Source: Candidatus Bathyarchaeota archaeon (lineage in GTDB: Archaea > Thermoproteota > Bathyarchaeia > 40CM-2-53-6 > DTDX01). Taken from it: a stretch of DNA of 64,000 nt. The position numbers and the translations under genes were made by a program. Each line of letters opens with the position of its first letter. Position 1 is the stretch's first letter. Below, one piece after another: positions 1-64,000 of this stretch. Location of the stretch: positions 1 to 64,000 of the forward strand of contig JAGTRF010000005.1 of assembly GCA_018396775.1 (NCBI GenBank), given 5' to 3'. The notes under the pieces were generated by a model. That model searched no databases. It saw only the letters and a program-made list of their open reading frames with translations, and was not told the DNA's origin.

Positions 1-186
1 GGGAAACTGCTTCTTCCAAGATTTCTATTTTACGCTGTATTCTTCTCTTCAGCTTTAACCCTATATTTAATTCAAGCATTTATAGAAAATGAATCTCCAA
101 GCTTTTTCGCGTTAACCTTAGGCTTTATCGCCTCAATAACTTCATGGTATGAAGCAATAAAAATATGGAAAGAAAAACTAATTTAA
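1..186 (+). CDS. C-terminal end of a membrane protein (partial)
   Basis: An open frame runs from the first base to a TAA at 184-186 and gives 61 residues with no start inside the window. The peptide is strongly hydrophobic, with two probable membrane spans (around FLFYAVFFSSALTLYLIQAF and FFALTLGFIASITSW) and a basic tail ending KIWKEKLI, as at the cytoplasmic end of an integral membrane protein. The family is not recognisable from this tail. Codon use (many TTA, AAA, GCT) matches the rest of the window, so I read it as a real gene cut by the window edge. Confidence 0.6.
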   Translation, partial: GKLLLPRFLFYAVFFSSALTLYLIQAFIENESPSFFALTLGFIASITSWYEAIKIWKEKLI

Positions 187-272
187 AGTTGATTAAAAAT
201 CAAACAAAAAATCAAAAATTAGCTTAAAAAATCAAAGAAAATCAAAAAAATTCAATATAAATTGTCTTTTAC

Positions 273-297
273 GAGGGAGGGGGACCCCCCTCCCCCC
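273..297. repeat. GC-rich perfect inverted repeat (hairpin) in AT-rich spacer
   Basis: GGGAGGGGG at 275-283 is mirrored by CCCCCTCCC at 286-294 with only two bases between the arms, in a spacer that is otherwise almost all A/T. It lies between the ends of two convergent genes (186 and 364), so a bidirectional terminator or other structural element is plausible. No T-run follows directly. Confidence 0.5.
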
Positions 298-363
298 TAT
301 ACTAGTTAAAGCCTTTTTAAAATATAATCACATTTGTTTACTTAAAAGATTTTGGTTTAGAGT

Positions 364-1677
364 TTACTGTGCTGTACCACATTTTAAGCAGTATTTAGCG
401 TCTATAGGGATTTCTGCTCCGCATTTTACGCAAAATCTTTTATCTATTTGAGGAGTTGAAGATTCTAAAGCTTTTGAGGATGCTGCTTTCTTTTTCTTCA
501 TGAATATTACTGCTACAACAGCTATTATTATTAAGGCTATAATTGCTATAGTTAAGATTCCTATAAAGCTGGAAGCTGGCTTCGATAAAGCTTTAACTGT
601 AAGCTCGCCTTCAGCAATTTTCGCATCCATAACGCTAAGAATAATTTTCCCTTTATAATCTCCAGGTTTTTCAGCTTTAATCTTTATAATCCATTCTCCC
701 ACTTCTTCAGGCATTAAATCTTTAGCTGGAGAAGCGCTAACCAACTTTAAACCATCAGGTAACTCAACGTAAACTTTAACACCTTTAACTTTTCCTTCAC
801 TATTATTTTTGATAATATAGGTTAATGTAGCTACATCTCCAACATAAAATGGTTCTTCTTCGCTAGGAGATATCTTCTTTTCAATTACTTGAAGCTCTGG
901 TAAACTAACAGTTATTTGCCAATTGCCTTCAGTAACTTTCGATTCAGACTCATAAAGCCTTAAAACAGCTGTGTATTCACCCGGCGTTTCAGCTTTAATC
1001 TTTATAATCCATTCTCCTGATTCTCCAGGCGATAAATCTTTAGGTGGAGAAGCTTCAATTACAATTAAGCCTTCGCTAGGCGTTATATCCTCAAATTTAA
1101 AAACAATATTTTTAGCTGTGGTTGTGCCTTCATTTCTTAAAGTATATTTTATTGTTAAAACATCGCCTATATAAAATGGTTCTCCTTCAGCTAGCGACAT
1201 GCTTTTACCTATAATTTTTATTTCTGAAGCTTGAGAAAGCGTAAACTTTAATGTTGAAGCTAAATTTCCATTTAAGTATGCTTCAGCACGCCATTCTCCA
1301 ATAAGATTTTGTATTTCAGATATTTTTAGCCAAGGGTAAAACGTAACCCAATTATATTTTTCTTTATACCATCCGGAATCTACCTCGTCAAAAAGCGTTC
1401 CATCAGGTTTAAACAATTTAATAGTTACTTTAATTGGGCCTTCTACATCTTCTAAATGAATGAAAAGATGTATTTTTTCATCATTAGTTGAAAAAACTGT
1501 TGATACATCGATTGGGGTAGGCGGCCTCTTGCTTTCATCAACATTTTTGCAAGCAACAAAATATTTAACTTTAGCTTCCCAAGCATTTGCTGATTGTTGA
1601 AAAACACCAACAAAAACTGAAAAAGCTAAAAGCGTTAAAAACAAGCTGGAGAAAAATTTTATATTCAAATAAAACAA
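364..1677 (-). CDS. Secreted, membrane-anchored protein with tandem CARDB-like domains and C-terminal zinc ribbon
   Basis: 437 residues from a TTG start, with an AGAAGAG-like site upstream. The first ~32 residues form a signal peptide ending near QQSANA. Residues ~150-245 and ~255-350 are two copies of the same module: each carries a GEPFYIGD or EEPFYVGD element, then a conserved S(A)P-x-KDL-x-P-x-E-x-GEWIIKIKAE element. This is the pattern of CARDB/NEW3-type beta-sandwich domains of archaeal surface proteins. One membrane helix follows (~370-392), then a KKKK stop-transfer and a zinc ribbon (CVKCG-x10-CLKCG). The layout predicts an extracellular adhesion-like region and a cytosolic zinc ribbon. 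The role is unknown. Confidence 0.75.
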   Translation of the reverse strand: MFYLNIKFFSSLFLTLLAFSVFVGVFQQSANAWEAKVKYFVACKNVDESKRPPTPIDVSTVFSTNDEKIHLFIHLEDVEGPIKVTIKLFKPDGTLFDEVDSGWYKEKYNWVTFYPWLKISEIQNLIGEWRAEAYLNGNLASTLKFTLSQASEIKIIGKSMSLAEGEPFYIGDVLTIKYTLRNEGTTTAKNIVFKFEDITPSEGLIVIEASPPKDLSPGESGEWIIKIKAETPGEYTAVLRLYESESKVTEGNWQITVSLPELQVIEKKISPSEEEPFYVGDVATLTYIIKNNSEGKVKGVKVYVELPDGLKLVSASPAKDLMPEEVGEWIIKIKAEKPGDYKGKIILSVMDAKIAEGELTVKALSKPASSFIGILTIAIIALIIIAVVAVIFMKKKKAASSKALESSTPQIDKRFCVKCGAEIPIDAKYCLKCGTAQ

Positions 1678-1707
1678 CTCTTCTTTGCTATAAGCTTAAA
1701 CAAAGCA

Positions 1708-1718
1708 TTATATAAAGC
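1708..1718 (-). promoter_or_regulatory. TATA box of the CARDB surface-protein gene
   Basis: The minus strand reads tttatataatg about 31-41 bases upstream of the TTG at 1677. It matches an archaeal TATA element at the distance expected for a short leader. It was recognised by eye only. Confidence 0.4.
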
Positions 1719-1800
1719 TTCCGTTTTAAATTCCTGTTAATAATGAGAAATTAGCGTTAAGGCTTGCAATTTATTCAAATAATCGTTTATTTATTGATTT

Positions 1801-2460
1801 TCACCTAAATTTTTTAATATTAACTTTTAAGCAGATATTATTTAATTTGCAATTGGAGCATTTTGGAGAAATTGGTGTGCATACATTTTTACCAAAAGCA
1901 ACAAGTAAAGAATTTATTTTTCTCCAATATTTTTTCGGAAGCTTCTCTCTTAAAGCGTATTCTGTTTCTTTAGGTGTTTTCGTTTTAACATAACCCCATC
2001 TATTAACAATTCTATGAACATGAGTGTCAACGCATATACCATCTTTATTAAACCCAAGAGTTACAACTAAATTCGCTGTTTTTCTCCCAACGCCAGGCAA
2101 TTTAATTAATTCTTCTATTGAATCTGGAATTTTACCATTATATTTTTTAATTAATTCTTCTCCTAACTTCTTTAAATTTTTAGCTTTAACTCTATAAAAT
2201 CCAACTGGATAAATTAACTTCTCCACTTCTTTTATTGGAAGATTCATTAAATCATTAGGATTCTTTACTTTCAAAAATAATTTTTGAGAAGCATTTTTTG
2301 TTACTTCATCTCTTGTTCTTGAGCTTAAAACTGTTGAAACAAGAGTTTTAAATGGATCTCTTTCTTCATTAGATATTTGAGTTACATAAGGAACATTAAA
2401 TTTTTTAATTTGCGCTTCAATTAAAGAAATAACTTCATCAATATTATTGTTATTTATCAA
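1801..2460 (-). CDS. nth: Endonuclease III, [4Fe-4S] DNA glycosylase/AP lyase
   Basis: 219 residues, the usual size for Nth. It removes oxidised pyrimidines and cleaves the abasic site in base-excision repair. The helix-hairpin-helix [12 protein letters not shown] carries the catalytic lysine, and the catalytic aspartate lies in [14 protein letters not shown]. The C-terminal cluster loop is C-x6-C-x2-C-x5-C ([17 protein letters not shown]), so the iron-sulfur cluster should be intact. It starts with ATG and lies 30 bases downstream of the YHS microprotein on the same strand, so it may be read through from the metal-ATPase transcript. There is no sign of damage. Confidence 0.95.
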
Positions 2461-2490
2461 ATTTAAGCCTCATTAAAAAATTGTCTTCCG

Positions 2491-2631
2491 TTATTTTACA
2501 TATTTTTTCGGGTCTTCATCAAATTTATTTTTGCATATTAAAGAGCAGAAATAAAAGGTTTTTCCCATATAAACGCTTTTAAATTTAGATGCGTTCTCAT
2601 CTACATTCATTCCGCATACAGGGTCCCTCAA
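2491..2631 (-). CDS. Stand-alone YHS-domain microprotein
   Basis: A 46-residue frame starting at TTG, preceded by a good ribosome-binding site (GAGGTGAT). It reads as a complete YHS domain: DPVCGMNVDENASKF, then TFYFCSLICKNKF, then DEDPKKYVK. The two metal-ligand positions (the Cys of PVCGM and the Cys pair of FYFCSLIC) are kept. It lies 26 bases downstream of the P-type ATPase, whose own N-terminus begins with the same kind of domain ([10 protein letters not shown] ... YFCSEAC). YHS/TRASH domains bind soft metals, so a copper shuttle or sensor for the pump is a reasonable inference. The domain call is confident; the role is inferred. Confidence 0.85.
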   Translation of the reverse strand: MRDPVCGMNVDENASKFKSVYMGKTFYFCSLICKNKFDEDPKKYVK

Positions 2632-2657
2632 TTTTTAATCACCTCTTTTTAATAAAT

Positions 2658-4745
2658 TTAAATTTTAAGAAGTTTTAATGTGGCTGCATTAGTAACTACG
2701 AAAAGCGAGCTTAAAGCCATGGCTGCAGCAGCTATTACTGGTCCACCATAATTGCTTAATAAACCTACAGCTGCAACAGGAACTAAAACCGTATTATACA
2801 TAAAAGCCCAAAACAAGTTTTGTTTAATCTTCTTCATAACGGCTTTACTTAATAAAATTCCACGTGGAACATCAAGAAGATCATCTTTAATTAAAATTAT
2901 TCCACCTGTTTCTTTAGCTATATCTGTTCCGCTGCCTAAAGCAATTCCTATATCAGCTTGAGCTAAAGCTGGAGCATCATTAACACCATCTCCAACCATA
3001 GCTACAATCTCCCCTTTTTTCTGCAGTTTTTTAATAACTTCAGCTTTCTCCCATGGTAAAACATTAGCGAAAACCATATCTATGTTAAGCTGATTAGCTA
3101 TAGCTTTAGCTGTTTTCTCATTATCGCCTGTAAGCATAGCAATTTTAAGGCCAATATTTTTAAGTTGATTTATAGCTTCAAAAGCTTCATTTTTAACTAT
3201 ATCCATAACAGCTATAACTCCAGCTAACTCTTTATTAACTGCAAGAATCATAACCGTTTTCCCTTCTTCCTCAAATTTTGCAATTAAATCGTTTCCCTCA
3301 TCTATAGCTATATTAGCTTCATTCATAAGCTTTCTATTTCCAAGCAAAACTTCATTATTATTAAAAACTGCTTTAACACCTCTTCCAGGGACGGCCTCAA
3401 AATAATCAACGCTTAAAATGTTAACGCCAGCTTTAACAGCTGCTTTTAAAACAGCTTCAGCTAAAGGATGCTCAGAATTTTTTTCAACAGCCACCGCTAA
3501 CTCTAAAACTTTGTTTTCATCATAATTTTTAAACGCTACTACATTTGTTACTGAAGGTTCTCCTTTAGTTAATGTTCCTGTTTTATCAAATATCACCATC
3601 GTTAATTTTCTAGCATTTTCCACATATTCTCCACCTCTAAGAAGAATTCCATATTCAGCTCCTTTTCCAACTCCAGCTAATATAGCGGTTGGTGTAGCTA
3701 TACCTAAAGCGCAAGGACAAGCAATTAATAAAACGGTTAATAAAACTAGGAAGGCTGCGGTAAACCCTTTAGCAAGCAACCAATAAATAAAAGCTACGCT
3801 AGCTATAGCGAAAACAGCTGGAATAAAATATTTAATTACTTCATCAGCGAACTTTTGAATAGGTGCTTTAGAAGCATAAGCCTCCTCAACTAAATGAACT
3901 ATTTGCATTAAAGCCGCTTCATCACCTACCTTAGTTGCTTTCACCTTTAATACTCCTGTTTTATTTATAGTTCCGCCTATAACTTCATCTCCAATCCTTT
4001 TCTCTACTGGAATGCTTTCACCAGTAATTATTTTTTCATCTACAGCCGAGTAACCATCTATAACTATTCCATCAACTGGGATTTTCTCTCCAGGTTTAAC
4101 AAGCAAAACATCTCCAGGCTTAACTTCATCTATTGGAACTTCACCTTCACCTTCGCTTCTTAAAACTCTTGCGATAGTTGGTTTAAGCTCCATTAGCTTC
4201 CGAATAGCTGCAGCTGATTTTCGTCTAACAGCTTCTTCAATAAATTTTCCAAGCATAACAAAAGCTAGAATAGCTATTGAAATTTCAAAGTAACCATGGC
4301 CGCCTGGAGCTATTATTGGAAAAAATGTAGCAATCACTCCATACGCCCAACCAGCTAAAACGCCAACAGTTATTAATAAATCCATATTTATTACGCGATT
4401 TTTAAGCGCTTTAAAAGCTCCATAATGAATGGTCCAGCCAGCAATCCATACAATTGGCGTTGAAATTACAAAAAATGCTAAATCCCAAGCTGAAATTCCA
4501 GCTAAAGTTATAGTCATGAAAGCGACGACTAAGCCTAGCATCGCTAGAACTCGTAGTAAAGCAACTGAAACTATGCCTAAAAGTGCCATAGCTACCCCGC
4601 GCTTCATAGTCTTTAATTCTTGCTCAGGCCGCTCATAGGTTCTAGCGCAAGCTTCACTGCAAAAATAGTAAGTTCGATCACCCACTCTCCTTTTAATAGA
4701 TTTTTCTGCATCAACCATCATTCCGCATACAGGATCTCTCGGCAT
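2658..4745 (-). CDS. copA: Cu(I)-type P1B ATPase with N-terminal YHS domain
   Basis: 695 residues. In order: a YHS domain (1-45, [10 protein letters not shown] and YFCSEAC), paired helices, the actuator domain with TGES, the transport motif CPC in [12 protein letters not shown], the phosphorylation motif DKTGTLTKG, the nucleotide-domain HP motif (SEHPLAEA), and the hinge [10 protein letters not shown]. The last two helices carry the YN and MxxSS signatures ([16 protein letters not shown]), typical of the Cu(+)/Ag(+) subgroup P1B-1. It should export copper across the cytoplasmic membrane. A YHS domain replaces the usual HMA domain at the N-terminus, a known variant in archaea and bacteria. It leads a likely operon with the YHS microprotein and nth. 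Confidence 0.93.
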
Positions 4746-4911
4746 ATTTAACCACTATTTTTTAATTCAAATGGAAACGTTAATAATAAACTCAAATATT
4801 TATAATCGATAGATTAAGCTTTTCAGCTTACTTCAAAAGTTAAATTTGAAAAAAGCTGGGGTTAATATATAAAGCATATGAAAAAGATTAAAAGCTTCAT
4901 TTAAGCAATGT

Positions 4912-5493
4912 TTAACGCATTAATTTCTTCGCTTCTTCAGTTAAATGCTTCCCTAAACCTTCAGCCATTTTTAATTCAAGCTTTGAAGGCATCCGCTCAC
5001 CCATGCCTCCAGAAATTGTTGAGGCTCCATAAGGTGAACCTCCTGTAACTTCCTCTAAAGTCATCTGTTCTTTAAAAGAGTATGGTAAACCAACTAAAAT
5101 ACATCCATGATGCAAAAGTGTAATCATTGTTGAGATAATTGTGGTTTCTTGACCTCCATGTTGAGTTGCTGAACTTGTAAAAACTGCTGCAGGTTTACCA
5201 ATAAGCATCCCTTCAGCCCAATCTTGACTAGTTTGATCCCAAAAATTTCTCATTTGAGCGCACATATTACCAAATCTAGTTGGAGTACCAACAATTAAAC
5301 CATCAATCCCTTTAAGATCTTTTCTAGGATCAGCAACTAGAATATTTTTCATAGCTTCTCTCGCTTTCTTCATATTTTCGATCCATTTTTCTTCAGGAAT
5401 AAGCTCAGCAACTTGCCTAACAACCAGTTCACCACCAGCTTCTTTAACCCCTTCTACTACAGCTTCAACCATTTTAAAAATATGCCTATACAT
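4912..5493 (-). CDS. WrbA-like flavodoxin-fold NAD(P)H:quinone oxidoreductase, N-terminus damaged
   Basis: The body is a typical WrbA/flavodoxin: GTPTRFGNMCAQMRNFWDQT, then the SSATQHGGQETT loop, then a C-terminal GGMGERMPS segment. The only ATG begins MYRHIFKMVEA, which corresponds to the conserved YGHI-x-KMAEA of the family and so leaves out the first beta strand. The missing strand is still readable upstream in frame (ILILFYF), but no ATG, GTG or TTG exists before the TAA at 5548-5550; only an ATT at 5512-5514 could serve. The FMN phosphate loop is also changed: expected S-M-Y-G-H, seen F-M-Y-R-H. Either an ATT start is used, or the gene is losing function. Expected role: FMN-dependent quinone reduction against redox stress. 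Confidence 0.75.
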   Translation of the reverse strand: MYRHIFKMVEAVVEGVKEAGGELVVRQVAELIPEEKWIENMKKAREAMKNILVADPRKDLKGIDGLIVGTPTRFGNMCAQMRNFWDQTSQDWAEGMLIGKPAAVFTSSATQHGGQETTIISTMITLLHHGCILVGLPYSFKEQMTLEEVTGGSPYGASTISGGMGERMPSKLELKMAEGLGKHLTEEAKKLMR

Positions 5494-5591
5494 AAAATAA
5501 AATAATATAAGAATTCTACTTTTATAAGCTAACGTTAAAAGAAAAATTTATAATTTACACAAAATCTATTTTAAATATAAGGCTTCTTCAA

Positions 5592-5683
5592 GGGCCGGTA
5601 GTTCAGCTGGTATGAATAGGAATTCTAGTATAAACGCTCGGTTCGCAGCCGAGAAGTCGCGGGTTCAAATCCCGCCCGGTCCA
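5592..5683 (+). tRNA. tRNA-Ala(CGC) with an 18-nt insertion in the D arm
   Basis: Acceptor GGGCCGG (5592-5598) pairs with CCGGTCC (5676-5682), with discriminator A at 5683. The anticodon arm is CTCGG-TTCGCAG-CCGAG, giving anticodon CGC (alanine, GCG codons). The T arm is GCGGG-TTCAAAT-CCCGC. The D stem GTTC (5601-5604) finds its partner GAAC only if 18 bases (about 5616-5633, ambiguous by one or two) are removed. The remainder is exactly 74 nt with every arm of standard length. The insertion is probably an intron at a non-canonical D-arm position, as known in some archaea, but I could not fold a standard bulge-helix-bulge around the junctions. CCA is not encoded. Confidence 0.85.
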
Positions 5684-5764
5684 CTTAATTTTTTAAGAGA
5701 CTCATTAAATTAAAGGAGCGCTTCTTTCTTTTTAATTAACGAAGGGGGAGCTAAATACGCTTAT

Positions 5765-6064
5765 TTGCTTGAGGATGAGGATATTCGGCGTTGGTTTGAT
5801 AATCTTGCGGCTAAGTCTTATTTAACGGCTACTGTTTACCTTAAGAATCTCGGGTTTTACCGCGAGCTTAATAGGGCGGATCCTAAAGCATTGCTTAAGG
5901 TTGCAAAGACCAAGACTTTCAGGTATACTTTCACTGATTTCGTACGAAGGCTGGAGAAGGAGGGCAAAGCAGGCTCATACATTGCAAGGTTCAAGACCCT
6001 GCACTCCTGGTTCAGCTACAATAGGTTGGATGTTAAGCTTAAGGTTAATATCAGGTTTCAATAA
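5765..6064 (+). pseudogene. Truncated tyrosine-recombinase (integrase) N-terminal domain
   Basis: 99 residues from TTG, with a GGGGGAG site upstream. The sequence (EDIRRWFDNLAAKSYLTATVYLKNLG ... TFTDFVRRLEKEGKAGSYIARFKTLHSWF) has the helical SAM-like DNA-binding layout of archaeal tyrosine integrases, including the DxxRRW start and the long helix before the core-binding loop. It stops before any catalytic domain (no R...HxxR...Y), so it is an inactive remnant. It starts about 80 bases after a tRNA gene, the usual target of such elements. Codon use is more GC-rich than in the neighbours, which supports import. No duplicated tRNA 3' end was found downstream. Confidence 0.6.
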
Positions 6065-6089
6065 CCTTTATGGCCTTCAGTGGGCTGAG

Positions 6090-6534
6090 ACTCCAAAGCC
6101 TAGGCAACTATACGGGAACTGACGGCATAAGGCTTGGTGATTGTATGGACCTTACAGGTTTCTATGGGCTTGTAAGCTCATTGGGCTTTATTGGAATATT
6201 TGTGTTCACGTTTGCAATTGCGATACACCAGATTCTTTCGCCGCCCTTTCACTAGCCTTGAGTTCAATGGAAAGCAAGAAGCAAGCGATTCTTTCTGTTC
6301 TTGCTACGGCAGTCGACACGCCACTTGGAATCTTTGTGAGTCTTTTTAATAAATTTGAGCAACATCCTGATCCCGCTAGGTTTAGGACTCAGCGCTGGAA
6401 TTTTCATCTATGTTTCAGCTGTTGATCTTGTCCCTGAACTTCAACATAAGTCTAGAAGCCTACTGGTCGTCGCGTCCATGATTATGGGATTCCTACTCGT
6501 TGTAGCTCTTTCATCGCTTCCACCTCACATATAG
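6090..6534 (+). pseudogene. ZIP-family metal transporter pseudogene (frameshifted)
   Basis: Three frame segments join into a ZIP permease C-terminal half: GLVSSLGFIGIFVFTFAIAIHQI, then (after a shift near 6231) PDSFAALSLALSSMESKKQ...VDTPLGIFVSLF, then (after a shift near 6385) LGLGLSAGIFIYVSAVDLVPEL and a last hydrophobic helix ending at TAG 6532-6534. The HQIPDSF and AVDTPLG elements fill the places of the metal-site motifs HNxPEG and H/D-xPLG, and SAGIFIYVSAVDLVPE is typical ZIP. At least two frameshifts and no N-terminal half mean it cannot be functional. With the integrase fragment it looks like debris of an integrated element. Its GC-richer codon use supports transfer. Confidence 0.65.
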
Positions 6535-6568
6535 AACGGTAGTTTCTGCAATTCTAAACTTTCCTGGT

Positions 6569-6766
6569 TTAAAACATTCTTTGATCTTCTACAGAAATCG
6601 GGTTTATATTATCATAAGATGGAGCGAATGTTTCTTCTTCATTTTCTTGAGCATAAGAGTTTGGAATTAAAGGTGATAAAATAGCTCCATAACCCATGTA
6701 GCCAGCTTCTGAAAGATATTTGCGCCTACTAATTCTTTCTGAAAAATCTAAAACTCTCCTCTCCAT
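6569..6766 (-). CDS. Fragment with Tat-like signal peptide
   Basis: 65 residues. An N-terminal twin-arginine motif (ISRRKYLSEAG) is followed by a weak hydrophobic stretch (YGAILSPLIP) and a plausible cleavage point NSYAQ, and the frame ends only ~35 residues later. This looks like the exported N-terminus of a larger cofactor-bearing protein (Tat substrates fold before export) that was cut off, perhaps by the insertion that left the neighbouring integrase and ZIP debris. The original protein cannot be named. Confidence 0.35.
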   Translation of the reverse strand: MERRVLDFSERISRRKYLSEAGYMGYGAILSPLIPNSYAQENEEETFAPSYDNINPISVEDQRMF

Positions 6767-7090
6767 AATAATCTTTTAAAACCAAACATCTAAATAGTTA
6801 ATGAAAAATTAAACCGAAATTATATTCGATTTTCATTAAATAAAAATCTATTGTTCGCTAAAAAAGTTTAAACTTTCTTATTATTTTATCATATAGTTTT
6901 TTAGCCCATAAGCCAACAAACTTACAATTGATAATGTAATTATTGGGTTAGAATGCTCTAATATCGGAGTGCTCGAAAAATTTATCTTGATCCAGGTTAA
7001 AAGGTTTACACCCGTTATTTTAAGTGTATGATGGTTTGACAGCAAAATCTATTTTGAATTCTTTCCTTTACATGCTGTTTATAAAAAACA
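6767..7090. other. Non-coding spacer
   Basis: I see no gene or RNA fold here. The stretch is AT-rich with only short frames. It lies between the Tat-fragment start and the 3' end of a DUF234 ATPase. Confidence 0.4.
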
Positions 7091-8467
7091 CTACTTCAAA
7101 ACCCCCTCTAAATCTTTCAGATTAAATAGAAAAACGTTAGGCTCTTTAAACTTTTTCTTGAAGGTTTTAGCAAATATTGCATAATGCTCTTCTCTTTTAT
7201 CATTATACCATTGAACAAATTTAGATTTATCTTTTAACTCCTTAACAATCTTCTTTGCATCAATATTCTCTCCCCACTTGCATTCAGAAAACAATATATC
7301 TTTTGTCTCTCTGTTTAAAGCTAAGATATCAATTTCTTTATCTTTATACCACCATTTTCCAACCCAATCAAAACTAAATGGAATCTTTATTTCCTTGGAT
7401 TTTATGAGCTCCATAACCAGTTGCTCAAACATCATACCATAGTATGCATTTAGTTGTGGTTCAATTCTTGAAAATACTTCATCAACAAGACCTACTTCAA
7501 GGTCAGATAAATTTGGGTACACAAACCTGAACCAAAAATTAAAGAATGGGTCATTTAAAACATATATCCCTCTTTTTTTCTGACCAAAAGGTAAAATATA
7601 TTCTATTAAGTGTGTTTCTTCCAATACAGAAAGGTATTTTGAAAGATTGCCCTTCTCTATCCCAGTAACCGAGGATAGCTCACCTTGAGAATTATACCCT
7701 AGCGAAAGGTATTTTAGAATAAGTGTATAGGTCCTTGGCTCTCTGAATTCTTCCTTTAAAAGTATTCTCGGTTCATTGTAGAGAACCTCGCCTTTTCTTA
7801 AAATCTTAGCTTTTATATTGTCTTCAATAGAAAAGTTTGGGTTCATTTGAGTTAAATAGAAGGGAGTGCCACCAAAAACGCACCAAACCTTCACAAGCTC
7901 TTCCAAGGAAAATTTTTTAAACATACTTTTTATATCTTTAAACTTAAACGGTTCAACTTTCCACTCTCCAGTTCTCCTGCCGTAAAGAGGACTTTTGTAA
8001 CCCAAAACCTCCGTCTCCATCATTCCTATACTTGAGCCGCATAGAAGCAAAAATACTTTTTTTTGTTTCAACAGTTCATCCCAAATTTTTTGAAAGACTG
8101 AAATTATACCTTTTTGCAACTCGATTAAATACGGAAATTCATCAAAAATGATGATGATTTTTCTGTCTTTAATTTCCTCAACTGCATACTTAAACAGGTC
8201 GAAAAAGGAATTTGTGTCCAGTTTCAAAAAATATTCCTTACCGGTAAATTCATAAAATTTCCTTTTCATTTCTTTGATATTTTCTTGTAAGCTATCACGA
8301 GTGCATAAAAGGTATATTCCCTCCTTTTTTTGGAAGAATTTTTTAATTAGCTCTGTTTTACCAACCCTTCTTCTTCCATAAACGATTATTAACTGTGGAG
8401 AAGTTTCCAGATACTTGCTCTCTAAGAATCTTAATTCAGCTTCTCTGTCAACAAATTGTTGTATCAT
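7091..8467 (-). CDS. Archaeal AAA-type ATPase with C-terminal DUF234 nuclease-like domain (copy 1)
   Basis: 458 residues. The Walker A motif is YGRRRVGKTELI (~31-42) and Walker B is KIIIIFDEFPYLI. LLCGSSIGMMET acts as sensor 1, and SPLYGRRTGEWKVEPF is the signature of this archaeal ATPase family. A winged helix follows (GIEKGNLSKYLSVLEE). The C-terminus is DUF234, with a PD-(D/E)XK-like core (WYKDKEIDILALN ... ILFSECKWGE) and FxFDWVGKWW before it. The family is abundant in archaea, often linked with mobile elements or toxin-like roles; the function is unknown. It is divergent from the paralogue at 9161, with matching promoter geometry: TATA 27 nt before the ATG, so probably leaderless. Confidence 0.9.
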   Translation of the reverse strand: MIQQFVDREAELRFLESKYLETSPQLIIVYGRRRVGKTELIKKFFQKKEGIYLLCTRDSLQENIKEMKRKFYEFTGKEYFLKLDTNSFFDLFKYAVEEIKDRKIIIIFDEFPYLIELQKGIISVFQKIWDELLKQKKVFLLLCGSSIGMMETEVLGYKSPLYGRRTGEWKVEPFKFKDIKSMFKKFSLEELVKVWCVFGGTPFYLTQMNPNFSIEDNIKAKILRKGEVLYNEPRILLKEEFREPRTYTLILKYLSLGYNSQGELSSVTGIEKGNLSKYLSVLEETHLIEYILPFGQKKRGIYVLNDPFFNFWFRFVYPNLSDLEVGLVDEVFSRIEPQLNAYYGMMFEQLVMELIKSKEIKIPFSFDWVGKWWYKDKEIDILALNRETKDILFSECKWGENIDAKKIVKELKDKSKFVQWYNDKREEHYAIFAKTFKKKFKEPNVFLFNLKDLEGVLK

Positions 8468-8490
8468 AATTATTATACTTTCTTTACAAC

Positions 8491-8504
8491 TATTTAAATC
8501 TTTC
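8491..8504 (-). promoter_or_regulatory. BRE/TATA promoter of ATPase copy 1
   Basis: The minus strand reads GAAAGA then TTTAAATA, centred about 27 nt upstream of the ATG at 8467. That places transcription start at or next to the start codon (leaderless mRNA). Confidence 0.6.
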
Positions 8505-8702
8505 TAACTTTAGTCTGTTGATCATCCAAAAGCTAAGCTCTGCAGTGAACTACCCATACCTATTGGAAGAGGCTTCCTACTTCAACGATAAAGCTTGCTT
8601 TTACCAGTAGAGGCATAATCTCAGCAGGCGTATCAAGGTTCTTCCATCTCCTTATTCTGTTAACCGAAATCAACCCTTAATGGATTTTCATAGCTTAAAC
8701 CT

Positions 8703-9056
8703 TTAGATGTGTCTCTTGAGTTTACCTTCATACTCTCCTACAAGCTCTTCCAGAAGACTTTTTCGAAATGCTTCAGGGATTGGGTTATCTATACCTAAAG
8801 TAGTTTTTGACTTCTCATTTATACTACTCTTAATATTCTCTACAACTTTAATAGGAGTATCATTCCTAACTTCTCTTAATACATTCTCCTTAATTGATAC
8901 CTTGTCAGGATAGGCTATTCCCTTTGAAATAAGAACAATTGCATTCTCAAATGCTATTTCAGCTAAACTATTAGCAACATAGCTGCTATAAACCTTACAA
9001 TCACTTCCTATGAACTCACCTGTATCCTATATGAACCTGACCTTTAAATACTTCAT
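8703..9056 (-). pseudogene. Relic of a GINS-like gene with an in-frame TAG
   Basis: A 118-codon frame from ATG at 9056 to TAA at 8703 is broken once, by TAG at codon 10 (MKYLKVRFI-stop-DTGEFIGSD). The reading after the stop (CKVYSSYVANSLAEIAFENA, then IVLISKGIA) resembles the small beta-rich B domain of archaeal GINS replication subunits (consensus about FVG-x-DG-x-YGPY...AEIP-x-NA-x-LI-x-GxA), with several consensus positions changed. A helical stretch follows (SIKENVLREVRND...PEAFRKSLLEELVGEYEGKL). The stop and altered consensus residues suggest a decayed duplicate. The GINS link is a resemblance only. Between 8510 and 8702 the minus strand holds another short relic-like frame (SVNRIRRWKNLDTPAEIM) that I cannot name. 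Confidence 0.4.
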
Positions 9057-9120
9057 ATCTATAAAAACACTTAAGAACTTTTATCTTCCTCTTTGAGGGC
9101 TTCTTTAGCGGAAGTATCAG

Positions 9121-9136
9121 CGAAAAAGTTTAAATA
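9121..9136 (+). promoter_or_regulatory. BRE/TATA promoter of ATPase copy 2
   Basis: CGAAAAAG directly followed by TTTAAATA (9129-9136) is a strong BRE/TATA pair centred ~29 nt before the ATG at 9161, which predicts a leaderless transcript. An 8-bp direct repeat TAGTCTAAA occurs twice between the TATA box and the start (9135 and 9150), a possible repressor site. Confidence 0.6.
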
Positions 9137-9160
9137 GTCTAAAGTATATTAGTCTAAAAT

Positions 9161-10576
9161 ATGATAGACAAATTCATAAATAGGAAAGACGAACTTGAAG
9201 TGCTGGAAGAAAGATTCAAGTCGAACAAGCCAGAATTTATAGTAATTTATGGAAGAAGAAGAGTTGGCAAAACAGAACTTATAAAGAACTTTGCAAAAGA
9301 TAAATTGAACATCTATTTTCTTTCCGATAAAAGAAGTGATAAAGAACAATTAAGAGAAATTGCCCGGAAAATTGGTGAGTTTTTTAATGATGATATTTTA
9401 ATAACTCGAGGTTTTGAAGATTGGGTTCAAATGTTCAAATATCTTAAAGATAAAATAAAAGAAAGAATTATCTTTACTATAGACGAATTTCCGTATTTAA
9501 TTGCAGCAAATAAAGCTATACCTTCTCTTTTCCAAAAGGGTTGGGACGAATATCTTAGAGAAACAAAAATCTTTCTCATTCTCTGTGGTTCCAGTATTGG
9601 AATGATGGAAAGAGGTGTATTGAGCTATAAATCACCTTTATACGGAAGGAGGACAGGGCAGCTTTTTCTCGATTCTTTAAAGTTTATTGATGCTCAAAAA
9701 TTTTTCACACGTTATAAATTAGAACAAAACATAGAGGCTTTTGCTATTCTTGGAGGAATTCCAGCATACCTAAAACAGTTTGACGATTCTTATAGTATAG
9801 AGGAAAACATAAAGAAAAACATCCTCAGAAAAGATTCGTTCTTATTTAATGAACCCGAATTCTTGCTTAGGGAAGAATTAAAAGAACCAAAAACCTACTT
9901 TTCTATTTTAAAGGTTATTTCTTTTGGAAAAACGAAGTTGAACGAAATTGCAACAAGCTTAAATATGGAGAGAAATAAAGTGTCGATGTATTTGTCTGTG
10001 CTCGAAAATTTAAAACTTATTGATAGAATACTTCCAGTAACAGAAAAACATCCTCACAAATCCAGGAAAGGCTTATACTTAATAAAGGATAACTTCATGA
10101 GGTTCTGGTTGAGGTTTGTGTATCCATACAAGTCTGAGTTAGAGATGGGAGAGTTAGATAACGTGCTGAAAAATAAAATAAGACCTTTTTTTGGTCAACA
10201 TGTCTCTTTTGTTTTTGAGGATATTTGTAAAGAGTTTCTTGTAGAATTGAATAAAAGAAAGAGACTTCCATTCAGCTTTGAAAAAATTGGTAAATGGTGG
10301 CATAAGGATAAAGAAATTGATTTGGTTGCATTGAGTTCGGATACACGACAAATAGCTTTTTTTGAAGTCAAATGGTCCGAATTAGGTTTAATTGACGCAA
10401 AAAAATTACTGGAAGAGTTGAAAGACAAATCGAAGTTTGTTAAGTGGTTAAACGAAAAAAGAAGGGAATATTTTGGTTTAATTACTAAAAGAATAAAGAA
10501 TAAAGAAAAACTTAAGAGAAAGGGGTATCTTGTGTTTGATTTGAGGGATTTTACTCCTGTAACTCCTCGAATTTAA
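9161..10576 (+). CDS. Archaeal AAA-type ATPase with C-terminal DUF234 domain (copy 2)
   Basis: 471 residues, a paralogue of the 7091-8467 protein in every block. Walker A is YGRRRVGKTELI (identical), Walker B is IIFTIDEFPYLI, then ILCGSSIGMMERG, then the SPLYGRRTGQ element. A winged helix follows (SLNMERNKVSMYLSVLENLKLID), then DUF234 with FSFEKIGKWWHKDKEIDLVALSSDT and FFEVKW as the putative nuclease-fold acid/lysine set. The C-terminal helix ELKDKSKFVKWLNEKRREYFG matches copy 1 closely. It should be a cytosolic DNA- or RNA-linked ATPase of unknown role. Its neighbours on both sides are decayed genes, which suits a mobile or defence-type setting. Confidence 0.9.
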   Translation: MIDKFINRKDELEVLEERFKSNKPEFIVIYGRRRVGKTELIKNFAKDKLNIYFLSDKRSDKEQLREIARKIGEFFNDDILITRGFEDWVQMFKYLKDKIKERIIFTIDEFPYLIAANKAIPSLFQKGWDEYLRETKIFLILCGSSIGMMERGVLSYKSPLYGRRTGQLFLDSLKFIDAQKFFTRYKLEQNIEAFAILGGIPAYLKQFDDSYSIEENIKKNILRKDSFLFNEPEFLLREELKEPKTYFSILKVISFGKTKLNEIATSLNMERNKVSMYLSVLENLKLIDRILPVTEKHPHKSRKGLYLIKDNFMRFWLRFVYPYKSELEMGELDNVLKNKIRPFFGQHVSFVFEDICKEFLVELNKRKRLPFSFEKIGKWWHKDKEIDLVALSSDTRQIAFFEVKWSELGLIDAKKLLEELKDKSKFVKWLNEKRREYFGLITKRIKNKEKLKRKGYLVFDLRDFTPVTPRI

Positions 10577-10857
10577 AAGAACGAGATTGAACTATTTAGT
10601 ATGCCATTCTCCAAAGCACATGCCATCGCACTACATTTTCGAGGAAATTTTAACTTTTCATATTCAATTTTAAAATACTCGTAAATTTGATTTCTATTTG
10701 TTACCCATTCTAATCTATAACCTTTAATTTTCCATATTGGTTCACAATATCTTATAATTCCATTTTCAACAGTAAATAACTCTCTACATTCAAAACAATT
10801 TTTTGGTTGAGTATTGCCAGTAATTTTTCCAAGGCAAGGAGGTAAAGGTTTACTCAA
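10573..10857 (-). CDS. Cys-rich fragment resembling a radical-SAM SPASM-type C-terminus
   Basis: 94 residues from TTG with six cysteines (CLGK, CFECRELF, YCEPI, PRKCSAMAC). The spacing of FECRELFTVENGIIRYCEPI, KGYRLEWVTNRNQIYEYFKIEYEKLKFP and the next Cys recalls auxiliary iron-sulfur (SPASM-like) regions of radical SAM enzymes. The CX3CxxxC core of the radical SAM domain is absent, so at best this is the tail of a lost gene. It overlaps the end of the ATPase gene by 4 bases tail to tail. I am not sure of the family. Confidence 0.35.
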   Translation of the reverse strand: MSKPLPPCLGKITGNTQPKNCFECRELFTVENGIIRYCEPIWKIKGYRLEWVTNRNQIYEYFKIEYEKLKFPRKCSAMACALENGILNSSISFF

Positions 10858-10910
10858 GACAAATCTTATTTTACTAGCCTTTAGCTTATCTAAACCACCA
10901 CTTCTACAGG

Positions 10911-11270
10911 ATGCTTATAACTGCCACAAAACCGGAAAGCTCTGATGGCTACGGAATAGCCCTAATCACCCAAAGCATCATAGAAAAGCTTCCCCAAGAC
11001 TTACATAAGCAAAGAAAGAATCGCAAAGAGACTTTCATTCAAACAGCCAGCTACCATGCATGCACTTACTTAGCCAATTTGATGGAAATCTACATCAAGA
11101 AAATTGTGGAGCTGCCTTCTTCACATGATGAAGAATTTCTTAACATCTTTAAAGATTCTAAAGGCTTGTGCCTTCCTCACTTTATGATGCTACTCAATAT
11201 TATGGAAAAGGCTACGCATAACCAGAATCAAGACATCATAAAAAAGAATGAGCCTAAATCGCTCAACTGA
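10911..11270 (+). pseudogene. Fragment homologous to the DUF6062-like protein at 16205
   Basis: 119 residues. The stretch RKETFIQTASYHACTYLANLMEIYIKKIVELPSSHDEEFLNIFKDSKGLCLPHFMMLL aligns block for block with the second half of the DUF6062-like gene at 16205 (HETQRQQYPICEYLWLMDQIYLHTLAQML...DFRKDFSSSKGL, then IPHF). Here the GLCLPHF motif is intact. The first Cys of the expected CxxC (C-H-A-C) is a Tyr (TAC for TGC), and the N-terminal half is missing. It is therefore a decayed or partial copy. Its role is unknown; the Cys motifs suggest metal or cluster binding in the intact family. Confidence 0.4.
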
Positions 11271-11588
11271 AAATTCCGAGAATTTAAAAACTTTGACCCG
11301 CCACGGTTTCATGGTAACCCTTGAAGGATTCGAGCTTCCATTTTATGTGGTATTATCCCACTAGTAACGTCTAAAAGAATATTTAGAATTTATGTGCGTT
11401 TCTCAACATTGTCAAATAAAAAGATGGGGCTAGTGCACAGCGTGGGATTCTAGATTTATATTCTTCTGATGCTTGTTTCATTCGTGGCTAAGATTTTTCT
11501 AAGCTCGTTTACGCGAGTTTCCACGAGTCGGATTAAAGTTGCTCCTTGTTGAAATTTCTTTCAACTTTTTTAACTTCATTTGCATGGT
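11271..11588. other. Non-coding spacer
   Basis: I see no gene. The composition is less AT-rich than most spacers here, which may reflect eroded imported sequence. It ends at the 3' end of the minus-strand permease. Confidence 0.4.
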
Positions 11589-12635
11589 TTACAGTGAACT
11601 GCTTAACATGCCATAAAGCAAGCCGAAAGTTACGCTTCCAGCCCAAGCTATAATCATATAAGTGGCTACAACCTTCCATTTAGCTATTCTTGAAACCGCT
11701 AAAGCGTTAGCGAAATCGTAGGGTTGCCCCATAAGCCAAGCAAGCAATGCACCTTTCGAAAGGATTACACCTTCTCTAAACCATATACCCCTTCCTAAAA
11801 CTATTTCAACTAATGTTGGAGTGTAAAGAGGTCCACCTAACACTGAAGCCAATAGCACACCATTCACTCCAGTTAAATATTTTTTTATTATCTCCTCTGG
11901 AAGAAAAGCTTCCAAATAGCTTACAGCAATTAAGCCTAATATAAAGTATGGTAGGATTTGCTTCGCTAAATACCATCCAAATTTTAATGCAGCCCAAAGC
12001 CTCTCGTCTAACGGTGGTTTAACAACTTCAATTTTAGCCATCGCTGATGTTGAATTGTTTATTTGATGTTCTTTTTCAACATTTTTTCCCCATGGAGTTT
12101 TAGATATTACTATACCAGCAGTTAAAGCTACTGTGATAGAGGCTATGATTCGAACGCCTGCAAGCTCCCATGATATAAGCTCGCCTGTAAGCAAAATTGC
12201 CAGTATGTTGGATGCTGGAGCCATTAAAAGAAAAGTTATTGCTGGTCCTATGCCAGCTCCAGCGTATAGGATTCCACCGAAAAGTGGCACCATTGTGCAT
12301 GAGCAAACCGTTAGAAAAGGCGCCATTCCAAGAGCAAGCCCATACCCTAAAGCTTTGCTGCTTCCCATATATTTTGTAATCGCTTCTTTTGGCGCAAACT
12401 CGTATATTAAACCTGCAGTCGTAAAGGCGAATAGTAAGCATATTGTTCCATGGCTGAAATAATCATATAGATAAACTATTGGAATTTGCCATAATGGATA
12501 GCCACGAAGCTTAATAGGCGAAGTTGTAGGCGCTAGTGAATATGCTTGTATACGGCTGTAGATTAAAAGTCCAAAAACAACCGTTATGAAAGCTAAGATT
12601 ACGCAGGCTTTAATAGCTTTTTTTATTTTTTCCAT
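11589..12635 (-). CDS. ArsP/DUF318-type permease
   Basis: 348 residues, about eight membrane spans in two related halves, each with the family's Gly/Pro-rich motif: SCTMVPLFGGILYAGAGIGPAITFLLMAPASN in the first, and LGGPLYTPTLVEIVLGRGIW with KGALLAWLMGQPYD in the second. This is the PF03773 permease family, whose members include exporters of organoarsenicals (ArsP) and proteins of unknown substrate. The conserved Cys pair region (CSCTMVPL) is kept. It follows the thioredoxin-like gene by 15 bases, and ArsR is divergent. Together these suggest efflux of a thiol-reactive metalloid or of a reduced sulfur compound. Confidence 0.85.
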   Translation of the reverse strand: MEKIKKAIKACVILAFITVVFGLLIYSRIQAYSLAPTTSPIKLRGYPLWQIPIVYLYDYFSHGTICLLFAFTTAGLIYEFAPKEAITKYMGSSKALGYGLALGMAPFLTVCSCTMVPLFGGILYAGAGIGPAITFLLMAPASNILAILLTGELISWELAGVRIIASITVALTAGIVISKTPWGKNVEKEHQINNSTSAMAKIEVVKPPLDERLWAALKFGWYLAKQILPYFILGLIAVSYLEAFLPEEIIKKYLTGVNGVLLASVLGGPLYTPTLVEIVLGRGIWFREGVILSKGALLAWLMGQPYDFANALAVSRIAKWKVVATYMIIAWAGSVTFGLLYGMLSSSL

Positions 12636-12650
12636 TCATTTTTTCGCCTT

Positions 12651-12935
12651 TTATTTAGCCGCTTCCATTACCATTTTTTCCAATTCTTCTTGCTTTGGGA
12701 TTCGTCCCATAACTTTAACTGTATCGTTTATGGCTATAGCTGGAGAAACTAAAACACCATATTTTTGGATTACATCTTTCGACATTATGTTGACTCTTTC
12801 GATGTTTACTATTACGCCAACTTGCTTAAGCTTTTCAGCCACTTTTTCCACAGTTTTTTTGACTGCTTGACATCGCATGCAAGGCGGCTCAGGCCCAATA
12901 ACTTCCAATTTAACTTCTTTCATGACGTCTTCCAC
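12651..12935 (-). CDS. Small redox-active thioredoxin-like protein (MTH895 type)
   Basis: 94 residues. The protein begins with a beta strand and the active-site loop GPEPPCMRCQAVKKTVEKV (CxxC as CMRC), and continues with the cis-proline element VLVSPAIAINDTVKVMGRIP of the glutaredoxin-sized thioredoxin family found in methanogens and next to permeases. It probably passes electrons to, or takes them from, the adjacent permease or its substrate. It is the first gene after the ArsR operator on the minus strand. Confidence 0.85.
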   Translation of the reverse strand: MEDVMKEVKLEVIGPEPPCMRCQAVKKTVEKVAEKLKQVGVIVNIERVNIMSKDVIQKYGVLVSPAIAINDTVKVMGRIPKQEELEKMVMEAAK

Positions 12936-12959
12936 CTCGAAGAAATAAGAAGGGTAAAT

Positions 12960-12979
12960 AGCAATATTTAAATATTGCT
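12960..12979. promoter_or_regulatory. Perfect 20-bp palindrome, probable ArsR operator over the divergent TATA boxes
   Basis: AGCAATATTTAAATATTGCT is a perfect inverted repeat in the 76-bp divergent region between the thioredoxin gene (start 12935) and arsR (start 13012). Its centre (TTTAAA) itself forms TATA-like elements in both directions, about 25-45 bp from each start. A dimeric ArsR bound here would block TBP for both operons. ArsR-family operators are imperfect 12-2-12 type palindromes of this size. Confidence 0.75.
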
Positions 12980-13011
12980 ATAAATTTATAATTCAATAAG
13001 TGTATTCAACA

Positions 13012-13320
13012 ATGAAAAACTTGAGGTTTAAGGCTAAAGTGTTTAAAGCTCTATCAGATCCTATAAGGCTTGAAATTCTAGAGTATTTGCGCAGCGGTGA
13101 AAAATGCGTCTGCGAGATTGTCTCCCATTTGGGGATAGCTCAACCACTGGTTTCACGACACCTCGCTATACTGAAAAGATGCGGACTTGTAAAAGATAAA
13201 CGAGAGGAGAACAGGAGGTTTTACTCCATTACTAATCTAGCCGTGTTTAAGGTTATTGACGCCGCTAGCGCTGATTTGTTGGATGCCCTTGCAAAACATG
13301 TAGTTGAACAGATTGCGTGA
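13012..13320 (+). CDS. arsR: ArsR-family winged-helix repressor
   Basis: About 102 residues from ATG 13012 (an in-frame GTG lies at 13000). The helix-turn-helix is CVCEIVSHLGIAQPLVSRHLAILKRCGLV, followed by the wing REENRRFYSI. The metal site of helix 3 is KCVCEIV, matching the two-cysteine core of the As(III)/Sb(III) ELCVCDL site, and a third Cys (KRCGL) is nearby. It should dissociate from DNA on metalloid binding. It opens a four-gene run with overlapping or touching genes, and it faces the thioredoxin-permease operon across a palindromic operator. Confidence 0.93.
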   Translation: MKNLRFKAKVFKALSDPIRLEILEYLRSGEKCVCEIVSHLGIAQPLVSRHLAILKRCGLVKDKREENRRFYSITNLAVFKVIDAASADLLDALAKHVVEQIA

Positions 13321-13331
13321 GGTGGTTGGGA

Positions 13332-13589
13332 ATGATTGTGAGAGTTGAGGTTTTTACAGATGAACCGTCGTACTCAGGCGGAAGATTGCTGCTGAAACTG
13401 ATAGAGAGAATCAAGGAAGAATATAAGGACAAAATTGAAATCGAGATTTATCGCGGAGCAAACCTGAAGCTAAAAGAGTATGGTATAGCTGCAAGCTCTG
13501 CATTGATTATAGATAAGGACATACGTATAATAGGGGTTTGCCCGAGCGAAGAAACCTTCAAAGAAGCCTTAAGAGAAGGTGGTGTTTAA
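13332..13589 (+). CDS. Thioredoxin-fold protein lacking the CxxC
   Basis: 85 residues from ATG 13332, which sits behind a GGTGG ribosome-binding site (a GTG 15 bases earlier overlaps arsR). Strand-helix pattern: VRVEVFTDEPSYSGGRLLLKLIERI, then IEIEIYRGANLKLKEYGIAASSALIIDKDIRIIGVCPS. The lower half, with cis-Pro position replaced by SSALIIDKDIRIIG, matches small thioredoxin folds such as the neighbour at 12651. The active-site CxxC position reads SYSGG, so it cannot do thiol exchange. It may be a structural or sensor partner of the redox-active paralogue. Family assignment rests on pattern only. Confidence 0.6.
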   Translation: MIVRVEVFTDEPSYSGGRLLLKLIERIKEEYKDKIEIEIYRGANLKLKEYGIAASSALIIDKDIRIIGVCPSEETFKEALREGGV

Positions 13590-14027
13590 ATGGTTGAAAG
13601 TGGAGAATGGCAAGAGGGCATGCCGACTCACAAGAACATGCTTTTCTCATGTTTTGGCGGTTTATCCAACACTGGATTAACAAGCGCATTAGCCTGTTTA
13701 GAGGTAGTTAAGGAGCTTGGCTTAGAAAAGGTGGCTATTGGCTGTCTACCATCGGTGCCTCTTTGTGTAAAGCCTGTTTTGAGCAAAGCTAAAGCTGCAA
13801 AGAAAATAATAACTGTGGACGGTTGCCCATTTGAATGCGCAAGAAAAACCATAGAGGCTGCTGGCTTCAAGATAGCGAAAAGCGTTGTGCTTACCAGGGA
13901 TATAGGTATGAAAAAGATGGCTTTGCATACGGATATTGGCAAGGGTTTAGGCGTTGAAAAATACATTTCCCAAGAAGACATAAAGAAGGCTAAGGAATTG
14001 ATTATAAAGGCGATTATGGAGAAATGA
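13590..14027 (+). CDS. DGC-domain putative zinc-binding protein
   Basis: 145 residues with the cysteine pattern of the DGC family (PF08859 type): FSCFGGLSNTGLTSALACLEVV, IGCLPSVPLCVKPVL, then VDGCPFECARKTIEAAGF, the DGC of the family name. These small proteins are commonly encoded with arsR, thioredoxin-like and permease genes, and are predicted to hold zinc or an iron-sulfur cluster. It begins 0 bases after the previous stop and overlaps the next gene by 4 (ATGA). The biochemical role is not established. Confidence 0.85.
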   Translation: MVESGEWQEGMPTHKNMLFSCFGGLSNTGLTSALACLEVVKELGLEKVAIGCLPSVPLCVKPVLSKAKAAKKIITVDGCPFECARKTIEAAGFKIAKSVVLTRDIGMKKMALHTDIGKGLGVEKYISQEDIKKAKELIIKAIMEK

Positions 14028-14605
14028 GCGAAGATTTTGAGGAACTTTTATTTGCGGGTATTCTTATCAGAAAAATTGAGATTAAGGAGATTTCGCCTTG
14101 CACAGCTGATCCTGAAAGAATTAAGTTTTTGGCGCAGGCTGACAAGCCTTTAGAGGATGTTTTACCAATTCTTTATTTGGCTATTCCAAACGCTAAATAC
14201 TCTGAAAAGCTCGGTGCATTAACCTATATGCATCAGCAGCATTTGGTAACAATTTTTGCTAATGGTAGGATTGGAATGACCTATGTTAAAGACAGAAATG
14301 AAGCAGAGCAGCTTGTTGAAGAGGCTAAGCGATTGATAAACCGCGCCTTCATATACCTAAAAACCCATGGAAAACCAAGCCAAGAAATGATTCAAGCTAA
14401 AAATGAGCTAACACTAGTAAAGATTTACGAGTTACTGCCAAAAACAAACTGTAAAATATGCGGGGAACAAAGCTGCTTCGCTTTTGCAGCTAAACTCCTA
14501 AACGGCGAAAAAATATTGCAAAACTGTCCATCGCTGGACTTTAAGGAATATAACATGTGTAAGATTCAAATAGATAGAATGATGAATCCCATTAAACTTA
14601 AATAG
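14024..14605 (+). CDS. Protein with C-terminal four-cysteine iron-sulfur domain
   Basis: 193 residues. The N-terminal ~125 residues form an alpha/beta domain without cysteines in motif (PLEDVLPILYLAIPNAKYS...ALTYMHQQHLVTIFANGRIGMTYVKD). Residues ~142-172 are a 4Fe-4S module of the PF04060 type: LPKTNCKICGEQSCFAFAAKLL, then the distant Cys in LQNCPSL, as in the gamma subunit of acetyl-CoA decarbonylase and RnfB. It closes the arsR operon. With the thioredoxins and the DGC protein it suggests electron delivery to a metal- or sulfur-reducing step. Start ATG overlaps the DGC stop. Confidence 0.8.
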   Translation: MSEDFEELLFAGILIRKIEIKEISPCTADPERIKFLAQADKPLEDVLPILYLAIPNAKYSEKLGALTYMHQQHLVTIFANGRIGMTYVKDRNEAEQLVEEAKRLINRAFIYLKTHGKPSQEMIQAKNELTLVKIYELLPKTNCKICGEQSCFAFAAKLLNGEKILQNCPSLDFKEYNMCKIQIDRMMNPIKLK

Positions 14606-15126
14606 CATGCCTTCTAAAAAAGTTTTACAAGTAAGCGGTAATCTATACCAACGTAAAGTTTTAAACCTATAAATATAAGAACCTTGCGGGTTGTTATCAG
14701 GTGAAATAACAGTTACTTTGATCTCCGAAGATTGTTTTTTTAAGAAATACAAACAAGGGAAATGCTAGATAACGATTATTAAAAGAAGGATGTGTTTCAT
14801 AAACACTGTTTCTGCAGACGATAAGAGATAGCTAATTACCATAAAGCTCATAACGCTTCCTCTAAACTCGAAAAAGGATAACGAAAAGTCCTAAACTTTA
14901 CCGCAAAAGCGGTTCAATTCAAAAACATCTAAATTAAAAAGTAACCTCTCAACTGTTAACTCAGCAGAGGAAATTAAACACTTAACTTCCCTGTTAGGAA
15001 TACTAACAGAAAAGACAAGACTAATTTAATGAAGTTCAAAGCCAGAATTCACCTTGTTGCTCATTTCTGAATAAAGAGGAATGCATTTGAATTAAAAACA
15101 TGAAATTTGAAGCTTGCTAAGAAAAG
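14606..15126. other. Spacer upstream of the fluoride riboswitch
   Basis: There is no frame with protein-like sequence on either strand and no tRNA fold. The region contains many stops. It precedes the TATA box and aptamer of the next operon. Confidence 0.4.
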
Positions 15127-15133
15127 TTTATAT
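15122..15133 (+). promoter_or_regulatory. BRE/TATA upstream of the fluoride riboswitch
   Basis: AAAAG then TTTATAT (15127-15133) lies ~28 bp before the first base of the aptamer, the expected distance from TATA to transcription start. The RNA would begin right at the riboswitch. Confidence 0.55.
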
Positions 15134-15160
15134 CTGCTTTTTGAAGTTTTATAAGGTTTG

Positions 15161-15223
15161 AGGCGATGAAGCTCGCCTTTAACCGCCCTTGCTTCTGCAT
15201 GTGCAGGAGCTGATAGCTTCTAC
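15161..15223 (+). promoter_or_regulatory. Fluoride riboswitch (crcB motif)
   Basis: The segment reads GGCGATGAAGCTCGCC (15162-15177), then AACCGCC (15181-15187), a 9-bp hairpin GCTTCTGCA/TGCAGGAGC (15191-15210) and CTGATAGCTTCTACC (15210-15224). Each block matches the fluoride aptamer consensus known from Thermotoga petrophila (GGCGAUGAGGC..., ...GCUGAUGGCCUCUAC). The required helices are present: GGCGA/TCGCC, and GAAGCT (15168-15173) with AGCTTC (15215-15220), plus ACCGCC free for the pseudoknot. It ends 31 nt before the TTG of the next gene. The usual target genes (crcB/fluoride channel, antiporters) are absent; the mode of control in this archaeal leader is not clear. Confidence 0.85.
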
Positions 15224-15254
15224 CAATATTCAATAAAAGAAGAGATGTTAAGGT

Positions 15255-16208
15255 TTGTGGAAGGGGCGGTTTGAACGTGGTTTATTTTTGAAAGATTATG
15301 CTGTAACCATAGAGAAAATTATCAATATTAACGTGAAGGAGAATGACTTGCGTAAAGAGAGTATTTTACTTTTTAAAAATAATCGGTTTATAGATTTTTG
15401 GAATAAACGTATCGTTGAGTATGTTATTAGTCGACAGAATGAAGATGGTGGATACACTTTCTGTCAAGGTACAGAATCAAACGCGCAGGATACATATTAT
15501 GGATTAGCAATCTTAGATTTGTTAAATGTCTCTTTTCCAAATATTGAAAAGACTATTGAATGGTTGCATGGTTTTATTCCAGATACTCTTTATTCACATT
15601 ATTATGTAGCTAAAGCCCTAGATTTATGCGGTGAAAAACCAGATAAGGAAAGTTTGAAAAACTTTATTCTTTCTCTACCAGTAGTTAATGGCAAGTTTGA
15701 ACCTATCAATACTTATATCGAGGTTGCTTCAGAATTTTTATCTGTATTCATGACAATTGAGCTTGTTAACATCGCTCGTGTGGAAATTAACCGTGAAAAG
15801 ATTATAGGTTGGTTATTAAACTTCAAGAATAATGATGGAGGTTTTGGGGTTTACGGGTATTCGAATTTGAATTCTACTTATTATGCTGTGGCTTCACTTT
15901 TTAATCTAGGTTATCCAGTTAAGTCACTTAAGGAAACTCTAGCTTATGTTAGAGCATGCGAAAAGCCTTATGGAGGTTTCAGTGTAGTACCTAACAGCTC
16001 TGCAATATTTATGGAGCATATATATTATGGAGTGGAAACACTTAATCTTCTCGATGAAAGCTTGCGGTATCCAAAACAAACAGTTGAATTTATCTTAAAA
16101 TGTCAAAATGCAAATGGTGGATTTGCAAGGTCGCATATTGGAATATCCACTTTTGAAGATACCTTCTATGCTGTAAGCATTATCCAAAAAATAGTTGGTA
16201 GAGGATGA
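15255..16208 (+). CDS. Prenyltransferase/squalene-cyclase-like alpha-alpha-barrel protein
   Basis: 317 residues from TTG (start uncertain). It contains repeats of the QW/prenyltransferase type: SRQNEDGGYTFCQG, NFKNNDGGFGVYGYSN, EKPYGGFSVV and KCQNANGGFARS, each followed by a helix with Y/F-Y-A/G (DTYYGLAIL, STYYAVASL, DTFYAVSII). That is the alpha/alpha-toroid repeat of terpene cyclases and protein prenyltransferase beta subunits. No DxDD cyclase motif and no zinc Asp-x-Cys/His set is clear, so enzyme activity is uncertain. It lies directly behind a fluoride riboswitch and overlaps the next gene by 4 bases, implying translational coupling. Confidence 0.7.
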   Translation: MWKGRFERGLFLKDYAVTIEKIININVKENDLRKESILLFKNNRFIDFWNKRIVEYVISRQNEDGGYTFCQGTESNAQDTYYGLAILDLLNVSFPNIEKTIEWLHGFIPDTLYSHYYVAKALDLCGEKPDKESLKNFILSLPVVNGKFEPINTYIEVASEFLSVFMTIELVNIARVEINREKIIGWLLNFKNNDGGFGVYGYSNLNSTYYAVASLFNLGYPVKSLKETLAYVRACEKPYGGFSVVPNSSAIFMEHIYYGVETLNLLDESLRYPKQTVEFILKCQNANGGFARSHIGISTFEDTFYAVSIIQKIVGRG

Positions 16209-17012
16209 GTGAAACAGTATTGAGAGAAAAAAATATTTTAACCATAACAATTCTTGAAGGAATGGAAAAATCAGAGGCGCGTCCACTGTGCTATCTCTGG
16301 ACTAAAAGGGAAAAGAGTTATGTGAAACAAGTGCTTACAAATGAGGTAGTAATGAGCTCTGAGTTTAGGAAAAAGGTAGTAACTGCTAGAGGTTTTTGTA
16401 ACCGTCATGCATATATGCTATATCAAGCTATTAATGAAAGTGGAATTGAAGATGGTTTAGGCTATGCTCTTTATATGAAAGATGTTATTGAAAAATTGGG
16501 AAAACAACTTTCTTCCCTATGTACAAATTTACTTAATGCTTCTGAACCCCAAGAAGGCAGAATGTTGTTTCGGAAAAAATCAAGTATTATCGCGTTAAAT
16601 GATTTGGTAAAGCGCTTAATAAAACATGAAACTCAAAGACAACAATATCCGATATGTGAATACTTATGGTTAATGGACCAAATATATTTGCATACGCTTG
16701 CTCAGATGCTTGATGATGAAGACTTCAGAAAAGATTTCAGTTCATCAAAAGGGCTTTATTCCACATTTCGTATCTGCTATACAAATGATTCGTGTAATGA
16801 AACTTAAGAATCCAATTTATATAATCCAAGCCCTTCTTGATATTGAAGTAAAACAGTTTCAATTGATAGAAAACCTTCTATCAGAATTTACAAGAAAACA
16901 AAGCTGGGACTTTAGAAATGAACCTGCTGGACCAGAAGTAAAAGCAAACTTTCTTGCATTAAACTTTTTAGTTGGTGCAAAAGGATTTTACATGAGGAAA
17001 ATAAATCTTTAG
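16205..17012 (+). pseudogene. DUF6062-like cysteine-motif protein with frameshift
   Basis: The first frame (16205 to ~16752) has RPLCYLWTKREKSYVKQVLTNEVV, then VVTARGFCNRHAYMLYQ, then QYPICEYLWLMDQIY and DFRKDFSSSKGL. It then runs out of frame to a TGA at 16805. The homologous ending continues in another frame: IPHFVSAIQMIRVMKLKN...QSWDFRNEPAGPEVKANFLALNFLVGAKG to TAG 17010-17012. A 2-base loss at the conserved GLCxPHF motif explains the shift. Both expected CPxC motifs have lost the first Cys by one transition each (CGT Arg, TAT Tyr). Decay is therefore likely. The family has no settled function; the Cys and His motifs point to metal binding. Confidence 0.65.
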
Positions 17013-17536
17013 CCAATTAATTTTTAGGAAAAAGAGTGAGAACTCATCATTCTAGGAGTATTTCTAAATAATTCAACTTAAAAATTCAAAGCTTATGTTG
17101 CAATAAATAATCTTAATGAAAGTGATGCAATGGTAAAGATGTTGAAACGTGGGATAGCTAACTCCTGAGCATATTAAATAAATCAAATGAAGTGTTTAGA
17201 GACTATGCTGATGAAGATTAAACAATTAAAAGGAAGGTTACGGAATAATTTATAAAAAAAGCTTTTAAAAGTATTATAACCGTTTTTAATGGAAAAAATA
17301 TATCAACAATCACTTTACCCTAACTTGAGAAGAAAGCTAGAAAAGGCTAATGTCAGCGTTAGCGGATACCATATATTTACAAGTAAATTTCACCTCATTA
17401 AGAAGCATATAATTTTTATTTAAGCTTATTTTAGGGTTTTTGCATTACATTGAATCTTGATTTAATGTTAAATATGCTTCAAGCATCAAGGATAATACTC
17501 TAAAACGATGCGGTTAAAAAAAAGGAGAGTTGGGTT
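17013..17536. other. Non-coding spacer
   Basis: I see no protein-like frame and no structured RNA. It separates two convergent transcription units and may contain their terminators (several short T-runs). Confidence 0.4.
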
Positions 17537-18919
17537 TCAACGTCTTTGTTTTTTAAACGCCACAATTATAATAGAGACTAAGCTGATTAAGGCTAGGTAA
17601 GGCGCTAGAATTATAAGCTTATTAACCATGTAAACTTTGCCACCAACATATGGAGGTCTAGTTGGTGGAGGTGAAATCGGTGGAGAATTCCCAAAATTGT
17701 TATTAAGGCTTTCATAAGGTCCATCCTCATCCGCCTCTAGAGTTATAGGCCCTATCAATATTGGAGTTGTCGCTTCTCTTCCTGCAGGCTCCTCAATTTT
17801 AACGTAGAAAGTATAGCTTCCATGTTCAACGTCTTCTAGGTTGAAGCAGTAGCTCCCCTTAAGTTGGTTCTCACCAGTCAATAAAGGATTACCCTCCGGA
17901 TAAGGGTAGTTAAAGGCGCCTTCATAATATTTTTCAGCTAATGTTTTCATATCCGGGCCTAGAAGTGTAACCGTGACACCATCAATACCCTGTTCAACTT
18001 CAGCGTCAAATAAACCGTCTCTATCTAAATCATTAAATTTTATACCGCATATATGGAAGGAATATGTTGGCTCCTCCGGATCCTCCGGGTCATCTTGAGG
18101 TTTTTGATGAACTATTTTATTCCCTTTCGCGAATGCATGTGTTGTAGCCCCTCTCGTCCAGGAATGCTGGTCGAAATTATGGCCAGTTCCAATATCAGCA
18201 TCATATGGATCATAGCTATTATGTAAAGGCAACCAATATTTTGTATCTCCCCCTTTAGGTATCTTCGAATAGTAAAGGTTCATCCTATCACCATCTGAGA
18301 TACCATTGATGCTTGTCGGGTAGTTTCCCTCCGCGTAATGTGCTTCAGTAGCTTTAAAGAAAAACCAGAACATTGAATCTCCAACTAAACCTTGGCACTT
18401 TACATTAACTATAAGCTTGATTGTTTCCCCAGGCCTTAAGACTCTAAGTGTATTTTCAAATTGGCTTGAAGCTGTATAAGCATCTAGCGTATCGCTGGGT
18501 TTTCCCAACTTCCAAGTATATATGTGAACTGTTTGAGTAGTAGAGTAGGGTGAATAAATAGCTGACCCATCCAGCTCGCCATAAACGGTTCCACTAATCC
18601 TAAGCGTATTCGTTGAGTCATATATTTCCCATTTAGCTTCTAAGGAGTCTATCTGGACACGGCTTGGGTTAAGATTTGCCGCTGCAAGAGTGATATATTG
18701 AATCGTAGAAGCTACATCATCAAGGGATGCTCCTGCTGTATTCTTAAAAGTTACGGTAACGGTTTCTCCTCCATCTAACTCAAGCACATTATCTTCAACA
18801 GATCCACTTGGTGCTCCAATTGATCCGCTTGGGGCCGCGTTAGAGACATTGCATAACGCAATAATAAGGATGAATGAAATAAAAATTGCAAGTATTACTT
18901 TTTCTTTAAGGTGAATCAC
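17537..18919 (-). CDS. Secreted surface protein with SdrD-B-like domain and C-terminal membrane anchor
   Basis: 460 residues from GTG 18919, chosen because a strong GGGAGG site lies 6 bases upstream; a longer frame to ATG 18976 has no such site. Residues 1-~28 are a signal peptide (ILAIFISFILIIALCNVSNA). The middle (~60-250) is beta-rich. Residues ~290-410 hold an SdrD-B/CNA-B-like repeat with a calcium-type loop (CGIKFNDLDRDGLFDAEVEQG) and DGVTVTLLG. A proline-rich linker (PPISPPPTRPPYVGG) leads to a single helix and the basic tail FKKQRR. It is an S-layer- or adhesin-like protein; the ligand is unknown. Confidence 0.8.
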   Translation of the reverse strand: MIHLKEKVILAIFISFILIIALCNVSNAAPSGSIGAPSGSVEDNVLELDGGETVTVTFKNTAGASLDDVASTIQYITLAAANLNPSRVQIDSLEAKWEIYDSTNTLRISGTVYGELDGSAIYSPYSTTQTVHIYTWKLGKPSDTLDAYTASSQFENTLRVLRPGETIKLIVNVKCQGLVGDSMFWFFFKATEAHYAEGNYPTSINGISDGDRMNLYYSKIPKGGDTKYWLPLHNSYDPYDADIGTGHNFDQHSWTRGATTHAFAKGNKIVHQKPQDDPEDPEEPTYSFHICGIKFNDLDRDGLFDAEVEQGIDGVTVTLLGPDMKTLAEKYYEGAFNYPYPEGNPLLTGENQLKGSYCFNLEDVEHGSYTFYVKIEEPAGREATTPILIGPITLEADEDGPYESLNNNFGNSPPISPPPTRPPYVGGKVYMVNKLIILAPYLALISLVSIIIVAFKKQRR

Positions 18920-19152
18920 ATTAACCTCCCTCTTAATCAAGCTTATCATATAAATAATATTAATTTCTATATTCAATATTTAAGAGTTGCTCTATACTGA
19001 TGAATTCACCTATTACGCTTCATTAATTTAACAATTTTTAAGAGATTAAAGCAATTTAGTTGCTTAAACATAGTATCCGAACTAATTTATAGAACAATAA
19101 AGAAAAACAAACTTTATATTTATATTAAACATCTTATATTTTAGGTGATTGT

Positions 19153-19392
19153 ATGTTTAAGCGTACAACCATACTCCTTGAACAAGATATTTACAAGAAG
19201 CTTATTGAGGAAAGCTTAAGAAAATATGGAACTACAAAAGCAATATCCAGAGTTTTAAATGAATTGCTTAAGAACGCTTTTAAGGGTGAAGCGGAAGTTT
19301 TAAATCTTCTTCTATCCGAGAAGGTTGCAAGAACAACTGTTAAGGAGTTTGAAGAATTTCGCAGGGGGCTATCTAAAGGGTTAGAATCATGA
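19153..19392 (+). CDS. vapB: VapB-type antitoxin
   Basis: 79 residues. The N-terminus is a ribbon-helix-helix-like segment (FKRTTILLEQDIYKKLIEESLRKYGTTKAISRVLNELLKNAF) followed by a helical tail that should wrap around the toxin. A TATA-rich stretch (ctttatattta, ~19110) and AGGTGAT precede the ATG. The gene overlaps the PIN-domain toxin by 4 bases, the usual arrangement, and its product should repress the shared promoter. Confidence 0.8.
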   Translation: MFKRTTILLEQDIYKKLIEESLRKYGTTKAISRVLNELLKNAFKGEAEVLNLLLSEKVARTTVKEFEEFRRGLSKGLES

Positions 19393-19814
19393 TTCTAGAC
19401 ACTATATACTTACTACCTCTTGCGCGGATTGCTATAGACCTTGATTTATTGGATGCGATAGCTAAAGGAAAAACTAGTTTAAAGCTTGAGGATATAACAG
19501 TAAGCTTAATCTCTATATTTGAGCTTCAAGCAAAAGCTGCAAAGCTTATGGTTCCAGCTGAATTTGTAGTTAAAGCTACAAATGCGATATTTAATGCTTT
19601 TAAAGTTGAACCCTTTTATAAACCTGAAATAATTAAAGTTAGCTACGAGCTGAAGAAATTAATTCCAGATTATATAGATTGCGTGATAGTAGCTACAGCT
19701 ATTATGCTAAAGGAAAACTTAATTACTGAAGACTCTTTAATTTTAGCCAACGCTGAAGCGATAAAAAAAGAGTACGGTGTAAATGTGTTAAGCTTTAAGG
19801 ATGTTGTCAAATAG
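19389..19814 (+). CDS. vapC: VapC-type PIN-domain toxin
   Basis: 141 residues of PIN-domain layout: the first acidic residue is in MILDTIYLLPLARI, a Glu in SLISIFELQAKAAKL, then the Asp of DYIDCVIVATAIML and a late acidic residue in LITEDSLILANAEA. These supply the usual metal-binding acidic set of a PIN ribonuclease. Toxins of this family cleave tRNA or rRNA when the antitoxin is lost. Translation is coupled to the antitoxin by the overlapping start and stop. Confidence 0.83.
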   Translation: MILDTIYLLPLARIAIDLDLLDAIAKGKTSLKLEDITVSLISIFELQAKAAKLMVPAEFVVKATNAIFNAFKVEPFYKPEIIKVSYELKKLIPDYIDCVIVATAIMLKENLITEDSLILANAEAIKKEYGVNVLSFKDVVK

Positions 19815-20205
19815 ATTGAAATTCTAAAATTTCCATTATAAAGGTTTGTCCAATGTAAGCCTTCTTTTCATTCCGCCTGGGAGATTCTTAATTGTTATAC
19901 CTTTCTATCTTTAAGATGAAGCTTTAGAGCTTCTAAAGCTTTATCTTTAACTTCATCCCTTTGGAATGCATTAAAGGCTCTTAAAGACTGTAAAATCATG
20001 GTTATAATTAATTAAAGTAGTAACTAGGTTGAAAATGAAAATCTTTAACAGGAATAAATCCAGCTTTAAATAGGTTTTATCAATAAAGTTAGAAATAGCT
20101 TCAAATTGTATCGATTCTTAAATTTAGCTGCTAAATGGTTTAGCGATAAGCTTGTAGCTGTTCTATTAGATAGAAATAAATAAAAGAATTAATCTTTAGT
20201 AAAAT
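19815..20205. other. Non-coding spacer
   Basis: No supported gene. A short frame near 20090-20180 (ending WFSDKLVAVLLDRNK) lacks a start codon and is probably chance or relic sequence. Confidence 0.35.
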
Positions 20206-20220
20206 TTGAGGAGAATGGTT

Positions 20221-20484
20221 TTGCGCAAGATTTTTTACTATTGTTTAACAGGGTTTCTTTTAGCTTTAATGCTAGTTTTAACTAATTCCTTTATTGTTGA
20301 GCAGAAAATTGCTGTTAAACAGCTTACCGCTGAAAAAAATGAGCCTGAGGTGAAAGCGTTAATAAATAAGCCTTCCATAAATTTGATTTCGCAAGATTTT
20401 CCTTTATTAATTTATGCTTTAATAGCTGGTTTAACCGTTTATTTAATTGTTAAACATTATTATGTTAAAGAAGATTTAAAGTAA
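20221..20484 (+). CDS. Small two-helix membrane protein
   Basis: 87 residues from TTG 20221, which sits 7 bases behind GAGGAG; the in-frame ATG at 20215 is too close to that site. Helix 1 is YYCLTGFLLALMLVLTNSFIV, helix 2 is FPLLIYALIAGLTVYLIVK, joined by a ~30-residue polar loop, so both ends should face the cytoplasm. No family is recognised. It ends 9 bases before the convergent PfpI-type gene. Confidence 0.55.
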   Translation: MRKIFYYCLTGFLLALMLVLTNSFIVEQKIAVKQLTAEKNEPEVKALINKPSINLISQDFPLLIYALIAGLTVYLIVKHYYVKEDLK

Positions 20485-20493
20485 ATTAGCGGT

Positions 20494-21015
20494 TTATTCG
20501 TTAAGCCTTGTTAAAGCGTTAAGGATTTCTTTACAGAAATATGGTAAATCATCCGGTTTTCTTGAGGTAATAATATTTCCATCAACAACTACCGGTTCAT
20601 CTATAAATTTTGCTCCAGCATTTTTTAAGTCTGTGGATATAGATTTATATCCTGTAACTTTTCTTCCCTTAATTACATCTGCTTCTATAAGCATTTGGGG
20701 TCCATGGCATATTGCAGCAATAATCTTTCCTTTTTTAAAAGCTTCTTTAATTAAATCAACAAGTTCTTTATTCATTCTCATTTTATCTGGCGCTCTTCCA
20801 CCAGGAATAATGATTACATCATATTCATTTATGTTTAAATTTTTAGGAGATAAATTTGAAGTTACAGAAATGCCTCTTTTCCCTTTATAAATTTTGTTAG
20901 CTTCAGAACCAATAAAATACACTTTAAATCCAGCTTCTTGAAGCCTATAATATGGATAAATTAATTCAACATCTTCAAATTCTTCATCAACAAAAATTAA
21001 TGCTTTTCTCTTCAA
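20494..21015 (-). CDS. PfpI/DJ-1 family protein (protease- or deglycase-like)
   Basis: 173 residues, full length for the family. The nucleophile elbow is IAAICHGPQMLIEA (Cys followed by His), and the supporting acidic residue is in FVDEEFEDVELIYPYYRL. VTGYKSISTDLKNAGAKFIDEPVVVDGNIITSRKPDDLPYF is the typical C-terminal half of archaeal PfpI. Members are reported as intracellular peptidases or as deglycases of methylglyoxal-modified substrates; the sequence does not decide between them. It has its own promoter region and is convergent with the small membrane protein. Confidence 0.9.
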   Translation of the reverse strand: MKRKALIFVDEEFEDVELIYPYYRLQEAGFKVYFIGSEANKIYKGKRGISVTSNLSPKNLNINEYDVIIIPGGRAPDKMRMNKELVDLIKEAFKKGKIIAAICHGPQMLIEADVIKGRKVTGYKSISTDLKNAGAKFIDEPVVVDGNIITSRKPDDLPYFCKEILNALTRLNE

Positions 21016-21115
21016 CTTGGAAGCCTCCTCTTTTATTAAATGTAATTACTCCTAAATTTAAAAATGTTTTTTAAAGAGAAATTGGTTTTTAGAGTTAAAA
21101 ACTACGGGGATTTAA

Positions 21116-22240
21116 TTGTCAATTAAAATAGGAAAGATTATGGATATAGAGATTAAGCTTCATTACACTTGGTTAATAATTTTCTTTTTTATTACTTGGA
21201 GTATAGCTTTAGGGTATGCGCGTCTTCAATATTTAAATCTTCCATCAATCTTTTATTGGATTATAGGTGTCGCAACAGCTTTTATAGTTTTCCTCTCTGT
21301 TCTTATTCATGAGCTTTTCCATTCATTAATAGCTAAAAGAAAAGGTTTACCTGTTCCAAGAATTACTTTATTTATTTTTGGTGGTGTAGCTGAAATAGCT
21401 GAGGAACCTAAAAATCCTATTGTTGAATTTAAAATGGCTGCAGCTGGACCATTATCTAGCTTAATGATAGCTATGGTTTTCGCTTTAGGATGGATTGCTT
21501 CACGATTTTTAAATCTTTCGCCTTTAATTAAAGCTCCTTTGCAATATGGGTTTACAATAAATTTAATGCTTGCTTTATTTAATTTAATTCCAGCTTTTCC
21601 AATGGATGGAGGAAGAATATTTAGAGCAATTGTTTGGAAAAGAACAAACGATGTTGTTAAAGCTACTAGAACTTCAGCTTTAGTTGCGGAAGGTTTCTCA
21701 TATATGTTTATGGTGTTTGGTTTTATATGGTTGTTTTTCGGTGCTTTAATGAATGGATTATGGTTGATTTTTATAGGATGGTTTCTTAAAAGCGGAGCTG
21801 AGGCTAGCTTAAGGCAGACGATAATTTCTCAAGCTTTAGCAAAAGTTAAAATAAAGGATATTATGAGTTCTCCAGTATGCACAATTAACCCAAACAATTC
21901 TTTAATGGAAGCTGTTGAAAACTGTTTTTATAAATATAAGCATGGAGGCTTTCCAGTTGTTGAAAACAATGAATTAAAAGGAATGTTAACTTTAGAAGAT
22001 TTAAGAAAAGTTCCAAAAGAAGCTTGGGGTGAAACTTTAGTAAAGCAGGCGATGACTTCTGCTGAAAAACTTTTAACAATTAAACCTGAAGATCCAGCTT
22101 TAGAAGCGTTAATAAAAATGTCAAGTTTTAAAATTGGTAGGCTTCCAGTTATAGATGAAGGTAAGCTTATTGGAATTGTTACTAGAAGCGATGTTATTCA
22201 CGCGATAAGAACTAGGCTTGAAATAGGAGAGGTTAAATAA
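21116..22240 (+). CDS. Site-2 protease family metalloprotease with two CBS domains
   Basis: 374 residues from TTG. About six membrane spans occupy residues 1-~225. The zinc motif is LIHELFHSLIAKRKG (HExxH) and the third ligand is in LFNLIPAFPMDGGRIFRAI. Residues ~245-370 form a CBS pair (IKDIMSSPVCTINPNNSLMEAV and VKQAMTSAEKLLTIKPEDPALEAL ... GRLPVIDEGKLIGIVTRSDVI). Enzymes of this kind cleave membrane-bound regulators, and the CBS pair probably senses an adenine nucleotide. The substrate is unknown. It ends 6 bases before the convergent dihydrolipoamide dehydrogenase. Confidence 0.92.
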   Translation: MSIKIGKIMDIEIKLHYTWLIIFFFITWSIALGYARLQYLNLPSIFYWIIGVATAFIVFLSVLIHELFHSLIAKRKGLPVPRITLFIFGGVAEIAEEPKNPIVEFKMAAAGPLSSLMIAMVFALGWIASRFLNLSPLIKAPLQYGFTINLMLALFNLIPAFPMDGGRIFRAIVWKRTNDVVKATRTSALVAEGFSYMFMVFGFIWLFFGALMNGLWLIFIGWFLKSGAEASLRQTIISQALAKVKIKDIMSSPVCTINPNNSLMEAVENCFYKYKHGGFPVVENNELKGMLTLEDLRKVPKEAWGETLVKQAMTSAEKLLTIKPEDPALEALIKMSSFKIGRLPVIDEGKLIGIVTRSDVIHAIRTRLEIGEVK

Positions 22241-22246
22241 TAAAAT

Positions 22247-23635
22247 TTAAAGGTGAATTGATTTATTTTTAGCTTTTAAGGCAGCTTCTTTAATTGCTTC
22301 AGATAAAGTTGGATGAGCATAAATCATATATGCTAAATCATCTATTGTTGCCTCAATCTTAATAGCTAAAGCAACTTCATGAATTAACTCGCTAGCATTT
22401 AAGCCTACTATTTGAGCGCCTAAAACTTCCCCAGTTTCCTCTTCAAAAACAATTTTTACTACGCCTCTAGCTTCTTTAAGAGTTTCCGCTCTTCCATTAG
22501 CTGAAAAAGGAAATAACGTTGTATTAACTGATTCAAATTCTTTTTTAGCTTGGTTTTCAGTTAAACCAATGAAGGCTGCTTCAGGCCAGCTGTAAACGCA
22601 TCTTGGAACAATTCTATAATCCATTTTAGAGTTTAACCCCATAGCATTTTCAGCTGCTATAATCCCTTCTTGCATAGCTGTATGCGCTAACATAAATCTG
22701 CCGGTGACATCACCGACAGCATATACTCCTGGAACATTTGTCTCCATTTTATCGTTAACTAAAATTTTTCCCCCTTCAATTTTAACATTAATGTTTTCTA
22801 ATCCAAACCCTTCTGTTAACGGTTTTCTTCCAGAAGCTAAAAGAATAATGTTTCCTTTAAATTCTTCAATGCCTTTTGGTGTTAAAACATGCACGATTTT
22901 ATTATTTAAAGCTTCTTCAATTTTTAAAGCTTTAGCGTTAGTTCGCGTTTTTACACCATTTTCTTGTAAAAGCTGGTTTAAATAATCTGTTATTTCTTCA
23001 TCTTCTCCTGGAAGAATATGAGGCATCATTTCTATTAAGCATGTTTCCGCATCTAAACCATTAAATATTGTAGCAAACTCAACCCCAACAGCTCCTCCAC
23101 CAATAACTACTAAGCTTTCTGGTTTTTCATCAAGCTTTAATGCTTCATCGCTAGTTAATACTCCCTTGCTTTCAACTCCAAGAATAGGAGGCTTAACAGG
23201 TGAAGAACCTGAAGCAACAATAACTTTTTCATATTCCACTTCTCCATTTTCCCTTCCAGAAACTTCGATAACTCCTAGTTTTTTAAATCTCCCAAAACCA
23301 GAAACAACTTTAACGCCTTTCTTCTCCATTAAAATAGATATTTTCTCAGAAATTTTATCGCTAATGCTTTTAGCCTTATTCACAGCTTCCTTAAAGTTTA
23401 ATTTAAGTTTACCCGTTTCAATATCGAATTCTCTGCTTCTTTTTAATAAATCGTAAATTTTAATTGTTTCCAATAAAGCTTTAGTTGGAATGCACCCCTT
23501 ATTAACACATGTTCCACCAAGTTTTCCACATTCTATTAAAGCTACTTTACCGCCTAGCTGAGCTGCTCTTATAGCTGCTACATAACCCCCTGGTCCACCG
23601 CCTATAACCGCTACATCAACTCTTTCTTTAAACAA
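22247..23635 (-). CDS. lpdA: Dihydrolipoamide dehydrogenase (E3)
   Basis: 462 residues from TTG, standard length. FAD-binding GGGPGGYVAAIRAAQLG is followed by the redox-active disulfide GGTCVNKGCIPTKALLE (CxxxxC), the NAD-binding VIGGGAVGVEFATIF, and the C-terminal interface His/Glu pair in YAHPTLSEAIKEA. It re-oxidises dihydrolipoamide on E2 or glycine-cleavage H protein and reduces NAD+. No E1, E2, H protein or lipoylation gene is in the window, so its partner complex is unknown. It stands alone on the minus strand between convergent and divergent neighbours. Confidence 0.95.
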   Translation of the reverse strand: MFKERVDVAVIGGGPGGYVAAIRAAQLGGKVALIECGKLGGTCVNKGCIPTKALLETIKIYDLLKRSREFDIETGKLKLNFKEAVNKAKSISDKISEKISILMEKKGVKVVSGFGRFKKLGVIEVSGRENGEVEYEKVIVASGSSPVKPPILGVESKGVLTSDEALKLDEKPESLVVIGGGAVGVEFATIFNGLDAETCLIEMMPHILPGEDEEITDYLNQLLQENGVKTRTNAKALKIEEALNNKIVHVLTPKGIEEFKGNIILLASGRKPLTEGFGLENINVKIEGGKILVNDKMETNVPGVYAVGDVTGRFMLAHTAMQEGIIAAENAMGLNSKMDYRIVPRCVYSWPEAAFIGLTENQAKKEFESVNTTLFPFSANGRAETLKEARGVVKIVFEEETGEVLGAQIVGLNASELIHEVALAIKIEATIDDLAYMIYAHPTLSEAIKEAALKAKNKSIHL

Positions 23636-23738
23636 TCTCTTTCACTTCTTGATATTGCAACTTAGGAAACGATATTTTTATAAAATACGCTTTCTCTTTT
23701 TTAAGTTAAAAACTTGTAAATGGAAGGGATTTAAGCTT

Positions 23739-23942
23739 TTGCCTTATTATTGCTTAGAATGCGGCGGCTCATTATTTTATGATTCAGAATTAAAATGTTA
23801 TGTTTGCAAAAGTTGCGGCTTAACTTTTACTATTCAACAACTTATGGATGAAAGTAAAAAGGAAAGTGGAGAAAATAATTTTGAAGAAAAAAGAAGGAAG
23901 CAAAAAGAGTATTTAAAATGGTGGGCTTCAAAGAAAACTTAA
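23739..23942 (+). CDS. Small zinc-ribbon protein
   Basis: 67 residues from TTG 23739; a longer in-frame extension to 23649 overlaps the divergent promoter area and looks non-coding. The N-terminus is a zinc ribbon (YYCLECGGSLFYDSELKCYVCKSCGLTFTIQQL, two CxxC knuckles), followed by a charged helix rich in Glu, Lys and Arg ending KWWASKKT. It resembles small archaeal zinc-ribbon proteins of unknown function, possibly nucleic-acid binding. It lies 12 bases before the CinA-like gene and may be co-transcribed with it. Confidence 0.65.
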   Translation: MPYYCLECGGSLFYDSELKCYVCKSCGLTFTIQQLMDESKKESGENNFEEKRRKQKEYLKWWASKKT

Positions 23943-23954
23943 TGTGTAAAAATA

Positions 23955-24773
23955 ATGAGCTGTATTATTGAATTAATTTGTGTTGGAAACGAGTTGCTAA
24001 TAGGGAAAATACTGAATAAAAACGGTTATTGGCTTTCTAAGCAAATCACTAAGGTTGGTGGAAAAGTTGTTAAAGAAACAGTTGTTAAAGATGATGTAAA
24101 TGAAATTTCATCAGCAATTAGAGAAGCTTTAAAAAGAAGCCCAGATTTTATAATTACTTCTGGAGGGTTAGGTTCAACTCCAGATGATTTAACTTTAAAA
24201 GGTGTAGCTAAAGCTTTAAAAAAGCATTTAAAATTAAATCATGAAGCTCTTTTCTTTCTAAAAGAGAAATACTTAAAGTTAGGCTGCAGGAAAAAAATTA
24301 AATTAAATAAAGCTAGGCTTAAAATGGCTACTTTGCCTGAAACCTCCACTCCTTTACGGAACCCGGTAGGAACAGCTCCAGCAGTTTTAATTAAGCATGG
24401 GAAAACATGCTTAATCTGTTTGCCTGGAGTGCCTAATGAATTAAAAGCTATTTTTAAAAAAGAAGTTTTAAAATTGATTTTGGAAAAAACTAAGGGGAAA
24501 AAATTTTATGAAGAAAGCATTATTACTCGAGGAGTTATTGAATCTGAAATTTCATCTTTAATAAAGAAGCTTAAAGAGAAGCATCCTGAAGTTTACTTGA
24601 AATCTCATCCTAAAGGGGGAAAAAGCGTTAGCGAATCTCTTTTAGAGCTTCACTTCTCAACTTTCTCGATGGAAAAGAAAGATGCTGAAGAAAAGGTTTT
24701 AAATGCTATAACAAGCTTTATAAAAATGTTGATAAATAGGGGCCGCTCAAGAACCCGAGTTAAAAATCATTAA
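23955..24773 (+). CDS. CinA/MoaB-like molybdopterin-binding-fold protein
   Basis: 272 residues. The N-terminal domain is the MoCF fold: LICVGNELLIGKILNKNGYWLSKQI, then DFIITSGGLGSTPDDLTLKGVAKAL (the GGxGxxxDD motif), then NPVGTAPAVLIKHGKTCLICLPGVPNELKAIF. This matches the N-terminal half of CinA and archaeal COG1058 proteins, which include pyridine-nucleotide pyrophosphatases acting in NAD repair. There is no C-terminal NMN deamidase domain, as usual in archaea. The last residues (RGRSRTRVKNH) are encoded by a structured inverted repeat (24740-24812) and may be a late extension. Confidence 0.9.
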   Translation: MSCIIELICVGNELLIGKILNKNGYWLSKQITKVGGKVVKETVVKDDVNEISSAIREALKRSPDFIITSGGLGSTPDDLTLKGVAKALKKHLKLNHEALFFLKEKYLKLGCRKKIKLNKARLKMATLPETSTPLRNPVGTAPAVLIKHGKTCLICLPGVPNELKAIFKKEVLKLILEKTKGKKFYEESIITRGVIESEISSLIKKLKEKHPEVYLKSHPKGGKSVSESLLELHFSTFSMEKKDAEEKVLNAITSFIKMLINRGRSRTRVKNH

Positions 24774-24812
24774 TTACTTCATCATTATCTAGCCTGATCT
24801 TCATAGCGGCCC
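24740..24812. repeat. Inverted repeat bracketing the 3' end of the CinA-like gene
   Basis: GGGCCGCT (24740-24747) is matched exactly by AGCGGCCC (24805-24812), enclosing 57 bases that include the stop codon at 24771-24773. The GC-rich arms stand out in the AT-rich background. On the minus strand the loop contains ATGAAGA and ATGATGA, which look like C boxes, but no convincing D box pair closes a C/D guide RNA. It could be a terminator-like structure or a small RNA. Confidence 0.4.
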
Positions 24813-24903
24813 AATTGAATTAATTTAAATTTACGCGTTTAAAAATTTTTAGTTTAAATACCAGTATTTTTAAAAATGCTTTTAGGAGGGAGGTTTTTTA
24901 TTC

Positions 24904-25659
24904 TTGTTTACAGTTTTTATAGTTGGAACCGCAGGCTCAGGTAAATCTTTATTAACAAGCTCTCTTAAAGAATGGTTAAAACTTAAGGAGCAAAATGTTG
25001 CAGTTTTAAATTTAGATCCTGGAGCAGCAATTTTACCTTACGCTCCAGATATAGATGTTAGAGATTTAATAAATATTGAGGATATTATGCATGATTATCA
25101 GCTTGGACCTAATGGAGCGTTAATAATGGCTTCAGATTTAATTGTTGATCATATAGAAGAGCTTAAAGAAAGCGTTGAGGAAGCTTCTCCTGATGTTCTT
25201 TTAGTAGATACGCCTGGTCAAATAGAGCTTTTTGCTTTTAGAGAAAGTGGTCCATGCATAACTCAAAATCTTTCAAGCGAATCTAAAGCTGTTGTATATC
25301 TTTTTGATGCGCCATTTGTTAAAAAACCTTTTAATTTTGTTTCAAGCATGTTTATAGCAGCCGCTGTTTACACGAGGCTTCTTCAACCTCAAATTTACGC
25401 TTTATCAAAAAGCGATTTAATAGCTGATGAGGAATTAAACTTGATTGTTTCATGGCTTGATGATTTTGAGCTGCTTAAGGAAGCTTTAGAAGCTTCACCA
25501 ACTCAATCTTTAATTTGCAAAGAGTTGATTGAAAGTTTAGCTCAAATAAACTTAATTGAAGAGTTAATTCCCACCTCAGCTAAAACAAATTTTGGTTTAA
25601 TAGATCTTTATGCAGCTATAACTAGAGTTTGCTCTGGAGGAGAAGAGCCTATCCCATAA
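24904..25659 (+). CDS. GPN-loop GTPase
   Basis: 251 residues from TTG. P-loop GTAGSGKSLLT (~7-17), the diagnostic GPN insertion in YQLGPNGALIMASDL, G3 LVDTPGQIELF, and the base-specificity element ALSKSDLI. GPN GTPases are dimeric and conserved in archaea and eukaryotes, where they assist RNA polymerase assembly; the archaeal role is less defined. It begins a same-strand series (GPN, coiled-coil protein, MTA phosphorylase, cis-prenyltransferase) with short gaps. Confidence 0.93.
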   Translation: MFTVFIVGTAGSGKSLLTSSLKEWLKLKEQNVAVLNLDPGAAILPYAPDIDVRDLINIEDIMHDYQLGPNGALIMASDLIVDHIEELKESVEEASPDVLLVDTPGQIELFAFRESGPCITQNLSSESKAVVYLFDAPFVKKPFNFVSSMFIAAAVYTRLLQPQIYALSKSDLIADEELNLIVSWLDDFELLKEALEASPTQSLICKELIESLAQINLIEELIPTSAKTNFGLIDLYAAITRVCSGGEEPIP

Positions 25660-25712
25660 ATTAATAAAACTTTTATTATTATTATAACGAATCTGATGAA
25701 GAGGCCTCCAAA

Positions 25713-26582
25713 TTGGAAAGCAGTTTTAAAGAAATGCTGGATGAAATCAAACGCTTAGAGCAAAAATCAATAGAGCTTCAAAAAGAAAAAGAATCTTTAA
25801 CAATTGAAATGGAAAACTGGTTTAACAGAAGAGAAACCTTCAATAAAGAATTTAAAAAATTTAAAGATGAAGCTTTAAAATTAAAATCTAAAAGAGATGA
25901 AATAAATACTCAAGTTAAAACTTTGAAAAGTGAGCGGGAGGCTTTAAGAAAGAGAGCTTCTGAAAAAAGAGAGGAGCTTAAAGCTTTAAATGAAAAATTG
26001 AGAAACCTATCTAAAGACTGCTTCGGCGACTGCGTAAAAACTAAAGCTAAAATAGAGGAGTTAGAATGGCAAATTCAAACTTCACCTCTTCCAAAAGAAG
26101 CTGAGAAAGAGATTATAGACCAGATAAAAAATCTAGAAGTTAAATTCTCTCTTCAAAAAACCGCTTCAAGTATAAAGGAGAAAATCAACGTTTTAAGAGC
26201 TGAAATAAATCAATTAAATGCCGGGGCTGAAGAAATTCATAATAAAATCGTTAACCTAGCTGAGGAAAGCGAAGTTCACCATCAAAAAATGATTAAAGCT
26301 ATGGAGGAAGCTGGCAAAATAAAGAAGGAGGCTGATGAAGCTCATAAAAACTATGTTGAAATTAAAAATAAATTAAATGATATTCAATTTCAACATATAG
26401 AGTGCATAGCTAAATTAAAAGGGCTTCAGAAAAAGTTAAAGACGCAAATGGAAGCTGAAAAACAGGCTAAAGAAAATAAATTAAAAGAGGTGATTGCTGA
26501 AGAAGCTTCAAGAAAACTTAAGGAAAAGAAAAAGTTATCTCTTGAAGAGTTTAAAGTGTTGATGGAGAAAGGGTTTATTTAA
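25713..26582 (+). CDS. Archaeal coiled-coil protein (COG1340 type)
   Basis: 289 residues from TTG, almost wholly predicted coiled coil with heptads of Lys, Glu and Leu. A central Cys pair lies in LRNLSKDCFGDCVKTKAKIEELEWQIQTSPLPKEAEKEI, typical of the conserved archaeal coiled-coil family often annotated as phosphoserine-phosphatase-like or COG1340. The C-terminus ends in a short globular hook (KKKLSLEEFKVLMEKGFI). Function is unknown; a scaffold or ribosome-linked role has been suggested for the family. It is placed between the GPN GTPase and mtnP. Confidence 0.8.
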   Translation: MESSFKEMLDEIKRLEQKSIELQKEKESLTIEMENWFNRRETFNKEFKKFKDEALKLKSKRDEINTQVKTLKSEREALRKRASEKREELKALNEKLRNLSKDCFGDCVKTKAKIEELEWQIQTSPLPKEAEKEIIDQIKNLEVKFSLQKTASSIKEKINVLRAEINQLNAGAEEIHNKIVNLAEESEVHHQKMIKAMEEAGKIKKEADEAHKNYVEIKNKLNDIQFQHIECIAKLKGLQKKLKTQMEAEKQAKENKLKEVIAEEASRKLKEKKKLSLEEFKVLMEKGFI

Positions 26583-26594
26583 AGTTGGTTTAAA

Positions 26595-27371
26595 ATGGTT
26601 GAGATTGAAATAGGCGTTATTGGCGGTTCAGGTTTAGAAAAGCTTTTGGAGGAAGCGGAGGAAATTAAAGTTAAAACCCCTTACAGCCTACCTATTCAAG
26701 TGTTTATTGGAAAAGTTAACGGTAAAAAAATTGGTTTTTTACCTCGCCATGGAATAGCTCACACTATACCCCCGCATAAAGTAAACTATAGGGCTAACAT
26801 TTGGGCTTTTAAAGAGTTGAAAGCAAAAAGAATATTGGCAACAAACGCTGTAGGCGCTATAAATGAAAATTATAAACCTGGAGATTTTTTTATACCATTT
26901 GATTTAATAGATTTTACGAAAACTCGAGTTCAAACTTTTTTTGAAGAAGGAAAAACTATTCATGTAGATTGCAGTAACATTTACTGCAAGGAGTTAAGAG
27001 AAATTATATCTTCTTCAATTAAAAGCTTTAAGTTAAATGTTTGGGAAGGTGTTTTAGCGTGTACTGAAGGCCCTAGGTTTGAAACTCCAGCTGAAATAAA
27101 AATGATGAAAATTTTAGGTTGCGATGCTGTTAGCATGACTAGCGCGCCAGAAGCTTTTTTAGCTAGAGAAGCAGGATTATGCTATGCAAGCTTAAGCTTT
27201 ATATCTAATATGGCTGCTGGAATTCAAAATAGGTTAACTTCTTCAGAAGTTTTTAAAACAGCTCAAAAAATTTTTCCATTCATAAAATTAATTTTAAATA
27301 AAGCTATAGAAAATATCCCTGAAAAACGTGCATGCGAATGCGCTAAATCCTTAGAGGAGACGGAAATTTAG
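26595..27371 (+). CDS. mtnP: S-methyl-5'-thioadenosine (or -inosine) phosphorylase
   Basis: 258 residues, normal length. Phosphate and purine motifs: GVIGGSGL, FLPRHGIAHTIPPHKVNYRANIWA, ATNAVGAIN, CTEGPRFETPAEIKMMK, and the substrate loop DAVSMTSAPEAFLAREAGLCYASLSFISNMAAG. It cleaves MTA from polyamine or methionine recycling to methylthioribose 1-phosphate and base. Methylthioinosine or purine nucleosides are possible alternatives; the specificity residues cannot be settled by eye. Confidence 0.9.
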   Translation: MVEIEIGVIGGSGLEKLLEEAEEIKVKTPYSLPIQVFIGKVNGKKIGFLPRHGIAHTIPPHKVNYRANIWAFKELKAKRILATNAVGAINENYKPGDFFIPFDLIDFTKTRVQTFFEEGKTIHVDCSNIYCKELREIISSSIKSFKLNVWEGVLACTEGPRFETPAEIKMMKILGCDAVSMTSAPEAFLAREAGLCYASLSFISNMAAGIQNRLTSSEVFKTAQKIFPFIKLILNKAIENIPEKRACECAKSLEETEI

Positions 27372-27385
27372 AGAAGGGAGAAGCT

Positions 27386-28168
27386 TTGCTTTCAAAGCTT
27401 TTAAAGCTTTTAGGCATTTACAAGCTTTATGAAAAATGGTTATTTAACCAAGTTAAATCTAAAAGCATCCCCAGTCATGTAGGTGTTATTCTTGATGGAA
27501 ATAGGCGATGGGCTTCAAAAAAAGATTTGCCTATAGAAACTGGATACTTAATAGGAGCTGGTAAAGGCGAAGAGTTTTTAGATTGGTGTCTTCAGTTAGG
27601 TATAACTACAGTAACAGTTTATGCTTTTTCAACAGAAAACTTTCAAAGACCTAAAGTTGAGGTTGAAGCTGTATTAAAAACAATTGAAAAAGAGATTTTA
27701 AAACTTGAAAAAGACTCTAGAATTTATATTCATAAAATTAAAGTTAAAGCTTTAGGTCGAATAGAGCTTCTTCCTGAAACATTAAAAGAAAGCTTAAAGA
27801 GAATTGAAGAAGCAACAAGAAACCATGGTGAACATTACCTTAATATTGCTATAGCTTATGGTGGTAGAATTGAAATTGTTGATGCTGCAAAGAAAATAAC
27901 TGAAAAAGTTTTACGCAAAGAAATCTCTATTGAAGATATAAATGAAGATTTATTTATGAAATATTTATATACAGCGCATTTACCAAACCCATATCCAGAT
28001 TTAGTTATAAGAACTTCTGGAGAAGAAAGGTTAAGCGGTTTTCTTTTATGGCAATCAGCTTATAGCGAACTCAGCTTTTTAGATGTTTATTGGCCTGAGT
28101 TTAGAAAAATAGATTTTTTAAGAGCTATTAGACTTTACCAGCAGAGAAAAAGAAGGTTCGGTAAATGA
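27386..28168 (+). CDS. uppS: cis-Prenyltransferase (undecaprenyl diphosphate synthase family)
   Basis: 260 residues from TTG. The catalytic Asp lies in VGVILDGNRRWA, followed by VTVYAFSTENFQRP, LNIAIAYGGRIEI, and the IPP-binding C-terminus DLVIRTSGEERLSGFLLWQSAYSELSFLDVYWPEF. It extends an allylic diphosphate with cis isoprene units, giving the polyprenyl (dolichyl-type) carrier for cell-surface glycans. The gene lies 14 bases after mtnP. Confidence 0.95.
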   Translation: MLSKLLKLLGIYKLYEKWLFNQVKSKSIPSHVGVILDGNRRWASKKDLPIETGYLIGAGKGEEFLDWCLQLGITTVTVYAFSTENFQRPKVEVEAVLKTIEKEILKLEKDSRIYIHKIKVKALGRIELLPETLKESLKRIEEATRNHGEHYLNIAIAYGGRIEIVDAAKKITEKVLRKEISIEDINEDLFMKYLYTAHLPNPYPDLVIRTSGEERLSGFLLWQSAYSELSFLDVYWPEFRKIDFLRAIRLYQQRKRRFGK

Positions 28169-28258
28169 AAGCCTTTAATTTTTATAGAAATAGATAAAGC
28201 TTGCTTATTAATTAAAACTTAAAGCTCTTTAATATATGAAGGAGCGGTTGCCAAAAAC

Positions 28259-31200
28259 TTGGTTTACATAAAGAGAATAGATGTTAAAGGGTTTAAAACA
28301 TTCACTAAAAAAGTTTCTTTAAAGCTTGAGAAAGGGTTAACTGTAATTACAGGTCCAAACGGCAGCGGGAAATCGAATATAGTGGATGCTATAAAATTCG
28401 CTTTAGGAGAGTTAAGCCCAAAGGAAATGAGAGGAAGCTCGCTTGAAGATTTAATTTCTAAATCAATAAGCGAGCAGGAATCTAATTTAGCTTATGTAGC
28501 AATTCAATTCGATAACTCTGATAGAAGAATCCCTATAGATTCAGATTTAGTAACTATTTCAAGAGAGTTTTCTAAGGGTGGAGAAGGCGTTTACAGAATT
28601 AACGGTAAAAGAATCTCAAGGAAGCAATTAACAGATTTGCTTTCATCAGCTAGCATTCAAGTTAACAGTTTTAACATTATTCCTCAACATGCTATAACAA
28701 AGCTGGCGGAGATAGCTCCTGAAGAAAGAAGAAAAATTATAGAGGAAATGATTGGGATAGCTGTTTATGACGCGAGAAAAACTGAAGCTGAAGAACAACT
28801 TCAAAAAGCTGAGGTAAACATTAAAATAGCTTCAGCTAGAATGGATGAAGTTAAAGCTAGGCTTGAAGCTTTAGGAAGAGAGCGAAACAACCTTCTTAAA
28901 AACCAGCTTTTAAAAAAAGAAATAAGCTTGCTTGAAGCGGAAATAATTTCAAGTGAATGGAGTAAATTAAATAAAGAAATAAAAGCAATTGAGCTTGAAG
29001 TTGAAAAAGAAAAGGAAAAGTTAAGCGTGGTTGAAAAAGAAAAAAATGATTTAGCAAGATTAAAGCTAACTATTGAAGAGGAATCGAGAAAAGAGAGAGA
29101 AGCTTTAGAGAAAAAAAATTTGGATCTTTTAAATTTAGAGAAAGCTGTTGGAGGGTTAAACGCTCAAATAGCAAAGCTTAAAGCTGAGCTTCAAGCTAAA
29201 ATAAATGAGTTAACCTCTTTAGGCGAGCAAGAAAAAAATATTAAGCAAAAGCTTGCTGAAGCTTCAGAATCCAAATTAAAGCTAAGTAAGGATGTTGAAG
29301 ATTACTCATCTCAAAAAGAATGTTTAAAAAAGATTATTCAAGAAAAAACTGTTGAAAAAGAAAAGCTTGAAAGCGAGTTAAACCAAATTAAAAAAGAGTT
29401 TTCTTCCTTTATAAAGGAAAAAGATGCTTTAAACCAGCGGTTGAATGAATTTCTTCAAGCTAAAATAAAAGTTGAAAGCGAAATTAAAGCTTGCTTAGAA
29501 AAGCTTGAGCTTATGAAAACTCAATTAACCAGCTTTGAAGCTCGAAGAAGCAATTTAGCAGATTCAATCTCTAAATCTAACAGTTATATAGAGAGTTTAA
29601 TTAAAATTAAAGCTGAAAAAGAAAAAGCATTAATTGAGTTAAATGAGAAGTTAAATGAATCTCAAAAGCTGGTTTTAAAAAAACGGAGAGAACTTCAAAA
29701 CGCTTTAGAAACATTAAAAAAAGCTAGAACGTTTATTCTAGAATTTGAAACTGAAAAATCAACGCTTCAAAAAGCTTTTCCAGATAAATTAGCTTTATCA
29801 GAGCTTGAAGCAATGGTGGAAGCTGGAGCTTTAAAAGGAGTTTATGGAAAATTAAGAAGCTTAATCGAGTTTAATGAAATTTATAGAAAAGCTGTTGAAG
29901 CATCTTCTTCAGGCTGGTTAGATGCGTTAGTTGTAGAAGATGAAAAAACCGCTGCATTATGCTTAACAATTCTTAAAGAAGCTAAGCTTGGTCGAGTGAA
30001 AATTCTTCCATTAAAACTTCTTCAAAAAAATTTAAGCGAAGAAACGGTTAAGGAATTTAAGCCTTTAAAAAGCGTTATTAAATATCCAGTTGAAATTGAA
30101 GCGGCAGTAAATTATGTTTTCGGAGACACATTTATAACAGATGAAAATGAGCTTAACTCTTCATTAAATGTTAGATTAGTTAATTTAAATGGAGATTTAA
30201 TTGAAGCTGAAGGCGCTGTTGAAGGCGGTTATTACCGAAAACCAATAAATATTGAAGCAGTAACTAAAAAAATTAAAGGCGTTAAAAACTTAGAGAAAAC
30301 TCTTGAAAGCCTAGATAAAATAGTTGATCAAAGAAAAATTGAAATAGAAAATTTTGAAAACGAAATCGATAAGTTAAAACATGAAAAAGCAAAATTAGAA
30401 AGTCAATTAGCTTTTTTAAGCTCTGATAAAACAAAAATTGAAGCTGCTTTAACTCAAGATTTTAAAGAATTAACTAATTTAGAAGAAAAAGCTCAACAGC
30501 TAAAATCTAAAATTGAATTTGAAAAAAATGTTTTAAACAATCTTCTTTTAGAAAAGAAGAATTTAGAGCTTAAAATTCAATCTTTAATAGAGGAAAAAGA
30601 AAAACTTGAAAAAATTATAGAAGCTTTTAAAATTTCTGAAAAAGAAGTTGAAATCGCTAAAGTTAATGAAGAATTAAATAACTTGCAAAAAAATTTAAGT
30701 ATCGTTGAAAGCAAGCTTTCTATTATTCAAGAAAAATTAAAGATTTTAAATGAAGAAGAAAAACAAAACCTTGCTCAATTTGAAGAATTAAAAAAGAAAA
30801 TCGAATCTGGAAAAATCGAGCTTAACAATCTTCAATTTAACTTGAATAAAATTGAAGGAAATCTTGCGTTATTAGAGGAAGAAAAAACTGGTTTAACGTT
30901 AACCATATCTTCCTTAAAAGCTAAACTTGAAGAATTTGAAGTAAAATTAAAAAATATAAGCGAAAAATTAATTCAAGCTCAAGAATCTTTATATGCAGTT
31001 AACCTTTCAATAAACGATTTTTCATCTAAAATTAGAGAAAAACAAACTAAGATTTCATTTTTAACGAAAGAATTAAATAAACTAGGTTACATGCAGCCTT
31101 TAGAACCGAGAGAAAATATTGAAGAAGCGAAAGAAACAGTTAAGGTTTTAAGAAGAGAGCTTGAAGAAATAGGCGCTGTAAACGAGCTGGCTGAAACTCA

Positions 31201-31771
31201 TTACAAAGAATATAAAGACAACTATAAGCAATTATCAATTAGAATTAACGAGCTTGAAGAAGAAAGAAACGCTATAATAAGCTTTATTAAAGAAATAGAT
31301 GAGGAAAAACTTGAAGCTTTTACTAAAGCCTTTAATAAAGTTAACTGTAATTTTCAAGAAATTTTCTCTAAAATCTCTAATGGAGGCTTTGGAAGGCTTA
31401 TTTTAGAAAATCCTGAAGATCCATTTAGAGGCGGAGTAGATATGCTTTTAAATTTTCCTGGAAAAGCTGAGTTAAGCGTTAACAGCGCTAGCGGGGGAGA
31501 AAAATCTGTAGCTACAATATGCTTTATTTTAGCTTTGCAATCAATAAAGCCTATGCCATTCTATTTATTTGATGAAGTAGATGCGCATTTAGATGCTTTA
31601 AATTCTAGCAAGCTTGCTGAGCTTCTTAAAGAAAAATCTGTTGGGGCTCAATTTATAGTAATATCCTTAAAAGATGTTACTATCTCTAAAGCTCATAATG
31701 TTTATGGAATTTTCGTTCAAAAAGGGTCATCTCAAATAGTTTCTCTTCCAATTCAGGAGGTTAAAAAATAG
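28259..31771 (+). CDS. smc: Chromosome segregation protein SMC (condensin ATPase)
   Basis: 1170 residues from TTG, standard SMC length. Walker A GPNGSGKSNIVDAI (~32-45) and the Q-loop region NIIPQHAITKLAEIAPEERRKIIEE come first. Two long coiled-coil arms flank a hinge at about residues 510-670 (LEAMVEAGALKGVYGKLRSLI through NGDLIEAEGAVEGGYYRKP). The C-terminal head has the signature SGGEKSVATICFILALQ and Walker B PFYLFDEVDAHLDALN. It is directly followed by scpA and scpB, so the window encodes the whole condensin, which extrudes and organises chromosomal DNA. Confidence 0.97.
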   Translation: MVYIKRIDVKGFKTFTKKVSLKLEKGLTVITGPNGSGKSNIVDAIKFALGELSPKEMRGSSLEDLISKSISEQESNLAYVAIQFDNSDRRIPIDSDLVTISREFSKGGEGVYRINGKRISRKQLTDLLSSASIQVNSFNIIPQHAITKLAEIAPEERRKIIEEMIGIAVYDARKTEAEEQLQKAEVNIKIASARMDEVKARLEALGRERNNLLKNQLLKKEISLLEAEIISSEWSKLNKEIKAIELEVEKEKEKLSVVEKEKNDLARLKLTIEEESRKEREALEKKNLDLLNLEKAVGGLNAQIAKLKAELQAKINELTSLGEQEKNIKQKLAEASESKLKLSKDVEDYSSQKECLKKIIQEKTVEKEKLESELNQIKKEFSSFIKEKDALNQRLNEFLQAKIKVESEIKACLEKLELMKTQLTSFEARRSNLADSISKSNSYIESLIKIKAEKEKALIELNEKLNESQKLVLKKRRELQNALETLKKARTFILEFETEKSTLQKAFPDKLALSELEAMVEAGALKGVYGKLRSLIEFNEIYRKAVEASSSGWLDALVVEDEKTAALCLTILKEAKLGRVKILPLKLLQKNLSEETVKEFKPLKSVIKYPVEIEAAVNYVFGDTFITDENELNSSLNVRLVNLNGDLIEAEGAVEGGYYRKPINIEAVTKKIKGVKNLEKTLESLDKIVDQRKIEIENFENEIDKLKHEKAKLESQLAFLSSDKTKIEAALTQDFKELTNLEEKAQQLKSKIEFEKNVLNNLLLEKKNLELKIQSLIEEKEKLEKIIEAFKISEKEVEIAKVNEELNNLQKNLSIVESKLSIIQEKLKILNEEEKQNLAQFEELKKKIESGKIELNNLQFNLNKIEGNLALLEEEKTGLTLTISSLKAKLEEFEVKLKNISEKLIQAQESLYAVNLSINDFSSKIREKQTKISFLTKELNKLGYMQPLEPRENIEEAKETVKVLRRELEEIGAVNELAETHYKEYKDNYKQLSIRINELEEERNAIISFIKEIDEEKLEAFTKAFNKVNCNFQEIFSKISNGGFGRLILENPEDPFRGGVDMLLNFPGKAELSVNSASGGEKSVATICFILALQSIKPMPFYLFDEVDAHLDALNSSKLAELLKEKSVGAQFIVISLKDVTISKAHNVYGIFVQKGSSQIVSLPIQEVKK

Positions 31772-31772
31772 A

Positions 31773-32417
31773 ATGGAAAAGCCTTTTTGGCTTAATCCCC
31801 CTTTCTCAATTCTCTTCGATTTACTGAGAATAAGCAAATTAAAACCTTGGCAAATTAAATTAACCGAAATTTTAAATGATTTTCTAAATAAAATGAAAGA
31901 GTTTGGGGAAATTGATTTTCCAGCTTCAGGAATAGCTCTTTTATCATCTTCAATAATTCATAGAATGAAATCTGAATCTATACTTGAAATGGAGGAGCCG
32001 CCTAAACCCCCTCAAACTAAACTTGAAGAACCAAACCTCCCTCCTTTACCGCCTCCCTTAATAAAATTTGAGTACGCACCTATTTCAATTTCAGAAATTT
32101 TAAAAGCTTTAGAGAAAACTTTAGAAAAAGAAAAGAAAGTGTTTTTAATTAAAAATGAAGCTTTATCCCCTCCAATTGTAATAGAGCAGCTGGATGAGTT
32201 TCTGCTTAACATTAAAGATTATGTAAATAAGTTTTATTTCACGTTAGCTTCTAAAGCTGAAAACGGTAAACCAATTTACTTTACAGAGTTAATTCAAGGT
32301 CAGCCTCTACTTCAAATAATAAGATGCTTTCTTATGCTTCTTTTTTTAGCTAATGAAGGCAAAATAATAATCGCTCAAGAAGAAGAAAAGAAAGATATTA
32401 AAATTTTGTTGTCATAA
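31773..32417 (+). CDS. scpA: Condensin kleisin subunit ScpA
   Basis: 214 residues, starting 1 base after the smc stop. The N-terminal helical domain that binds the SMC neck is FSILFDLLRISKLKPWQIKLTEILNDFLNKMKEF. A proline-rich linker follows (EEPPKPPQTKLEEPNLPPL), which would contact ScpB, and the C-terminal winged helix (VIEQLDEFLLNIKDYVNKF ... IRCFLMLLFLANEGKIIIAQEEE) binds the SMC cap. Short length is normal for archaeal ScpA. It bridges the two SMC heads. Confidence 0.93.
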   Translation: MEKPFWLNPPFSILFDLLRISKLKPWQIKLTEILNDFLNKMKEFGEIDFPASGIALLSSSIIHRMKSESILEMEEPPKPPQTKLEEPNLPPLPPPLIKFEYAPISISEILKALEKTLEKEKKVFLIKNEALSPPIVIEQLDEFLLNIKDYVNKFYFTLASKAENGKPIYFTELIQGQPLLQIIRCFLMLLFLANEGKIIIAQEEEKKDIKILLS

Positions 32418-32438
32418 AAATAAAAATAAGGTGTAATT

Positions 32439-32987
32439 TTGCTTCAAGAAGAAGATCGTAAAATAGCTTTAATTGAAGCAGCTCTTTATGCTTCTGGAAA
32501 ACCTTTAAGCTTAAAAGCTTTAGCTTCAATTCTTGATGGAAAAAGCTTAAAGGAAGCTAAAAAACTTGTTGAAGCTTTAATTAAACGCTATGAAGAATAT
32601 AAAGGTGCAATTCAAATCCTTAAGCTTAAAGACGAGAGATTTATGATGCGTCTTAAACCAGAGTATTTGCATAAAGTAAGAAAGTTTTGTGGGAAAAAAA
32701 TTCTTTCTTTAGGGCCTTTAAAAACGCTTTCCTTTATTGCTTACAAGCAGCCAGTTTCTAAAGCTTATGTAGCTAAAGTTAGGGGAAAACATGCTTATAA
32801 TCATGTAAAAATCTTAAAGGAATTAGGTTTTATTCATGAAGAAAAAACTGGGAAAACAAAGCTTTTAAAAACAACAACAGCTTTCGCTGATGCTTTTAAC
32901 TTAGATTACGATATTAAGAATATGAAGAAGCAATTAATGAAAATGTTTTCAGAGTTAAATCAAAAGCAACTTGAGCAGAAAATTTAA
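32439..32987 (+). CDS. scpB: Condensin KITE subunit ScpB
   Basis: 182 residues from TTG with a GGTG site upstream. Two winged helices: KIALIEAALYASGKPLSLKALASIL...KLVEALIKRYEEY and LGPLKTLSFIAYKQPVSKAYVAKVRGKHAYNHVKILKELGFI, the ScpB pattern. ScpB dimers bind the ScpA linker and modulate SMC ATPase. It completes the smc-scpA-scpB operon. Its 3' end overlaps by 4 bases with the tail of a minus-strand microprotein. Confidence 0.94.
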   Translation: MLQEEDRKIALIEAALYASGKPLSLKALASILDGKSLKEAKKLVEALIKRYEEYKGAIQILKLKDERFMMRLKPEYLHKVRKFCGKKILSLGPLKTLSFIAYKQPVSKAYVAKVRGKHAYNHVKILKELGFIHEEKTGKTKLLKTTTAFADAFNLDYDIKNMKKQLMKMFSELNQKQLEQKI

Positions 32988-33085
32988 GCTTCATCAAGAA
33001 TATGCATAAACCAGTATTTATGGCGGCATTCTTCACAGCAAAAATCATCGTTGCAAAAACAACCACAATATTTGCATTTACCCAT
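32984..33085 (-). CDS. 33-residue cysteine-rich microprotein
   Basis: ATG at 33085 to TAA at 32984. The peptide is MGKCKYCGCFCNDDFCCEEC followed by RHKYWFMHILDEA: eight residues out of 33 are Cys, arranged as CxxCxC...C...CC..C with a His close by. That is enough to form a compact zinc site with little else. An AT-rich TATA-like stretch (aatttaaa) lies just upstream on the minus strand. The single frame with no wasted residues and the high Cys density argue for a real gene. Similar tiny Cys-rich proteins occur in archaea, mostly without known function. It may be a zinc- or metal-handling peptide. Confidence 0.65.
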   Translation of the reverse strand: MGKCKYCGCFCNDDFCCEECRHKYWFMHILDEA

Positions 33086-33327
33086 CGTTAAATCCGCCCT
33101 TTAAATTTTAGTTTAAAATTAATATAGTTTAACTCGCTGTCTTCTGCTAAGCCCTTTGTAACCAAGCTTTACTCCCTCTTCTGATTTTAACCTGAAAACT
33201 CAAGATGGTATAAAATGTTTTCTATTTAAATATTTAATGTTTCCTCTTTTAAAGAAGTCACTCTTAAATAGCAAAATTAATTAGTTATTATGTAAGTTTA
33301 TTTGATTAAAAAGAGGGATGCATAAAA
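33086..33327. other. Divergent promoter region of the microprotein and rps8e
   Basis: The stretch is AT-rich with TATA-like tttaaatatttaa near 33225-33240 for rps8e. I see no structured RNA in it. Confidence 0.35.
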
Positions 33328-33717
33328 TTGCCTCAATGGCATGGTGATTTACATAAAAGAAAGAAAACTGGTGGAAAAAGAAGAGCTTATAGAGGTAAAA
33401 GAGGTTATGAGATGGGCGGCTACCCTGTAGAAACTAAAATAGGCGGTAAAAAGCTTAAAATCGAAAGATGCAGAGGAGGAAACGTTAAAGTTAAAGTTTT
33501 AGCTTGCGATTCAGCTAATGTAGCTGACCCGAAAACTGGGAAATCGCAAATAGTTAAAATAAAGAAGGTTGTAGAAAACCCTGCGAACCGAGATTATCAG
33601 AGAAGAGGCGTTTTAACTAAAGGCACAGTTATTGAAACAGAGTTAGGTTTAGCTAAAGTAACATCTAGACCAGGTCAAAATGGGGTAATAAACGCTATTC
33701 TTATTGAAAAGCGTTAA
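33328..33717 (+). CDS. rps8e: 30S ribosomal protein S8e
   Basis: 129 residues from TTG, full length. Opens with PQWHGDLHKRKKTGGKRRAYRGKRGYEMGG, a basic rRNA-binding segment, and includes KIKKVVENPANRDYQRRGVLTKGTVIETE...RPGQNGVINAIL, all typical of archaeal S8e. It binds the small subunit rRNA. It is followed after 24 bases by srp19, a common archaeal order. Confidence 0.98.
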   Translation: MPQWHGDLHKRKKTGGKRRAYRGKRGYEMGGYPVETKIGGKKLKIERCRGGNVKVKVLACDSANVADPKTGKSQIVKIKKVVENPANRDYQRRGVLTKGTVIETELGLAKVTSRPGQNGVINAILIEKR

Positions 33718-33741
33718 AAAGCTTTTGGATGGATAAACGCT

Positions 33742-34038
33742 GTGAAAAAACCTGGGAAAATCGTAGTATGGCCTGCTAACATCGACCTTAAGAAAACTAG
33801 AAGCAAAGGTCGAAAAATATCTAAAAAAATGGCTGTTGAATCGCCTAAGCTTGAAGAAATAATTGAAGCTTCAAGAAAACTTGGGTTGAATCCTATTCCC
33901 GCTTCTCAAGCAGCTTTACCTAAAGAATGGTGGAATAAAACAGGCTACGTTATAGTTGAGCGTAAAGATAAAGGAAAAATTCAAGTTTTAAAAAGTATAG
34001 CGGTTGAAGTTAATAAAAATAGGAAAATTGAGGCTTAA
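33742..34038 (+). CDS. srp19: Signal recognition particle 19 kDa protein
   Basis: 98 residues from GTG. VVWPANIDLKKTRSKGRKISKKMAVESP, then ASRKLGLNPIPASQAALPKEWWNKTGYVIVERK, the RNA-binding SRP19 pattern. It binds 7S RNA and prepares it for SRP54. The gap to the next gene is 3 bases. Confidence 0.96.
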   Translation: MKKPGKIVVWPANIDLKKTRSKGRKISKKMAVESPKLEEIIEASRKLGLNPIPASQAALPKEWWNKTGYVIVERKDKGKIQVLKSIAVEVNKNRKIEA

Positions 34039-34041
34039 ATC

Positions 34042-34773
34042 TTGAGCTTTAAAGATATAATTCGCTATAATAGGCAAATGATGATTAAAGGTTGGGGTGA
34101 AAAAGGGCAGCTTAAATTAAAATCTGCTAAAATTGTTATAGCTGGGGTTGGAGGCTTAGGCTGTCCATCAGCTCTTTATTTAACTGCTGCAGGCGTTGGG
34201 GAAATTAAGCTTATTGATAACGAAAAGGTTGAATTAAGCAATTTAAATAGGCAGATTCTCCATTGGGAAAGCGATATTGGAAAATTTAAGGTAGATTCAG
34301 CTAGAGAAAAATTAAAAAAAATTAATAGTGAAGTAAATGTTACTATTGAAAAATCTAGTATAACTGAGGAAAATGCTATTGAATTAATTAAAGGCTTTAA
34401 TCTAGTTATCGACGCATTAGATAATTTTGAAGCTAGGTTTTATTTAAATAAAGCTTGCGTTGAAAAAGGTGTTCCATTAATTCACGGTGCAATTGAAGGG
34501 TTTGAAGGAAGATTTACAACAATTATTCCTAAAACTTCAGCTTGCTTAGCTTGTATTTATGGTAAAATTCCTTTTTATAAAGGTAAATTTCCAGTTGTAG
34601 GCGTTACACCAGCAGTTATAGCTGCGCTTCAATCAATGGAGGCTTTAAAGCTTATTATAGGAATTGGAGAATTAACAACCAATAGATTATTAATATTTGA
34701 TGGATTAAAAATGGAGTTTGATGAAGTTAAAATTAAAAGAGATAGTGAATGCAAGGTTTGCGGAGGCTATTAA
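34042..34773 (+). CDS. moeB: E1-like ThiF/MoeB-family adenylyltransferase
   Basis: 243 residues from TTG. Nucleotide-binding VIAGVGGLGCPSALYLTAAGVG and DNEKVELSNLNRQILHWESDIGKFKVDSA carry the Arg and Asp used for adenylation. Zinc ligands are paired Cys motifs SACLACIYG and SECKVCGGY at the C-terminus. There is no rhodanese domain. It adenylates the C-terminal glycine of a small ubiquitin-like sulfur carrier (MoaD or SAMP). It converges on two MoeA genes, which fits molybdopterin synthesis, but tRNA thiolation is also possible. It overlaps the neighbouring stop by 4 bases. Confidence 0.9.
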   Translation: MSFKDIIRYNRQMMIKGWGEKGQLKLKSAKIVIAGVGGLGCPSALYLTAAGVGEIKLIDNEKVELSNLNRQILHWESDIGKFKVDSAREKLKKINSEVNVTIEKSSITEENAIELIKGFNLVIDALDNFEARFYLNKACVEKGVPLIHGAIEGFEGRFTTIIPKTSACLACIYGKIPFYKGKFPVVGVTPAVIAALQSMEALKLIIGIGELTTNRLLIFDGLKMEFDEVKIKRDSECKVCGGY

Positions 34774-36746
34774 CAAATAACTTCCCCAGGTTTATCAATT
34801 ATAAAATTAAATTTCTCAATCAACTCTTTTTGAAACTCTTTGCAACTTAAAATTAATAAAAACTTTTTTACAGGTTCCTTTTCTAACCTATCTATTGAAA
34901 TAAGGAAATCGTAGTTTTCATTAGATATAGGAATAAAGGATAAGTTATTGCTTTTAGCATAATATTCTATTCCAACTCCTGCATCAGCTTTCCCATATTT
35001 AACAGCTGTTGCAACTGCTGAGTGTGTTTTAGCTTCAACATTATATCCCTTAATTTTTAGTTTAGCCTCCTCAAAAGGAAATCCTAATTTTTCTGCCACT
35101 TCTTTTAAACCTAAATCTATAAGAACTCTTGTTCCAGAGCCTTTATTTCTATTAATAAATGTTACATCACTTCTAAATAAATCTTCAAAGTTTTTTATTT
35201 TTTTAGGGTTTCCCTTCGCTACTATAAACCCTTGTCTTCTACTATATCCCTTCACTAAAGCCACTTTTCCAATTAAATTCATCTTCTTCAAGTAGGGCAT
35301 ATTGTATTCCTTTGAAGATTCATCAAGTAGATGTATTCCAGCTAAATCAGCTTCCCCTTTTTCAACAGCTTTTAACCCTCCAAAAGATCCAACATTAATT
35401 ATTTTAAAAGATGATACATAATTTTTCTTTTGCATTAAAGAAAACGCTAAATCTACACCTATGCAATGGCTTCCAATAAAAATTAATTCTGGCATTTCAA
35501 TTTTTGAGCTAAATAAGTGAACTTTAACTTCTTCATTTTCCTCAATAAATTCCACTTCAGCTGGAACATCTATATATCCATCTGCTAAAGCAAATGATGA
35601 AATAGCGCCTGAATCAGAAAGAATAGGATAAGCTAAATAATCGTCTTTAGATTTTACTAAATGAACAAAAATGAATTCTCGTCTTCCTTTAGCTGAAAAA
35701 ACTTTAAAAGGCATTTTAGCTTTAATAAAAGCTTCTTCTATTTTTAACCCGCTTAACTTTAAAATAATCGGTTTAACTAAAGCGTTAAATATTGATGCAG
35801 CTGAAGATGGGTAACCAGGTAAACCAAATATAAGTTTTCCTTTAACTATTCCAACAATAGTTGGTTTACCTGGTTTAACTGATAAACCATGAATTATCAC
35901 GCCAGGTTCACCCAACTCATTTATTACCTTATACATTATGTCTCCAACGCCTGCTGAAGTGCTTCCTGAAGTAACCACTATATCTGATTTCTCTAAAGCT
36001 TCTTCAACCTTCATTTTTATTTCTTTCTCATCATCTGAGGCCACTCCTAAGTTAATTGGTTGAGCTCCGCACTCAATTAATGCCCCTCTTAAAGAATAAG
36101 AATTTATATCGTAAATTTTTCCATAAGTTAATGTTTCTCCAGGATTAACCAACTCGTTTCCAGTTGAAATCAACGCTACCACAGGTTTTTTATAAACTTT
36201 AATCTTCTTTAACCCAAGAGCAGCTAAAATACCAACTTCTCTAAAAGTTAATTTTTGCCCCAATCTTAAAATGGTTTCACCCATCATTATATCTGAGCCT
36301 GCAGCTATAATGTTTTCTCCAGGACGAACAGGTTTAAAAACTTCAACCTCACCTTTAACTTCTTTTGTATATTCAACCATAACAACAGCATTTGAACCTT
36401 TAGGGATAGCTGCTCCAGTAGAAACCTCAGCAGCCTCCCCTTTAAAAACTTCAATTTCAGATTTTTCACCAGCCTCTATCCTATCCTTAACTTTTAGTTT
36501 TATTGGATGCGCTTCAGAAGCTTCATATGTGTCTTCTGCTATAACTGCATACCCATCCATAGCTGATTTATCAAAGCTTGGAACATCAATTTTAGAAACA
36601 ACATCTTCAGCAAGAACTCTACCATAAGCATCCTCAAGCAAAACTTCTTCGCATCCAAAAGGTTTTAAAGATAGAAAATTTGCAATAATTGATTCAGCTT
36701 CTTCAATATTAATAAGTTTTCTAAATATTTTTCTATCTAAACTCAT
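34770..36746 (-). CDS. moeA: MoeA fused to a periplasmic-binding-protein-like (PBP) domain
   Basis: About 658 residues. Start set at ATG 36746 (MSLDRKIF), which overlaps the upstream moeA stop by 14 bases; a start at 36794 would overlap by 62. Residues ~1-400 are MoeA (FDKSAMDGYAVIAED, VSTGAAIP, VVTSGSTSAGVGDIMYKV, HGLSVKPGKPTIVG, GLPGYPSS). Residues ~410-655 are a PBP-like domain (GSHCIGVDLAFSLM ... SRRQGFIVAKGNPK ... FINRNKGSGTRVLID ... THSAVATAVKYGKADAGVGIEYYAK) as in MoeA fusions thought to sense molybdate or tungstate. MoeA inserts the metal into molybdopterin. A segment near its N-terminus is almost identical to the next gene. Confidence 0.92.
   Translation of the reverse strand: MSLDRKIFRKLINIEEAESIIANFLSLKPFGCEEVLLEDAYGRVLAEDVVSKIDVPSFDKSAMDGYAVIAEDTYEASEAHPIKLKVKDRIEAGEKSEIEVFKGEAAEVSTGAAIPKGSNAVVMVEYTKEVKGEVEVFKPVRPGENIIAAGSDIMMGETILRLGQKLTFREVGILAALGLKKIKVYKKPVVALISTGNELVNPGETLTYGKIYDINSYSLRGALIECGAQPINLGVASDDEKEIKMKVEEALEKSDIVVTSGSTSAGVGDIMYKVINELGEPGVIIHGLSVKPGKPTIVGIVKGKLIFGLPGYPSSAASIFNALVKPIILKLSGLKIEEAFIKAKMPFKVFSAKGRREFIFVHLVKSKDDYLAYPILSDSGAISSFALADGYIDVPAEVEFIEENEEVKVHLFSSKIEMPELIFIGSHCIGVDLAFSLMQKKNYVSSFKIINVGSFGGLKAVEKGEADLAGIHLLDESSKEYNMPYLKKMNLIGKVALVKGYSRRQGFIVAKGNPKKIKNFEDLFRSDVTFINRNKGSGTRVLIDLGLKEVAEKLGFPFEEAKLKIKGYNVEAKTHSAVATAVKYGKADAGVGIEYYAKSNNLSFIPISNENYDFLISIDRLEKEPVKKFLLILSCKEFQKELIEKFNFIIDKPGEVIC
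36515..36650 (-). repeat. 136-bp near-identical tract shared by the two moeA genes (copy A)
   Basis: Matches 37782-37917 with only three mismatches by eye, while flanking sequence is clearly diverged. It encodes EVLLEDAYGRVLAEDVVSK and the following SAMDGYAVI block. Recent gene conversion is the simplest explanation. Confidence 0.8.
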
Positions 36747-38013
36747 TTTTTTCCCCTTCAATAGCTCTAAATAACCAAGCTTCAACTTCTTCACCTTCTT
36801 CTATGCCTTCGCTTTCTTCAGGAATCTCTATAATAGCGTTTGCTTTAACCATGCTTGATAAAATTCCTGAGCCTGAAGTTGAAATGGGTTCAGCTAAATA
36901 GTTTTCTCCCGTTTTTTTAACTATTACCCTAACAAAAGATTTAATTCCTGGAGGAGAAGGAATCCTTCTTGCCACTTTAACTTTCACCTTAACTGTTAAA
37001 TCTTCAAATGAACCTAGAAACATTCGAATTAAAGGTTTAACGAAAAGTTTAAACCCTATTATTGCTGCTACAGGATAACCTGATAAACCGAAAATTGGCT
37101 TTTCATTTACCACAGCTAAACATGTTGCCCCTCCAGGTCTAATTGCTATTCCATGAGAAATAACCCCTGGAAAACCTAAAGAATTAATTGCATCTGGAAC
37201 CAAATCTTTCTCTCCAACTGATGTTCCTCCAGTTAAAACTATTATATCAGCTTTTTCTAAAGCTTCTTTAATTTTCATTTTTATTTCATTAAAATCATCT
37301 TTAACCAAACCTAAATTTAATGGTTCTCCACAAGACTCAATAATCATACCTGATAAAATTGGTTTATTAACATCAATAACTTTAAATGGTTTTAAATCCT
37401 TAACTGATTCAACAAGTTCATCTCCTGTAGATATTAAAGCTACTTTTGGCTTCTTAACAACCTTAACTTTTTCCAATCCTAAAACTTTTAACACTCCAAC
37501 ATCTTGAGGAAGAAGTTTAACACCTTTTTTTAACACAACTTCTCCTTGCTTTAAATCATCCCCAATTCTAGTTACATTTTCCCATGGATGAACGGTATGA
37601 TAAACCTCTATTAAATCTTCGCTTATTTTCTTTATCCATTCCAACAACACTACTGCATTAGCATTTTTTGGTAAAGGTGAGCCTGTAGAAACTTCAACGG
37701 TTTCTCCATGATTTAGGTGAACTTTAGGCTCTTCACCAATAAAGTTTTTTCCAACAATTTTTAATGGAATAGGATTAAAAACAGAAGCTTCATATGTGTC
37801 TTCTGCTATAACTGCATACCCATCCATAGCTGATTTATCAAAGCTTGGAACATCAATTTTAGAAACAACATCTTCAGCAAGAACCCTACCATAAGCATCC
37901 TCAAGCAAAACCTCCTCAAAACTTGACTTAAACTTTACATAATTCTTCAGTTTATTTAACGCTTCTGAAGCTTTCTCTATTTTTTTAAATCCTCTTCCTC
38001 TTATAAAACTCAT
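36733..38013 (-). CDS. moeA: Molybdopterin molybdenumtransferase MoeA (stand-alone copy)
   Basis: 426 residues, normal length, with all MoeA blocks: FDKSAMDGYAVIAEDTYEAS, VSTGSPLPKNANAVVLLEW, VALISTGDELVE, IIVLTGGTSVGEKDLVPDAI, HGIAIRPGGATCLAVV, FGLSGYPVAAIIGF. Archaea often carry two MoeA paralogues, thought to serve molybdenum and tungsten or MPT-AMP handling. It begins 1 base after the MAGE-like gene, so it belongs to the same transcript as the SMC-like gene upstream, and it overlaps the MoeA-PBP gene. Confidence 0.95.
   Translation of the reverse strand: MSFIRGRGFKKIEKASEALNKLKNYVKFKSSFEEVLLEDAYGRVLAEDVVSKIDVPSFDKSAMDGYAVIAEDTYEASVFNPIPLKIVGKNFIGEEPKVHLNHGETVEVSTGSPLPKNANAVVLLEWIKKISEDLIEVYHTVHPWENVTRIGDDLKQGEVVLKKGVKLLPQDVGVLKVLGLEKVKVVKKPKVALISTGDELVESVKDLKPFKVIDVNKPILSGMIIESCGEPLNLGLVKDDFNEIKMKIKEALEKADIIVLTGGTSVGEKDLVPDAINSLGFPGVISHGIAIRPGGATCLAVVNEKPIFGLSGYPVAAIIGFKLFVKPLIRMFLGSFEDLTVKVKVKVARRIPSPPGIKSFVRVIVKKTGENYLAEPISTSGSGILSSMVKANAIIEIPEESEGIEEGEEVEAWLFRAIEGEKNEFR
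37782..37917 (-). repeat. 136-bp near-identical tract shared by the two moeA genes (copy B)
   Basis: Partner of 36515-36650 in the upstream moeA. Identity ends abruptly at both borders (tcagaagcttc versus acagaagcttc on one side, cttcttcgc versus cctcctcaa on the other). Confidence 0.8.
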
Positions 38014-38014
38014 T

Positions 38015-38551
38015 TTAAATTCCCATAATGTTCTTCATTAATTCTTTTAAATCTACTTCAGCTTTAGTTCTCCAACCTATAGAAATAATTTTTTCTTCAT
38101 CCTCATTTAAGTAACCTGTTTTAATAAAAGAATCAATCAAGCTTGCAGCTTTCCATCTACCAATTTTATCTCCTAAAATTTTTTCTAAATCACTTCTTAA
38201 AGCTTTACCTTGATTGCTAATTAAGTAAGATAATGAAGCAGCTAATGCAGCTAAATTATCTATTCTCCAACCGCATAATTTTCCTTCAGTTAAATCTAAG
38301 CTTCCTTTTAAACGTGCTATATATCTAAACTCAGGTTTCTCAGATAAAAGTTCGCTTTCGGATTCAACCTTAACAACTTCTAAATCTAACTCGTTTAAAA
38401 ACTCGTTTAATTGATTTAAAACTTCAATATAGTTCTTTCCAAGCTTCTCTTTTAATTCCCATTCTTTAACACCAGGTTTTTTTCCTCGTTTAAAAAATAT
38501 TAAATGAACAGCTGTTTTAATTTTATCTAAATAAAGCTTTTCTTCTTTCAT
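38015..38551 (-). CDS. MAGE/Nse3-like tandem winged-helix (KITE) protein, putative SMC5/6-type subunit
   Basis: 178 residues. Residues ~8-85 look like the MAGE first winged helix: helix KIKTAVHLIFFKRG, recognition-type helices WELKEKLGKNYIEVLNQLNEFLNEL, then the strand pair LDLEVVKVES and FRYIARLKG (MAGE: FGLELVEV...YILVNKL). Residues ~97-172 match the second: NLAALAASLSYLISNQGKALRSDLEKIL, then AASLIDSFIKTGYLNEDEEK, then ISIGWRTKAEVDLKELM (MAGE: ...QDLVQEKYLVYRQ...EFLWGPRAHAE). Tandem winged-helix KITE proteins partner kleisins in SMC complexes. It begins directly after the Nse4-like stop. The comparison is by eye from known family patterns. Confidence 0.6.
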   Translation of the reverse strand: MKEEKLYLDKIKTAVHLIFFKRGKKPGVKEWELKEKLGKNYIEVLNQLNEFLNELDLEVVKVESESELLSEKPEFRYIARLKGSLDLTEGKLCGWRIDNLAALAASLSYLISNQGKALRSDLEKILGDKIGRWKAASLIDSFIKTGYLNEDEEKIISIGWRTKAEVDLKELMKNIMGI

Positions 38552-39310
38552 TTAAAACCCCTTTATAATTGATTTCTTAATAGAGATTGGAAAACTATTA
38601 GCAACAAATTTTTCATACTCAATTTTCTCAACTTTCTTATTTGGATATAAATAAAGTCTTTCTTTATTCTTAACCAAGGAAGCATATCCATAAGTAACTA
38701 AAAAACTTGTTACATACGCTCTTTTAACGATTGTTTGAAAATCTCCTTTACATATAAAAACCCAATAGTCTACTTTCCCTTTTTTACCAGCAAGCTCTAT
38801 CATTTCTCGCCAAAGATGCGTCATTAAAGCTGATATTTCTTCGCTCTTTTTTGAAACTTCGCTTTCCTCAACAATTTTTGGCATTTCAGGTGTTAACTCA
38901 ATTGATTTTTCTCTTCGATAAAATTGAATTTTACTCCAGTAAAGTAAACAATTATTAATGCTTTGAAAAGTTAACTGTTCCATTTCAATTAATGGATGCC
39001 AGCTTTTTAGAAAAGCTTTAGCTAACTCATCTAAGTTTAAAGAGTAAACTTTATTTTTTAAATCTTCAGGTTTAACGTAAAGCTTGCTCGATTGAAAAAG
39101 TAAATAAGCGTTTTGAAGTTCAACAACTTTGCTTAAAGCATTTAACGCTTTAGCGTCTAAACAATAATCTTTAAAATCTTTGCATAAACTAAAATATTCT
39201 CTTAAAATTTTAATCGCGTTAAATACATCAACTAAAAAAGGGTTTAATTTATGCTCTTCTACAGCTTTACAAGTCTCAAGAACATCTAAAACAGCTTTTT
39301 TAACCTTCAT
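38552..39310 (-). CDS. Nse4-like kleisin candidate, putative SMC5/6-type subunit
   Basis: 252 residues. The C-terminal third (~180-223, VDYWVFICKGDFQTIVKRAY then VTSFLVTYGYASLVKNKERL) follows the Nse4 C-terminal signature F/W-x-FV-x-x-P-x-SF-x-x-TVEN-x-F-x-x-SFLV-x-x-G almost position by position. It should be the winged helix that caps one SMC head. The N-terminal part is helical (residues 1-130, including DAKALNALSKVVELQNAYLLFQSS), as expected for the neck-binding half, with a charged linker (~135-160). It overlaps the SMC gene by 11 bases and abuts the MAGE-like gene. General annotation would call it hypothetical. The kleisin role is inferred from sequence pattern plus operon position. Confidence 0.6.
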   Translation of the reverse strand: MKVKKAVLDVLETCKAVEEHKLNPFLVDVFNAIKILREYFSLCKDFKDYCLDAKALNALSKVVELQNAYLLFQSSKLYVKPEDLKNKVYSLNLDELAKAFLKSWHPLIEMEQLTFQSINNCLLYWSKIQFYRREKSIELTPEMPKIVEESEVSKKSEEISALMTHLWREMIELAGKKGKVDYWVFICKGDFQTIVKRAYVTSFLVTYGYASLVKNKERLYLYPNKKVEKIEYEKFVANSFPISIKKSIIKGF

Positions 39311-41234
39311 TCCCTTTTAACTCGCTTACTTTAGACATTCCTTTAACGCTTTGAACAATTATTACATGAATATTGTCATTTGAAATATGTATTTCTCCAG
39401 GTGTAATAACTAAATACTGTTCTTTTCGATTTATCCAGCTTGAAGCAATTAATTCTGTTATTATTTCTCTATTCTTCGGATCCATATGTACATCAAATTC
39501 ATCTATTGCTCTGAAAGGTGCCGGGGTCTTCCTTTGTAAAGCTAAAAGAAAAGCGATTAAAGCTACGCTTCTTTCTCCACCGCTTTGCGTTAAAGAATCC
39601 AAGGATTTAGGTGCTCTTCCTTTAAACCCAACAGAAATCTCTAAACCCGCTTTCTCTATATCATCTTCATTAATCAATTTAGCTTCCCCTTTCCCACCTA
39701 AAAAGGATAGAATGAAATTATATTCCTCTGAAAGTTCTTTCAAAAAGTTTTTTAATATATTTGACCATAATTTTTGCCTATTTTTAAGTTCTTCTTGAAT
39801 CTTTTTTTTATTGTTTAAAACTTCTTCAGCTTTATTCTTCAATTTTTCAAAAGCTTCAGCGTAAGAATTATAAATTTCCTCCACATTTTCAGATATATTT
39901 GAATAAAGCTTTAATTGTTCTTCAACCATTTTTTTCTCTAAAATTAAATCTGAAAGCTTTTTATCAACAATAGTTTCAGAACCGAATTTTTCAGCTTCAT
40001 TCGCAAGCTCTTTAAGCGCATTCTCCTCAATAAGCTTTAGCTCTTCAATTTTGCAAATTTCTCGAGTTAAAAACTCTATTTTACGTTTTTCAACTTCAAG
40101 CTCGACTTTAAAATTAATTAAATTTAATTGAGTAGAATCAATTAATTCATTCAGCTTGATTAACTTCAGCTCCCATTCTTCTACAGCGTTGCTAATGCTT
40201 TGAAGCATCTCATCTAGCTTCTGCTTTAATTTATAAGCCTCCTCATAACTAATTATTTTTTCGTTAAAAAGTTCTGAAACAACCTTGAAAAAGGCTTCAT
40301 TTAAATATTTTTCCAGAAAAATATTTAATAGCTTTAACTTAGCTTTAACTTCAGCCTCCTCTTTAAGTAAGCTTATCAACTCTTTTAATTTAAACTCTCT
40401 TTCTTCAAGTGTTTTATTATAAATAGAGTTTTCAAAATTAATTTTTTCTAGAAGATTTTTAAGGTTAACTTCAGAGTTAACTTTTTGATTTTTTAACTCA
40501 TCTAGCTTACATAAAATTTTTGTTAAATCATCCTTTTTCTTTTTAACTTTTAACCATGCTGTCTCTCTATTAACTTCATTAAGCTTTAACGTTAAAGCTT
40601 GCTTCTTCAAAAATTTATCCCGTTCCTTCCTCCAGAAATCATAAGTTGCCTTTGTAGATTCAAGAAAATCCAAAAGCTTTTCTTCTTCGGTTTTAAGCTC
40701 TCTTAACCTATTAAACGCATTTAATATATCTTCTCTATAAGATTGAAAACCAATAGCTTCCTCAAGCATTTTAAGCTTTTCTTGAGGGGTTGTTAAACTA
40801 AATTTTCCAACCATAAGCTGATGCATAATCATCAGCATATTATCAGGGTTTAACCCAACTCTTTTAAAAGCTGAAGCCACATCGTTTTTTAAAAACCTTT
40901 TATCTTGAACAAAATAGGCGTATTCCCCATTTTTTCTAATTACTCTAGCCACTTCTATAAATTTATCTCTAAATTGAGGGAAAACCCTTCTTCCATCTTC
41001 AAGCTTATTGGTTATAGTTAAAGCTACTTTAGCTTCTTCTTGACCCCAACGAATTAAATCACTTAGCTTTTTAGCTCTTTCAGTATAAGATTGCCCTAAA
41101 ACAATAGAGATTGCTAAAAGAATAGATGATTTTCCAGAGCCATTAGGGCCGCAAACCAAATTTAATCCGCTAGTTAAAGGAATATATGCATTTTCATAAG
41201 ACATAAAGTTTTGAAGGTGAACTCCTTTAATCAT
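39300..41234 (-). CDS. Short SMC5/6-like (Rad50/SMC superfamily) ATPase
   Basis: 644 residues. N-terminal QNFMSYENAYIPLTSGLNLV precedes Walker A GPNGSGKS (29-36). KKLSDLIRWGQEEAKVAL then follows, in the style of Smc5/6 (SLKDLIRTGADSAKI). The Q-loop is IMHQLMVGKFSLTTPQEKLKMLEEAIGF (Gln ~139). Residues ~165-545 are coiled coil with a small break near 305-345 and no CxxC zinc hook or full hinge. Signature QSGGERS (550-556) and Walker B PFRAIDEFDVHMDPKNRE (574-591) are close to Smc6 (PFRCLDEFDVYMD) and Smc5 (MDPRNE), not to Rad50 or condensin. It is much shorter than eukaryotic Smc5/6, and nearer in size to the compact archaeal SMC relatives. It leads a tightly packed operon with the Nse4-like and MAGE-like genes. 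Confidence 0.85.
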   Translation of the reverse strand: MIKGVHLQNFMSYENAYIPLTSGLNLVCGPNGSGKSSILLAISIVLGQSYTERAKKLSDLIRWGQEEAKVALTITNKLEDGRRVFPQFRDKFIEVARVIRKNGEYAYFVQDKRFLKNDVASAFKRVGLNPDNMLMIMHQLMVGKFSLTTPQEKLKMLEEAIGFQSYREDILNAFNRLRELKTEEEKLLDFLESTKATYDFWRKERDKFLKKQALTLKLNEVNRETAWLKVKKKKDDLTKILCKLDELKNQKVNSEVNLKNLLEKINFENSIYNKTLEEREFKLKELISLLKEEAEVKAKLKLLNIFLEKYLNEAFFKVVSELFNEKIISYEEAYKLKQKLDEMLQSISNAVEEWELKLIKLNELIDSTQLNLINFKVELEVEKRKIEFLTREICKIEELKLIEENALKELANEAEKFGSETIVDKKLSDLILEKKMVEEQLKLYSNISENVEEIYNSYAEAFEKLKNKAEEVLNNKKKIQEELKNRQKLWSNILKNFLKELSEEYNFILSFLGGKGEAKLINEDDIEKAGLEISVGFKGRAPKSLDSLTQSGGERSVALIAFLLALQRKTPAPFRAIDEFDVHMDPKNREIITELIASSWINRKEQYLVITPGEIHISNDNIHVIIVQSVKGMSKVSELKGNEG

Positions 41235-41242
41235 TTCTCAAC

Positions 41243-41256
41243 AGCTTAAATAGCTT
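41243..41256 (-). promoter_or_regulatory. TATA-like box of the SMC5/6-like operon
   Basis: The minus strand reads gctatttaagctg ~10-22 bases before the ATG at 41234, within AAAACTTAAATGAAAAGC upstream. Two overlapping TATA-like blocks make the exact start unclear; a very short leader is likely. Confidence 0.35.
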
Positions 41257-41440
41257 TTCATTTAAGTTTTCCCTCGTATCTTACCTTTAAAAACTCTTTT
41301 ATCTTTTCTGCTCAAACTTTTATAATTAAGTTTTAACTAAAATATTATTTTATTGTTATTATTTTATTGTTTAAAACTAAAAATTTTTTACAGCAGGATG
41401 TATAAATAAAACTTCAGCTACAAGATATGGTTGAAGATTT

Positions 41441-41662
41441 ATGAGCGAAGAAAATGAAGAGAATGATAAGGAAATTATAATAAAACTTGCGAAAACATTA
41501 GTTAAGTTAGATGAATCTTCAGAGGAGAATATAGAGGAGGAAAGAAAATGCAGTTGTGGAAATACAGTTTCAACAAACGCTAAATACTGCGATAAATGCG
41601 GACGAAAATTAACTTTAAAAGAAAAACCGAAAGTTATAATTAAGAAAATTCAATTAATATAA
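41441..41662 (+). CDS. Small acidic zinc-ribbon protein
   Basis: 73 residues. An acidic N-terminus (SEENEENDKEIIIKL ... SSEENIEEE) precedes a zinc ribbon CSCGNTVSTNAKYCDKCGRKL. It resembles the zinc ribbon at the end of the surface protein at 364-1677. Unknown role, perhaps protein-protein contact. It is followed by hypE after 79 bases. Confidence 0.65.
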   Translation: MSEENEENDKEIIIKLAKTLVKLDESSEENIEEERKCSCGNTVSTNAKYCDKCGRKLTLKEKPKVIIKKIQLI

Positions 41663-41741
41663 AATTGCTTCTTTACCCATTTTCTAATCTATAGTTTATA
41701 TGAAAGCTTCAAATTATATTGAAGAAAAAGGTGCTTTTAAA

Positions 41742-42812
41742 ATGAGCGAGAAAACTTTGCTTGAAGAGAGAATAACTTTAGCTCATGGCGCTGGCGGAAT
41801 AATCATGCAAAAATTGATTAAAGATTATATTGTAAAGCATTTTGGCGGTAGTAAAGCTGAAGTCCCTTTAGAAGCTTTAGATGACGCTTCAGTTATAGAT
41901 GGAATAGTTCTTAAATCAGATTCTCACACAGTTAAACCATTATTTTTTCCAGGAGGCGATATAGGAAAACTATCTGTCTCCGGTACTGTAAATGATATCG
42001 CAGTTATGGGGGCTGAGCCAATAGCTTTAACTTCAGCTTTCATAATTGAAGAAGGCTTTCCCATTTCAGATTTTGAAAAAATAATTAAAAGCATGAAAAA
42101 CACTTGTGAGGAGGCTGGAGTTTACATTATAACTGGTGATACGAAAGTTATGGAGAAAGGTGCTTTAGAAAAATTTGTTATAAATACTTCTGGTATAGGA
42201 CGAAGAAGCGAAGCTTTAGAAAAAAATATTAATGAAGTAAAAAAATATAGGAAAAACTTTAATTCTAGATGGCTTGTAGACTCTAATATTGGGGATGGCG
42301 ATAAAATAATAGTTTCTGGAACAATAGGCGATCATGGCGTAGCTCTTTTATCTTATAGAGAAGGTTATGGGTTTGAAAGCGAAGTTAAATCTGATGCAAC
42401 TCCATTAAACAAAATGATTAAAAAGCTTCTTGAAGTTGGTGGAATAACTAAAATGAAGGATCCAACAAGAGGCGGTGTTTCAAACGCTTTAAATGAATGG
42501 AGTGAAAAATCTAAAATTGGAATTTTAATTCATGAAGATAAAATTCCAATTAAAGAAAGCGTTAAATCAGCTTGCGAAATGCTTGGCATAGACCCTTTAG
42601 AAGTTGGAAACGAAGGAAAAATTATTATCGCTGTTGTTCCAGAAAAAGCTGAAGAAGTGCTTAATGAATTAAAACGAAACTCTCAAGGTAAAGAAGCTGA
42701 AATAATTGGAGAAGCCACTAAAAAATTTAATGGAGTAGTATTAGAAACTAGCATTGGAGGAAAAAGGATTGTTCCCCCTCCATTAGGAGATCCTGTGCCT
42801 AGAATTTGTTAA
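41742..42812 (+). CDS. hypE: Hydrogenase maturation factor HypE
   Basis: About 356 residues from ATG 41742 with AGGTG upstream; an earlier in-frame ATG (41700) adds a non-conserved tail. LAHGAGGIIMQKLI, then LDDASVIDGIVLKSDSHTVKPLFFPGGDIGKLSVSGTVNDIAVMGAEP (ATP-binding), GDKIIVSGTIGDHGVAL, KDPTRGGVSNALNEWS. The protein ends in PRIC, the carbamoylated Cys that becomes the thiocyanate donor for the Fe(CN)2CO centre of [NiFe] hydrogenases. It is located directly before the complex-I operon. Confidence 0.96.
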   Translation: MSEKTLLEERITLAHGAGGIIMQKLIKDYIVKHFGGSKAEVPLEALDDASVIDGIVLKSDSHTVKPLFFPGGDIGKLSVSGTVNDIAVMGAEPIALTSAFIIEEGFPISDFEKIIKSMKNTCEEAGVYIITGDTKVMEKGALEKFVINTSGIGRRSEALEKNINEVKKYRKNFNSRWLVDSNIGDGDKIIVSGTIGDHGVALLSYREGYGFESEVKSDATPLNKMIKKLLEVGGITKMKDPTRGGVSNALNEWSEKSKIGILIHEDKIPIKESVKSACEMLGIDPLEVGNEGKIIIAVVPEKAEEVLNELKRNSQGKEAEIIGEATKKFNGVVLETSIGGKRIVPPPLGDPVPRIC

Positions 42813-42922
42813 ATTATTAAATAAATTAATTTAATAATTATGAAAAATAATTAATTTTTATAGAAGAATTTTTATACTCTTTACTTAATCTTAAATAAGA
42901 AAAGCAAGGGCGATGAAAAAGA

Positions 42923-43267
42923 ATGAGCGTAGAAAACATCTTTTGGTCGCCTCTAACTTTATTTATAGCTTCATTAATAGCTGCTGCAATTATATATGGA
43001 GTTGGAGGAATGCTTTCTCCAAAACCGAAAGCTAACCCTGATAAATTAGCTCCTTACGCATGCGGAGAAGACCTTCCTCCAGAAAAAACTAGATTATCTA
43101 TTATTCTATATAATTACGCTGCTTTATTCTTAATTTTTGATGTTGTAGCTATGGCTATAATTTTATCTATGGGGTTATCTATTTTAAGCCAGCCTTTGTT
43201 AATTTTAAGCTTATCTTATATGGCTATCATATTTATAGCTTTACTGCTTTTAGCTAGAAAAAAATAG
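42923..43267 (+). CDS. nuoA: NADH-quinone-oxidoreductase-like subunit A
   Basis: 114 residues, three membrane spans. The conserved element between TM1 and TM2 is PDKLAPYACGEDLPPEKTRLSI (NuoA: YECGxxP...), followed by LFLIFDVVAMAIIL, where the Asp of the FDVE motif is kept. It forms part of the membrane-peripheral junction of complex I. First gene of the operon 42923-49190. Confidence 0.93.
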   Translation: MSVENIFWSPLTLFIASLIAAAIIYGVGGMLSPKPKANPDKLAPYACGEDLPPEKTRLSIILYNYAALFLIFDVVAMAIILSMGLSILSQPLLILSLSYMAIIFIALLLLARKK

Positions 43268-43287
43268 TTGGAGGCTGTTAAAAAATA

Positions 43288-43743
43288 TTGAGTAAAGAGG
43301 AAGCTTTAATTGAAGAATTAAGAAGCTTATTTAAAGATAAGATTAAGGAAGCTAAAATCCAAAGGAGTAGGCGCATATTTATAACTGTACCAAAAGAAAA
43401 CTATAAAGAAATAATAGAGTATTTCGGTAAAAATAAGGGAGTAACTCATATTTCTACGATTACTGGGGTTGATGTTGGAAAAGAAATTGAAGTTTTACCT
43501 CATTTATTTGGGGTTGGAATGGAGATTACTATAAAAACTTCTGTTCCAAAAGATAATCCTGAGTTAGATAGTTTAGCCGATATTTTCCCAGCTTCAATAT
43601 TTTATGAGCGGGAAATTCATGATCTTTTAGGAGTTAAATTTAAAGGTAACCCTAACCTTAAAAGGCTTCTTCTTCCAGACGATTGGCCTGAAGGAGTATA
43701 CCCGTTAAGAAAAGAATTTAAAGTTGAAAGAAAAAGCGGTTAA
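43288..43743 (+). CDS. nuoC: Complex-I-like subunit C (30 kDa)
   Basis: 151 residues from TTG. VTHISTITGVDVGKEIEVLPHLFGVGMEITIKTSVPKDNPELDSLADIFPASIFYEREIHDLLGVKFKGNPNLKRLLLPDDWPEGVYPLRKEF is the complete NuoC signature (EREIxDLxGxxFxGHPxLRRLLLPDDWxxxPLRK). Subunit of the hydrogenase-like Q module. NuoB would normally precede it and NuoD follow, but neither is present here. Confidence 0.95.
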   Translation: MSKEEALIEELRSLFKDKIKEAKIQRSRRIFITVPKENYKEIIEYFGKNKGVTHISTITGVDVGKEIEVLPHLFGVGMEITIKTSVPKDNPELDSLADIFPASIFYEREIHDLLGVKFKGNPNLKRLLLPDDWPEGVYPLRKEFKVERKSG

Positions 43744-43764
43744 AGAAATTGGAGATGAGTAAAT

Positions 43765-44739
43765 ATGGCGTTTATAACTACTGTTGTAAACATTCTTAAA
43801 TTAATTATTTTCCCAGGATTTATATTCACGATATTTTTAAGCCTATTTTACGAATGGATTGATAGAAAATTTTATGCTAAACTTCAAAATAGAGTTGGCC
43901 CCCTTTATACAGGGCCATCAGGTTTACTTCAACCGCTTGCAGATTTTATTAAGCTTCTTTCAAAAGAAGATATTACTCCTGAAGCTGTTGACAAGTTATT
44001 CTTTACTTCCGCGCCTATTCTTGCTTTATCTTTAATGTTAACAGGAGTCTTTCTTTTACCAATTGCAACCACCTCTGGAATAATTTCTTTTAACGGCGAT
44101 GTTATAGTTGCTGTAGCTATAATGACTATTTTCTGCATTTTAGTATTTTTATCAGGTTTAGGTTCATTAAACAGGTTTGGGTTTGTTGGAGCTGAAAGAG
44201 CTGTAAGCCAATTGCTTGGCTATGAAATTCCAATGACTCTTGCTATAGCTAGCGTAGCTTTAGCTTCAAATTCATTAAAAATCTCTGAGGTAATAGCTAA
44301 GCAATCTTCATGGTGGTTTATTCTTGGGCCTCAAGCAATAGGGTTTGCAATATTTCTTATTGCTGCTCAAGCTGAGCTTGAACGTGTACCCTTTGATATT
44401 CCTGAAGCTGAGCAGGAAATAGTGGCTGGATGGCTTACAGAGTTTTCTGGAAGAAAACTTGCGCTTTTCAGGTTAGCTAGAAATGTTGAGCTTGTTTATG
44501 TTTCAGGTTTAGCTGCAACATTTTATTTAGGCGGTCCGCTTGGACCGGTTACTCCAGGGTTTGAAGCAGTTTTATTCCCAGTATACTTTATAATAAAAAC
44601 AATTATTGTTCTTCTTATAATTTCAGTTATTAGAGCAGCGTTTGCAAGATTAAGAATTGATCAAATGGTTAATTTTTCATGGAAATATTTAGTTCCTATA
44701 AGTTTACTTCAACTGCTTTTAGTTAGAGTTGTTATTTAA
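43765..44739 (+). CDS. nuoH: Complex-I-like subunit H
   Basis: 324 residues, about eight membrane spans. KLQNRVGPLYTGPSGLLQPLADFIKLLSKEDITPE matches the first NuoH signature, VGAERAVSQLLGYEIPM the second and AELERVPFDIPEAEQEIVAGWLTEFSGRKLALFRLARNVEL the third, with the quinone-site acidic residues kept. It links the Q module to the pumping arm. Confidence 0.96.
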   Translation: MAFITTVVNILKLIIFPGFIFTIFLSLFYEWIDRKFYAKLQNRVGPLYTGPSGLLQPLADFIKLLSKEDITPEAVDKLFFTSAPILALSLMLTGVFLLPIATTSGIISFNGDVIVAVAIMTIFCILVFLSGLGSLNRFGFVGAERAVSQLLGYEIPMTLAIASVALASNSLKISEVIAKQSSWWFILGPQAIGFAIFLIAAQAELERVPFDIPEAEQEIVAGWLTEFSGRKLALFRLARNVELVYVSGLAATFYLGGPLGPVTPGFEAVLFPVYFIIKTIIVLLIISVIRAAFARLRIDQMVNFSWKYLVPISLLQLLLVRVVI

Positions 44740-44754
44740 AAGGAGGAATGAAAA

Positions 44755-45006
44755 ATGGTGGCTGGAATAATTGATTACCTGCTTGTAATCTTAGCTGTAA
44801 TATTTTCTATTTTAGCCACTCAATATAAAGAATTAAATAGAGCTATAGCTTTTTTCGCTGTTGCTAATGTTGTAATCTCAATTATCTTTTACGTTCTTGG
44901 CGCACCTTACATAGCTGTTTTCCAGCTTTTAGTTTACGCTGGAGCTGTTACAGTATTATTCTTAACAGCTTTACACACTATAGGAGGAGAATCAAATGAA
45001 GAGTGA
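44755..45006 (+). CDS. nuoJ: Complex-I-like subunit J, N-terminal part
   Basis: 83 residues, three membrane spans; AVANVVISIIFYVLGAPYIAVFQLLVYAGAVTVLFLTALHTIG is the core of NuoJ (AxF..QIxVYAGAVxVLFLF). Full NuoJ has about five spans; the rest is encoded by the next gene with an 11-base overlap, so J is split in two, as in Mbh/Mbx and several archaeal complexes. Confidence 0.9.
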   Translation: MVAGIIDYLLVILAVIFSILATQYKELNRAIAFFAVANVVISIIFYVLGAPYIAVFQLLVYAGAVTVLFLTALHTIGGESNEE

Positions 45007-45283
45007 TGAAATGGATAAAACTGTTTCAGCTATATTAATATTAATTTTAATTTCAGTGATATTGACTTTCGGCTTAAGTTTATTTAATATTTCCATTCCA
45101 GTTTTAATTGAGAAGCCACCTATAGAAAAGTTTTTATGGTCTTACCGTGGAGTGGATATGTTAATTCAAGCTTTTTTGATTTTAGCTGCGGCAGCTGCAG
45201 TTTCAACTTTATTTAGAGTTGAGAAAGGCGCAGGTGCAGTTGAAGAAGCTGTTATAGAAAAATTGGAGGAAAAGGAGGAGTAA
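44996..45283 (+). CDS. Complex-I-like subunit J, C-terminal part
   Basis: 95 residues with two membrane spans (VSAILILILISVILTFGLSLF and MLIQAFLILAAAAAVSTLFRVEKG). The second span with the conserved R-V-E and acidic tail is like MnhB/MbhF-type halves following MrpB-like subunits. The role is inferred from position between the N-terminal J half and nuoK, not from a strong motif. Confidence 0.75.
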   Translation: MKSDEMDKTVSAILILILISVILTFGLSLFNISIPVLIEKPPIEKFLWSYRGVDMLIQAFLILAAAAAVSTLFRVEKGAGAVEEAVIEKLEEKEE

Positions 45284-45286
45284 ATA

Positions 45287-45598
45287 ATGGTTGAAGTTTG
45301 GCAAACATATATGGCTTGCAGCTTTATATTAACTGCTGTTGGATTGTATACAATAATTTCTATGAGAAACATGATTAGAACTATTATAGGAATAGAAATA
45401 ATAACTATCGCTGTAAACTTAAACTTTTTAGCTTTAGGTTCTAGAAATGGTTTTGTCGATTCTTTAGCTCAATCAATTGTTTTCATTTCTACAGTTATTG
45501 GAGCTGCTGTAGCTGCTATAGCTTTATCTTTAATAATAAATGTTTACAGGCATTATGGAACATTAGATTTAAAGAAGCTTAGAAGATTGAGGTGGTAA
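45287..45598 (+). CDS. nuoK: Complex-I-like subunit K (MrpC-like)
   Basis: 103 residues, three membrane spans. ACSFILTAVGLYTIISMRNMIRTIIGIEIITIAVNLNFLALG carries the conserved Glu in TM2 (IGIEIITIAVNL), followed by SIVFISTVIGAAVAAIALSLIINVYRHYGTL with an intact end. It forms a proton channel with J and N/M. Confidence 0.95.
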   Translation: MVEVWQTYMACSFILTAVGLYTIISMRNMIRTIIGIEIITIAVNLNFLALGSRNGFVDSLAQSIVFISTVIGAAVAAIALSLIINVYRHYGTLDLKKLRRLRW

Positions 45599-45600
45599 AA

Positions 45601-47142
45601 ATGGATATGCCATTAGTTTTGCAGCCGATAGCAATTTTATTGATAGCTGCAGCTTTAACGCCTTTAATAAGCATTTTAGGAGAGAAAATTAAGTTTAATA
45701 AGCTTAAAGATTTATTTGCAATTTTAGCTTTTACCTCAGCTTTTTACGCTTTAATCCTTCTTTATTTTAGAATAGAAGATTATGGAGTTCAATCCTTTAT
45801 TTTAGATAATTATCTTCCAATTAAAGGTGGAGTTGAAATATATGCGGATTCCTTAAGCTTGTTTTTATCCTTCATATTTTGTGGAATAGGATTGTTAGCT
45901 TCAATCTACTCTGTAAAATACATGGAGATTGATACAGGTTTAGATAGGTATTACACGCTTTTATTAATTCTTGTAGCTGGAATGATAGGTGTGGCTTTTT
46001 CAGGAGATTTCTTTAATCTTTATGTTTTCTGGGAAATGATGTGCATAGCTTCATATACGCTTGTTTCATTTAGAAAGTATAGATGGGAACCTGTTGAAGC
46101 TGGATTTAAATATTTAGTTATGAGCACTTTAGGTTCATTAATAGCGCTTTATGGAATAAGCTTGCTTTATGGATTAACTGGAACAGTTAACTTTAAAGGA
46201 ATGAGGGAAGCTTTAATATCCACTGCCGGATCTCAAATCCCGCTTTACATAATTTTATCAGCAATAATAGTTGGTTTCGGGGTTACAGCTTCAATTGTTC
46301 CATTTCATACATGGCTTCCAGACGCTCATCCAGCTGCTCCAAGCTCTATAAGCGCAATGCTTTCAGGTGTAGTAATTAAAACTGGAGTTTATGCGATAGC
46401 TAGAAGCTTATTTACGCTCTTTAATCCAGTAAACTTTGATTACGGCTTAGCTTTAATGATTTTCGGCGTCTTAACTATAACTGTAGCTAATTTTATGGCT
46501 CTTATGCAAAGAGATATAAAAAGGCTTTTAGCTTATTCAAGCATAGTAAATATAGGTTATATTATATCAGGGATAGGGATAGGAAGCTATATTCTATTTA
46601 AATATTATAGCATATATCCATCAACATCTTTAAGCGCAGCTGTATTCGCGATTATGGGGGCTTTATTCCATTTATTTAATCACGCTGTTGGAAAGGGAAT
46701 GTTATTCCTTTGCTCAGGCTGTTTTACGCATGAAGCTGCTACAAGAGATATTTTAAGCCTAGAAGGTATAGGTCGAAAAATGCCTTGGACTGGAGGCGCA
46801 TTCTCAATTGGATTATTAACTTTAGCTGGGGTTCCACCTCTTAGCGGTTTTTGGAGCAAACTCTTCATAATTTTAGCAGCCTTCAGCTTTCCTCAAAACA
46901 GCTTTATGAAAGCAATAGGCGTGATAATTGTTTTAAACAGCATTTTTGCAGCAGCATATTATCTTTGGCTTCTTCAAAGAATAATGATTAAAACACCTAA
47001 GATTAAAGCTTCTGAAGCTTCAATATTCATGGTTGCACCTATAATAGTTTTAGCAATTATATGCGTGATAATAGGTTTAATGCCTAACTTAATTATTAAT
47101 TTAGCTGAAAAAGCGGCTAAAGCAATGTTGGGAGGATGGTGA
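45601..47142 (+). CDS. nuoM: Complex-I-like antiporter subunit (NuoM/NuoN/MrpD family)
   Basis: About 513 residues from ATG 45601 (GAGGTG upstream). Twelve to fourteen membrane spans. FFNLYVFWEMMCIASYTLVSF contains the TM5 Glu, and IVPFHTWLPDAHPAAPSSISAMLSGVVIKTGVYAIARS the TM7/8 Lys region; a conserved His region appears in IMGALFHLFNHAVGKGMLFLCSGC. The MSAMLSG...VIKTG segment is more MrpD/MbhH-like than NuoN. It pumps H+ or Na+. Confidence 0.93.
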   Translation: MDMPLVLQPIAILLIAAALTPLISILGEKIKFNKLKDLFAILAFTSAFYALILLYFRIEDYGVQSFILDNYLPIKGGVEIYADSLSLFLSFIFCGIGLLASIYSVKYMEIDTGLDRYYTLLLILVAGMIGVAFSGDFFNLYVFWEMMCIASYTLVSFRKYRWEPVEAGFKYLVMSTLGSLIALYGISLLYGLTGTVNFKGMREALISTAGSQIPLYIILSAIIVGFGVTASIVPFHTWLPDAHPAAPSSISAMLSGVVIKTGVYAIARSLFTLFNPVNFDYGLALMIFGVLTITVANFMALMQRDIKRLLAYSSIVNIGYIISGIGIGSYILFKYYSIYPSTSLSAAVFAIMGALFHLFNHAVGKGMLFLCSGCFTHEAATRDILSLEGIGRKMPWTGGAFSIGLLTLAGVPPLSGFWSKLFIILAAFSFPQNSFMKAIGVIIVLNSIFAAAYYLWLLQRIMIKTPKIKASEASIFMVAPIIVLAIICVIIGLMPNLIINLAEKAAKAMLGGW

Positions 47143-47147
47143 AAACC

Positions 47148-49190
47148 ATGAGTAATGAATTTATTTGGCCAGCTTGGTTATGCTGGATAATTCCATTAAT
47201 AGGCGCAGGTTTAACACCAATATTTGCTAAAATCCATCCAAAGCTTAGAAACTATATGGCTGTGCTTTTCTCCTTTCTAGGAGCTTTATCAGCTGGGTTA
47301 TTAATACCTTATTTATGGCATTCAAAGCAGATTGAAAATCAAATTTCATGGATTTTAGTTCCAGGCGCTCCTATACTTCAAGAAATTAAAGCTGGCGTAA
47401 TAGCAGATCCATTAAGCATTATAATGGCAAATATTGTAGCTTGGATCTCATTTCTTATAATGGTTTATTCCTTAAAGTATATGGAGGAAGATCCAAGCTT
47501 AACAAGATACTGGTTTTTCATGAATTTATTTATAGGTAATATGCTTCTTTTAGTTATGTCAAACAATTTTGTTCAAATGCTTTTCGGTTGGGAAGGTGTT
47601 GGTTTATGCAGCTACGCGTTAATCGGCTTTTGGTATAAAGATTCAGAAAAAGATTGGCTTAAATGCTGGGTTGGTGAAGGAAAAGAAGCTTATCCACCAA
47701 GCCACTGCGGTTTAAAAGCCTTCTTAACAACTAGAGCTGGCGATGTAGGATTGTTAATTGGAATATTCATGATTTTAGCTTACGCTGGAACATTAAACTT
47801 TATTGAGCTTCAAAAAGGGGCTATTCTTAATGTTCCGCTTTGGATTTTAATTCCAGCAGCAATACTGCTTTTTATAGGTCCAATAGGTAAATCAGCTCAA
47901 TTACCGTTAATGGAGTGGCTTCCAGACGCTATGGCTGGTCCAACAACTGTTAGCGCGCTTATTCATGCAGCTACAATGGTTAAAGCTGGGGTATATCTTG
48001 TTGGAAGAGTTTTCCCAATATTTTATGAAGCTGCTTGGCAAAATGGTGTCCCAAACAATTTAGTAACATTCTTTTATGTTATAGCTTGGATAGGTGGGTT
48101 AACAGCTTTTGTTTCAGCCAGTCAAGCTATAGCTTCAACTGAAATAAAAAAAGTTTTAGCATACTCAACTGTCAGTCAAATAGGGTATATGATGATGGGT
48201 TTAGGCATAGCTGGTTCAACAGCAGAGTTTATTATAGGTTATGCCGGAGGCTTATTCCATTTAATGAGCCATGCTTTATTTAAAGCAGCTTTATTCCTTG
48301 GCGCTGGAGCAGCAATTCATGCTGCTGAATCAAGATTTATGTATCATATGGGTGGATTAAAAAGAAGCATGCCTATAACATTTTGGAGTATGGCTTTAAC
48401 AAGCTTTTCTTTAATGGGTGTTCCAATTCTTTTCAGTGGCTTCTGGAGTAAAGACATGATTTTAGAAGCTTCTCTTCTAGCTGGAAAATATTGGTTATTT
48501 ATGCTTGGAGCTTTAACAGTAGCTTTAACAAGCTTTTATGCTGTTAGAATGCTTGGATTAACGTTTTTTGGTGAAAAAAGCGAAAGAATTATTGAGCTTG
48601 AGAAAGAAGGTAAACCTCCAAAAGAAGCATCGCCATTAATGTATATTCCCTATTCTTTAATGGCTGCTGCAACAATTATGCTTGGTGTTACAGGATTTTA
48701 TATGAAAGATTGGTTTGAAAAAACATTTCATGAATTTTTATCTTCAATGATGCATGTTGAAGCTTCATCGCATATAGAAGCCATTAACATTCAACAAGCA
48801 ACTTGGATAACTACAGGCGCTTCTATAGCTATGCTTCTCTTAGGTGCTATTCCAGCTTACTTAATTTATATTAAAAGGTTTAAAAACCCGAAAGAATTAA
48901 TAGGAGGAAGCTTAAAACCTGTTTGGAACTTTCTTTACAATCGCTGGTATATAAATAGGCTTTACTATAGGTTATTCGTTGATTCAACAATTGGATTAAG
49001 TAAATGGAGCTTTAGTTATATAGAGAGTAAAGCTATAGATGGCTTTAATTACTTATTAGCTAATATAACAGTTAAATTTGTTAATCAATTTAGAAAAACG
49101 CATACAGGTGTATTAAACTATAACGTTATGGGAGTGCTTCTTGGAGGAATAGTTCTTTTATTAATTTTGCTTAAAATAGCTTTAGGTTAA
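47148..49190 (+). CDS. nuoL: Complex-I-like antiporter subunit L
   Basis: About 680 residues. Start at ATG 47148, 12 bases behind GGAGG; the ATG at 47136 overlaps the upstream stop with no room for a site. FVQMLFGWEGVGLCSYALIGFWYKD, FIGPIGKSAQLPLMEWLPDAMAGPTTVSALIHAATMVKAGVYLVGR, and LFHLMSHALFKAALFLGAGAAIHA are the NuoL signatures. The C-terminal ~120 residues include a long amphipathic helix (ITTGASIAMLLLGAIPAYLIYIKR...) as in NuoL with its lateral arm. Last gene of the operon. Confidence 0.95.
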   Translation: MSNEFIWPAWLCWIIPLIGAGLTPIFAKIHPKLRNYMAVLFSFLGALSAGLLIPYLWHSKQIENQISWILVPGAPILQEIKAGVIADPLSIIMANIVAWISFLIMVYSLKYMEEDPSLTRYWFFMNLFIGNMLLLVMSNNFVQMLFGWEGVGLCSYALIGFWYKDSEKDWLKCWVGEGKEAYPPSHCGLKAFLTTRAGDVGLLIGIFMILAYAGTLNFIELQKGAILNVPLWILIPAAILLFIGPIGKSAQLPLMEWLPDAMAGPTTVSALIHAATMVKAGVYLVGRVFPIFYEAAWQNGVPNNLVTFFYVIAWIGGLTAFVSASQAIASTEIKKVLAYSTVSQIGYMMMGLGIAGSTAEFIIGYAGGLFHLMSHALFKAALFLGAGAAIHAAESRFMYHMGGLKRSMPITFWSMALTSFSLMGVPILFSGFWSKDMILEASLLAGKYWLFMLGALTVALTSFYAVRMLGLTFFGEKSERIIELEKEGKPPKEASPLMYIPYSLMAAATIMLGVTGFYMKDWFEKTFHEFLSSMMHVEASSHIEAINIQQATWITTGASIAMLLLGAIPAYLIYIKRFKNPKELIGGSLKPVWNFLYNRWYINRLYYRLFVDSTIGLSKWSFSYIESKAIDGFNYLLANITVKFVNQFRKTHTGVLNYNVMGVLLGGIVLLLILLKIALG

Positions 49191-49199
49191 AAACAATTT

Positions 49200-49700
49200 T
49201 TATTCATTAAAGCTTGCTTTAATTAAAACTTTTTCTATAGTTTTAGTTATTTCCTCGCTTGCTTTAGCAAGCTCGCTTGTTAAACCCTCTCCAAAATCTA
49301 AACTTTTAGGTTGAATCCCTAATAAAGCAACTTTCGCGTTTGTTTCATAAGCTATAAATTTAGCTAAAAGACTTAAAGGTAAATCATGCGTTGAAAGAGA
49401 AAAATTGTTAATTTCATTTATACCTATTATTCTAGCGGATCCTGGTTCAACGCCTAAATTAGCCGCATCAATCATTAAAACATGGCTTGGTTCCGCTTCT
49501 TTCACTACGCTAGTAAAGCTTTCTGGAACTGTTTCGCATTCTAAAACTAAAGTTTTCGGAAGATTTCTTTCTTTAAGAAGTTTAGCTATAACTACGCCAA
49601 CATAATCATCTTTTCTAATTGAGCTTCCTATCCCTAAAACAACCATTTTTTTAAATCCTGAAGCCCATGAGTTTAACTCTTTTTCTAAATTTTCTTTCAA
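49200..49700 (-). CDS. hycI: Hydrogenase maturation endopeptidase (HycI family)
   Basis: 166 residues. VVLGIGSSIRKDDYVGVVIAKLL has the first metal-binding acid, HVLMIDAANLGVEPGSARII the second (Asp), and LSTHDLPLSLLAKFI the His. GIQPKSLDFGEGLTSELA completes the M52 family pattern. It trims the C-terminus of a [NiFe]-hydrogenase large subunit after nickel insertion. It is 12 bases downstream of hypF. No hydrogenase large subunit is in the window. Confidence 0.93.
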   Translation of the reverse strand: MKENLEKELNSWASGFKKMVVLGIGSSIRKDDYVGVVIAKLLKERNLPKTLVLECETVPESFTSVVKEAEPSHVLMIDAANLGVEPGSARIIGINEINNFSLSTHDLPLSLLAKFIAYETNAKVALLGIQPKSLDFGEGLTSELAKASEEITKTIEKVLIKASFNE

Positions 49701-49712
49701 AGCCTCTTCCTC

Positions 49713-51974
49713 CTAAAACATTTGAGCTGCCACATAAGCTTGACCAAGTGATACACCGCCATCTCCGCAAGGAACTTTCCTAGGATAAAAAAACTTTAAA
49801 CCATTTGCTTCAACAATCCCTCTTATAATTTGTGTTATATGCTCATTGCATGCTACACCTCCAGAGAAACCTATAAATTTAACTCCAAGCCTCTCAGCTT
49901 CAAGCACAGTAAATTCAGCTAAGCTTTTAGCAATGTATTCTTGAGCTGAATAAGCTAAGTTTTTAACGCTTTCTTTATTAAGGAGATGAAAGATTTCTTT
50001 TAAAAGGTTTTTTGTTTCAATAATGTTTCCTTTAAAGCTTAAAGGTAAATTTAAAACGTTTTTTCCACCTTTAGCAGCAGCTTCAAGCTTCATAGCAGGT
50101 TCCCCTTCATAAGTTCTTTCATAACAAACTCCTAGAACAGCTGAAACAGCGTCTAAAAGCCTACCGCAGCTTGAGGTTTCAGGGGCCTTCTTTTTTCTAG
50201 CATTTTTTAAAATTATTTCAGCTTCAATTCTTCCATTAGGAAAGCAATTTGCTTTGCTCAAAAACCATTCTTCAAACTTTTCTTCATCCTTTAATATTGC
50301 AGCAGCCATTCTTAAAGGATATTTAGTAGCTAAGTCTCCTCCAATCATTAAATGTTTTTCTAAATAACCTAAACGCTTAAATTCTTTTCCATAACAATAT
50401 AAAATTTCTCCACCCCAAGCTGACTTATCTATTCCATAACCAAACCCATCGCACGCTATCCCTATAATTTCATCTAAACTATATTCAGCTATTAATTTAG
50501 CTATATGCGCGTGGTGATGTTGAATTTGAAAAACAGGCGCATTTATTTCTTCGCTTAACTTTAAAGCTAAACGTGTTGTATTAAAAGTTGGATGTAAATC
50601 ACAAGCTATGCAATCAACTTCGCTTTTAACCAACTTAATTAAATTTCTTGTAGCTTCTTCAAGAAAAATTAATGTTTCAAGATTTTCCACATCCCCTATA
50701 TGCTGAGATAAAAAAGCTTTATCCTTAAGAATTATGCATGAAGTTGCATTAAGCTCCGCTCCAACTCCTAAAACGCAATTTTTAGCTTCCTTAATCTTCA
50801 CAGGCTCAGGCGCATAACCTCTAGATCTTCTAAGAAAGCTTAATTCTCCATCAACAACCTTAACCACTGAATCATCGCATCTTTGAGCTATATCTCTATC
50901 ATGAAAAAGATAATAATCAACTATCCCCTTAAACTTTTCAATTGCTTCTTGATTAGATATTGCTATAGGTTGATTTGGAGGGTTAGCGCTTGTCATAACA
51001 AATGCAGGTTCTTTAGCTTCTTTAAAAAGCATTAAATGCAACCCTGTATAAGGAAGCATAACTCCAACGCTATCTAAACCTGGGCTTATTTCTTCAGATA
51101 AATAATAATTTTCACTTTTTTTAAGCAATACAATTGGTTTAGCTGGAGATGTGAGAAGCTGAGCTTCTTTAAAGGAAACTTCAGCGAATGAAGCTGCAGC
51201 TTTAATGCTTCTAGCCATAATCGCAAACGGTTTTTGAGATCTATGCTTAGCTTTCCTTAATTTAATTATCGGTTTAGAGTTAAGGGTTGAAGTCGCTATA
51301 TGAAAGCCCCCGTTTCCTTTAACAGCTAAAATAAATCCTTCCTCAATTAATTTTCCAGCTTCAACAATTGGGTTTTCAATATTTAGTATTTCTCCATTAG
51401 CTTCAGTTAGATAAGCTTTTGGACCGCATTCATGGCAAGCTATTGTTTGAGCATGAAACCTTCTATTCAAAGGATCTTTATATTCTTTTTCGCATTCTTT
51501 GCACATAATAAACTTTCTCATAGTTGTGTTAACTCTATCATATGGAAGATCAGTTATTATCGTGAATCTTGGACCACAATTAGTACATGTTATAAAAAAA
51601 TAGTTGAATCTCCGATTTTTAGGATCCATAAGCTCAGCAGCGCATTCATCGCATATAGATAAATCAGCTGGAGCTATTGAACCTGAAAAAACCTTTTCTA
51701 AAGGGCTTAACTCGATTTTAAAATCTTTAAAAGTTTCTCCCCCGCTTAGATACTTCACCTCAATATTTTGAATAATTGCTGAAGGAGGCTTTTTATTCTT
51801 TAAATCCTCTAGAAAACCTGAAATTTCTTCATTAGAGCCTTCAATTAAAACTTCAACTACTCCATTTCTATTTCTAACATAACCCTTTAAACCACGTTTT
51901 GAAGCTAACCGATAAATAAATGGTCTAAACCCAACCCCTTGAACTCTACCTGAAACAGTTATTAAAGCCTTCAA
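49713..51974 (-). CDS. hypF: Carbamoyltransferase HypF
   Basis: 753 residues, full length. Acylphosphatase domain (VQGVGFRPFIYRLASKRGLKGYVRN), two zinc fingers each CxxC-x18-CxxC (CDECAAELMDPKNRRFNYFFITCTNCGPR and CKECEKEYKDPLNRRFHAQTIACHECGP), then YrdC-like (AIMARSIKAAASF), and a C-terminal Kae1-like region (IACDLHPTFNT, QHHHAHIAKLIAEY, FSGGVACNEHITQII). It makes thiocarbamate on HypE from carbamoyl phosphate for the CN ligands of [NiFe] hydrogenase. Confidence 0.97.
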   Translation of the reverse strand: MKALITVSGRVQGVGFRPFIYRLASKRGLKGYVRNRNGVVEVLIEGSNEEISGFLEDLKNKKPPSAIIQNIEVKYLSGGETFKDFKIELSPLEKVFSGSIAPADLSICDECAAELMDPKNRRFNYFFITCTNCGPRFTIITDLPYDRVNTTMRKFIMCKECEKEYKDPLNRRFHAQTIACHECGPKAYLTEANGEILNIENPIVEAGKLIEEGFILAVKGNGGFHIATSTLNSKPIIKLRKAKHRSQKPFAIMARSIKAAASFAEVSFKEAQLLTSPAKPIVLLKKSENYYLSEEISPGLDSVGVMLPYTGLHLMLFKEAKEPAFVMTSANPPNQPIAISNQEAIEKFKGIVDYYLFHDRDIAQRCDDSVVKVVDGELSFLRRSRGYAPEPVKIKEAKNCVLGVGAELNATSCIILKDKAFLSQHIGDVENLETLIFLEEATRNLIKLVKSEVDCIACDLHPTFNTTRLALKLSEEINAPVFQIQHHHAHIAKLIAEYSLDEIIGIACDGFGYGIDKSAWGGEILYCYGKEFKRLGYLEKHLMIGGDLATKYPLRMAAAILKDEEKFEEWFLSKANCFPNGRIEAEIILKNARKKKAPETSSCGRLLDAVSAVLGVCYERTYEGEPAMKLEAAAKGGKNVLNLPLSFKGNIIETKNLLKEIFHLLNKESVKNLAYSAQEYIAKSLAEFTVLEAERLGVKFIGFSGGVACNEHITQIIRGIVEANGLKFFYPRKVPCGDGGVSLGQAYVAAQMF

Positions 51975-52072
51975 AACTGTCTTTTCACCAGCTTAAAAAT
52001 TATTTTAACAGTGTGAAACTTAAATTTATTTATAGCTTTACAATTCTCTTTCATTCCTTTAGGAGAACAAAG

Positions 52073-52843
52073 ATGAAAATTGTTAAAACTCTTGTAAGAA
52101 AACTTGATTTAAACAAAGGTTTAGTTGAAGATGTTTTAGACGATGTTGCAGTTGAGACACCTGTAAAAATATATTTAAATAATGAATTTTACGCAACATT
52201 GATGGCTACACCTAATCAATTAAAAGAGTTAGCTGTAGGATTCTTAATAGGAGAAGCTTTAATAAAAAATATGAATGAAATTAAAGAGGTTAAAATTGAA
52301 GATTCAAGCGTTAAAATAAATTTAATTGAGAAGAAAGCTGTAAACCATACGAGAAAGCTTATTTTAACAGCTTGCACCTCAAGCGAGGATTTTATAAACC
52401 AGTTATTGAATTCTGAAACACCTATTGTAGAATCAAATTATAAGATTAAAGCTTTTGAAGCTTCAGAAATGATGGAAGAATGCATTAAAAAAGCTGAGTT
52501 CTCTAGAATTACTGGAGGCGTGCATTTTGCTGGTGTATTTCAAGATAAAGAGCTAAAAGCTTTTGCTGAAGATGTTGGTCGCCATAACGCTATGGATAAA
52601 GCTATAGGTTTAGCAGCCTTAAATAATATTAAATTTCAAAATTCTGTATTAGTTTCTTCTGGAAGGCAGCCTGCAGATATGGTTTTAAAAGCAGCTAGAG
52701 CTGGGCTACCCATCTTAGTTTCAATGAGAGCTCCTTTGTTATCAGGAATAAATGTTGCTAAAGCGCTAGGAGTCACCTTAATTGGCTTTGCTAGAAAATG
52801 GAGAATGAATATTTACTCCTTTCCTGAAAGGATATTAATTTAA
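52073..52843 (+). CDS. fdhD: Formate dehydrogenase accessory sulfurtransferase FdhD
   Basis: About 256 residues from ATG 52073 with AGGAG upstream; the in-frame start 60 bases earlier has none. LMATPNQLKELAVGFLIGEALI, GGVHFAGVFQDKELKAFAEDVGRHNAMDKAIG, SSGRQPADMVLKAARAGLPILVSMRAPLLSGINVAKALGVTLIGFAR are all characteristic. The active-site loop reads LTACTSSED: a single Cys where E. coli has CxxC. FdhD passes sulfur from IscS/NifS to the molybdenum or tungsten cofactor. With hypF, hycI and moeA nearby it points to a formate dehydrogenase or hydrogenlyase. Confidence 0.93.
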   Translation: MKIVKTLVRKLDLNKGLVEDVLDDVAVETPVKIYLNNEFYATLMATPNQLKELAVGFLIGEALIKNMNEIKEVKIEDSSVKINLIEKKAVNHTRKLILTACTSSEDFINQLLNSETPIVESNYKIKAFEASEMMEECIKKAEFSRITGGVHFAGVFQDKELKAFAEDVGRHNAMDKAIGLAALNNIKFQNSVLVSSGRQPADMVLKAARAGLPILVSMRAPLLSGINVAKALGVTLIGFARKWRMNIYSFPERILI

Positions 52844-52884
52844 GGAGTAAAAACTTATTAATTATCAAAAGTTTTTGATAGATA

Positions 52885-53316
52885 GTGTTAGCTTTGAGTG
52901 GCGAGAGGGTCAACATCATTAAGGAGAGAGCGAGAGCGTTCTTGGAGTTATCTAGGGATCTGCTTGAGAAGGGTAGGTTGGACATAGCTTCATTCAATAT
53001 TCATCAAGCATGCCAGCTTAGGATTAAGGCTGCGTTGCTGAGGCTTAGCGGGGAGGCGCCGAGAGTTCATGGTCTTAGGGAGCTTTTAGGAATGCTGGCT
53101 AAGAGGCTAGAGGAATCGAATTACACCAACGAATCTGGTAGCATAGTAGACTTCGTAAGGAAGCATAGGGATCCCTTAATTGATGTAGAAAGCGCCTACG
53201 CGGAGTCTAGATATGGAATAACAACAGCGACGAGAAAGAGCTTGAAGGAAATGATCAAAATGGCTGAAGAGCTGTTTAACCTTCTTGAGCTGGTGGAGAA
53301 GGATGTACTGGGTTAA
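52885..53316 (+). CDS. HEPN-domain protein (toxin or RNase component)
   Basis: 143 residues; the start could be GTG 52885 or TTG 52894. Helical throughout. SRDLLEKGRLDIASFNIHQACQLRIKAALLRLSGEAPRVHGLRELLGMLAKRLEES is the HEPN core (helix, N-x-HQA-x-x-xxKA, then ...xHxLxxLL). AYAESRYGITTATR matches the end of the family. Paired with a minimal nucleotidyltransferase whose start overlaps its stop, forming a HEPN/MNT unit. GC-richer codons (AGG, CTG, GAG) than in neighbours suggest acquisition. Confidence 0.8.
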   Translation: MLALSGERVNIIKERARAFLELSRDLLEKGRLDIASFNIHQACQLRIKAALLRLSGEAPRVHGLRELLGMLAKRLEESNYTNESGSIVDFVRKHRDPLIDVESAYAESRYGITTATRKSLKEMIKMAEELFNLLELVEKDVLG

Positions 53317-53635
53317 ATATCATTTGAACTACTTGAGGAACTGGAGGAAGGCTGTGGAGGCTATATCAAAGGCATTGAAGGATTTAGCGGTGGAGGCTGA
53401 GGTTTATGTTGTTGGAGGAGCAGCTGAGGGAAGGCTTACAGTATTGAGCGATATAGACGTGTTGATATGCGTGAGCTCATCCAGCTCAAGGGAGGAACTG
53501 GCCCAATTGAGGAAGCAGGTACTAGCTATGGCTATGGATAAATATGGCTTACCATGGGACTATCCGGTGGAACTGCATGTATACGTTAAGGAGGAGTGTA
53601 AGGAGATTTTAAAGAAAGCGAAGAGAGCTCAATGA
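53303..53635 (+). CDS. Minimal nucleotidyltransferase (MNT) antitoxin-type protein
   Basis: 110 residues from ATG 53303, GGTGGAG upstream, overlapping the HEPN stop. VYVVGGAAEGRLTVLSDIDVLICVSS matches the pol-beta NTase core GS-x(8-9)-SDxDVLV with the two catalytic aspartates, and VELHVYVKEE supplies the third acidic strand. MNT partners of HEPN toxins AMPylate and neutralise them. Codon use matches the HEPN gene and differs from neighbours. Confidence 0.85.
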   Translation: MYWVKYHLNYLRNWRKAVEAISKALKDLAVEAEVYVVGGAAEGRLTVLSDIDVLICVSSSSSREELAQLRKQVLAMAMDKYGLPWDYPVELHVYVKEECKEILKKAKRAQ

Positions 53636-53748
53636 GGTAGGGACTTTGACGAGCTTAAAGCAACAATCGCATCACAATAATAATGGTAGAAACACTCGAA
53701 TAACGCTTAAAGCATACCGAAATCACTCTTTATAATGAGGGAGGTAAA

Positions 53749-54837
53749 ATGCTTAATCCTTCAGAAAAGCTAGTTAAAGCAGCAAAAGTAGTTTTGAAAG
53801 AAGTTTTAAACGTTAAAAAGGGGGAGCGCGCTCTTATAATTGCTAATCCAAAAAAGGATAGCTTAGAAATTTCTCAAGCCTTGTATCAAGCCTTTATCGA
53901 AAGCGATGCCCTTCCAACATTAATGCTTCAACCTGTAAAATCCAGCTTCGATTATATGAATTTAGAAGTTAGAGCTGCTATAGCTTCTGCTCCTCAAATA
54001 GTATGCTCTATAAGCCATGAAAGATTAGGTAAAGATCCTGTTTATTTAAAAGAGCCTCAACTAGCTAGCGATGGAAAAAAATACGATAATATTTTCGAGT
54101 TTTTGCTTGCTGAAAAAAAGATTAGAGGTTTTTGGAGTCCAGGAATAACTAAAAAGATTTTTACTGAAACAGTTTTAATCAACTATGAGAAGTTAAAGCA
54201 AAGATGCAGTTTAACAAAAGATTTTTTAAGCGGAGCTTCTGAAGTTAAAATCCAAACTTTAAAAGGGACAAACTTCATTTTTAGCATTGAAGGTAGAAGC
54301 GTTAAAGTGGATGATGGAGATTTTAGCGAGTTTGGGAAAGGTGGAAACCTGCCTGCTGGAGAAATATTTGTTTCACCAGTTGTAGGCTCATCTAAAGGTG
54401 TGCTTATTATTGATGGAAGCATCTCCATGGAGAAAACTGTTCTTTTAAAATCTCCGGTTAAAATTGAAGTTGAAAATGGTTATATAAAAAAGATTTCTGG
54501 TGGTTCAGAAGCTGAAACCTTAAAAAGATTGATTAAAAAAGCTTCTGTTCAACCATATAAGCTTGCTGAAAACGGAATTTTATCTAAAGATAAAGCCTTA
54601 GAATACTCTAGAAATGCTATGCATATAGGTGAATTTGGTTTAGGTTTAAATGATAAAGCTAAAATAGTTGGTAACGTGCTTGAAGATGAAAAAGTTTTAG
54701 GAACAATTCACATTGCTATAGGTTCAAATTATGATGAAGATGCTCAAGCTTTAATTCATTATGATTGCGTTATTAAAAAACCGTCAGTTTTTATTGATGG
54801 TAAACCGCTTATGAAGAATGGTGAATTAATGGTTTAA
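53749..54837 (+). CDS. M29-family metallo-aminopeptidase
   Basis: 362 residues, AGGGAGG upstream. Metal and catalytic residues: GEFGLGLNDKAKIVGNVLEDEKVLGTIHIAIG (Glu and His), and IHYDCVIKKPSVFIDGK (His and Asp) at the C-terminus, as in AmpS/PepS of Thermus and Staphylococcus. N-terminal KLVKAAKVVLKEVLNVKKGERALIIANPK is the usual domain opening. It trims N-terminal residues from peptides. It is followed at once by the phosphoglycolate phosphatase. Confidence 0.88.
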   Translation: MLNPSEKLVKAAKVVLKEVLNVKKGERALIIANPKKDSLEISQALYQAFIESDALPTLMLQPVKSSFDYMNLEVRAAIASAPQIVCSISHERLGKDPVYLKEPQLASDGKKYDNIFEFLLAEKKIRGFWSPGITKKIFTETVLINYEKLKQRCSLTKDFLSGASEVKIQTLKGTNFIFSIEGRSVKVDDGDFSEFGKGGNLPAGEIFVSPVVGSSKGVLIIDGSISMEKTVLLKSPVKIEVENGYIKKISGGSEAETLKRLIKKASVQPYKLAENGILSKDKALEYSRNAMHIGEFGLGLNDKAKIVGNVLEDEKVLGTIHIAIGSNYDEDAQALIHYDCVIKKPSVFIDGKPLMKNGELMV

Positions 54838-54850
54838 GGGGGAAAAGCTT

Positions 54851-55537
54851 ATTAAAGCATTAGCTTTAGATATTGATGGGACAATTACAAATCAAAAAGG
54901 AATGCTTGATTTAAAAGCTGTAGAAATAATAAGAAATCTTGAAGAAGCTGGAGTTTCAGTCTTCTTAATTACTGGAAGAAACTTTTGTGTAACAAGCGCT
55001 ATAACAAAGTATTTAGGAACATGCGGTTTAGCAGCTGCTGAAAACGGTGGAATAATATGGAATGGCTTTAAAAAAACATGTTTAGGCGTTAAGGAAAGAG
55101 CTGAAGAAGGCTTAAAAGTTTTAATGAAAAGATTTAGCGATAAAATTGTTATTGTTAATTCTCCATATAGAGAAACTGATGTTTTAGTTAAAAGAACTTT
55201 TGATTTAAATGAAGCTAATGAAGCGTTAATGGAAAGCGGTGTTAAAGCACGCATGCTGGATAGCGGTGTAGTATATCATATAGTTGATAGCTCTGTAAAT
55301 AAAGGTGAAGCTTTAAGAAAGCTTGCTGAAGCATCTAAATTAAATGTGAAAGATGTAGCTGCTATAGGTGATAATTTAAATGATATAGATATGCTTAAGG
55401 CAGCTGGGTTTGGGGTTGCTGTCGCTAACGCGCCTAAAGCTTTAAAAAATGTAGCTGATTATATATGTAAAGGAGAGTATGCAGAGGGCTTTAAAGAAGT
55501 TGTGCTTTTAATATTTAATGAATTAAGGCTTAAATAA
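54851..55537 (+). CDS. HAD-family phosphoglycolate phosphatase, apparent ATT start
   Basis: 228 residues. The family needs an N-terminal LDIDGT (nucleophile Asp), which is encoded upstream of the first ATG (54902) as KALALDIDGTITNQKG. No ATG, GTG or TTG exists in frame after the TAA at 54827; ATT at 54851 lies 7 bases behind a strong AAGGGGGA site and gives the right length for the archaeal family (~225). Later motifs: FLITGRN, KGEALRKLAE, and AAIGDNLNDIDMLKAAGFGVAVANAPKALK. It removes phosphate from 2-phosphoglycolate. ATT (rare) as start is inferred. Confidence 0.85.
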   Translation: MKALALDIDGTITNQKGMLDLKAVEIIRNLEEAGVSVFLITGRNFCVTSAITKYLGTCGLAAAENGGIIWNGFKKTCLGVKERAEEGLKVLMKRFSDKIVIVNSPYRETDVLVKRTFDLNEANEALMESGVKARMLDSGVVYHIVDSSVNKGEALRKLAEASKLNVKDVAAIGDNLNDIDMLKAAGFGVAVANAPKALKNVADYICKGEYAEGFKEVVLLIFNELRLK

Positions 55538-56401
55538 TTTAATTACCGCTTGCCCTCTTTCTACTCCTAAGCTTTCAGCAACTGGAGAGCATTTTGCTGT
55601 AAGAAGATAAGCTATTGGAGTTTCTAAATTCTCTTCAGTTAAAGATTCGTAATGAGCCATACCTTTAGCGATTATTAAATCTGAATTTAATAATTCTTTT
55701 TTAATTTTTAAGGGAAGCTTGCTTAAAGAAAAACCTATGCAATTCAATTTAACAACTAATGTTTTATCTGAAATTTCAGTTAACCTAGCGTATTCTAAAT
55801 CTTTTATTGTAGCATCATTCATAGCTGGATAAGCTTTAACTGCAATAATCAATTTAGAACCTAAACTTTTAATTTGTTGAGCTAAAAGCTTATCAATAAT
55901 AACTTCTCCTGCATTATCTACAAATAAAGAAACTTTTCTTGAAGATTTAATAATATCATAAATTTTTTTGCTTTCATCAATCCCCACTTTTCCTTCCTTA
56001 AAAAACTTAAGTAAATCGTTTATTGAAAATAAATGTTCAGGAATATCAAACTCTATATTATTAGCTACAGCTGAATAAAAACATGATTTTTTAAATTTTA
56101 AAAGTTCATCATTAAGTTTATAAAGCTCACTTTCAAGGTTTGGTAAAATTTTTAATGCTATAGCATTTGAAACCTCTTTTTCACGTTTATAAATATCATT
56201 GTTTCCAGTTTCTAATTTAATAATTTTCTCTCTTAATGCTCCAAGCTCGCTTGGAGTCGACTTCTCGTTTATATGCTTAGCTAGAATTTTAATAAATTTA
56301 ATTGTTGCTTTAACCCTTCTCTCATAATTGTTTGTAGCTTTTTGAATTTCAATTAAACCTCTTTGAATTAAGCATGGAATGCATTCAGGTTTAATTCGCA
56401 A
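55523..56401 (-). CDS. DUF89-family (ARMT1-like) damage-control phosphatase
   Basis: 292 residues. N-terminal MRIKPECIPCLIQRGL (CxxC) and the metal-binding Asp/Asn set in KVSLFVDNAGEVIIDKLLAQQIKSLG, followed by IIAVKAYPAMNDATIKDLEYARL and IAKGMAHYESLTEENLETPIAYLLTAKCSPVAESLGV. The family hydrolyses damaged sugar phosphates or coenzyme precursors and needs a divalent metal. Overlaps the convergent phosphatase gene by 15 bases. Confidence 0.93.
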   Translation of the reverse strand: MRIKPECIPCLIQRGLIEIQKATNNYERRVKATIKFIKILAKHINEKSTPSELGALREKIIKLETGNNDIYKREKEVSNAIALKILPNLESELYKLNDELLKFKKSCFYSAVANNIEFDIPEHLFSINDLLKFFKEGKVGIDESKKIYDIIKSSRKVSLFVDNAGEVIIDKLLAQQIKSLGSKLIIAVKAYPAMNDATIKDLEYARLTEISDKTLVVKLNCIGFSLSKLPLKIKKELLNSDLIIAKGMAHYESLTEENLETPIAYLLTAKCSPVAESLGVERGQAVIKLFKP

Positions 56402-56420
56402 TTAAAATTTTCTCCTTCTT

Positions 56421-57116
56421 TTACTCAGTTTTTCGAGAGGCTTCAGCTAAATCAAGCAAAGCTTCTTCTTGATTTTTAGCTTTAACCACTCCACTAGCTA
56501 CTAAAACTCCTTTAGCGCCAAGCTTTAAAGCAGCTGAAACATCTTCTCCTTTAGTTATTCCAGCTCCGCATAAAACAATAACTTTAGAGTTAACTTTTTC
56601 AATAACTGCTACTGCTCCTTTAACTATTTCAGGTTTAGCTTTAGATACAGCTATCCCTGAACCTATAAGCTCAGGGGGCTCAATAGCAACCATAACGGGA
56701 TTTAATGCAGCAGCCGCGGCGCTGGCTTTTTCAGTATCAGCGCAAACAACTGAAATCATTTCCAAGCTTTTAAGCCTATTTATAACTTCATCTATTTCAG
56801 ACAACTTTATTTGTCTTTCAGAATGATTTATCAAGCTTCCAGCAGCGCCAGCATCTTTTATAGCTTCCGCAGTAACATAACCTGTGTAAGCGCCTGGTTT
56901 AAATGGGTCAACATGCTGAGCGAAAACTGGGACCTCAACTTCCATAGCTATTTTACGCAAGTCAGTTAATTGAGGTGCAACTCCTATGCAAACTCCAGTT
57001 TCTCTAGAAGTTTTTTCAGCTATTTTCGCGAGATTAAAAGCTTTTTCTCCAGTTGCTTCAGCATAAGCTTTAAAATTCACTAAAATAAGTGGCGTAGAAA
57101 TATTTTTTAAAATCAA
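56421..57116 (-). CDS. tpiA: Triosephosphate isomerase (archaeal type)
   Basis: 231 residues from TTG, with AGGAGG upstream; the short archaeal form. Catalytic residues are in VPVFAQHVDPFKPGAYTGYVTAEAIKDAG (His), SLINHSERQ, VAIEPPELIGSG (Glu), and the phosphate loop VLCGAGITKGEDVSAALKLGAKGVLVASGV. It interconverts DHAP and GAP; the FBP aldolase/phosphatase gene lies divergently next to it, which suits gluconeogenesis. Confidence 0.97.
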   Translation of the reverse strand: MILKNISTPLILVNFKAYAEATGEKAFNLAKIAEKTSRETGVCIGVAPQLTDLRKIAMEVEVPVFAQHVDPFKPGAYTGYVTAEAIKDAGAAGSLINHSERQIKLSEIDEVINRLKSLEMISVVCADTEKASAAAAALNPVMVAIEPPELIGSGIAVSKAKPEIVKGAVAVIEKVNSKVIVLCGAGITKGEDVSAALKLGAKGVLVASGVVKAKNQEEALLDLAEASRKTE

Positions 57117-57230
57117 AATGCCTCGCCTCCTTTAAGCTATTAAACAATTATTATAAAAGTTTTTCTAAGCATCTAAAATAAAAAAGTTAAAAAGCGAAAA
57201 GCTTACTTAATATTAGTTAAGGTGGGTAAA

Positions 57231-58352
57231 ATGGTTGAAAAAGTAACTATAAGCTTAATTAAAGCTGATATAGGGTCAGTTGCAGGGCATCATATCGTTA
57301 AAGAAGAGCAAAAAGATTTAGCTAGAAAACTTCTTGAAAAAGCTAAAAAGGAAAATCTTTTAATTGATTGTTATGTTTTTAATTGTGGAGATGACCTTGA
57401 GCTTTTAATGACTCATAACAATGGTGAAAACAACCCTAAAATTCATGAGTTAGCATGGAACACTTTTAAAGAAGTTACAGAGAAAGTATCTAAAAAATTC
57501 AAGTTATATGCTGCTGGTCAAGATTTATTAACTGAAGCTTTCAGTGGGAATGTGAAAGGTATGGGTCCAGGAGTAGCTGAGATGGAAATTGTTGAAAGAC
57601 AAAGCGAACCTATAATTGTTTTTGCAGCTGATAAAACTGAACCTGGAGCTTTTAATCTTCCTTTATTCAAAATCTTCGCTGACCCCACTTCAACCGCAGG
57701 CTTAGTAATAGATCCATCAATGCATGAAGGCTTTACTTTTAGAGTAATGGATGTAATTGAGCATAAAACTGTTGATTTACAATGTCCAGCTGAAATGTAT
57801 GATTTGCTTGGATTAATTGGGACAACAAGCCGATACGTAATTGAAAGAGTTTTTAGAACAAAAGATAAATTGTTAGCAGCTGTATCAAGTACAACTAGAT
57901 TAAGCTTAATAGCTGGTAAATACGTTGGGAAAGATGATCCATGCATGATTGTTAGATGCCAGCATGGTTTACCAGCTGTTGGAGAAGTTTTAGTTCCATT
58001 CGGTTTTCCTCATTTAGTAGCAGGGTTTATGAGAGGATCTCATACAGGTCCATTAATGCCTGTAGGCTTAAAAGACGCTAGATGCACTCTTTTTGATGGG
58101 CCTCCAAGAATAGTGGCTTTAGGATTTAATGTTTCAGATGGTCAATTAATAGGGGTTAAAGGGAATGAGCCTGCAGATTTATTTGAGGATGTAGCTTTTG
58201 ATAGAGCTAGAGCTTTAGCTAATGAAGCAGCTGATTATATTAGGCGGCATGGAGAATTTATGCCAGCTAGATTAGGGCCGGAAGAAATGGAGTATACAAC
58301 GCTTCCTAAAATTTTAGAAAAATTAAAAGATAGATTTGTAAAAGTGAGTTAA
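57231..58352 (+). CDS. fbp: Bifunctional fructose-1,6-bisphosphate aldolase/phosphatase
   Basis: About 373 residues from ATG 57231 (GGTGG upstream). KVTISLIKADIGSVAGHHIVKEEQ, GDDLELLMTHNNGENNPKIHELAW, AGQDLLTEAFSGNVKGMGPGVAEME, PIIVFAADKTEPGAFNLPLFKIFADPTSTAGLVIDPSMHEGFTFRV match the class V enzyme conserved in archaea, including the metal-binding Asp/His set. It condenses DHAP and GAP and dephosphorylates to F6P, forcing the pathway toward gluconeogenesis. Confidence 0.97.
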   Translation: MVEKVTISLIKADIGSVAGHHIVKEEQKDLARKLLEKAKKENLLIDCYVFNCGDDLELLMTHNNGENNPKIHELAWNTFKEVTEKVSKKFKLYAAGQDLLTEAFSGNVKGMGPGVAEMEIVERQSEPIIVFAADKTEPGAFNLPLFKIFADPTSTAGLVIDPSMHEGFTFRVMDVIEHKTVDLQCPAEMYDLLGLIGTTSRYVIERVFRTKDKLLAAVSSTTRLSLIAGKYVGKDDPCMIVRCQHGLPAVGEVLVPFGFPHLVAGFMRGSHTGPLMPVGLKDARCTLFDGPPRIVALGFNVSDGQLIGVKGNEPADLFEDVAFDRARALANEAADYIRRHGEFMPARLGPEEMEYTTLPKILEKLKDRFVKVS

Positions 58353-58370
58353 TCCTCTTATTTTTATTTT

Positions 58371-59048
58371 TTAAACAATTGTTTCCTTAAATTTATTTAA
58401 ATCCTCATAAACAACATTTCCAACAATTATTGTAGCGTATTTAGCCATTTCTTCAGCTTTCCTCCTATTGTTTATTCCTCCACCATAAAATAATTTAGCT
58501 TTTTTTAATTCTTTTTTAACAGCTTTAACTATGGATGGTTTCCCGTAAACCCCGCTATACTCTAGGTATACTATTGGGAAATTTAAAAATTTATCTGCTA
58601 AAATCGCGTATGCAACAACTTGATTTAAAGATAAATTTGTTACAGATTTTGTCACTTTAGCAACAGCAGATTTAGGATTTAAAACTATATAAGCTTCAGG
58701 AACAATTTTCTCCCATGAGGGGTTCTTTTTCTTAATTCTTAAAATCCAGTTTAAATGCGCTTCAATAATCCACCATCTATCTCTAGAATTCATCACTGAT
58801 GGAACAAAAATATAATCTACATCAAATGTTACAGCCTCAGCTTTAACAGGCTCTAAAACTATTGGTATATCATAACCTTTAAGAGAATTAATTAATTTAA
58901 CTACTTTTCTTTTAGTTATTCTTTGCGTTCCACTAACCATTACAGCGTCTGTTCCGCTTTCTAAAACAGTTTTAATAACTTCTCTTGTATTCTTTTTATC
59001 TGGATCAAGCTTAGTTATATGCTTCCAACTGGTAAAATCTAAATTCAA
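58371..59048 (-). CDS. Geranylgeranylglyceryl phosphate synthase (PcrB family)
   Basis: 225 residues. WKHITKLDPDKKNTREVIKTVLESGTDAVMVSGTQRITKRK, IPIVLEPVKAEAV, DYIFVPSVMNSRDRWWIIEAHLNWI, VYLEYSGVYGKPSIVKAVKKEL, LFYGGGINNRRKAEEMAKYATIIVGNVVYED: the TIM-barrel prenyltransferase of archaeal ether lipids. It links GGPP to sn-glycerol-1-phosphate, the first step specific to archaeal lipids. It overlaps the upstream phosphodiesterase gene by 4 bases. Confidence 0.93.
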   Translation of the reverse strand: MNLDFTSWKHITKLDPDKKNTREVIKTVLESGTDAVMVSGTQRITKRKVVKLINSLKGYDIPIVLEPVKAEAVTFDVDYIFVPSVMNSRDRWWIIEAHLNWILRIKKKNPSWEKIVPEAYIVLNPKSAVAKVTKSVTNLSLNQVVAYAILADKFLNFPIVYLEYSGVYGKPSIVKAVKKELKKAKLFYGGGINNRRKAEEMAKYATIIVGNVVYEDLNKFKETIV

Positions 59049-59812
59049 ACCTCCATCTCCTGCTTAACTTTAACTCCTAAATCAGGATAATCTGTAATTA
59101 CACCATTAACATTCATAAGAAACATTTTCCTAATATTTTCTTCATTATTTACTGTCCAAACATTAATAAATAAATCATCTTTTTCAGCTTCTTCAATAAC
59201 ACTTGGCTTTAAATAACACCATTCAAAATGCAATCCATTCGCATAAGCAAGCAAGCAATCTAAAGTTGGTTTAACGGGGCAACCTGAAAAAATCACTGCT
59301 GTAACTAAATCTTTATTTAAATTTTTAATTCTTTTGATTGTTGAATGATCAAAAGCTGAAATTATAACTTGCTCTCCCACATCTAACTCTTTAATTAAAT
59401 TTACAATTTTATCTTCTATTCCCTTATAAAAGAATGGCCCATTTTTTACTTCGATTACAACTCCTATTTTATTTCTGCAAACTTCAAGAACCTCTCTTAA
59501 AGTAGGTATTTTTTCACCTTTAAATTTATCAAAGAAACGAGTTTTATATCCTGCGTTTAAGCTTTTTAATTCCTTTAAAGAGTAATCTTTTACATAACCC
59601 TTTCCATCAGTTGTTCGATTTAACTTTTCATCATGAATAACTATTGGTACACCATCCTTGCTTAAATGTACATCGCATTCAACAGCATCTGCTTTCAATT
59701 CTATAGCCTTAAGAAAACTAATTAAAGTATTTTCTGGCGCGTAACCGCTAGCTCCTCTATGCGCAATAACTATTTTTTCTTTTAAATTTAATTTTTCAAT
59801 AAACCTTTTCAT
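59045..59812 (-). CDS. Glycerophosphodiester phosphodiesterase (GDPD)
   Basis: 255 residues. KIVIAHRGASGYAPENTLISFLKAIELKADAVECDVHLSKDGVPIVIHDEKLNRTTDGKG shows the catalytic His pair and metal-binding Glu/Asp; IPTLREVLEVC and GVVIEVK follow, then FINVWTVNNEENIRKMFLMNVNGVITDYPD. Hydrolyses deacylated or dealkylated glycerophosphodiesters. Translationally coupled to GGGP synthase, which suggests recycling of glycerol phosphate head groups, although the stereochemistry (G1P or G3P) is not shown by sequence. Confidence 0.95.
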   Translation of the reverse strand: MKRFIEKLNLKEKIVIAHRGASGYAPENTLISFLKAIELKADAVECDVHLSKDGVPIVIHDEKLNRTTDGKGYVKDYSLKELKSLNAGYKTRFFDKFKGEKIPTLREVLEVCRNKIGVVIEVKNGPFFYKGIEDKIVNLIKELDVGEQVIISAFDHSTIKRIKNLNKDLVTAVIFSGCPVKPTLDCLLAYANGLHFEWCYLKPSVIEEAEKDDLFINVWTVNNEENIRKMFLMNVNGVITDYPDLGVKVKQEMEV

Positions 59813-59972
59813 CCATATTCAGCATCCAAATTTTACTTTATTAAAGTAAGCTTAAAGATATATTATATTTTAGAAAGTAAGAAATGAAAAATAAGGTTAT
59901 TGGTTTTTAATTTAAAAATTTTATGCATCTTTTTTTTAAAAAAAGTAATACTTTAATAAGTGTAACAGTAAA

Positions 59973-59981
59973 TTTTATATA
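59973..59981 (+). promoter_or_regulatory. TATA box of the ABC importer operon
   Basis: TTTATATAG at 59973-59981 lies ~40 bases before the ATG at 60019, behind which AGAGGTGA (60005-60012) forms a ribosome-binding site. A leader of about 15-20 nt is predicted. Confidence 0.6.
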
Positions 59982-60018
59982 GTCAATAAAGAAAATAGTT
60001 ATATAGAGGTGAATAGAA

Positions 60019-61278
60019 ATGGCGAGCAAACGAGAAATAGCTCTTGTAGCTATAATCATTATATTGCTTATAACAAACATCTATGCTTTCTCTCAATCCG
60101 CTAAAGTAGCAACATTAGAAAAAGAGCTTGCTGAGCTTAAAGCTAAACCAATAGTTACATCACCAACATGGGATGATATAGTAGCTAAAGCTAAAGAGCA
60201 AGGCACAGTCATCTTTTATGGTTATGGAGATGAATTTATGAAGAAATTCTTCCTTGATAGATCAGCTGAATTCGAAGCTAAATATGGTATAAAAGTTGAG
60301 TATCACCATGGTGATTGGTTTAGCACAGTTGAAAAATTAAAAGCTGATAAAGCAGCTGGAAAAACAGTTGGAGATGTAGATTTAGTTTTCTTATGGTCTA
60401 AACCTTTCGCTGATGCTTGGGAAGCTGGAACAGTATGGCAATACGATATTATGTCAACTATACCAAACGCTAAAACCGTTCCATATGAATTATGGTATCA
60501 AACAGATTTCTTCCCAACTTACGGCGCTATGGTTCCAGGCGTATGGTGGCAAGTAGGTTTTGTATATAGAACAGATAAAGTAGCAAACCCACCTAAGTCT
60601 TTAGATGAGCTTTTAGATTGGGTTAAAGCAAACCCAGGAAGATTCACTTATTGTGATCCAAATAAAGGTGGAAGCGGCCATACATTCTTAATGACTTTAA
60701 TCTACTGGATGTATGGATATGAAACCTATGCTTGGAAAGATTTAGGAAAAGTTAATCCAGCTAAAGAAAATTGGGCAGGACTATGGAATTATTTAAATGA
60801 GCTTGAGAAATACATGTATCATCCTGGAGAATACCCAGCTGGAAATATGGCTGCTTTCGAGTTGTTAGCAGCTGGTGAAGTATGGCTTGAACCTCAATGG
60901 ATGGATATTGTTTGGGATCAAGTTCAAGCTGGTAGAGTGGATCCAAAACTTATTAAAATCTACATTCCAGAGCCAACGATATGCGCTGGAGGCTATGACG
61001 GTTTTATGATTCCATGGTATGCGCCTCACAAGGAAGCTGCAATGGTTTACATGAATTTCTGGCTTGAAGAAGCTACTCAAATGAAGCTTATAACTGATTG
61101 GGCGGTATACCCGCTTAATACAGAAGTTTGGAAGAAAGCTCCAGCAGATATTAAAGCTCAAGTTTGGTGGCCTGAAGGCGGGTTAGATGCTATGCTTCAA
61201 AGACCATTATGGTTTAGACACGCCCTATACATGTATGATGCTATGTCAAAATGGACTGATGAAGTAGCTAGAAAGTAA
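60019..61278 (+). CDS. ABC transporter substrate-binding protein (family 1, Fe3+/spermidine-like fold)
   Basis: 419 residues. A single N-terminal hydrophobic helix (IALVAIIIILLITNIYAFS) lacks a lipobox Cys; it probably stays as an anchor, followed by a short coiled segment (KVATLEKELAELKAK). The solute-binding fold follows: GTVIFYGYGDEFMKKFF, LVFLWSKPFADAWEAG, WWQVGFVYRTDKVANPPKSLDELLDWVK, KGGSGHTFLMTL, GYDGFMIPWYAPHKEAAMVYMNFWL. It resembles family-1 binders of metals, thiamine or polyols; the high Trp and Tyr content of the pocket region suggests an organic ligand. Ligand unknown. Confidence 0.85.
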   Translation: MASKREIALVAIIIILLITNIYAFSQSAKVATLEKELAELKAKPIVTSPTWDDIVAKAKEQGTVIFYGYGDEFMKKFFLDRSAEFEAKYGIKVEYHHGDWFSTVEKLKADKAAGKTVGDVDLVFLWSKPFADAWEAGTVWQYDIMSTIPNAKTVPYELWYQTDFFPTYGAMVPGVWWQVGFVYRTDKVANPPKSLDELLDWVKANPGRFTYCDPNKGGSGHTFLMTLIYWMYGYETYAWKDLGKVNPAKENWAGLWNYLNELEKYMYHPGEYPAGNMAAFELLAAGEVWLEPQWMDIVWDQVQAGRVDPKLIKIYIPEPTICAGGYDGFMIPWYAPHKEAAMVYMNFWLEEATQMKLITDWAVYPLNTEVWKKAPADIKAQVWWPEGGLDAMLQRPLWFRHALYMYDAMSKWTDEVARK

Positions 61279-61307
61279 AGCTTTTAAACCTCCTTTTTTT
61301 ATTTTTT

Positions 61308-62192
61308 ATGGAGAATGAGGAAAAATTGCTGGATAAACTAAAGAAAATTAGCTTAGCTTTATATTTTGCGCCTTTATTTATTTTTTATGGAGCTATATTC
61401 GCTTATCCAATTTTCCTAACTTTCATCAGATCCTTTGGGCTTTTCCCTGTTAACCCAAAAACTCCAAGCGAATTCACTTTAAAGTATTATTCCGAGTTTT
61501 TTAAACCCAACTCAGTTTATATTCCATCTTTATGGTTTAGTTTTTGGAATAGCGTGGTAACAACTTTTATTGCTGCTATATTTGGCTATCTTGTAGCTTT
61601 ATATTTTTTTAAAGCTAATTATCCAGGTAAAAAAACTGTTTCAGCTCTTTTTAAAAGCCCCCTCTTTGTGCCCTATCTAGTTGGGGCTTTCATGTGGATG
61701 GAAATTTTAGCTGCTCACGGCTATATTAATGGCTTTCTTAAAACTTTAGGTTTAATAAATCAGCCTTTAAGGCTTATTTGGGATCCATATGGCTTAGGGA
61801 TTATAATAGCTAATGTTTGGATGAATATAGCTTTCATGTCAACTTTAATGCTTGGTGCTTTAGAATCGCTTAGTCCAGATTTAACTTATGCAGCTAGAAA
61901 TTTAGGTGCTGGAACATGGACTATTGTTAAAAGAATTTATTTCCCGTTGACTTTACCTGCTTTTTTAGCTGGAAGCATTTTAATCTTTGTTGGAATATTT
62001 GGAGCTTTTTCAGTACCATTTGTTTTAGGTGGAAGCTGGCCAAAATATCTTTCAGTAGTTATTTATGAAGATGTTGTTGAGCATGGAAAATGGGTAGAAG
62101 GATACGTAAGTGCAGTAATCTATATTATTTCAGCTGTATTATTAACTTATGTTTATACAATTTTAATGAGGAGGGCTGCTGGTAGAAAATGA
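61308..62192 (+). CDS. ABC transporter permease (PotB-like)
   Basis: 294 residues with six membrane spans. The EAA loop, which docks on the ATPase, reads ESLSPDLTYAARNLGAGTWTIVKRIYFPLTLPAFLAGSILIF (EAA---G---------I-LP). First span is FIFYGAIFAYPIFLTFI. Overlaps the next permease by 4 bases. It forms the channel with the second permease. Confidence 0.93.
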   Translation: MENEEKLLDKLKKISLALYFAPLFIFYGAIFAYPIFLTFIRSFGLFPVNPKTPSEFTLKYYSEFFKPNSVYIPSLWFSFWNSVVTTFIAAIFGYLVALYFFKANYPGKKTVSALFKSPLFVPYLVGAFMWMEILAAHGYINGFLKTLGLINQPLRLIWDPYGLGIIIANVWMNIAFMSTLMLGALESLSPDLTYAARNLGAGTWTIVKRIYFPLTLPAFLAGSILIFVGIFGAFSVPFVLGGSWPKYLSVVIYEDVVEHGKWVEGYVSAVIYIISAVLLTYVYTILMRRAAGRK

Positions 62193-63013
62193 GGAAGCAT
62201 TGGATTCTAAGCCATAAAGGGTTAGGAAACATTTCTGTAGCAGCTATTCTTCTTTTTTACGTTTTATTTCCAATGCTTGTAATTATTTTTTGGTCTATTG
62301 CTGAAAAATGGTATCCTGAACATTGGTGGGCGCCGGAGAAAGTTGGTTTAAGCTGGTTTAAATCTCTATTCAAGCTTGTTGATGTTCAATTATCCTTTAT
62401 TCAAACATTTACCATCGCGCCTATAGTGGTTGCTTTAACAGCTTTAATCTCTATTCCAGCAGGCTACATATTTGGAACCAAAAGCTTCCCTGGGAAAAGG
62501 CTTCTTGAAAATCTTTTCCTAATTCCTTTAGTTGTTCCAGCTATAGCAACTGGAATAAGCATTTTAAGCGTTTATACGGTTTGGGGTTTAAGAAATACTT
62601 ATTGGGGGGTAATCTTAGCGCATATGATTGGAGCTACACCATATATGCTTAGATGCGTATCCGCTGCTTTTGAGGGAATTGACCCAGCTTGGGAAGAAGC
62701 TGCTAGAAATCTTGGAGCTACTAGATGGCAGGTTATATGGAAAATTCTTGTTCCAAATATTGCGCCTGGAATTTTAGCAGGAGCTATTTTTGCTTTTTCA
62801 TGGTCTATAAATGAATTTGTTTTAACATTGCTTATAGGCTTCCCATCTGTAACTACTTTAGCTGTTAAAATTTATCAATATATAGGAGGATATTATATTA
62901 CGCCTAATGCTGCAGCTGCAGTAAGCATATTTTTAACGCTTCCAGCTATACCTATAGTTTTAGCTATGGAAAGATATGTGAAAGCTGAATATGTAGCCGG
63001 AGTAGCTAGATAA
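62189..63013 (+). CDS. ABC transporter permease (PotC-like)
   Basis: 274 residues, six membrane spans; EAA loop [45 protein letters not shown], then the Pot/Ugp-type element [27 protein letters not shown]. It forms a heterodimer with the preceding permease. Ribosome-binding site AAGGAGGAA for the ATPase gene follows. Confidence 0.93.
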
Positions 63014-63029
63014 AAAGGAGGAATTTAAA

Positions 63030-64000
63030 ATGGTTAAAATTGTTTTAAAAGATTTAAAAAAGAGTTATGGAAATGTTGTAGCTTGTGATATAGATTTTCT
63101 TGAAATTAAAGATAAAGAATTTTTTACATTTCTTGGTCCTAGCGGAAGCGGTAAAACAACAACCTTAAGAATTATCGCTGGCTTTATTGAACCTGATGCT
63201 GGAGAAATATATATTGATGATAAATTAATTACTGGTATTCCACCTGAAAAAAGAAATATGGCTATGGTTTTTCAAAGTTACGCTCTTTTCCCGCATATGA
63301 ATGTATTTGATAATGTAGCTTTCGGTTTAACATTAAAAAAGCTTCCTAAAGAGGAAATTAAGAAAAAAGTTAAAAATGCGCTTGAGTTGGTTAGATTAAG
63401 CGGTTTAGAGGATAGATATCCACGACAGTTAAGCGGTGGTCAACAGCAAAGAGTTGCTGTTGCAAGAGCTATAGTTATGGAGCCTGATGTATTATTGTTT
63501 GATGAACCTTTAAGTAATTTAGACGCTAAGCTGAGGGAAGCTGTTAGGTTTGAGTTAAGAGAGCTTCAAAAAAAGCTTGGAATAACCTCAATTTACGTAA
63601 CGCATGATCAAGCTGAAGCTTTAGTTATTTCAGATAGAATAGCTGTTATGAATGAAGGGAAAATAATTCAAGTAGGTTCCCCAATAGAAATTTATGAAAA
63701 ACCTGAAAGCAAGTTTATAGCTGATTTTATAGGCATATCAAGCTTTATTGAAGGAAAAATCATAGATATAGATGAGGAGGGTTTAGCAATTTTAGAGTCT
63801 GAAGATGGAATTAAAATAAAAGCTATTTGCGGTAAAGCTGAGAAAGGTGTAAAAGCATTTCTAGCTCTAAGGCCTGAATATGTAGAAATATTCCCTGCTA
63901 AAGAGCGCTCTGGAATAAATGTTTTTGAAGGTGAAATAAAAAGATTAGCCTATTTAGGAGATACAATTGATTATAGAGTTTCCTTAGGGAAATGGGAAAT
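63030..64000 (+). CDS. ABC transporter ATPase (PotA/FbpC-like), cut by window end
   Basis: ATG 63030 with GGAGG upstream; ~323 codons visible and still open. Walker [14 protein letters not shown]-loop [12 protein letters not shown], signature [15 protein letters not shown], Walker [17 protein letters not shown] and H-loop [10 protein letters not shown]. The C-terminal TOBE region is present ([14 protein letters not shown] ... [17 protein letters not shown]). It energises the two permeases and completes the importer. Confidence 0.95.

Follow-up and report, generated by a model that had tools for sequence, protein, structure and literature searches.

An operon at positions 42,923 to 49,190 of the window (the 64,000-nucleotide stretch of a Candidatus Bathyarchaeota contig that was analysed as a whole) very probably encodes the membrane arm and subunit C of an Fpo-like, 11-subunit group-4 [NiFe] hydrogenase of the Hfo kind, for which B, D and I would come from a second operon and N from an ATP-synthase-like locus, all within one membrane complex. 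Judged from sequence, the most likely function of this complex is ion pumping coupled to hydrogen turnover, not NADH oxidation. The evidence lies in the gene content of the operon, in the B-D-I genes and [NiFe] motifs of relatives, in matching trees and in a gap in the assembly. The operon and its neighbours comprise:

41700..42812, + strand, hypE (TIGR02124 above cut-off, 3.6e-118), 110 bp upstream of the operon, a position shared with G001
42923..43267, + strand, hfoA, NuoA-like (PF00507, 9.3e-9; 74% identity to the G001 gene)
43288..43743, + strand, hfoC, NuoC-like, TTG start (PF00329, 1.8e-30)
43765..44739, + strand, hfoH, NuoH-like (PF00146, 2.4e-91)
44755..45006, + strand, N-terminal half of hfoJ (PF00499, 2e-9; MbhD, 1.9e-7)
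44996..45283, + strand, C-terminal half of hfoJ, assigned via its position (73% identity in G001)
45287..45598, + strand, hfoK, NuoK-like (PF00420, 3.7e-22)
45592..47142, + strand, hfoM, antiporter-like (PF00361, 1.4e-60)
47136..49190, + strand, hfoL, NuoL-like (PF00361, 3e-65; TIGR01974 NDH_I_L above cut-off, 1e-148)
49200..49700, - strand, hycI-type hydrogenase maturation protease, convergent with the operon (TIGR00142 above cut-off, 3.1e-38)
49713..51974, - strand, open reading frame, presumably hypF-like, hydrogenase maturation (83% identity to a gene in the corresponding position of G001)
52013..52843, + strand, fdhD (PF02634, 2.6e-66)

The gene order A-C-H-J-J-K-M-L of the original prediction is confirmed, each gene lying where it had been placed, by Pfam matches or, in the case of the C-terminal half of J, which matches none of the Pfam or NCBIfam models, by position. 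The maturation genes that it named, HypE upstream and HycI and HypF-like convergent downstream, followed by FdhD, are also recovered; family models support HypE, HycI and FdhD, while the name of the frame at 49713..51974 is taken from that first call. Spacers between A, C, H and the first J gene measure 15-21 bp, and the two J genes, K and M, and M and L overlap by open reading frame coordinates, so that there is no space for B, D or I within the operon. Whole-genome searches of the window's own assembly found no NuoD- or NuoB-family match on this contig, and the observed absence of B, D and I from the operon stands. Subunit C is a separate protein of 151 amino acids, unfused to D, and all genes from A to L are open, with 73-88% identity to their G001 counterparts. 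The claim of only two antiporter subunits holds for the operon (M and L) but not for the genome, in which a third NuoM/N-type subunit lies at G000:C1:1551-3059 on the - strand, flanked by genes that, by eye, resemble subunits of an A-type ATPase.

The subunits missing from the window are encoded apart in its relatives. The window belongs to a Bathyarchaeia MAG assembly that is 98.5% complete (G000); it was compared with a genome of the same genus rated 100% complete (G001) and with two genomes of another family in the same order (G007 and G002). In G001, A-C-H-J-J-K-M-L lies about 294 kb from a separate B-D-I operon on one contig, and the gene sets of the two operons are complementary. The same split is found in G007 and G002, where all 11 subunits (A, B, C, D, H, I, J, K, L, M and N) were read and the membrane operon, unlike that of the window, ends with N. 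The window's genome has A, C, H, J, K, M and L in the operon and the N-type gene on C1, with B, D and I absent from the assembly. Hence, the expectation that catalytic subunits are encoded elsewhere is borne out in three relatives, the window's own assembly being without B-D-I. The NuoD-family matches of G001 comprise one strong and one weak (2.5e-4), and its only PF00346 match above cut-off is the D of B-D-I; one of its PF01058 matches is a short NuoB-type gene, and the other three lie in open frames of 178-296 amino acids.

Separation of the arms recurs in Bathyarchaeia. The break point varies among the genomes compared, C lying either with the membrane arm or with B-D-I, and among the separated cases compared C stays with the membrane arm only in these two families. 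A single cluster in Fpo order was not found, the arrangement being A-C-H-J-J-K-M-L(-N) versus B-D-I; such an order is a trait of the described Hfo clusters rather than of the enzyme, and the split is filed as a variant. The membrane arm and the redox arm are here separate genetic units with a variable break point, a natural record of the presumed building modules of complex I. Such operons could be mistaken for a truncated NADH dehydrogenase; their missing subunits should be sought elsewhere in the genome.

The D and B subunits of the relatives are of the hydrogenase type. D carries the motifs RICGICNVAH (L1) and DPCMCCMDR (L2), with all four [NiFe] cysteines, in 3/3 relatives (G001, G007 and G002), and the B of G001 reads CNACDIE, the hydrogenase-type CxxC rather than the tandem CC. 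A D with four [NiFe] cysteines together with a B with CxxC indicates a group-4 hydrogenase of the Hfo kind, not Nuo/Fpo, and the prediction of hydrogenase-like catalytic subunits, not those of an NADH dehydrogenase, is thereby upheld in the relatives. The tandem CC in B is a mark of complex I, in agreement with the pairing of B and D at 90 loci scored for both (one contig, L055/L100, being entered twice): 82 combine CxxC with both D motifs, seven combine tandem CC with neither, and one B is unassigned. Both D motifs are present at 80/80 named loci, a set biased by design since it holds the best 80 of the 581 relatives listed by a scan with a Cys-bearing query. The closest solved chains to D are MBH alpha (6cfw_L, 2.7e-78) and FHL HycE (7z0s_E, 1.2e-76), followed by complex I (2fug_4, 7.9e-64).

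Trees of C, D, B, H and I were built with FastTree from loci with B, C and D, the minimum lengths being 330 amino acids for D, 120 for C, 120 for B, 280 for H and 95 for I; the C of G007, with 107 amino acids from the ORF caller's start, fell below 120 and was left out. The C and D trees recover the same 14-member clade of relatives, so that both halves of the complex are placed together, and D groups with the D of Methanomethylicus and Methanosuratincola. Within the 14-member clade, G007 falls beside G001 in the trees of D, B and I (support 0.75-0.84), apart from G002, which is of the same family as G007. Two features were rejected as novelties. A cysteine at the variable L2 position occurs in 26/97 D proteins (18 DPCICCAER, four DPCMCCMDR, two DPCFCCMDR, one DPCLCCADR and one DPCYCCTER), a count in which three proteins have no L2 match and some contigs are entered twice; an A gene accompanies the hydrogenase at 64/80 named loci, again the best 80 of 581 relatives.

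Altogether, these findings suggest a model in which a second operon supplies B, D and I, and a locus with ATP-synthase-like genes supplies N, these products assembling with the subunits encoded in the window into a single membrane complex. Ferredoxin would donate electrons to I, or accept them from it; B would relay electrons to D, whose [NiFe] centre would reduce protons to H2 or oxidise H2; and the A/H/J/K/L/M/N arm would couple this reaction to the movement of H+ or Na+. For the window's genome we infer the presence of B-D-I, assembly as one complex and, with both options kept, the electron carrier, the direction of the reaction and the ion.

A variant of the model in which an FrhB/FpoF-like protein docks on the peripheral arm and passes electrons from F420H2 to H2 or in reverse, making the complex an F420-linked ion-pumping [NiFe] hydrogenase, appears rather unlikely; F420 coupling is possible but weakly supported. 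An FrhB/FpoF-family gene lies convergent with I, 9-57 bp away, in G001, G007 and G002. The original prediction had set against its hydrogenase reading a separate NuoBDI operon with FpoF or NuoEFG in a genome lacking a hydrogenase large subunit; the separate B-D-I does have an FrhB/FpoF-family gene as neighbour, but the D that it encodes is a hydrogenase large subunit. FrhB-family genes stand within 3 kb of complex genes at 7/80 named loci (the best 80 of 581 relatives). They occur near complex genes at all three B-D-I loci, at three of the four B-C-D-I loci read in f3, another family of the same order (not L188), and at three of the four A-H loci of G041, G042, G043 and G046 (not L178), but at none of three f3 A-H loci. 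Given these counts, and as CofD was not found in G000, the F420 link is kept as a variant only. In f3, the split operon reads B-C-D-I-FrhB and its D lacks the cysteines; the FrhB at the end of this operon, part of a nickel-less Fpo-type complex, and the FrhB adjacent to B-D-I belong to the same lineage. If F420 coupling were true, one exchangeable F420 module may serve both hydrogenase and dehydrogenase, and this could explain why Loh et al. (PMC7886697) noted FrhB in Bathyarchaeia without accompanying hydrogenase subunits.

It must also be considered that B-D-I has truly been lost, the operon then being a relic or coding for an ion-translocating complex that has no redox arm. The whole-genome search of the 98.5% complete assembly indeed turned up no gene of NuoD or NuoB type that would suit this complex, and CofD was likewise not found in G000 (0/1) and is present in five other genomes of that search, so that some loss around F420 chemistry is possible. 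Against a loss, G001 C1:326394-331942 aligns with contig C15 of G000 up to its last base, and G001 C1:368225-371709 aligns with C13 from base 625, in collinear order and with flank identities of 81-88%. About 36 kb of the G001 stretch is thus absent between the end of C15 and the start of C13, and B-D-I is probably missing from G000 because of this assembly gap. Also within the missing stretch is, among others, a gene read by eye as a Trm5-like tRNA methyltransferase. The G001 copy finds no match in G000, an empty result that is no evidence on its own; a methyltransferase of this kind is an expected need in archaea. The window genes, moreover, remain open and conserved with G001, and L keeps the eight residues checked. 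The synteny of C15 and C13 and the absence of the Trm5-like gene lead us largely to reject a true loss, which we consider improbable. Parts of the gap stretch do find matches: its AAA region (Cdc48-type, by eye) matches the interior of C6 at 83% and 73-75%, as orthologue or paralogue, and one piece matches C7 at 73%. C7 was rejected as the other flank of the gap, as the match extends into the contig in the wrong direction, at 73% identity versus the 81-88% of the flanks.

A respiratory Nuo/Fpo-type complex, transferring electrons from NADH or F420H2 to quinone or methanophenazine, is highly unlikely. In its favour, C, H and L are best matched by complex I/Fpo models of NCBIfam (A weakly), the solved chains closest to H are NDH/complex I subunits, not MBH, and the f3 family shows that a Cys-less D can occur in a split operon within this order. 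However, the D of the split operons considered here has both [NiFe] motifs in each of the three relatives, its B is of the CxxC type, and D falls outside the Cys-less clade containing E. coli NuoD (support 99.4/100) in a tree of hand-picked D proteins with a root chosen by the author and several weak deeper nodes. Least likely of all is a formate-hydrogenlyase-like complex of the window arm with a HycE-type group-4 cluster on C6 of G000, whose antiporter-, CD-, H-, I- and B-like genes and iron-sulphur protein could in principle supply peripheral subunits and which FdhD within the window might favour; C6 was rejected as partner because it comes with a C of its own, fused to D, as well as an H and an antiporter subunit, and G001 keeps the window operon, yet has the D of B-D-I as its sole PF00346 match above cut-off. 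The fusion of C to D typical of Hyc/Hyf is absent here, D being separate in the relatives too. Of the proposed hydrogenase or formate hydrogenlyase variant, the first is supported by the D motifs of the relatives, and the second finds no support in the genes of the C6 cluster.

The Hfo-kind hydrogenase favoured here closely resembles the Fpo-like 11-subunit [NiFe] hydrogenase of Bathyarchaeia described by Loh, Herve and Brune (2021, PMC7886697), in whose account of these enzymes no subgroup 4g hydrogenase is characterised and Hfo is proposed as a closer link than Mbh between energy-converting hydrogenases and respiratory complexes. As far as that account goes, the likeness extends to A, C, H, J, K, L and M in the window, to B, D and I with the L1 and L2 cysteines of D in the relatives, and to the archaeal class, with further relatives in Methanomethylicota, also compared there. 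The differences are the Fpo gene organisation described there, whereas here B-D-I is separate and N occupies a third locus of the window's genome, and an L2 with Cys where the published motif has A/G/S/T. Qi et al. (2021, PMC8407382) report divergent, rearranged or incomplete fpo-like operons across hot-spring Bathyarchaeia families; the rearrangement is shared, and their text on these operons, compared as text rather than as drawn operons, leaves the [NiFe] ligands of D aside. In B. tardum, L1 and L2 are retained in the D of a Nuo-like cluster, which is interpreted as Hfo (PMC10477458), and a complete Bathy-6 MAG has FpoF and FpoJ locus numbers apart from a BICDNHM block (PMC11697101); the descriptions of these clusters give no A-C-H versus B-D-I split. 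The MBH of Pyrococcus furiosus (PDB 6cfw) is the closest solved relative of the relatives' D, but the window H resembles 6cfw_M far less than it does NDH/complex I, and a NuoA-like gene is present. Complex I/Fpo shares the subunit set and the membrane arm, and split or unclustered gene sets are reported for bacterial complex I (PMC12361115); the relatives differ from it in the [NiFe] cysteines of D and in CxxC instead of CC in B.

Pumping by every antiporter and membrane unit is, on residue comparison, not assured, because the TM7 lysine is missing from M and not all of the acidic residues of E. coli complex I are present in K, A and J. M keeps 3/7 checked E. coli NuoM positions (E144, K265 and H348), with K234 replaced by Thr, E407 by Lys, E108 by Tyr and H322 by Asn. 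K keeps E36 and has Val at the E72 position, A keeps K46 and D79 among four positions (not E51 or E81), and J keeps Y59 among three (not E55 or E80). H retains seven of nine checked NuoH positions, E36 being Asp and G240 Ala, and L retains all eight of those checked in NuoL.

The membrane operon carries genes for complex I-type subunits, all confirmed by family scans apart from the second of the two J pieces, which had no match in these scans and is placed by position. Within the operon, neighbouring genes lie 15-21 bp or 3 bp apart, or overlap, through to M and L. Because of this tight spacing up to M and L, subunits B, D and I are not just unrecognised inside the operon. Maturation genes are found on both sides:

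110 bp upstream of the operon: hypE
42923-49190: A, C, H, J (two pieces), K, M and L, in that order
behind the operon, convergent: hycI and a hypF-like gene
after these two genes: fdhD

The gene order from hypE to fdhD is identical in G001, a genome of the same genus, and maturation genes beside the membrane operon were not found in G007 or G002, which belong to another family (f2) of the same order. Reading frames, spacing and family scans thus bear out the predicted operon without B, D and I and its surrounding maturation genes. The predicted limit of two antiporter subunits holds for the operon (M and L) but not for the genome (G000; 1.33 Mb, 24 contigs, 98.5% complete, the window being contig C5), in which an antiporter family search recovered M and L, a gene on C6 and a third, NuoM/N-type gene at C1:1551-3059. 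The latter is flanked by A-type ATPase subunit genes, identified by eye. In G007, the whole membrane operon, including N, adjoins A-type ATPase-like genes, which may explain the place of the N-type gene in G000.

The catalytic subunits, predicted to be encoded elsewhere, are present as such in relatives, although not in the G000 assembly. G001 carries a B-D-I operon (C1:340347-342394) and the A-C-H operon (C1:39.6-45.9 kb) on the same 623 kb contig, so that the two are truly apart, with no assembly break between them. G007 and G002 have a B-D-I operon of the same make-up, on contigs other than that of their A-C-H-J-J-K-M-L-N operon. D bears RICGICNVAH and DPCMCCMDR in all three genomes; its best solved relatives are the large subunits of the Pyrococcus furiosus hydrogenase MBH and of formate hydrogenlyase (FHL), with whose cysteine pairs its own align. 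In a tree of hand-picked D proteins, those without the [NiFe] ligand cysteines (Cys-less) form one clade with E. coli NuoD (99.4/100). The split D groups with Cys-bearing D proteins from Methanomethylicota, from other Bathyarchaeia and from a MAG labelled Nitrososphaeria (90.4/90), and adjoins that of the genome G004 (99.7/100). B of the split operon has CxxC. Among the 90 loci with both B and D scored (L055 and L100 being one contig), CxxC accompanies both D motifs in 82 and CC accompanies neither in 7, one locus being unassigned; counts of both-motif D among loci retrieved with a Cys-bearing query are biased by design. The [NiFe] motifs, the D tree and CxxC in B support, for the relatives, the hydrogenase-like catalytic subunit of the original prediction. 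G004 itself has B-C-D-I (L050:8056-10510), D having both [NiFe] motifs, and the sole NuoH-family gene found in this genome belongs to another cluster, on C16. This points either to a membrane arm hidden in an assembly gap or to a soluble module.

Trees were built from 83 sequences each of C (including G000 without G007) and D (including G007 without G000). Membrane-operon C and the D encoded in B-D-I fall in one shared 14-member clade (support 0.93 in the C tree and 0.80 in the D tree), composed of G004, loci L089-L093, L113, L132-L134 and L162, and the split genomes. In the B and I trees, the split genomes group with G004 and L089-L093; in the H tree, they group with L113, L132-L134, L162, L095 and L096, then L089-L091. 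The D, B and I trees place G007 closer to G001 than to G002, contrary to the family labels and with modest support. Since the C and D clades match and the gene sets are complementary, these phylogenies support one ancestral complex whose genes would have separated later.

Separation is not confined to these families. Among the named loci of at least 15 kb, drawn from the best 80 of 581 relatives of a Cys-bearing D, A, B, C and H lie together with D in 34 of 39. In four other Bathyarchaeia (G041, G042, G043 and G046), A-H membrane loci and B-C-D(-I) loci are on different contigs, H of G042 being in two broken frames and the G043 loci on short contigs; no H match was obtained in G044 and G045 (0.6 and 1.4 Mb), which have B-C-D-I loci. 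Cys-less D occurs in B-C-D-I apart from an H locus in G036 and, in three genomes of family f3 (G003, G022 and G018), in B-C-D-I-FrhB apart from A-H-J-K-N-L-N-M. The f3 complex (L182, L184 and L186, Cys-less D in the order B-C-D-I-FrhB) looks like a split F420H2 dehydrogenase. Among these separated cases, C lies inside the membrane operon only in the window's family (f1) and f2. Separation as such is already known: rearranged and incomplete fpo-like operons have been reported in Bathyarchaeia (Qi et al. 2021, PMC8407382), as have split gene clusters for complex I (PMC12361115).

An F420 module for the hydrogenase is possible. In G001, G007 and G002 (3/3), an FrhB/FpoF-family gene runs convergently towards I and stops 9-57 bp behind it (family scans were run on the G001 gene). 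Among solved structures, the G001 protein is closest to beta subunits of F420 hydrogenase/dehydrogenase. The FrhB proteins of f1 and f2 form the sister group of the f3 proteins (0.994, FastTree); in f3, FrhB comes last in the B-C-D-I operon belonging to the complex with Cys-less D. Of six genomes searched for CofD, five have it (G001, G002, G007, G003 and G040) and G000 gave no match.

None of the NuoD- or NuoB-family genes of G000 fits as a partner of the window operon. The NuoD search returned two genes. One, on C6, encodes a HycE-type fusion of C and D (550 residues) and is accompanied by H-, I-, B- and antiporter-like genes of its own; the other, on C14, is of hydrogenase large-subunit type and matches weakly (3.8e-4). 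Of the four NuoB-family genes, one adjoins the C6 fusion and one the C14 large subunit; the other two, with frames 271 and 288 residues long, have large-subunit-like neighbours on C1 and C9. Elsewhere in the genome, [NiFe] group 4 subunits occur in the HycE-type cluster, but these searches gave no B or D belonging with the window operon. This second group-4 cluster (L044:6499-15838) is followed by HdrB-like (CCG), FAD-oxidase (GlcD-like) and CCG/Fe-S genes and may be a hydrogenase linked to a hydroxy-acid dehydrogenase or Hdr-type enzyme. On C9 (L045:7972-11794), [NiFe] hydrogenase large (PF00374) and small subunit genes adjoin methylene-tetrahydrofolate reductase (PF02219) and its C-terminal partner (PF12225). 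C14 (L046:4073-11601) has a Hox-like cluster, with NuoF-like and NuoG-like subunits and hydrogenase small and large subunits; its NuoF-like protein (1028 aa) has an additional pyridine-nucleotide oxidoreductase domain.

Judged from synteny, a missing contig would be the simplest reading of the lack of B-D-I in G000. G001 C1:326394-331942 matches C15 of G000 through its final base, and C1:368225-371709 matches C13 starting at base 625; this comparison took in nearly all G000 contig ends, save the C5 start and the final 0.9 kb of C6 and C20. The ~36 kb between these flanks were searched with 20 kb (40 of 417 candidates scored) and 12 kb (40 of 327), plus the contig-end comparison. Among these candidates and ends, no match reached flank strength (81-88%) except one on C6, where an AAA-type gene (Cdc48-like, by eye) matches at 83% and continues at 73-75%. 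The remaining matches are to C7 (73%), to C14 (70%) and to hydrogenase genes of C6, besides 165 bases on C13 and some short fragments. A protein-level search for the Trm5-like gene of the stretch found no match in G000. Against a missing contig, CofD lies elsewhere in G001 (C4) and is likewise not found in G000, and one gene of the stretch may have its orthologue in the C6 match.

The main interpretation, a proton-pumping hydrogenase and not an NADH dehydrogenase, is supported through the relatives. Window H has its nearest solved chains in NDH/complex I (9.9e-55), far from MBH 6cfw_M (4.5e-30) and FHL subunit 4 (1.2e-19). Hfo, the Fpo-like 11-subunit group-4 [NiFe] hydrogenase, has been described as such a combination of a hydrogenase catalytic unit with a membrane arm of complex I type (Loh et al. 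2021, PMC7886697). The predicted enzyme is thus of a published kind; of its genetic arrangement, A-C-H-J-J-K-M-L apart from B-D-I, we found no description in literature from which subscription journals were largely absent. The redox partners would most likely be ferredoxin, by way of I and B, and H2 at D, and H together with the antiporter subunits would most likely couple this reaction to the movement of H+ or Na+. H2-driven ferredoxin reduction is favoured for the organisms of Loh et al. (PMC7886697).

M (45592-47142) has Thr for K234, the TM7 lysine position, and Lys for E407. At the E. coli positions compared, which are regarded as important, residues are kept at 8/8 in L, 7/9 in H, 3/7 in M, 2/4 in A, 1/2 in K and 1/3 in J. 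Among sequences with the motif found, the TM7 position is Lys in all N (21/21) and L (26/26); the 52 M sequences divide into 40 with Lys, 11 with Thr and one with Val. Because Thr is common to these 11, including the Cys-less complex of G040, it is an inherited feature of M, not a defect of this genome.

The window also carries two SMC gene sets, near one another:

28259-32987: normal SMC-ScpA-ScpB set
38015-41234, minus strand: three-gene cassette (644 aa SMC-type ATPase, 252 aa protein, 178 aa protein)

The cassette is absent from the moeA-hypE interval of G001. Its 178 aa protein has no Pfam or PADLOC match, the ATPase matches PF02463 (4.8e-37) and the 252 aa protein has a sub-threshold Nse4_C match (PF08743, 6e-4; 20.4 bits against a cut-off of 26), so that the cassette looks like a putative Smc5/6-Nse-like set.
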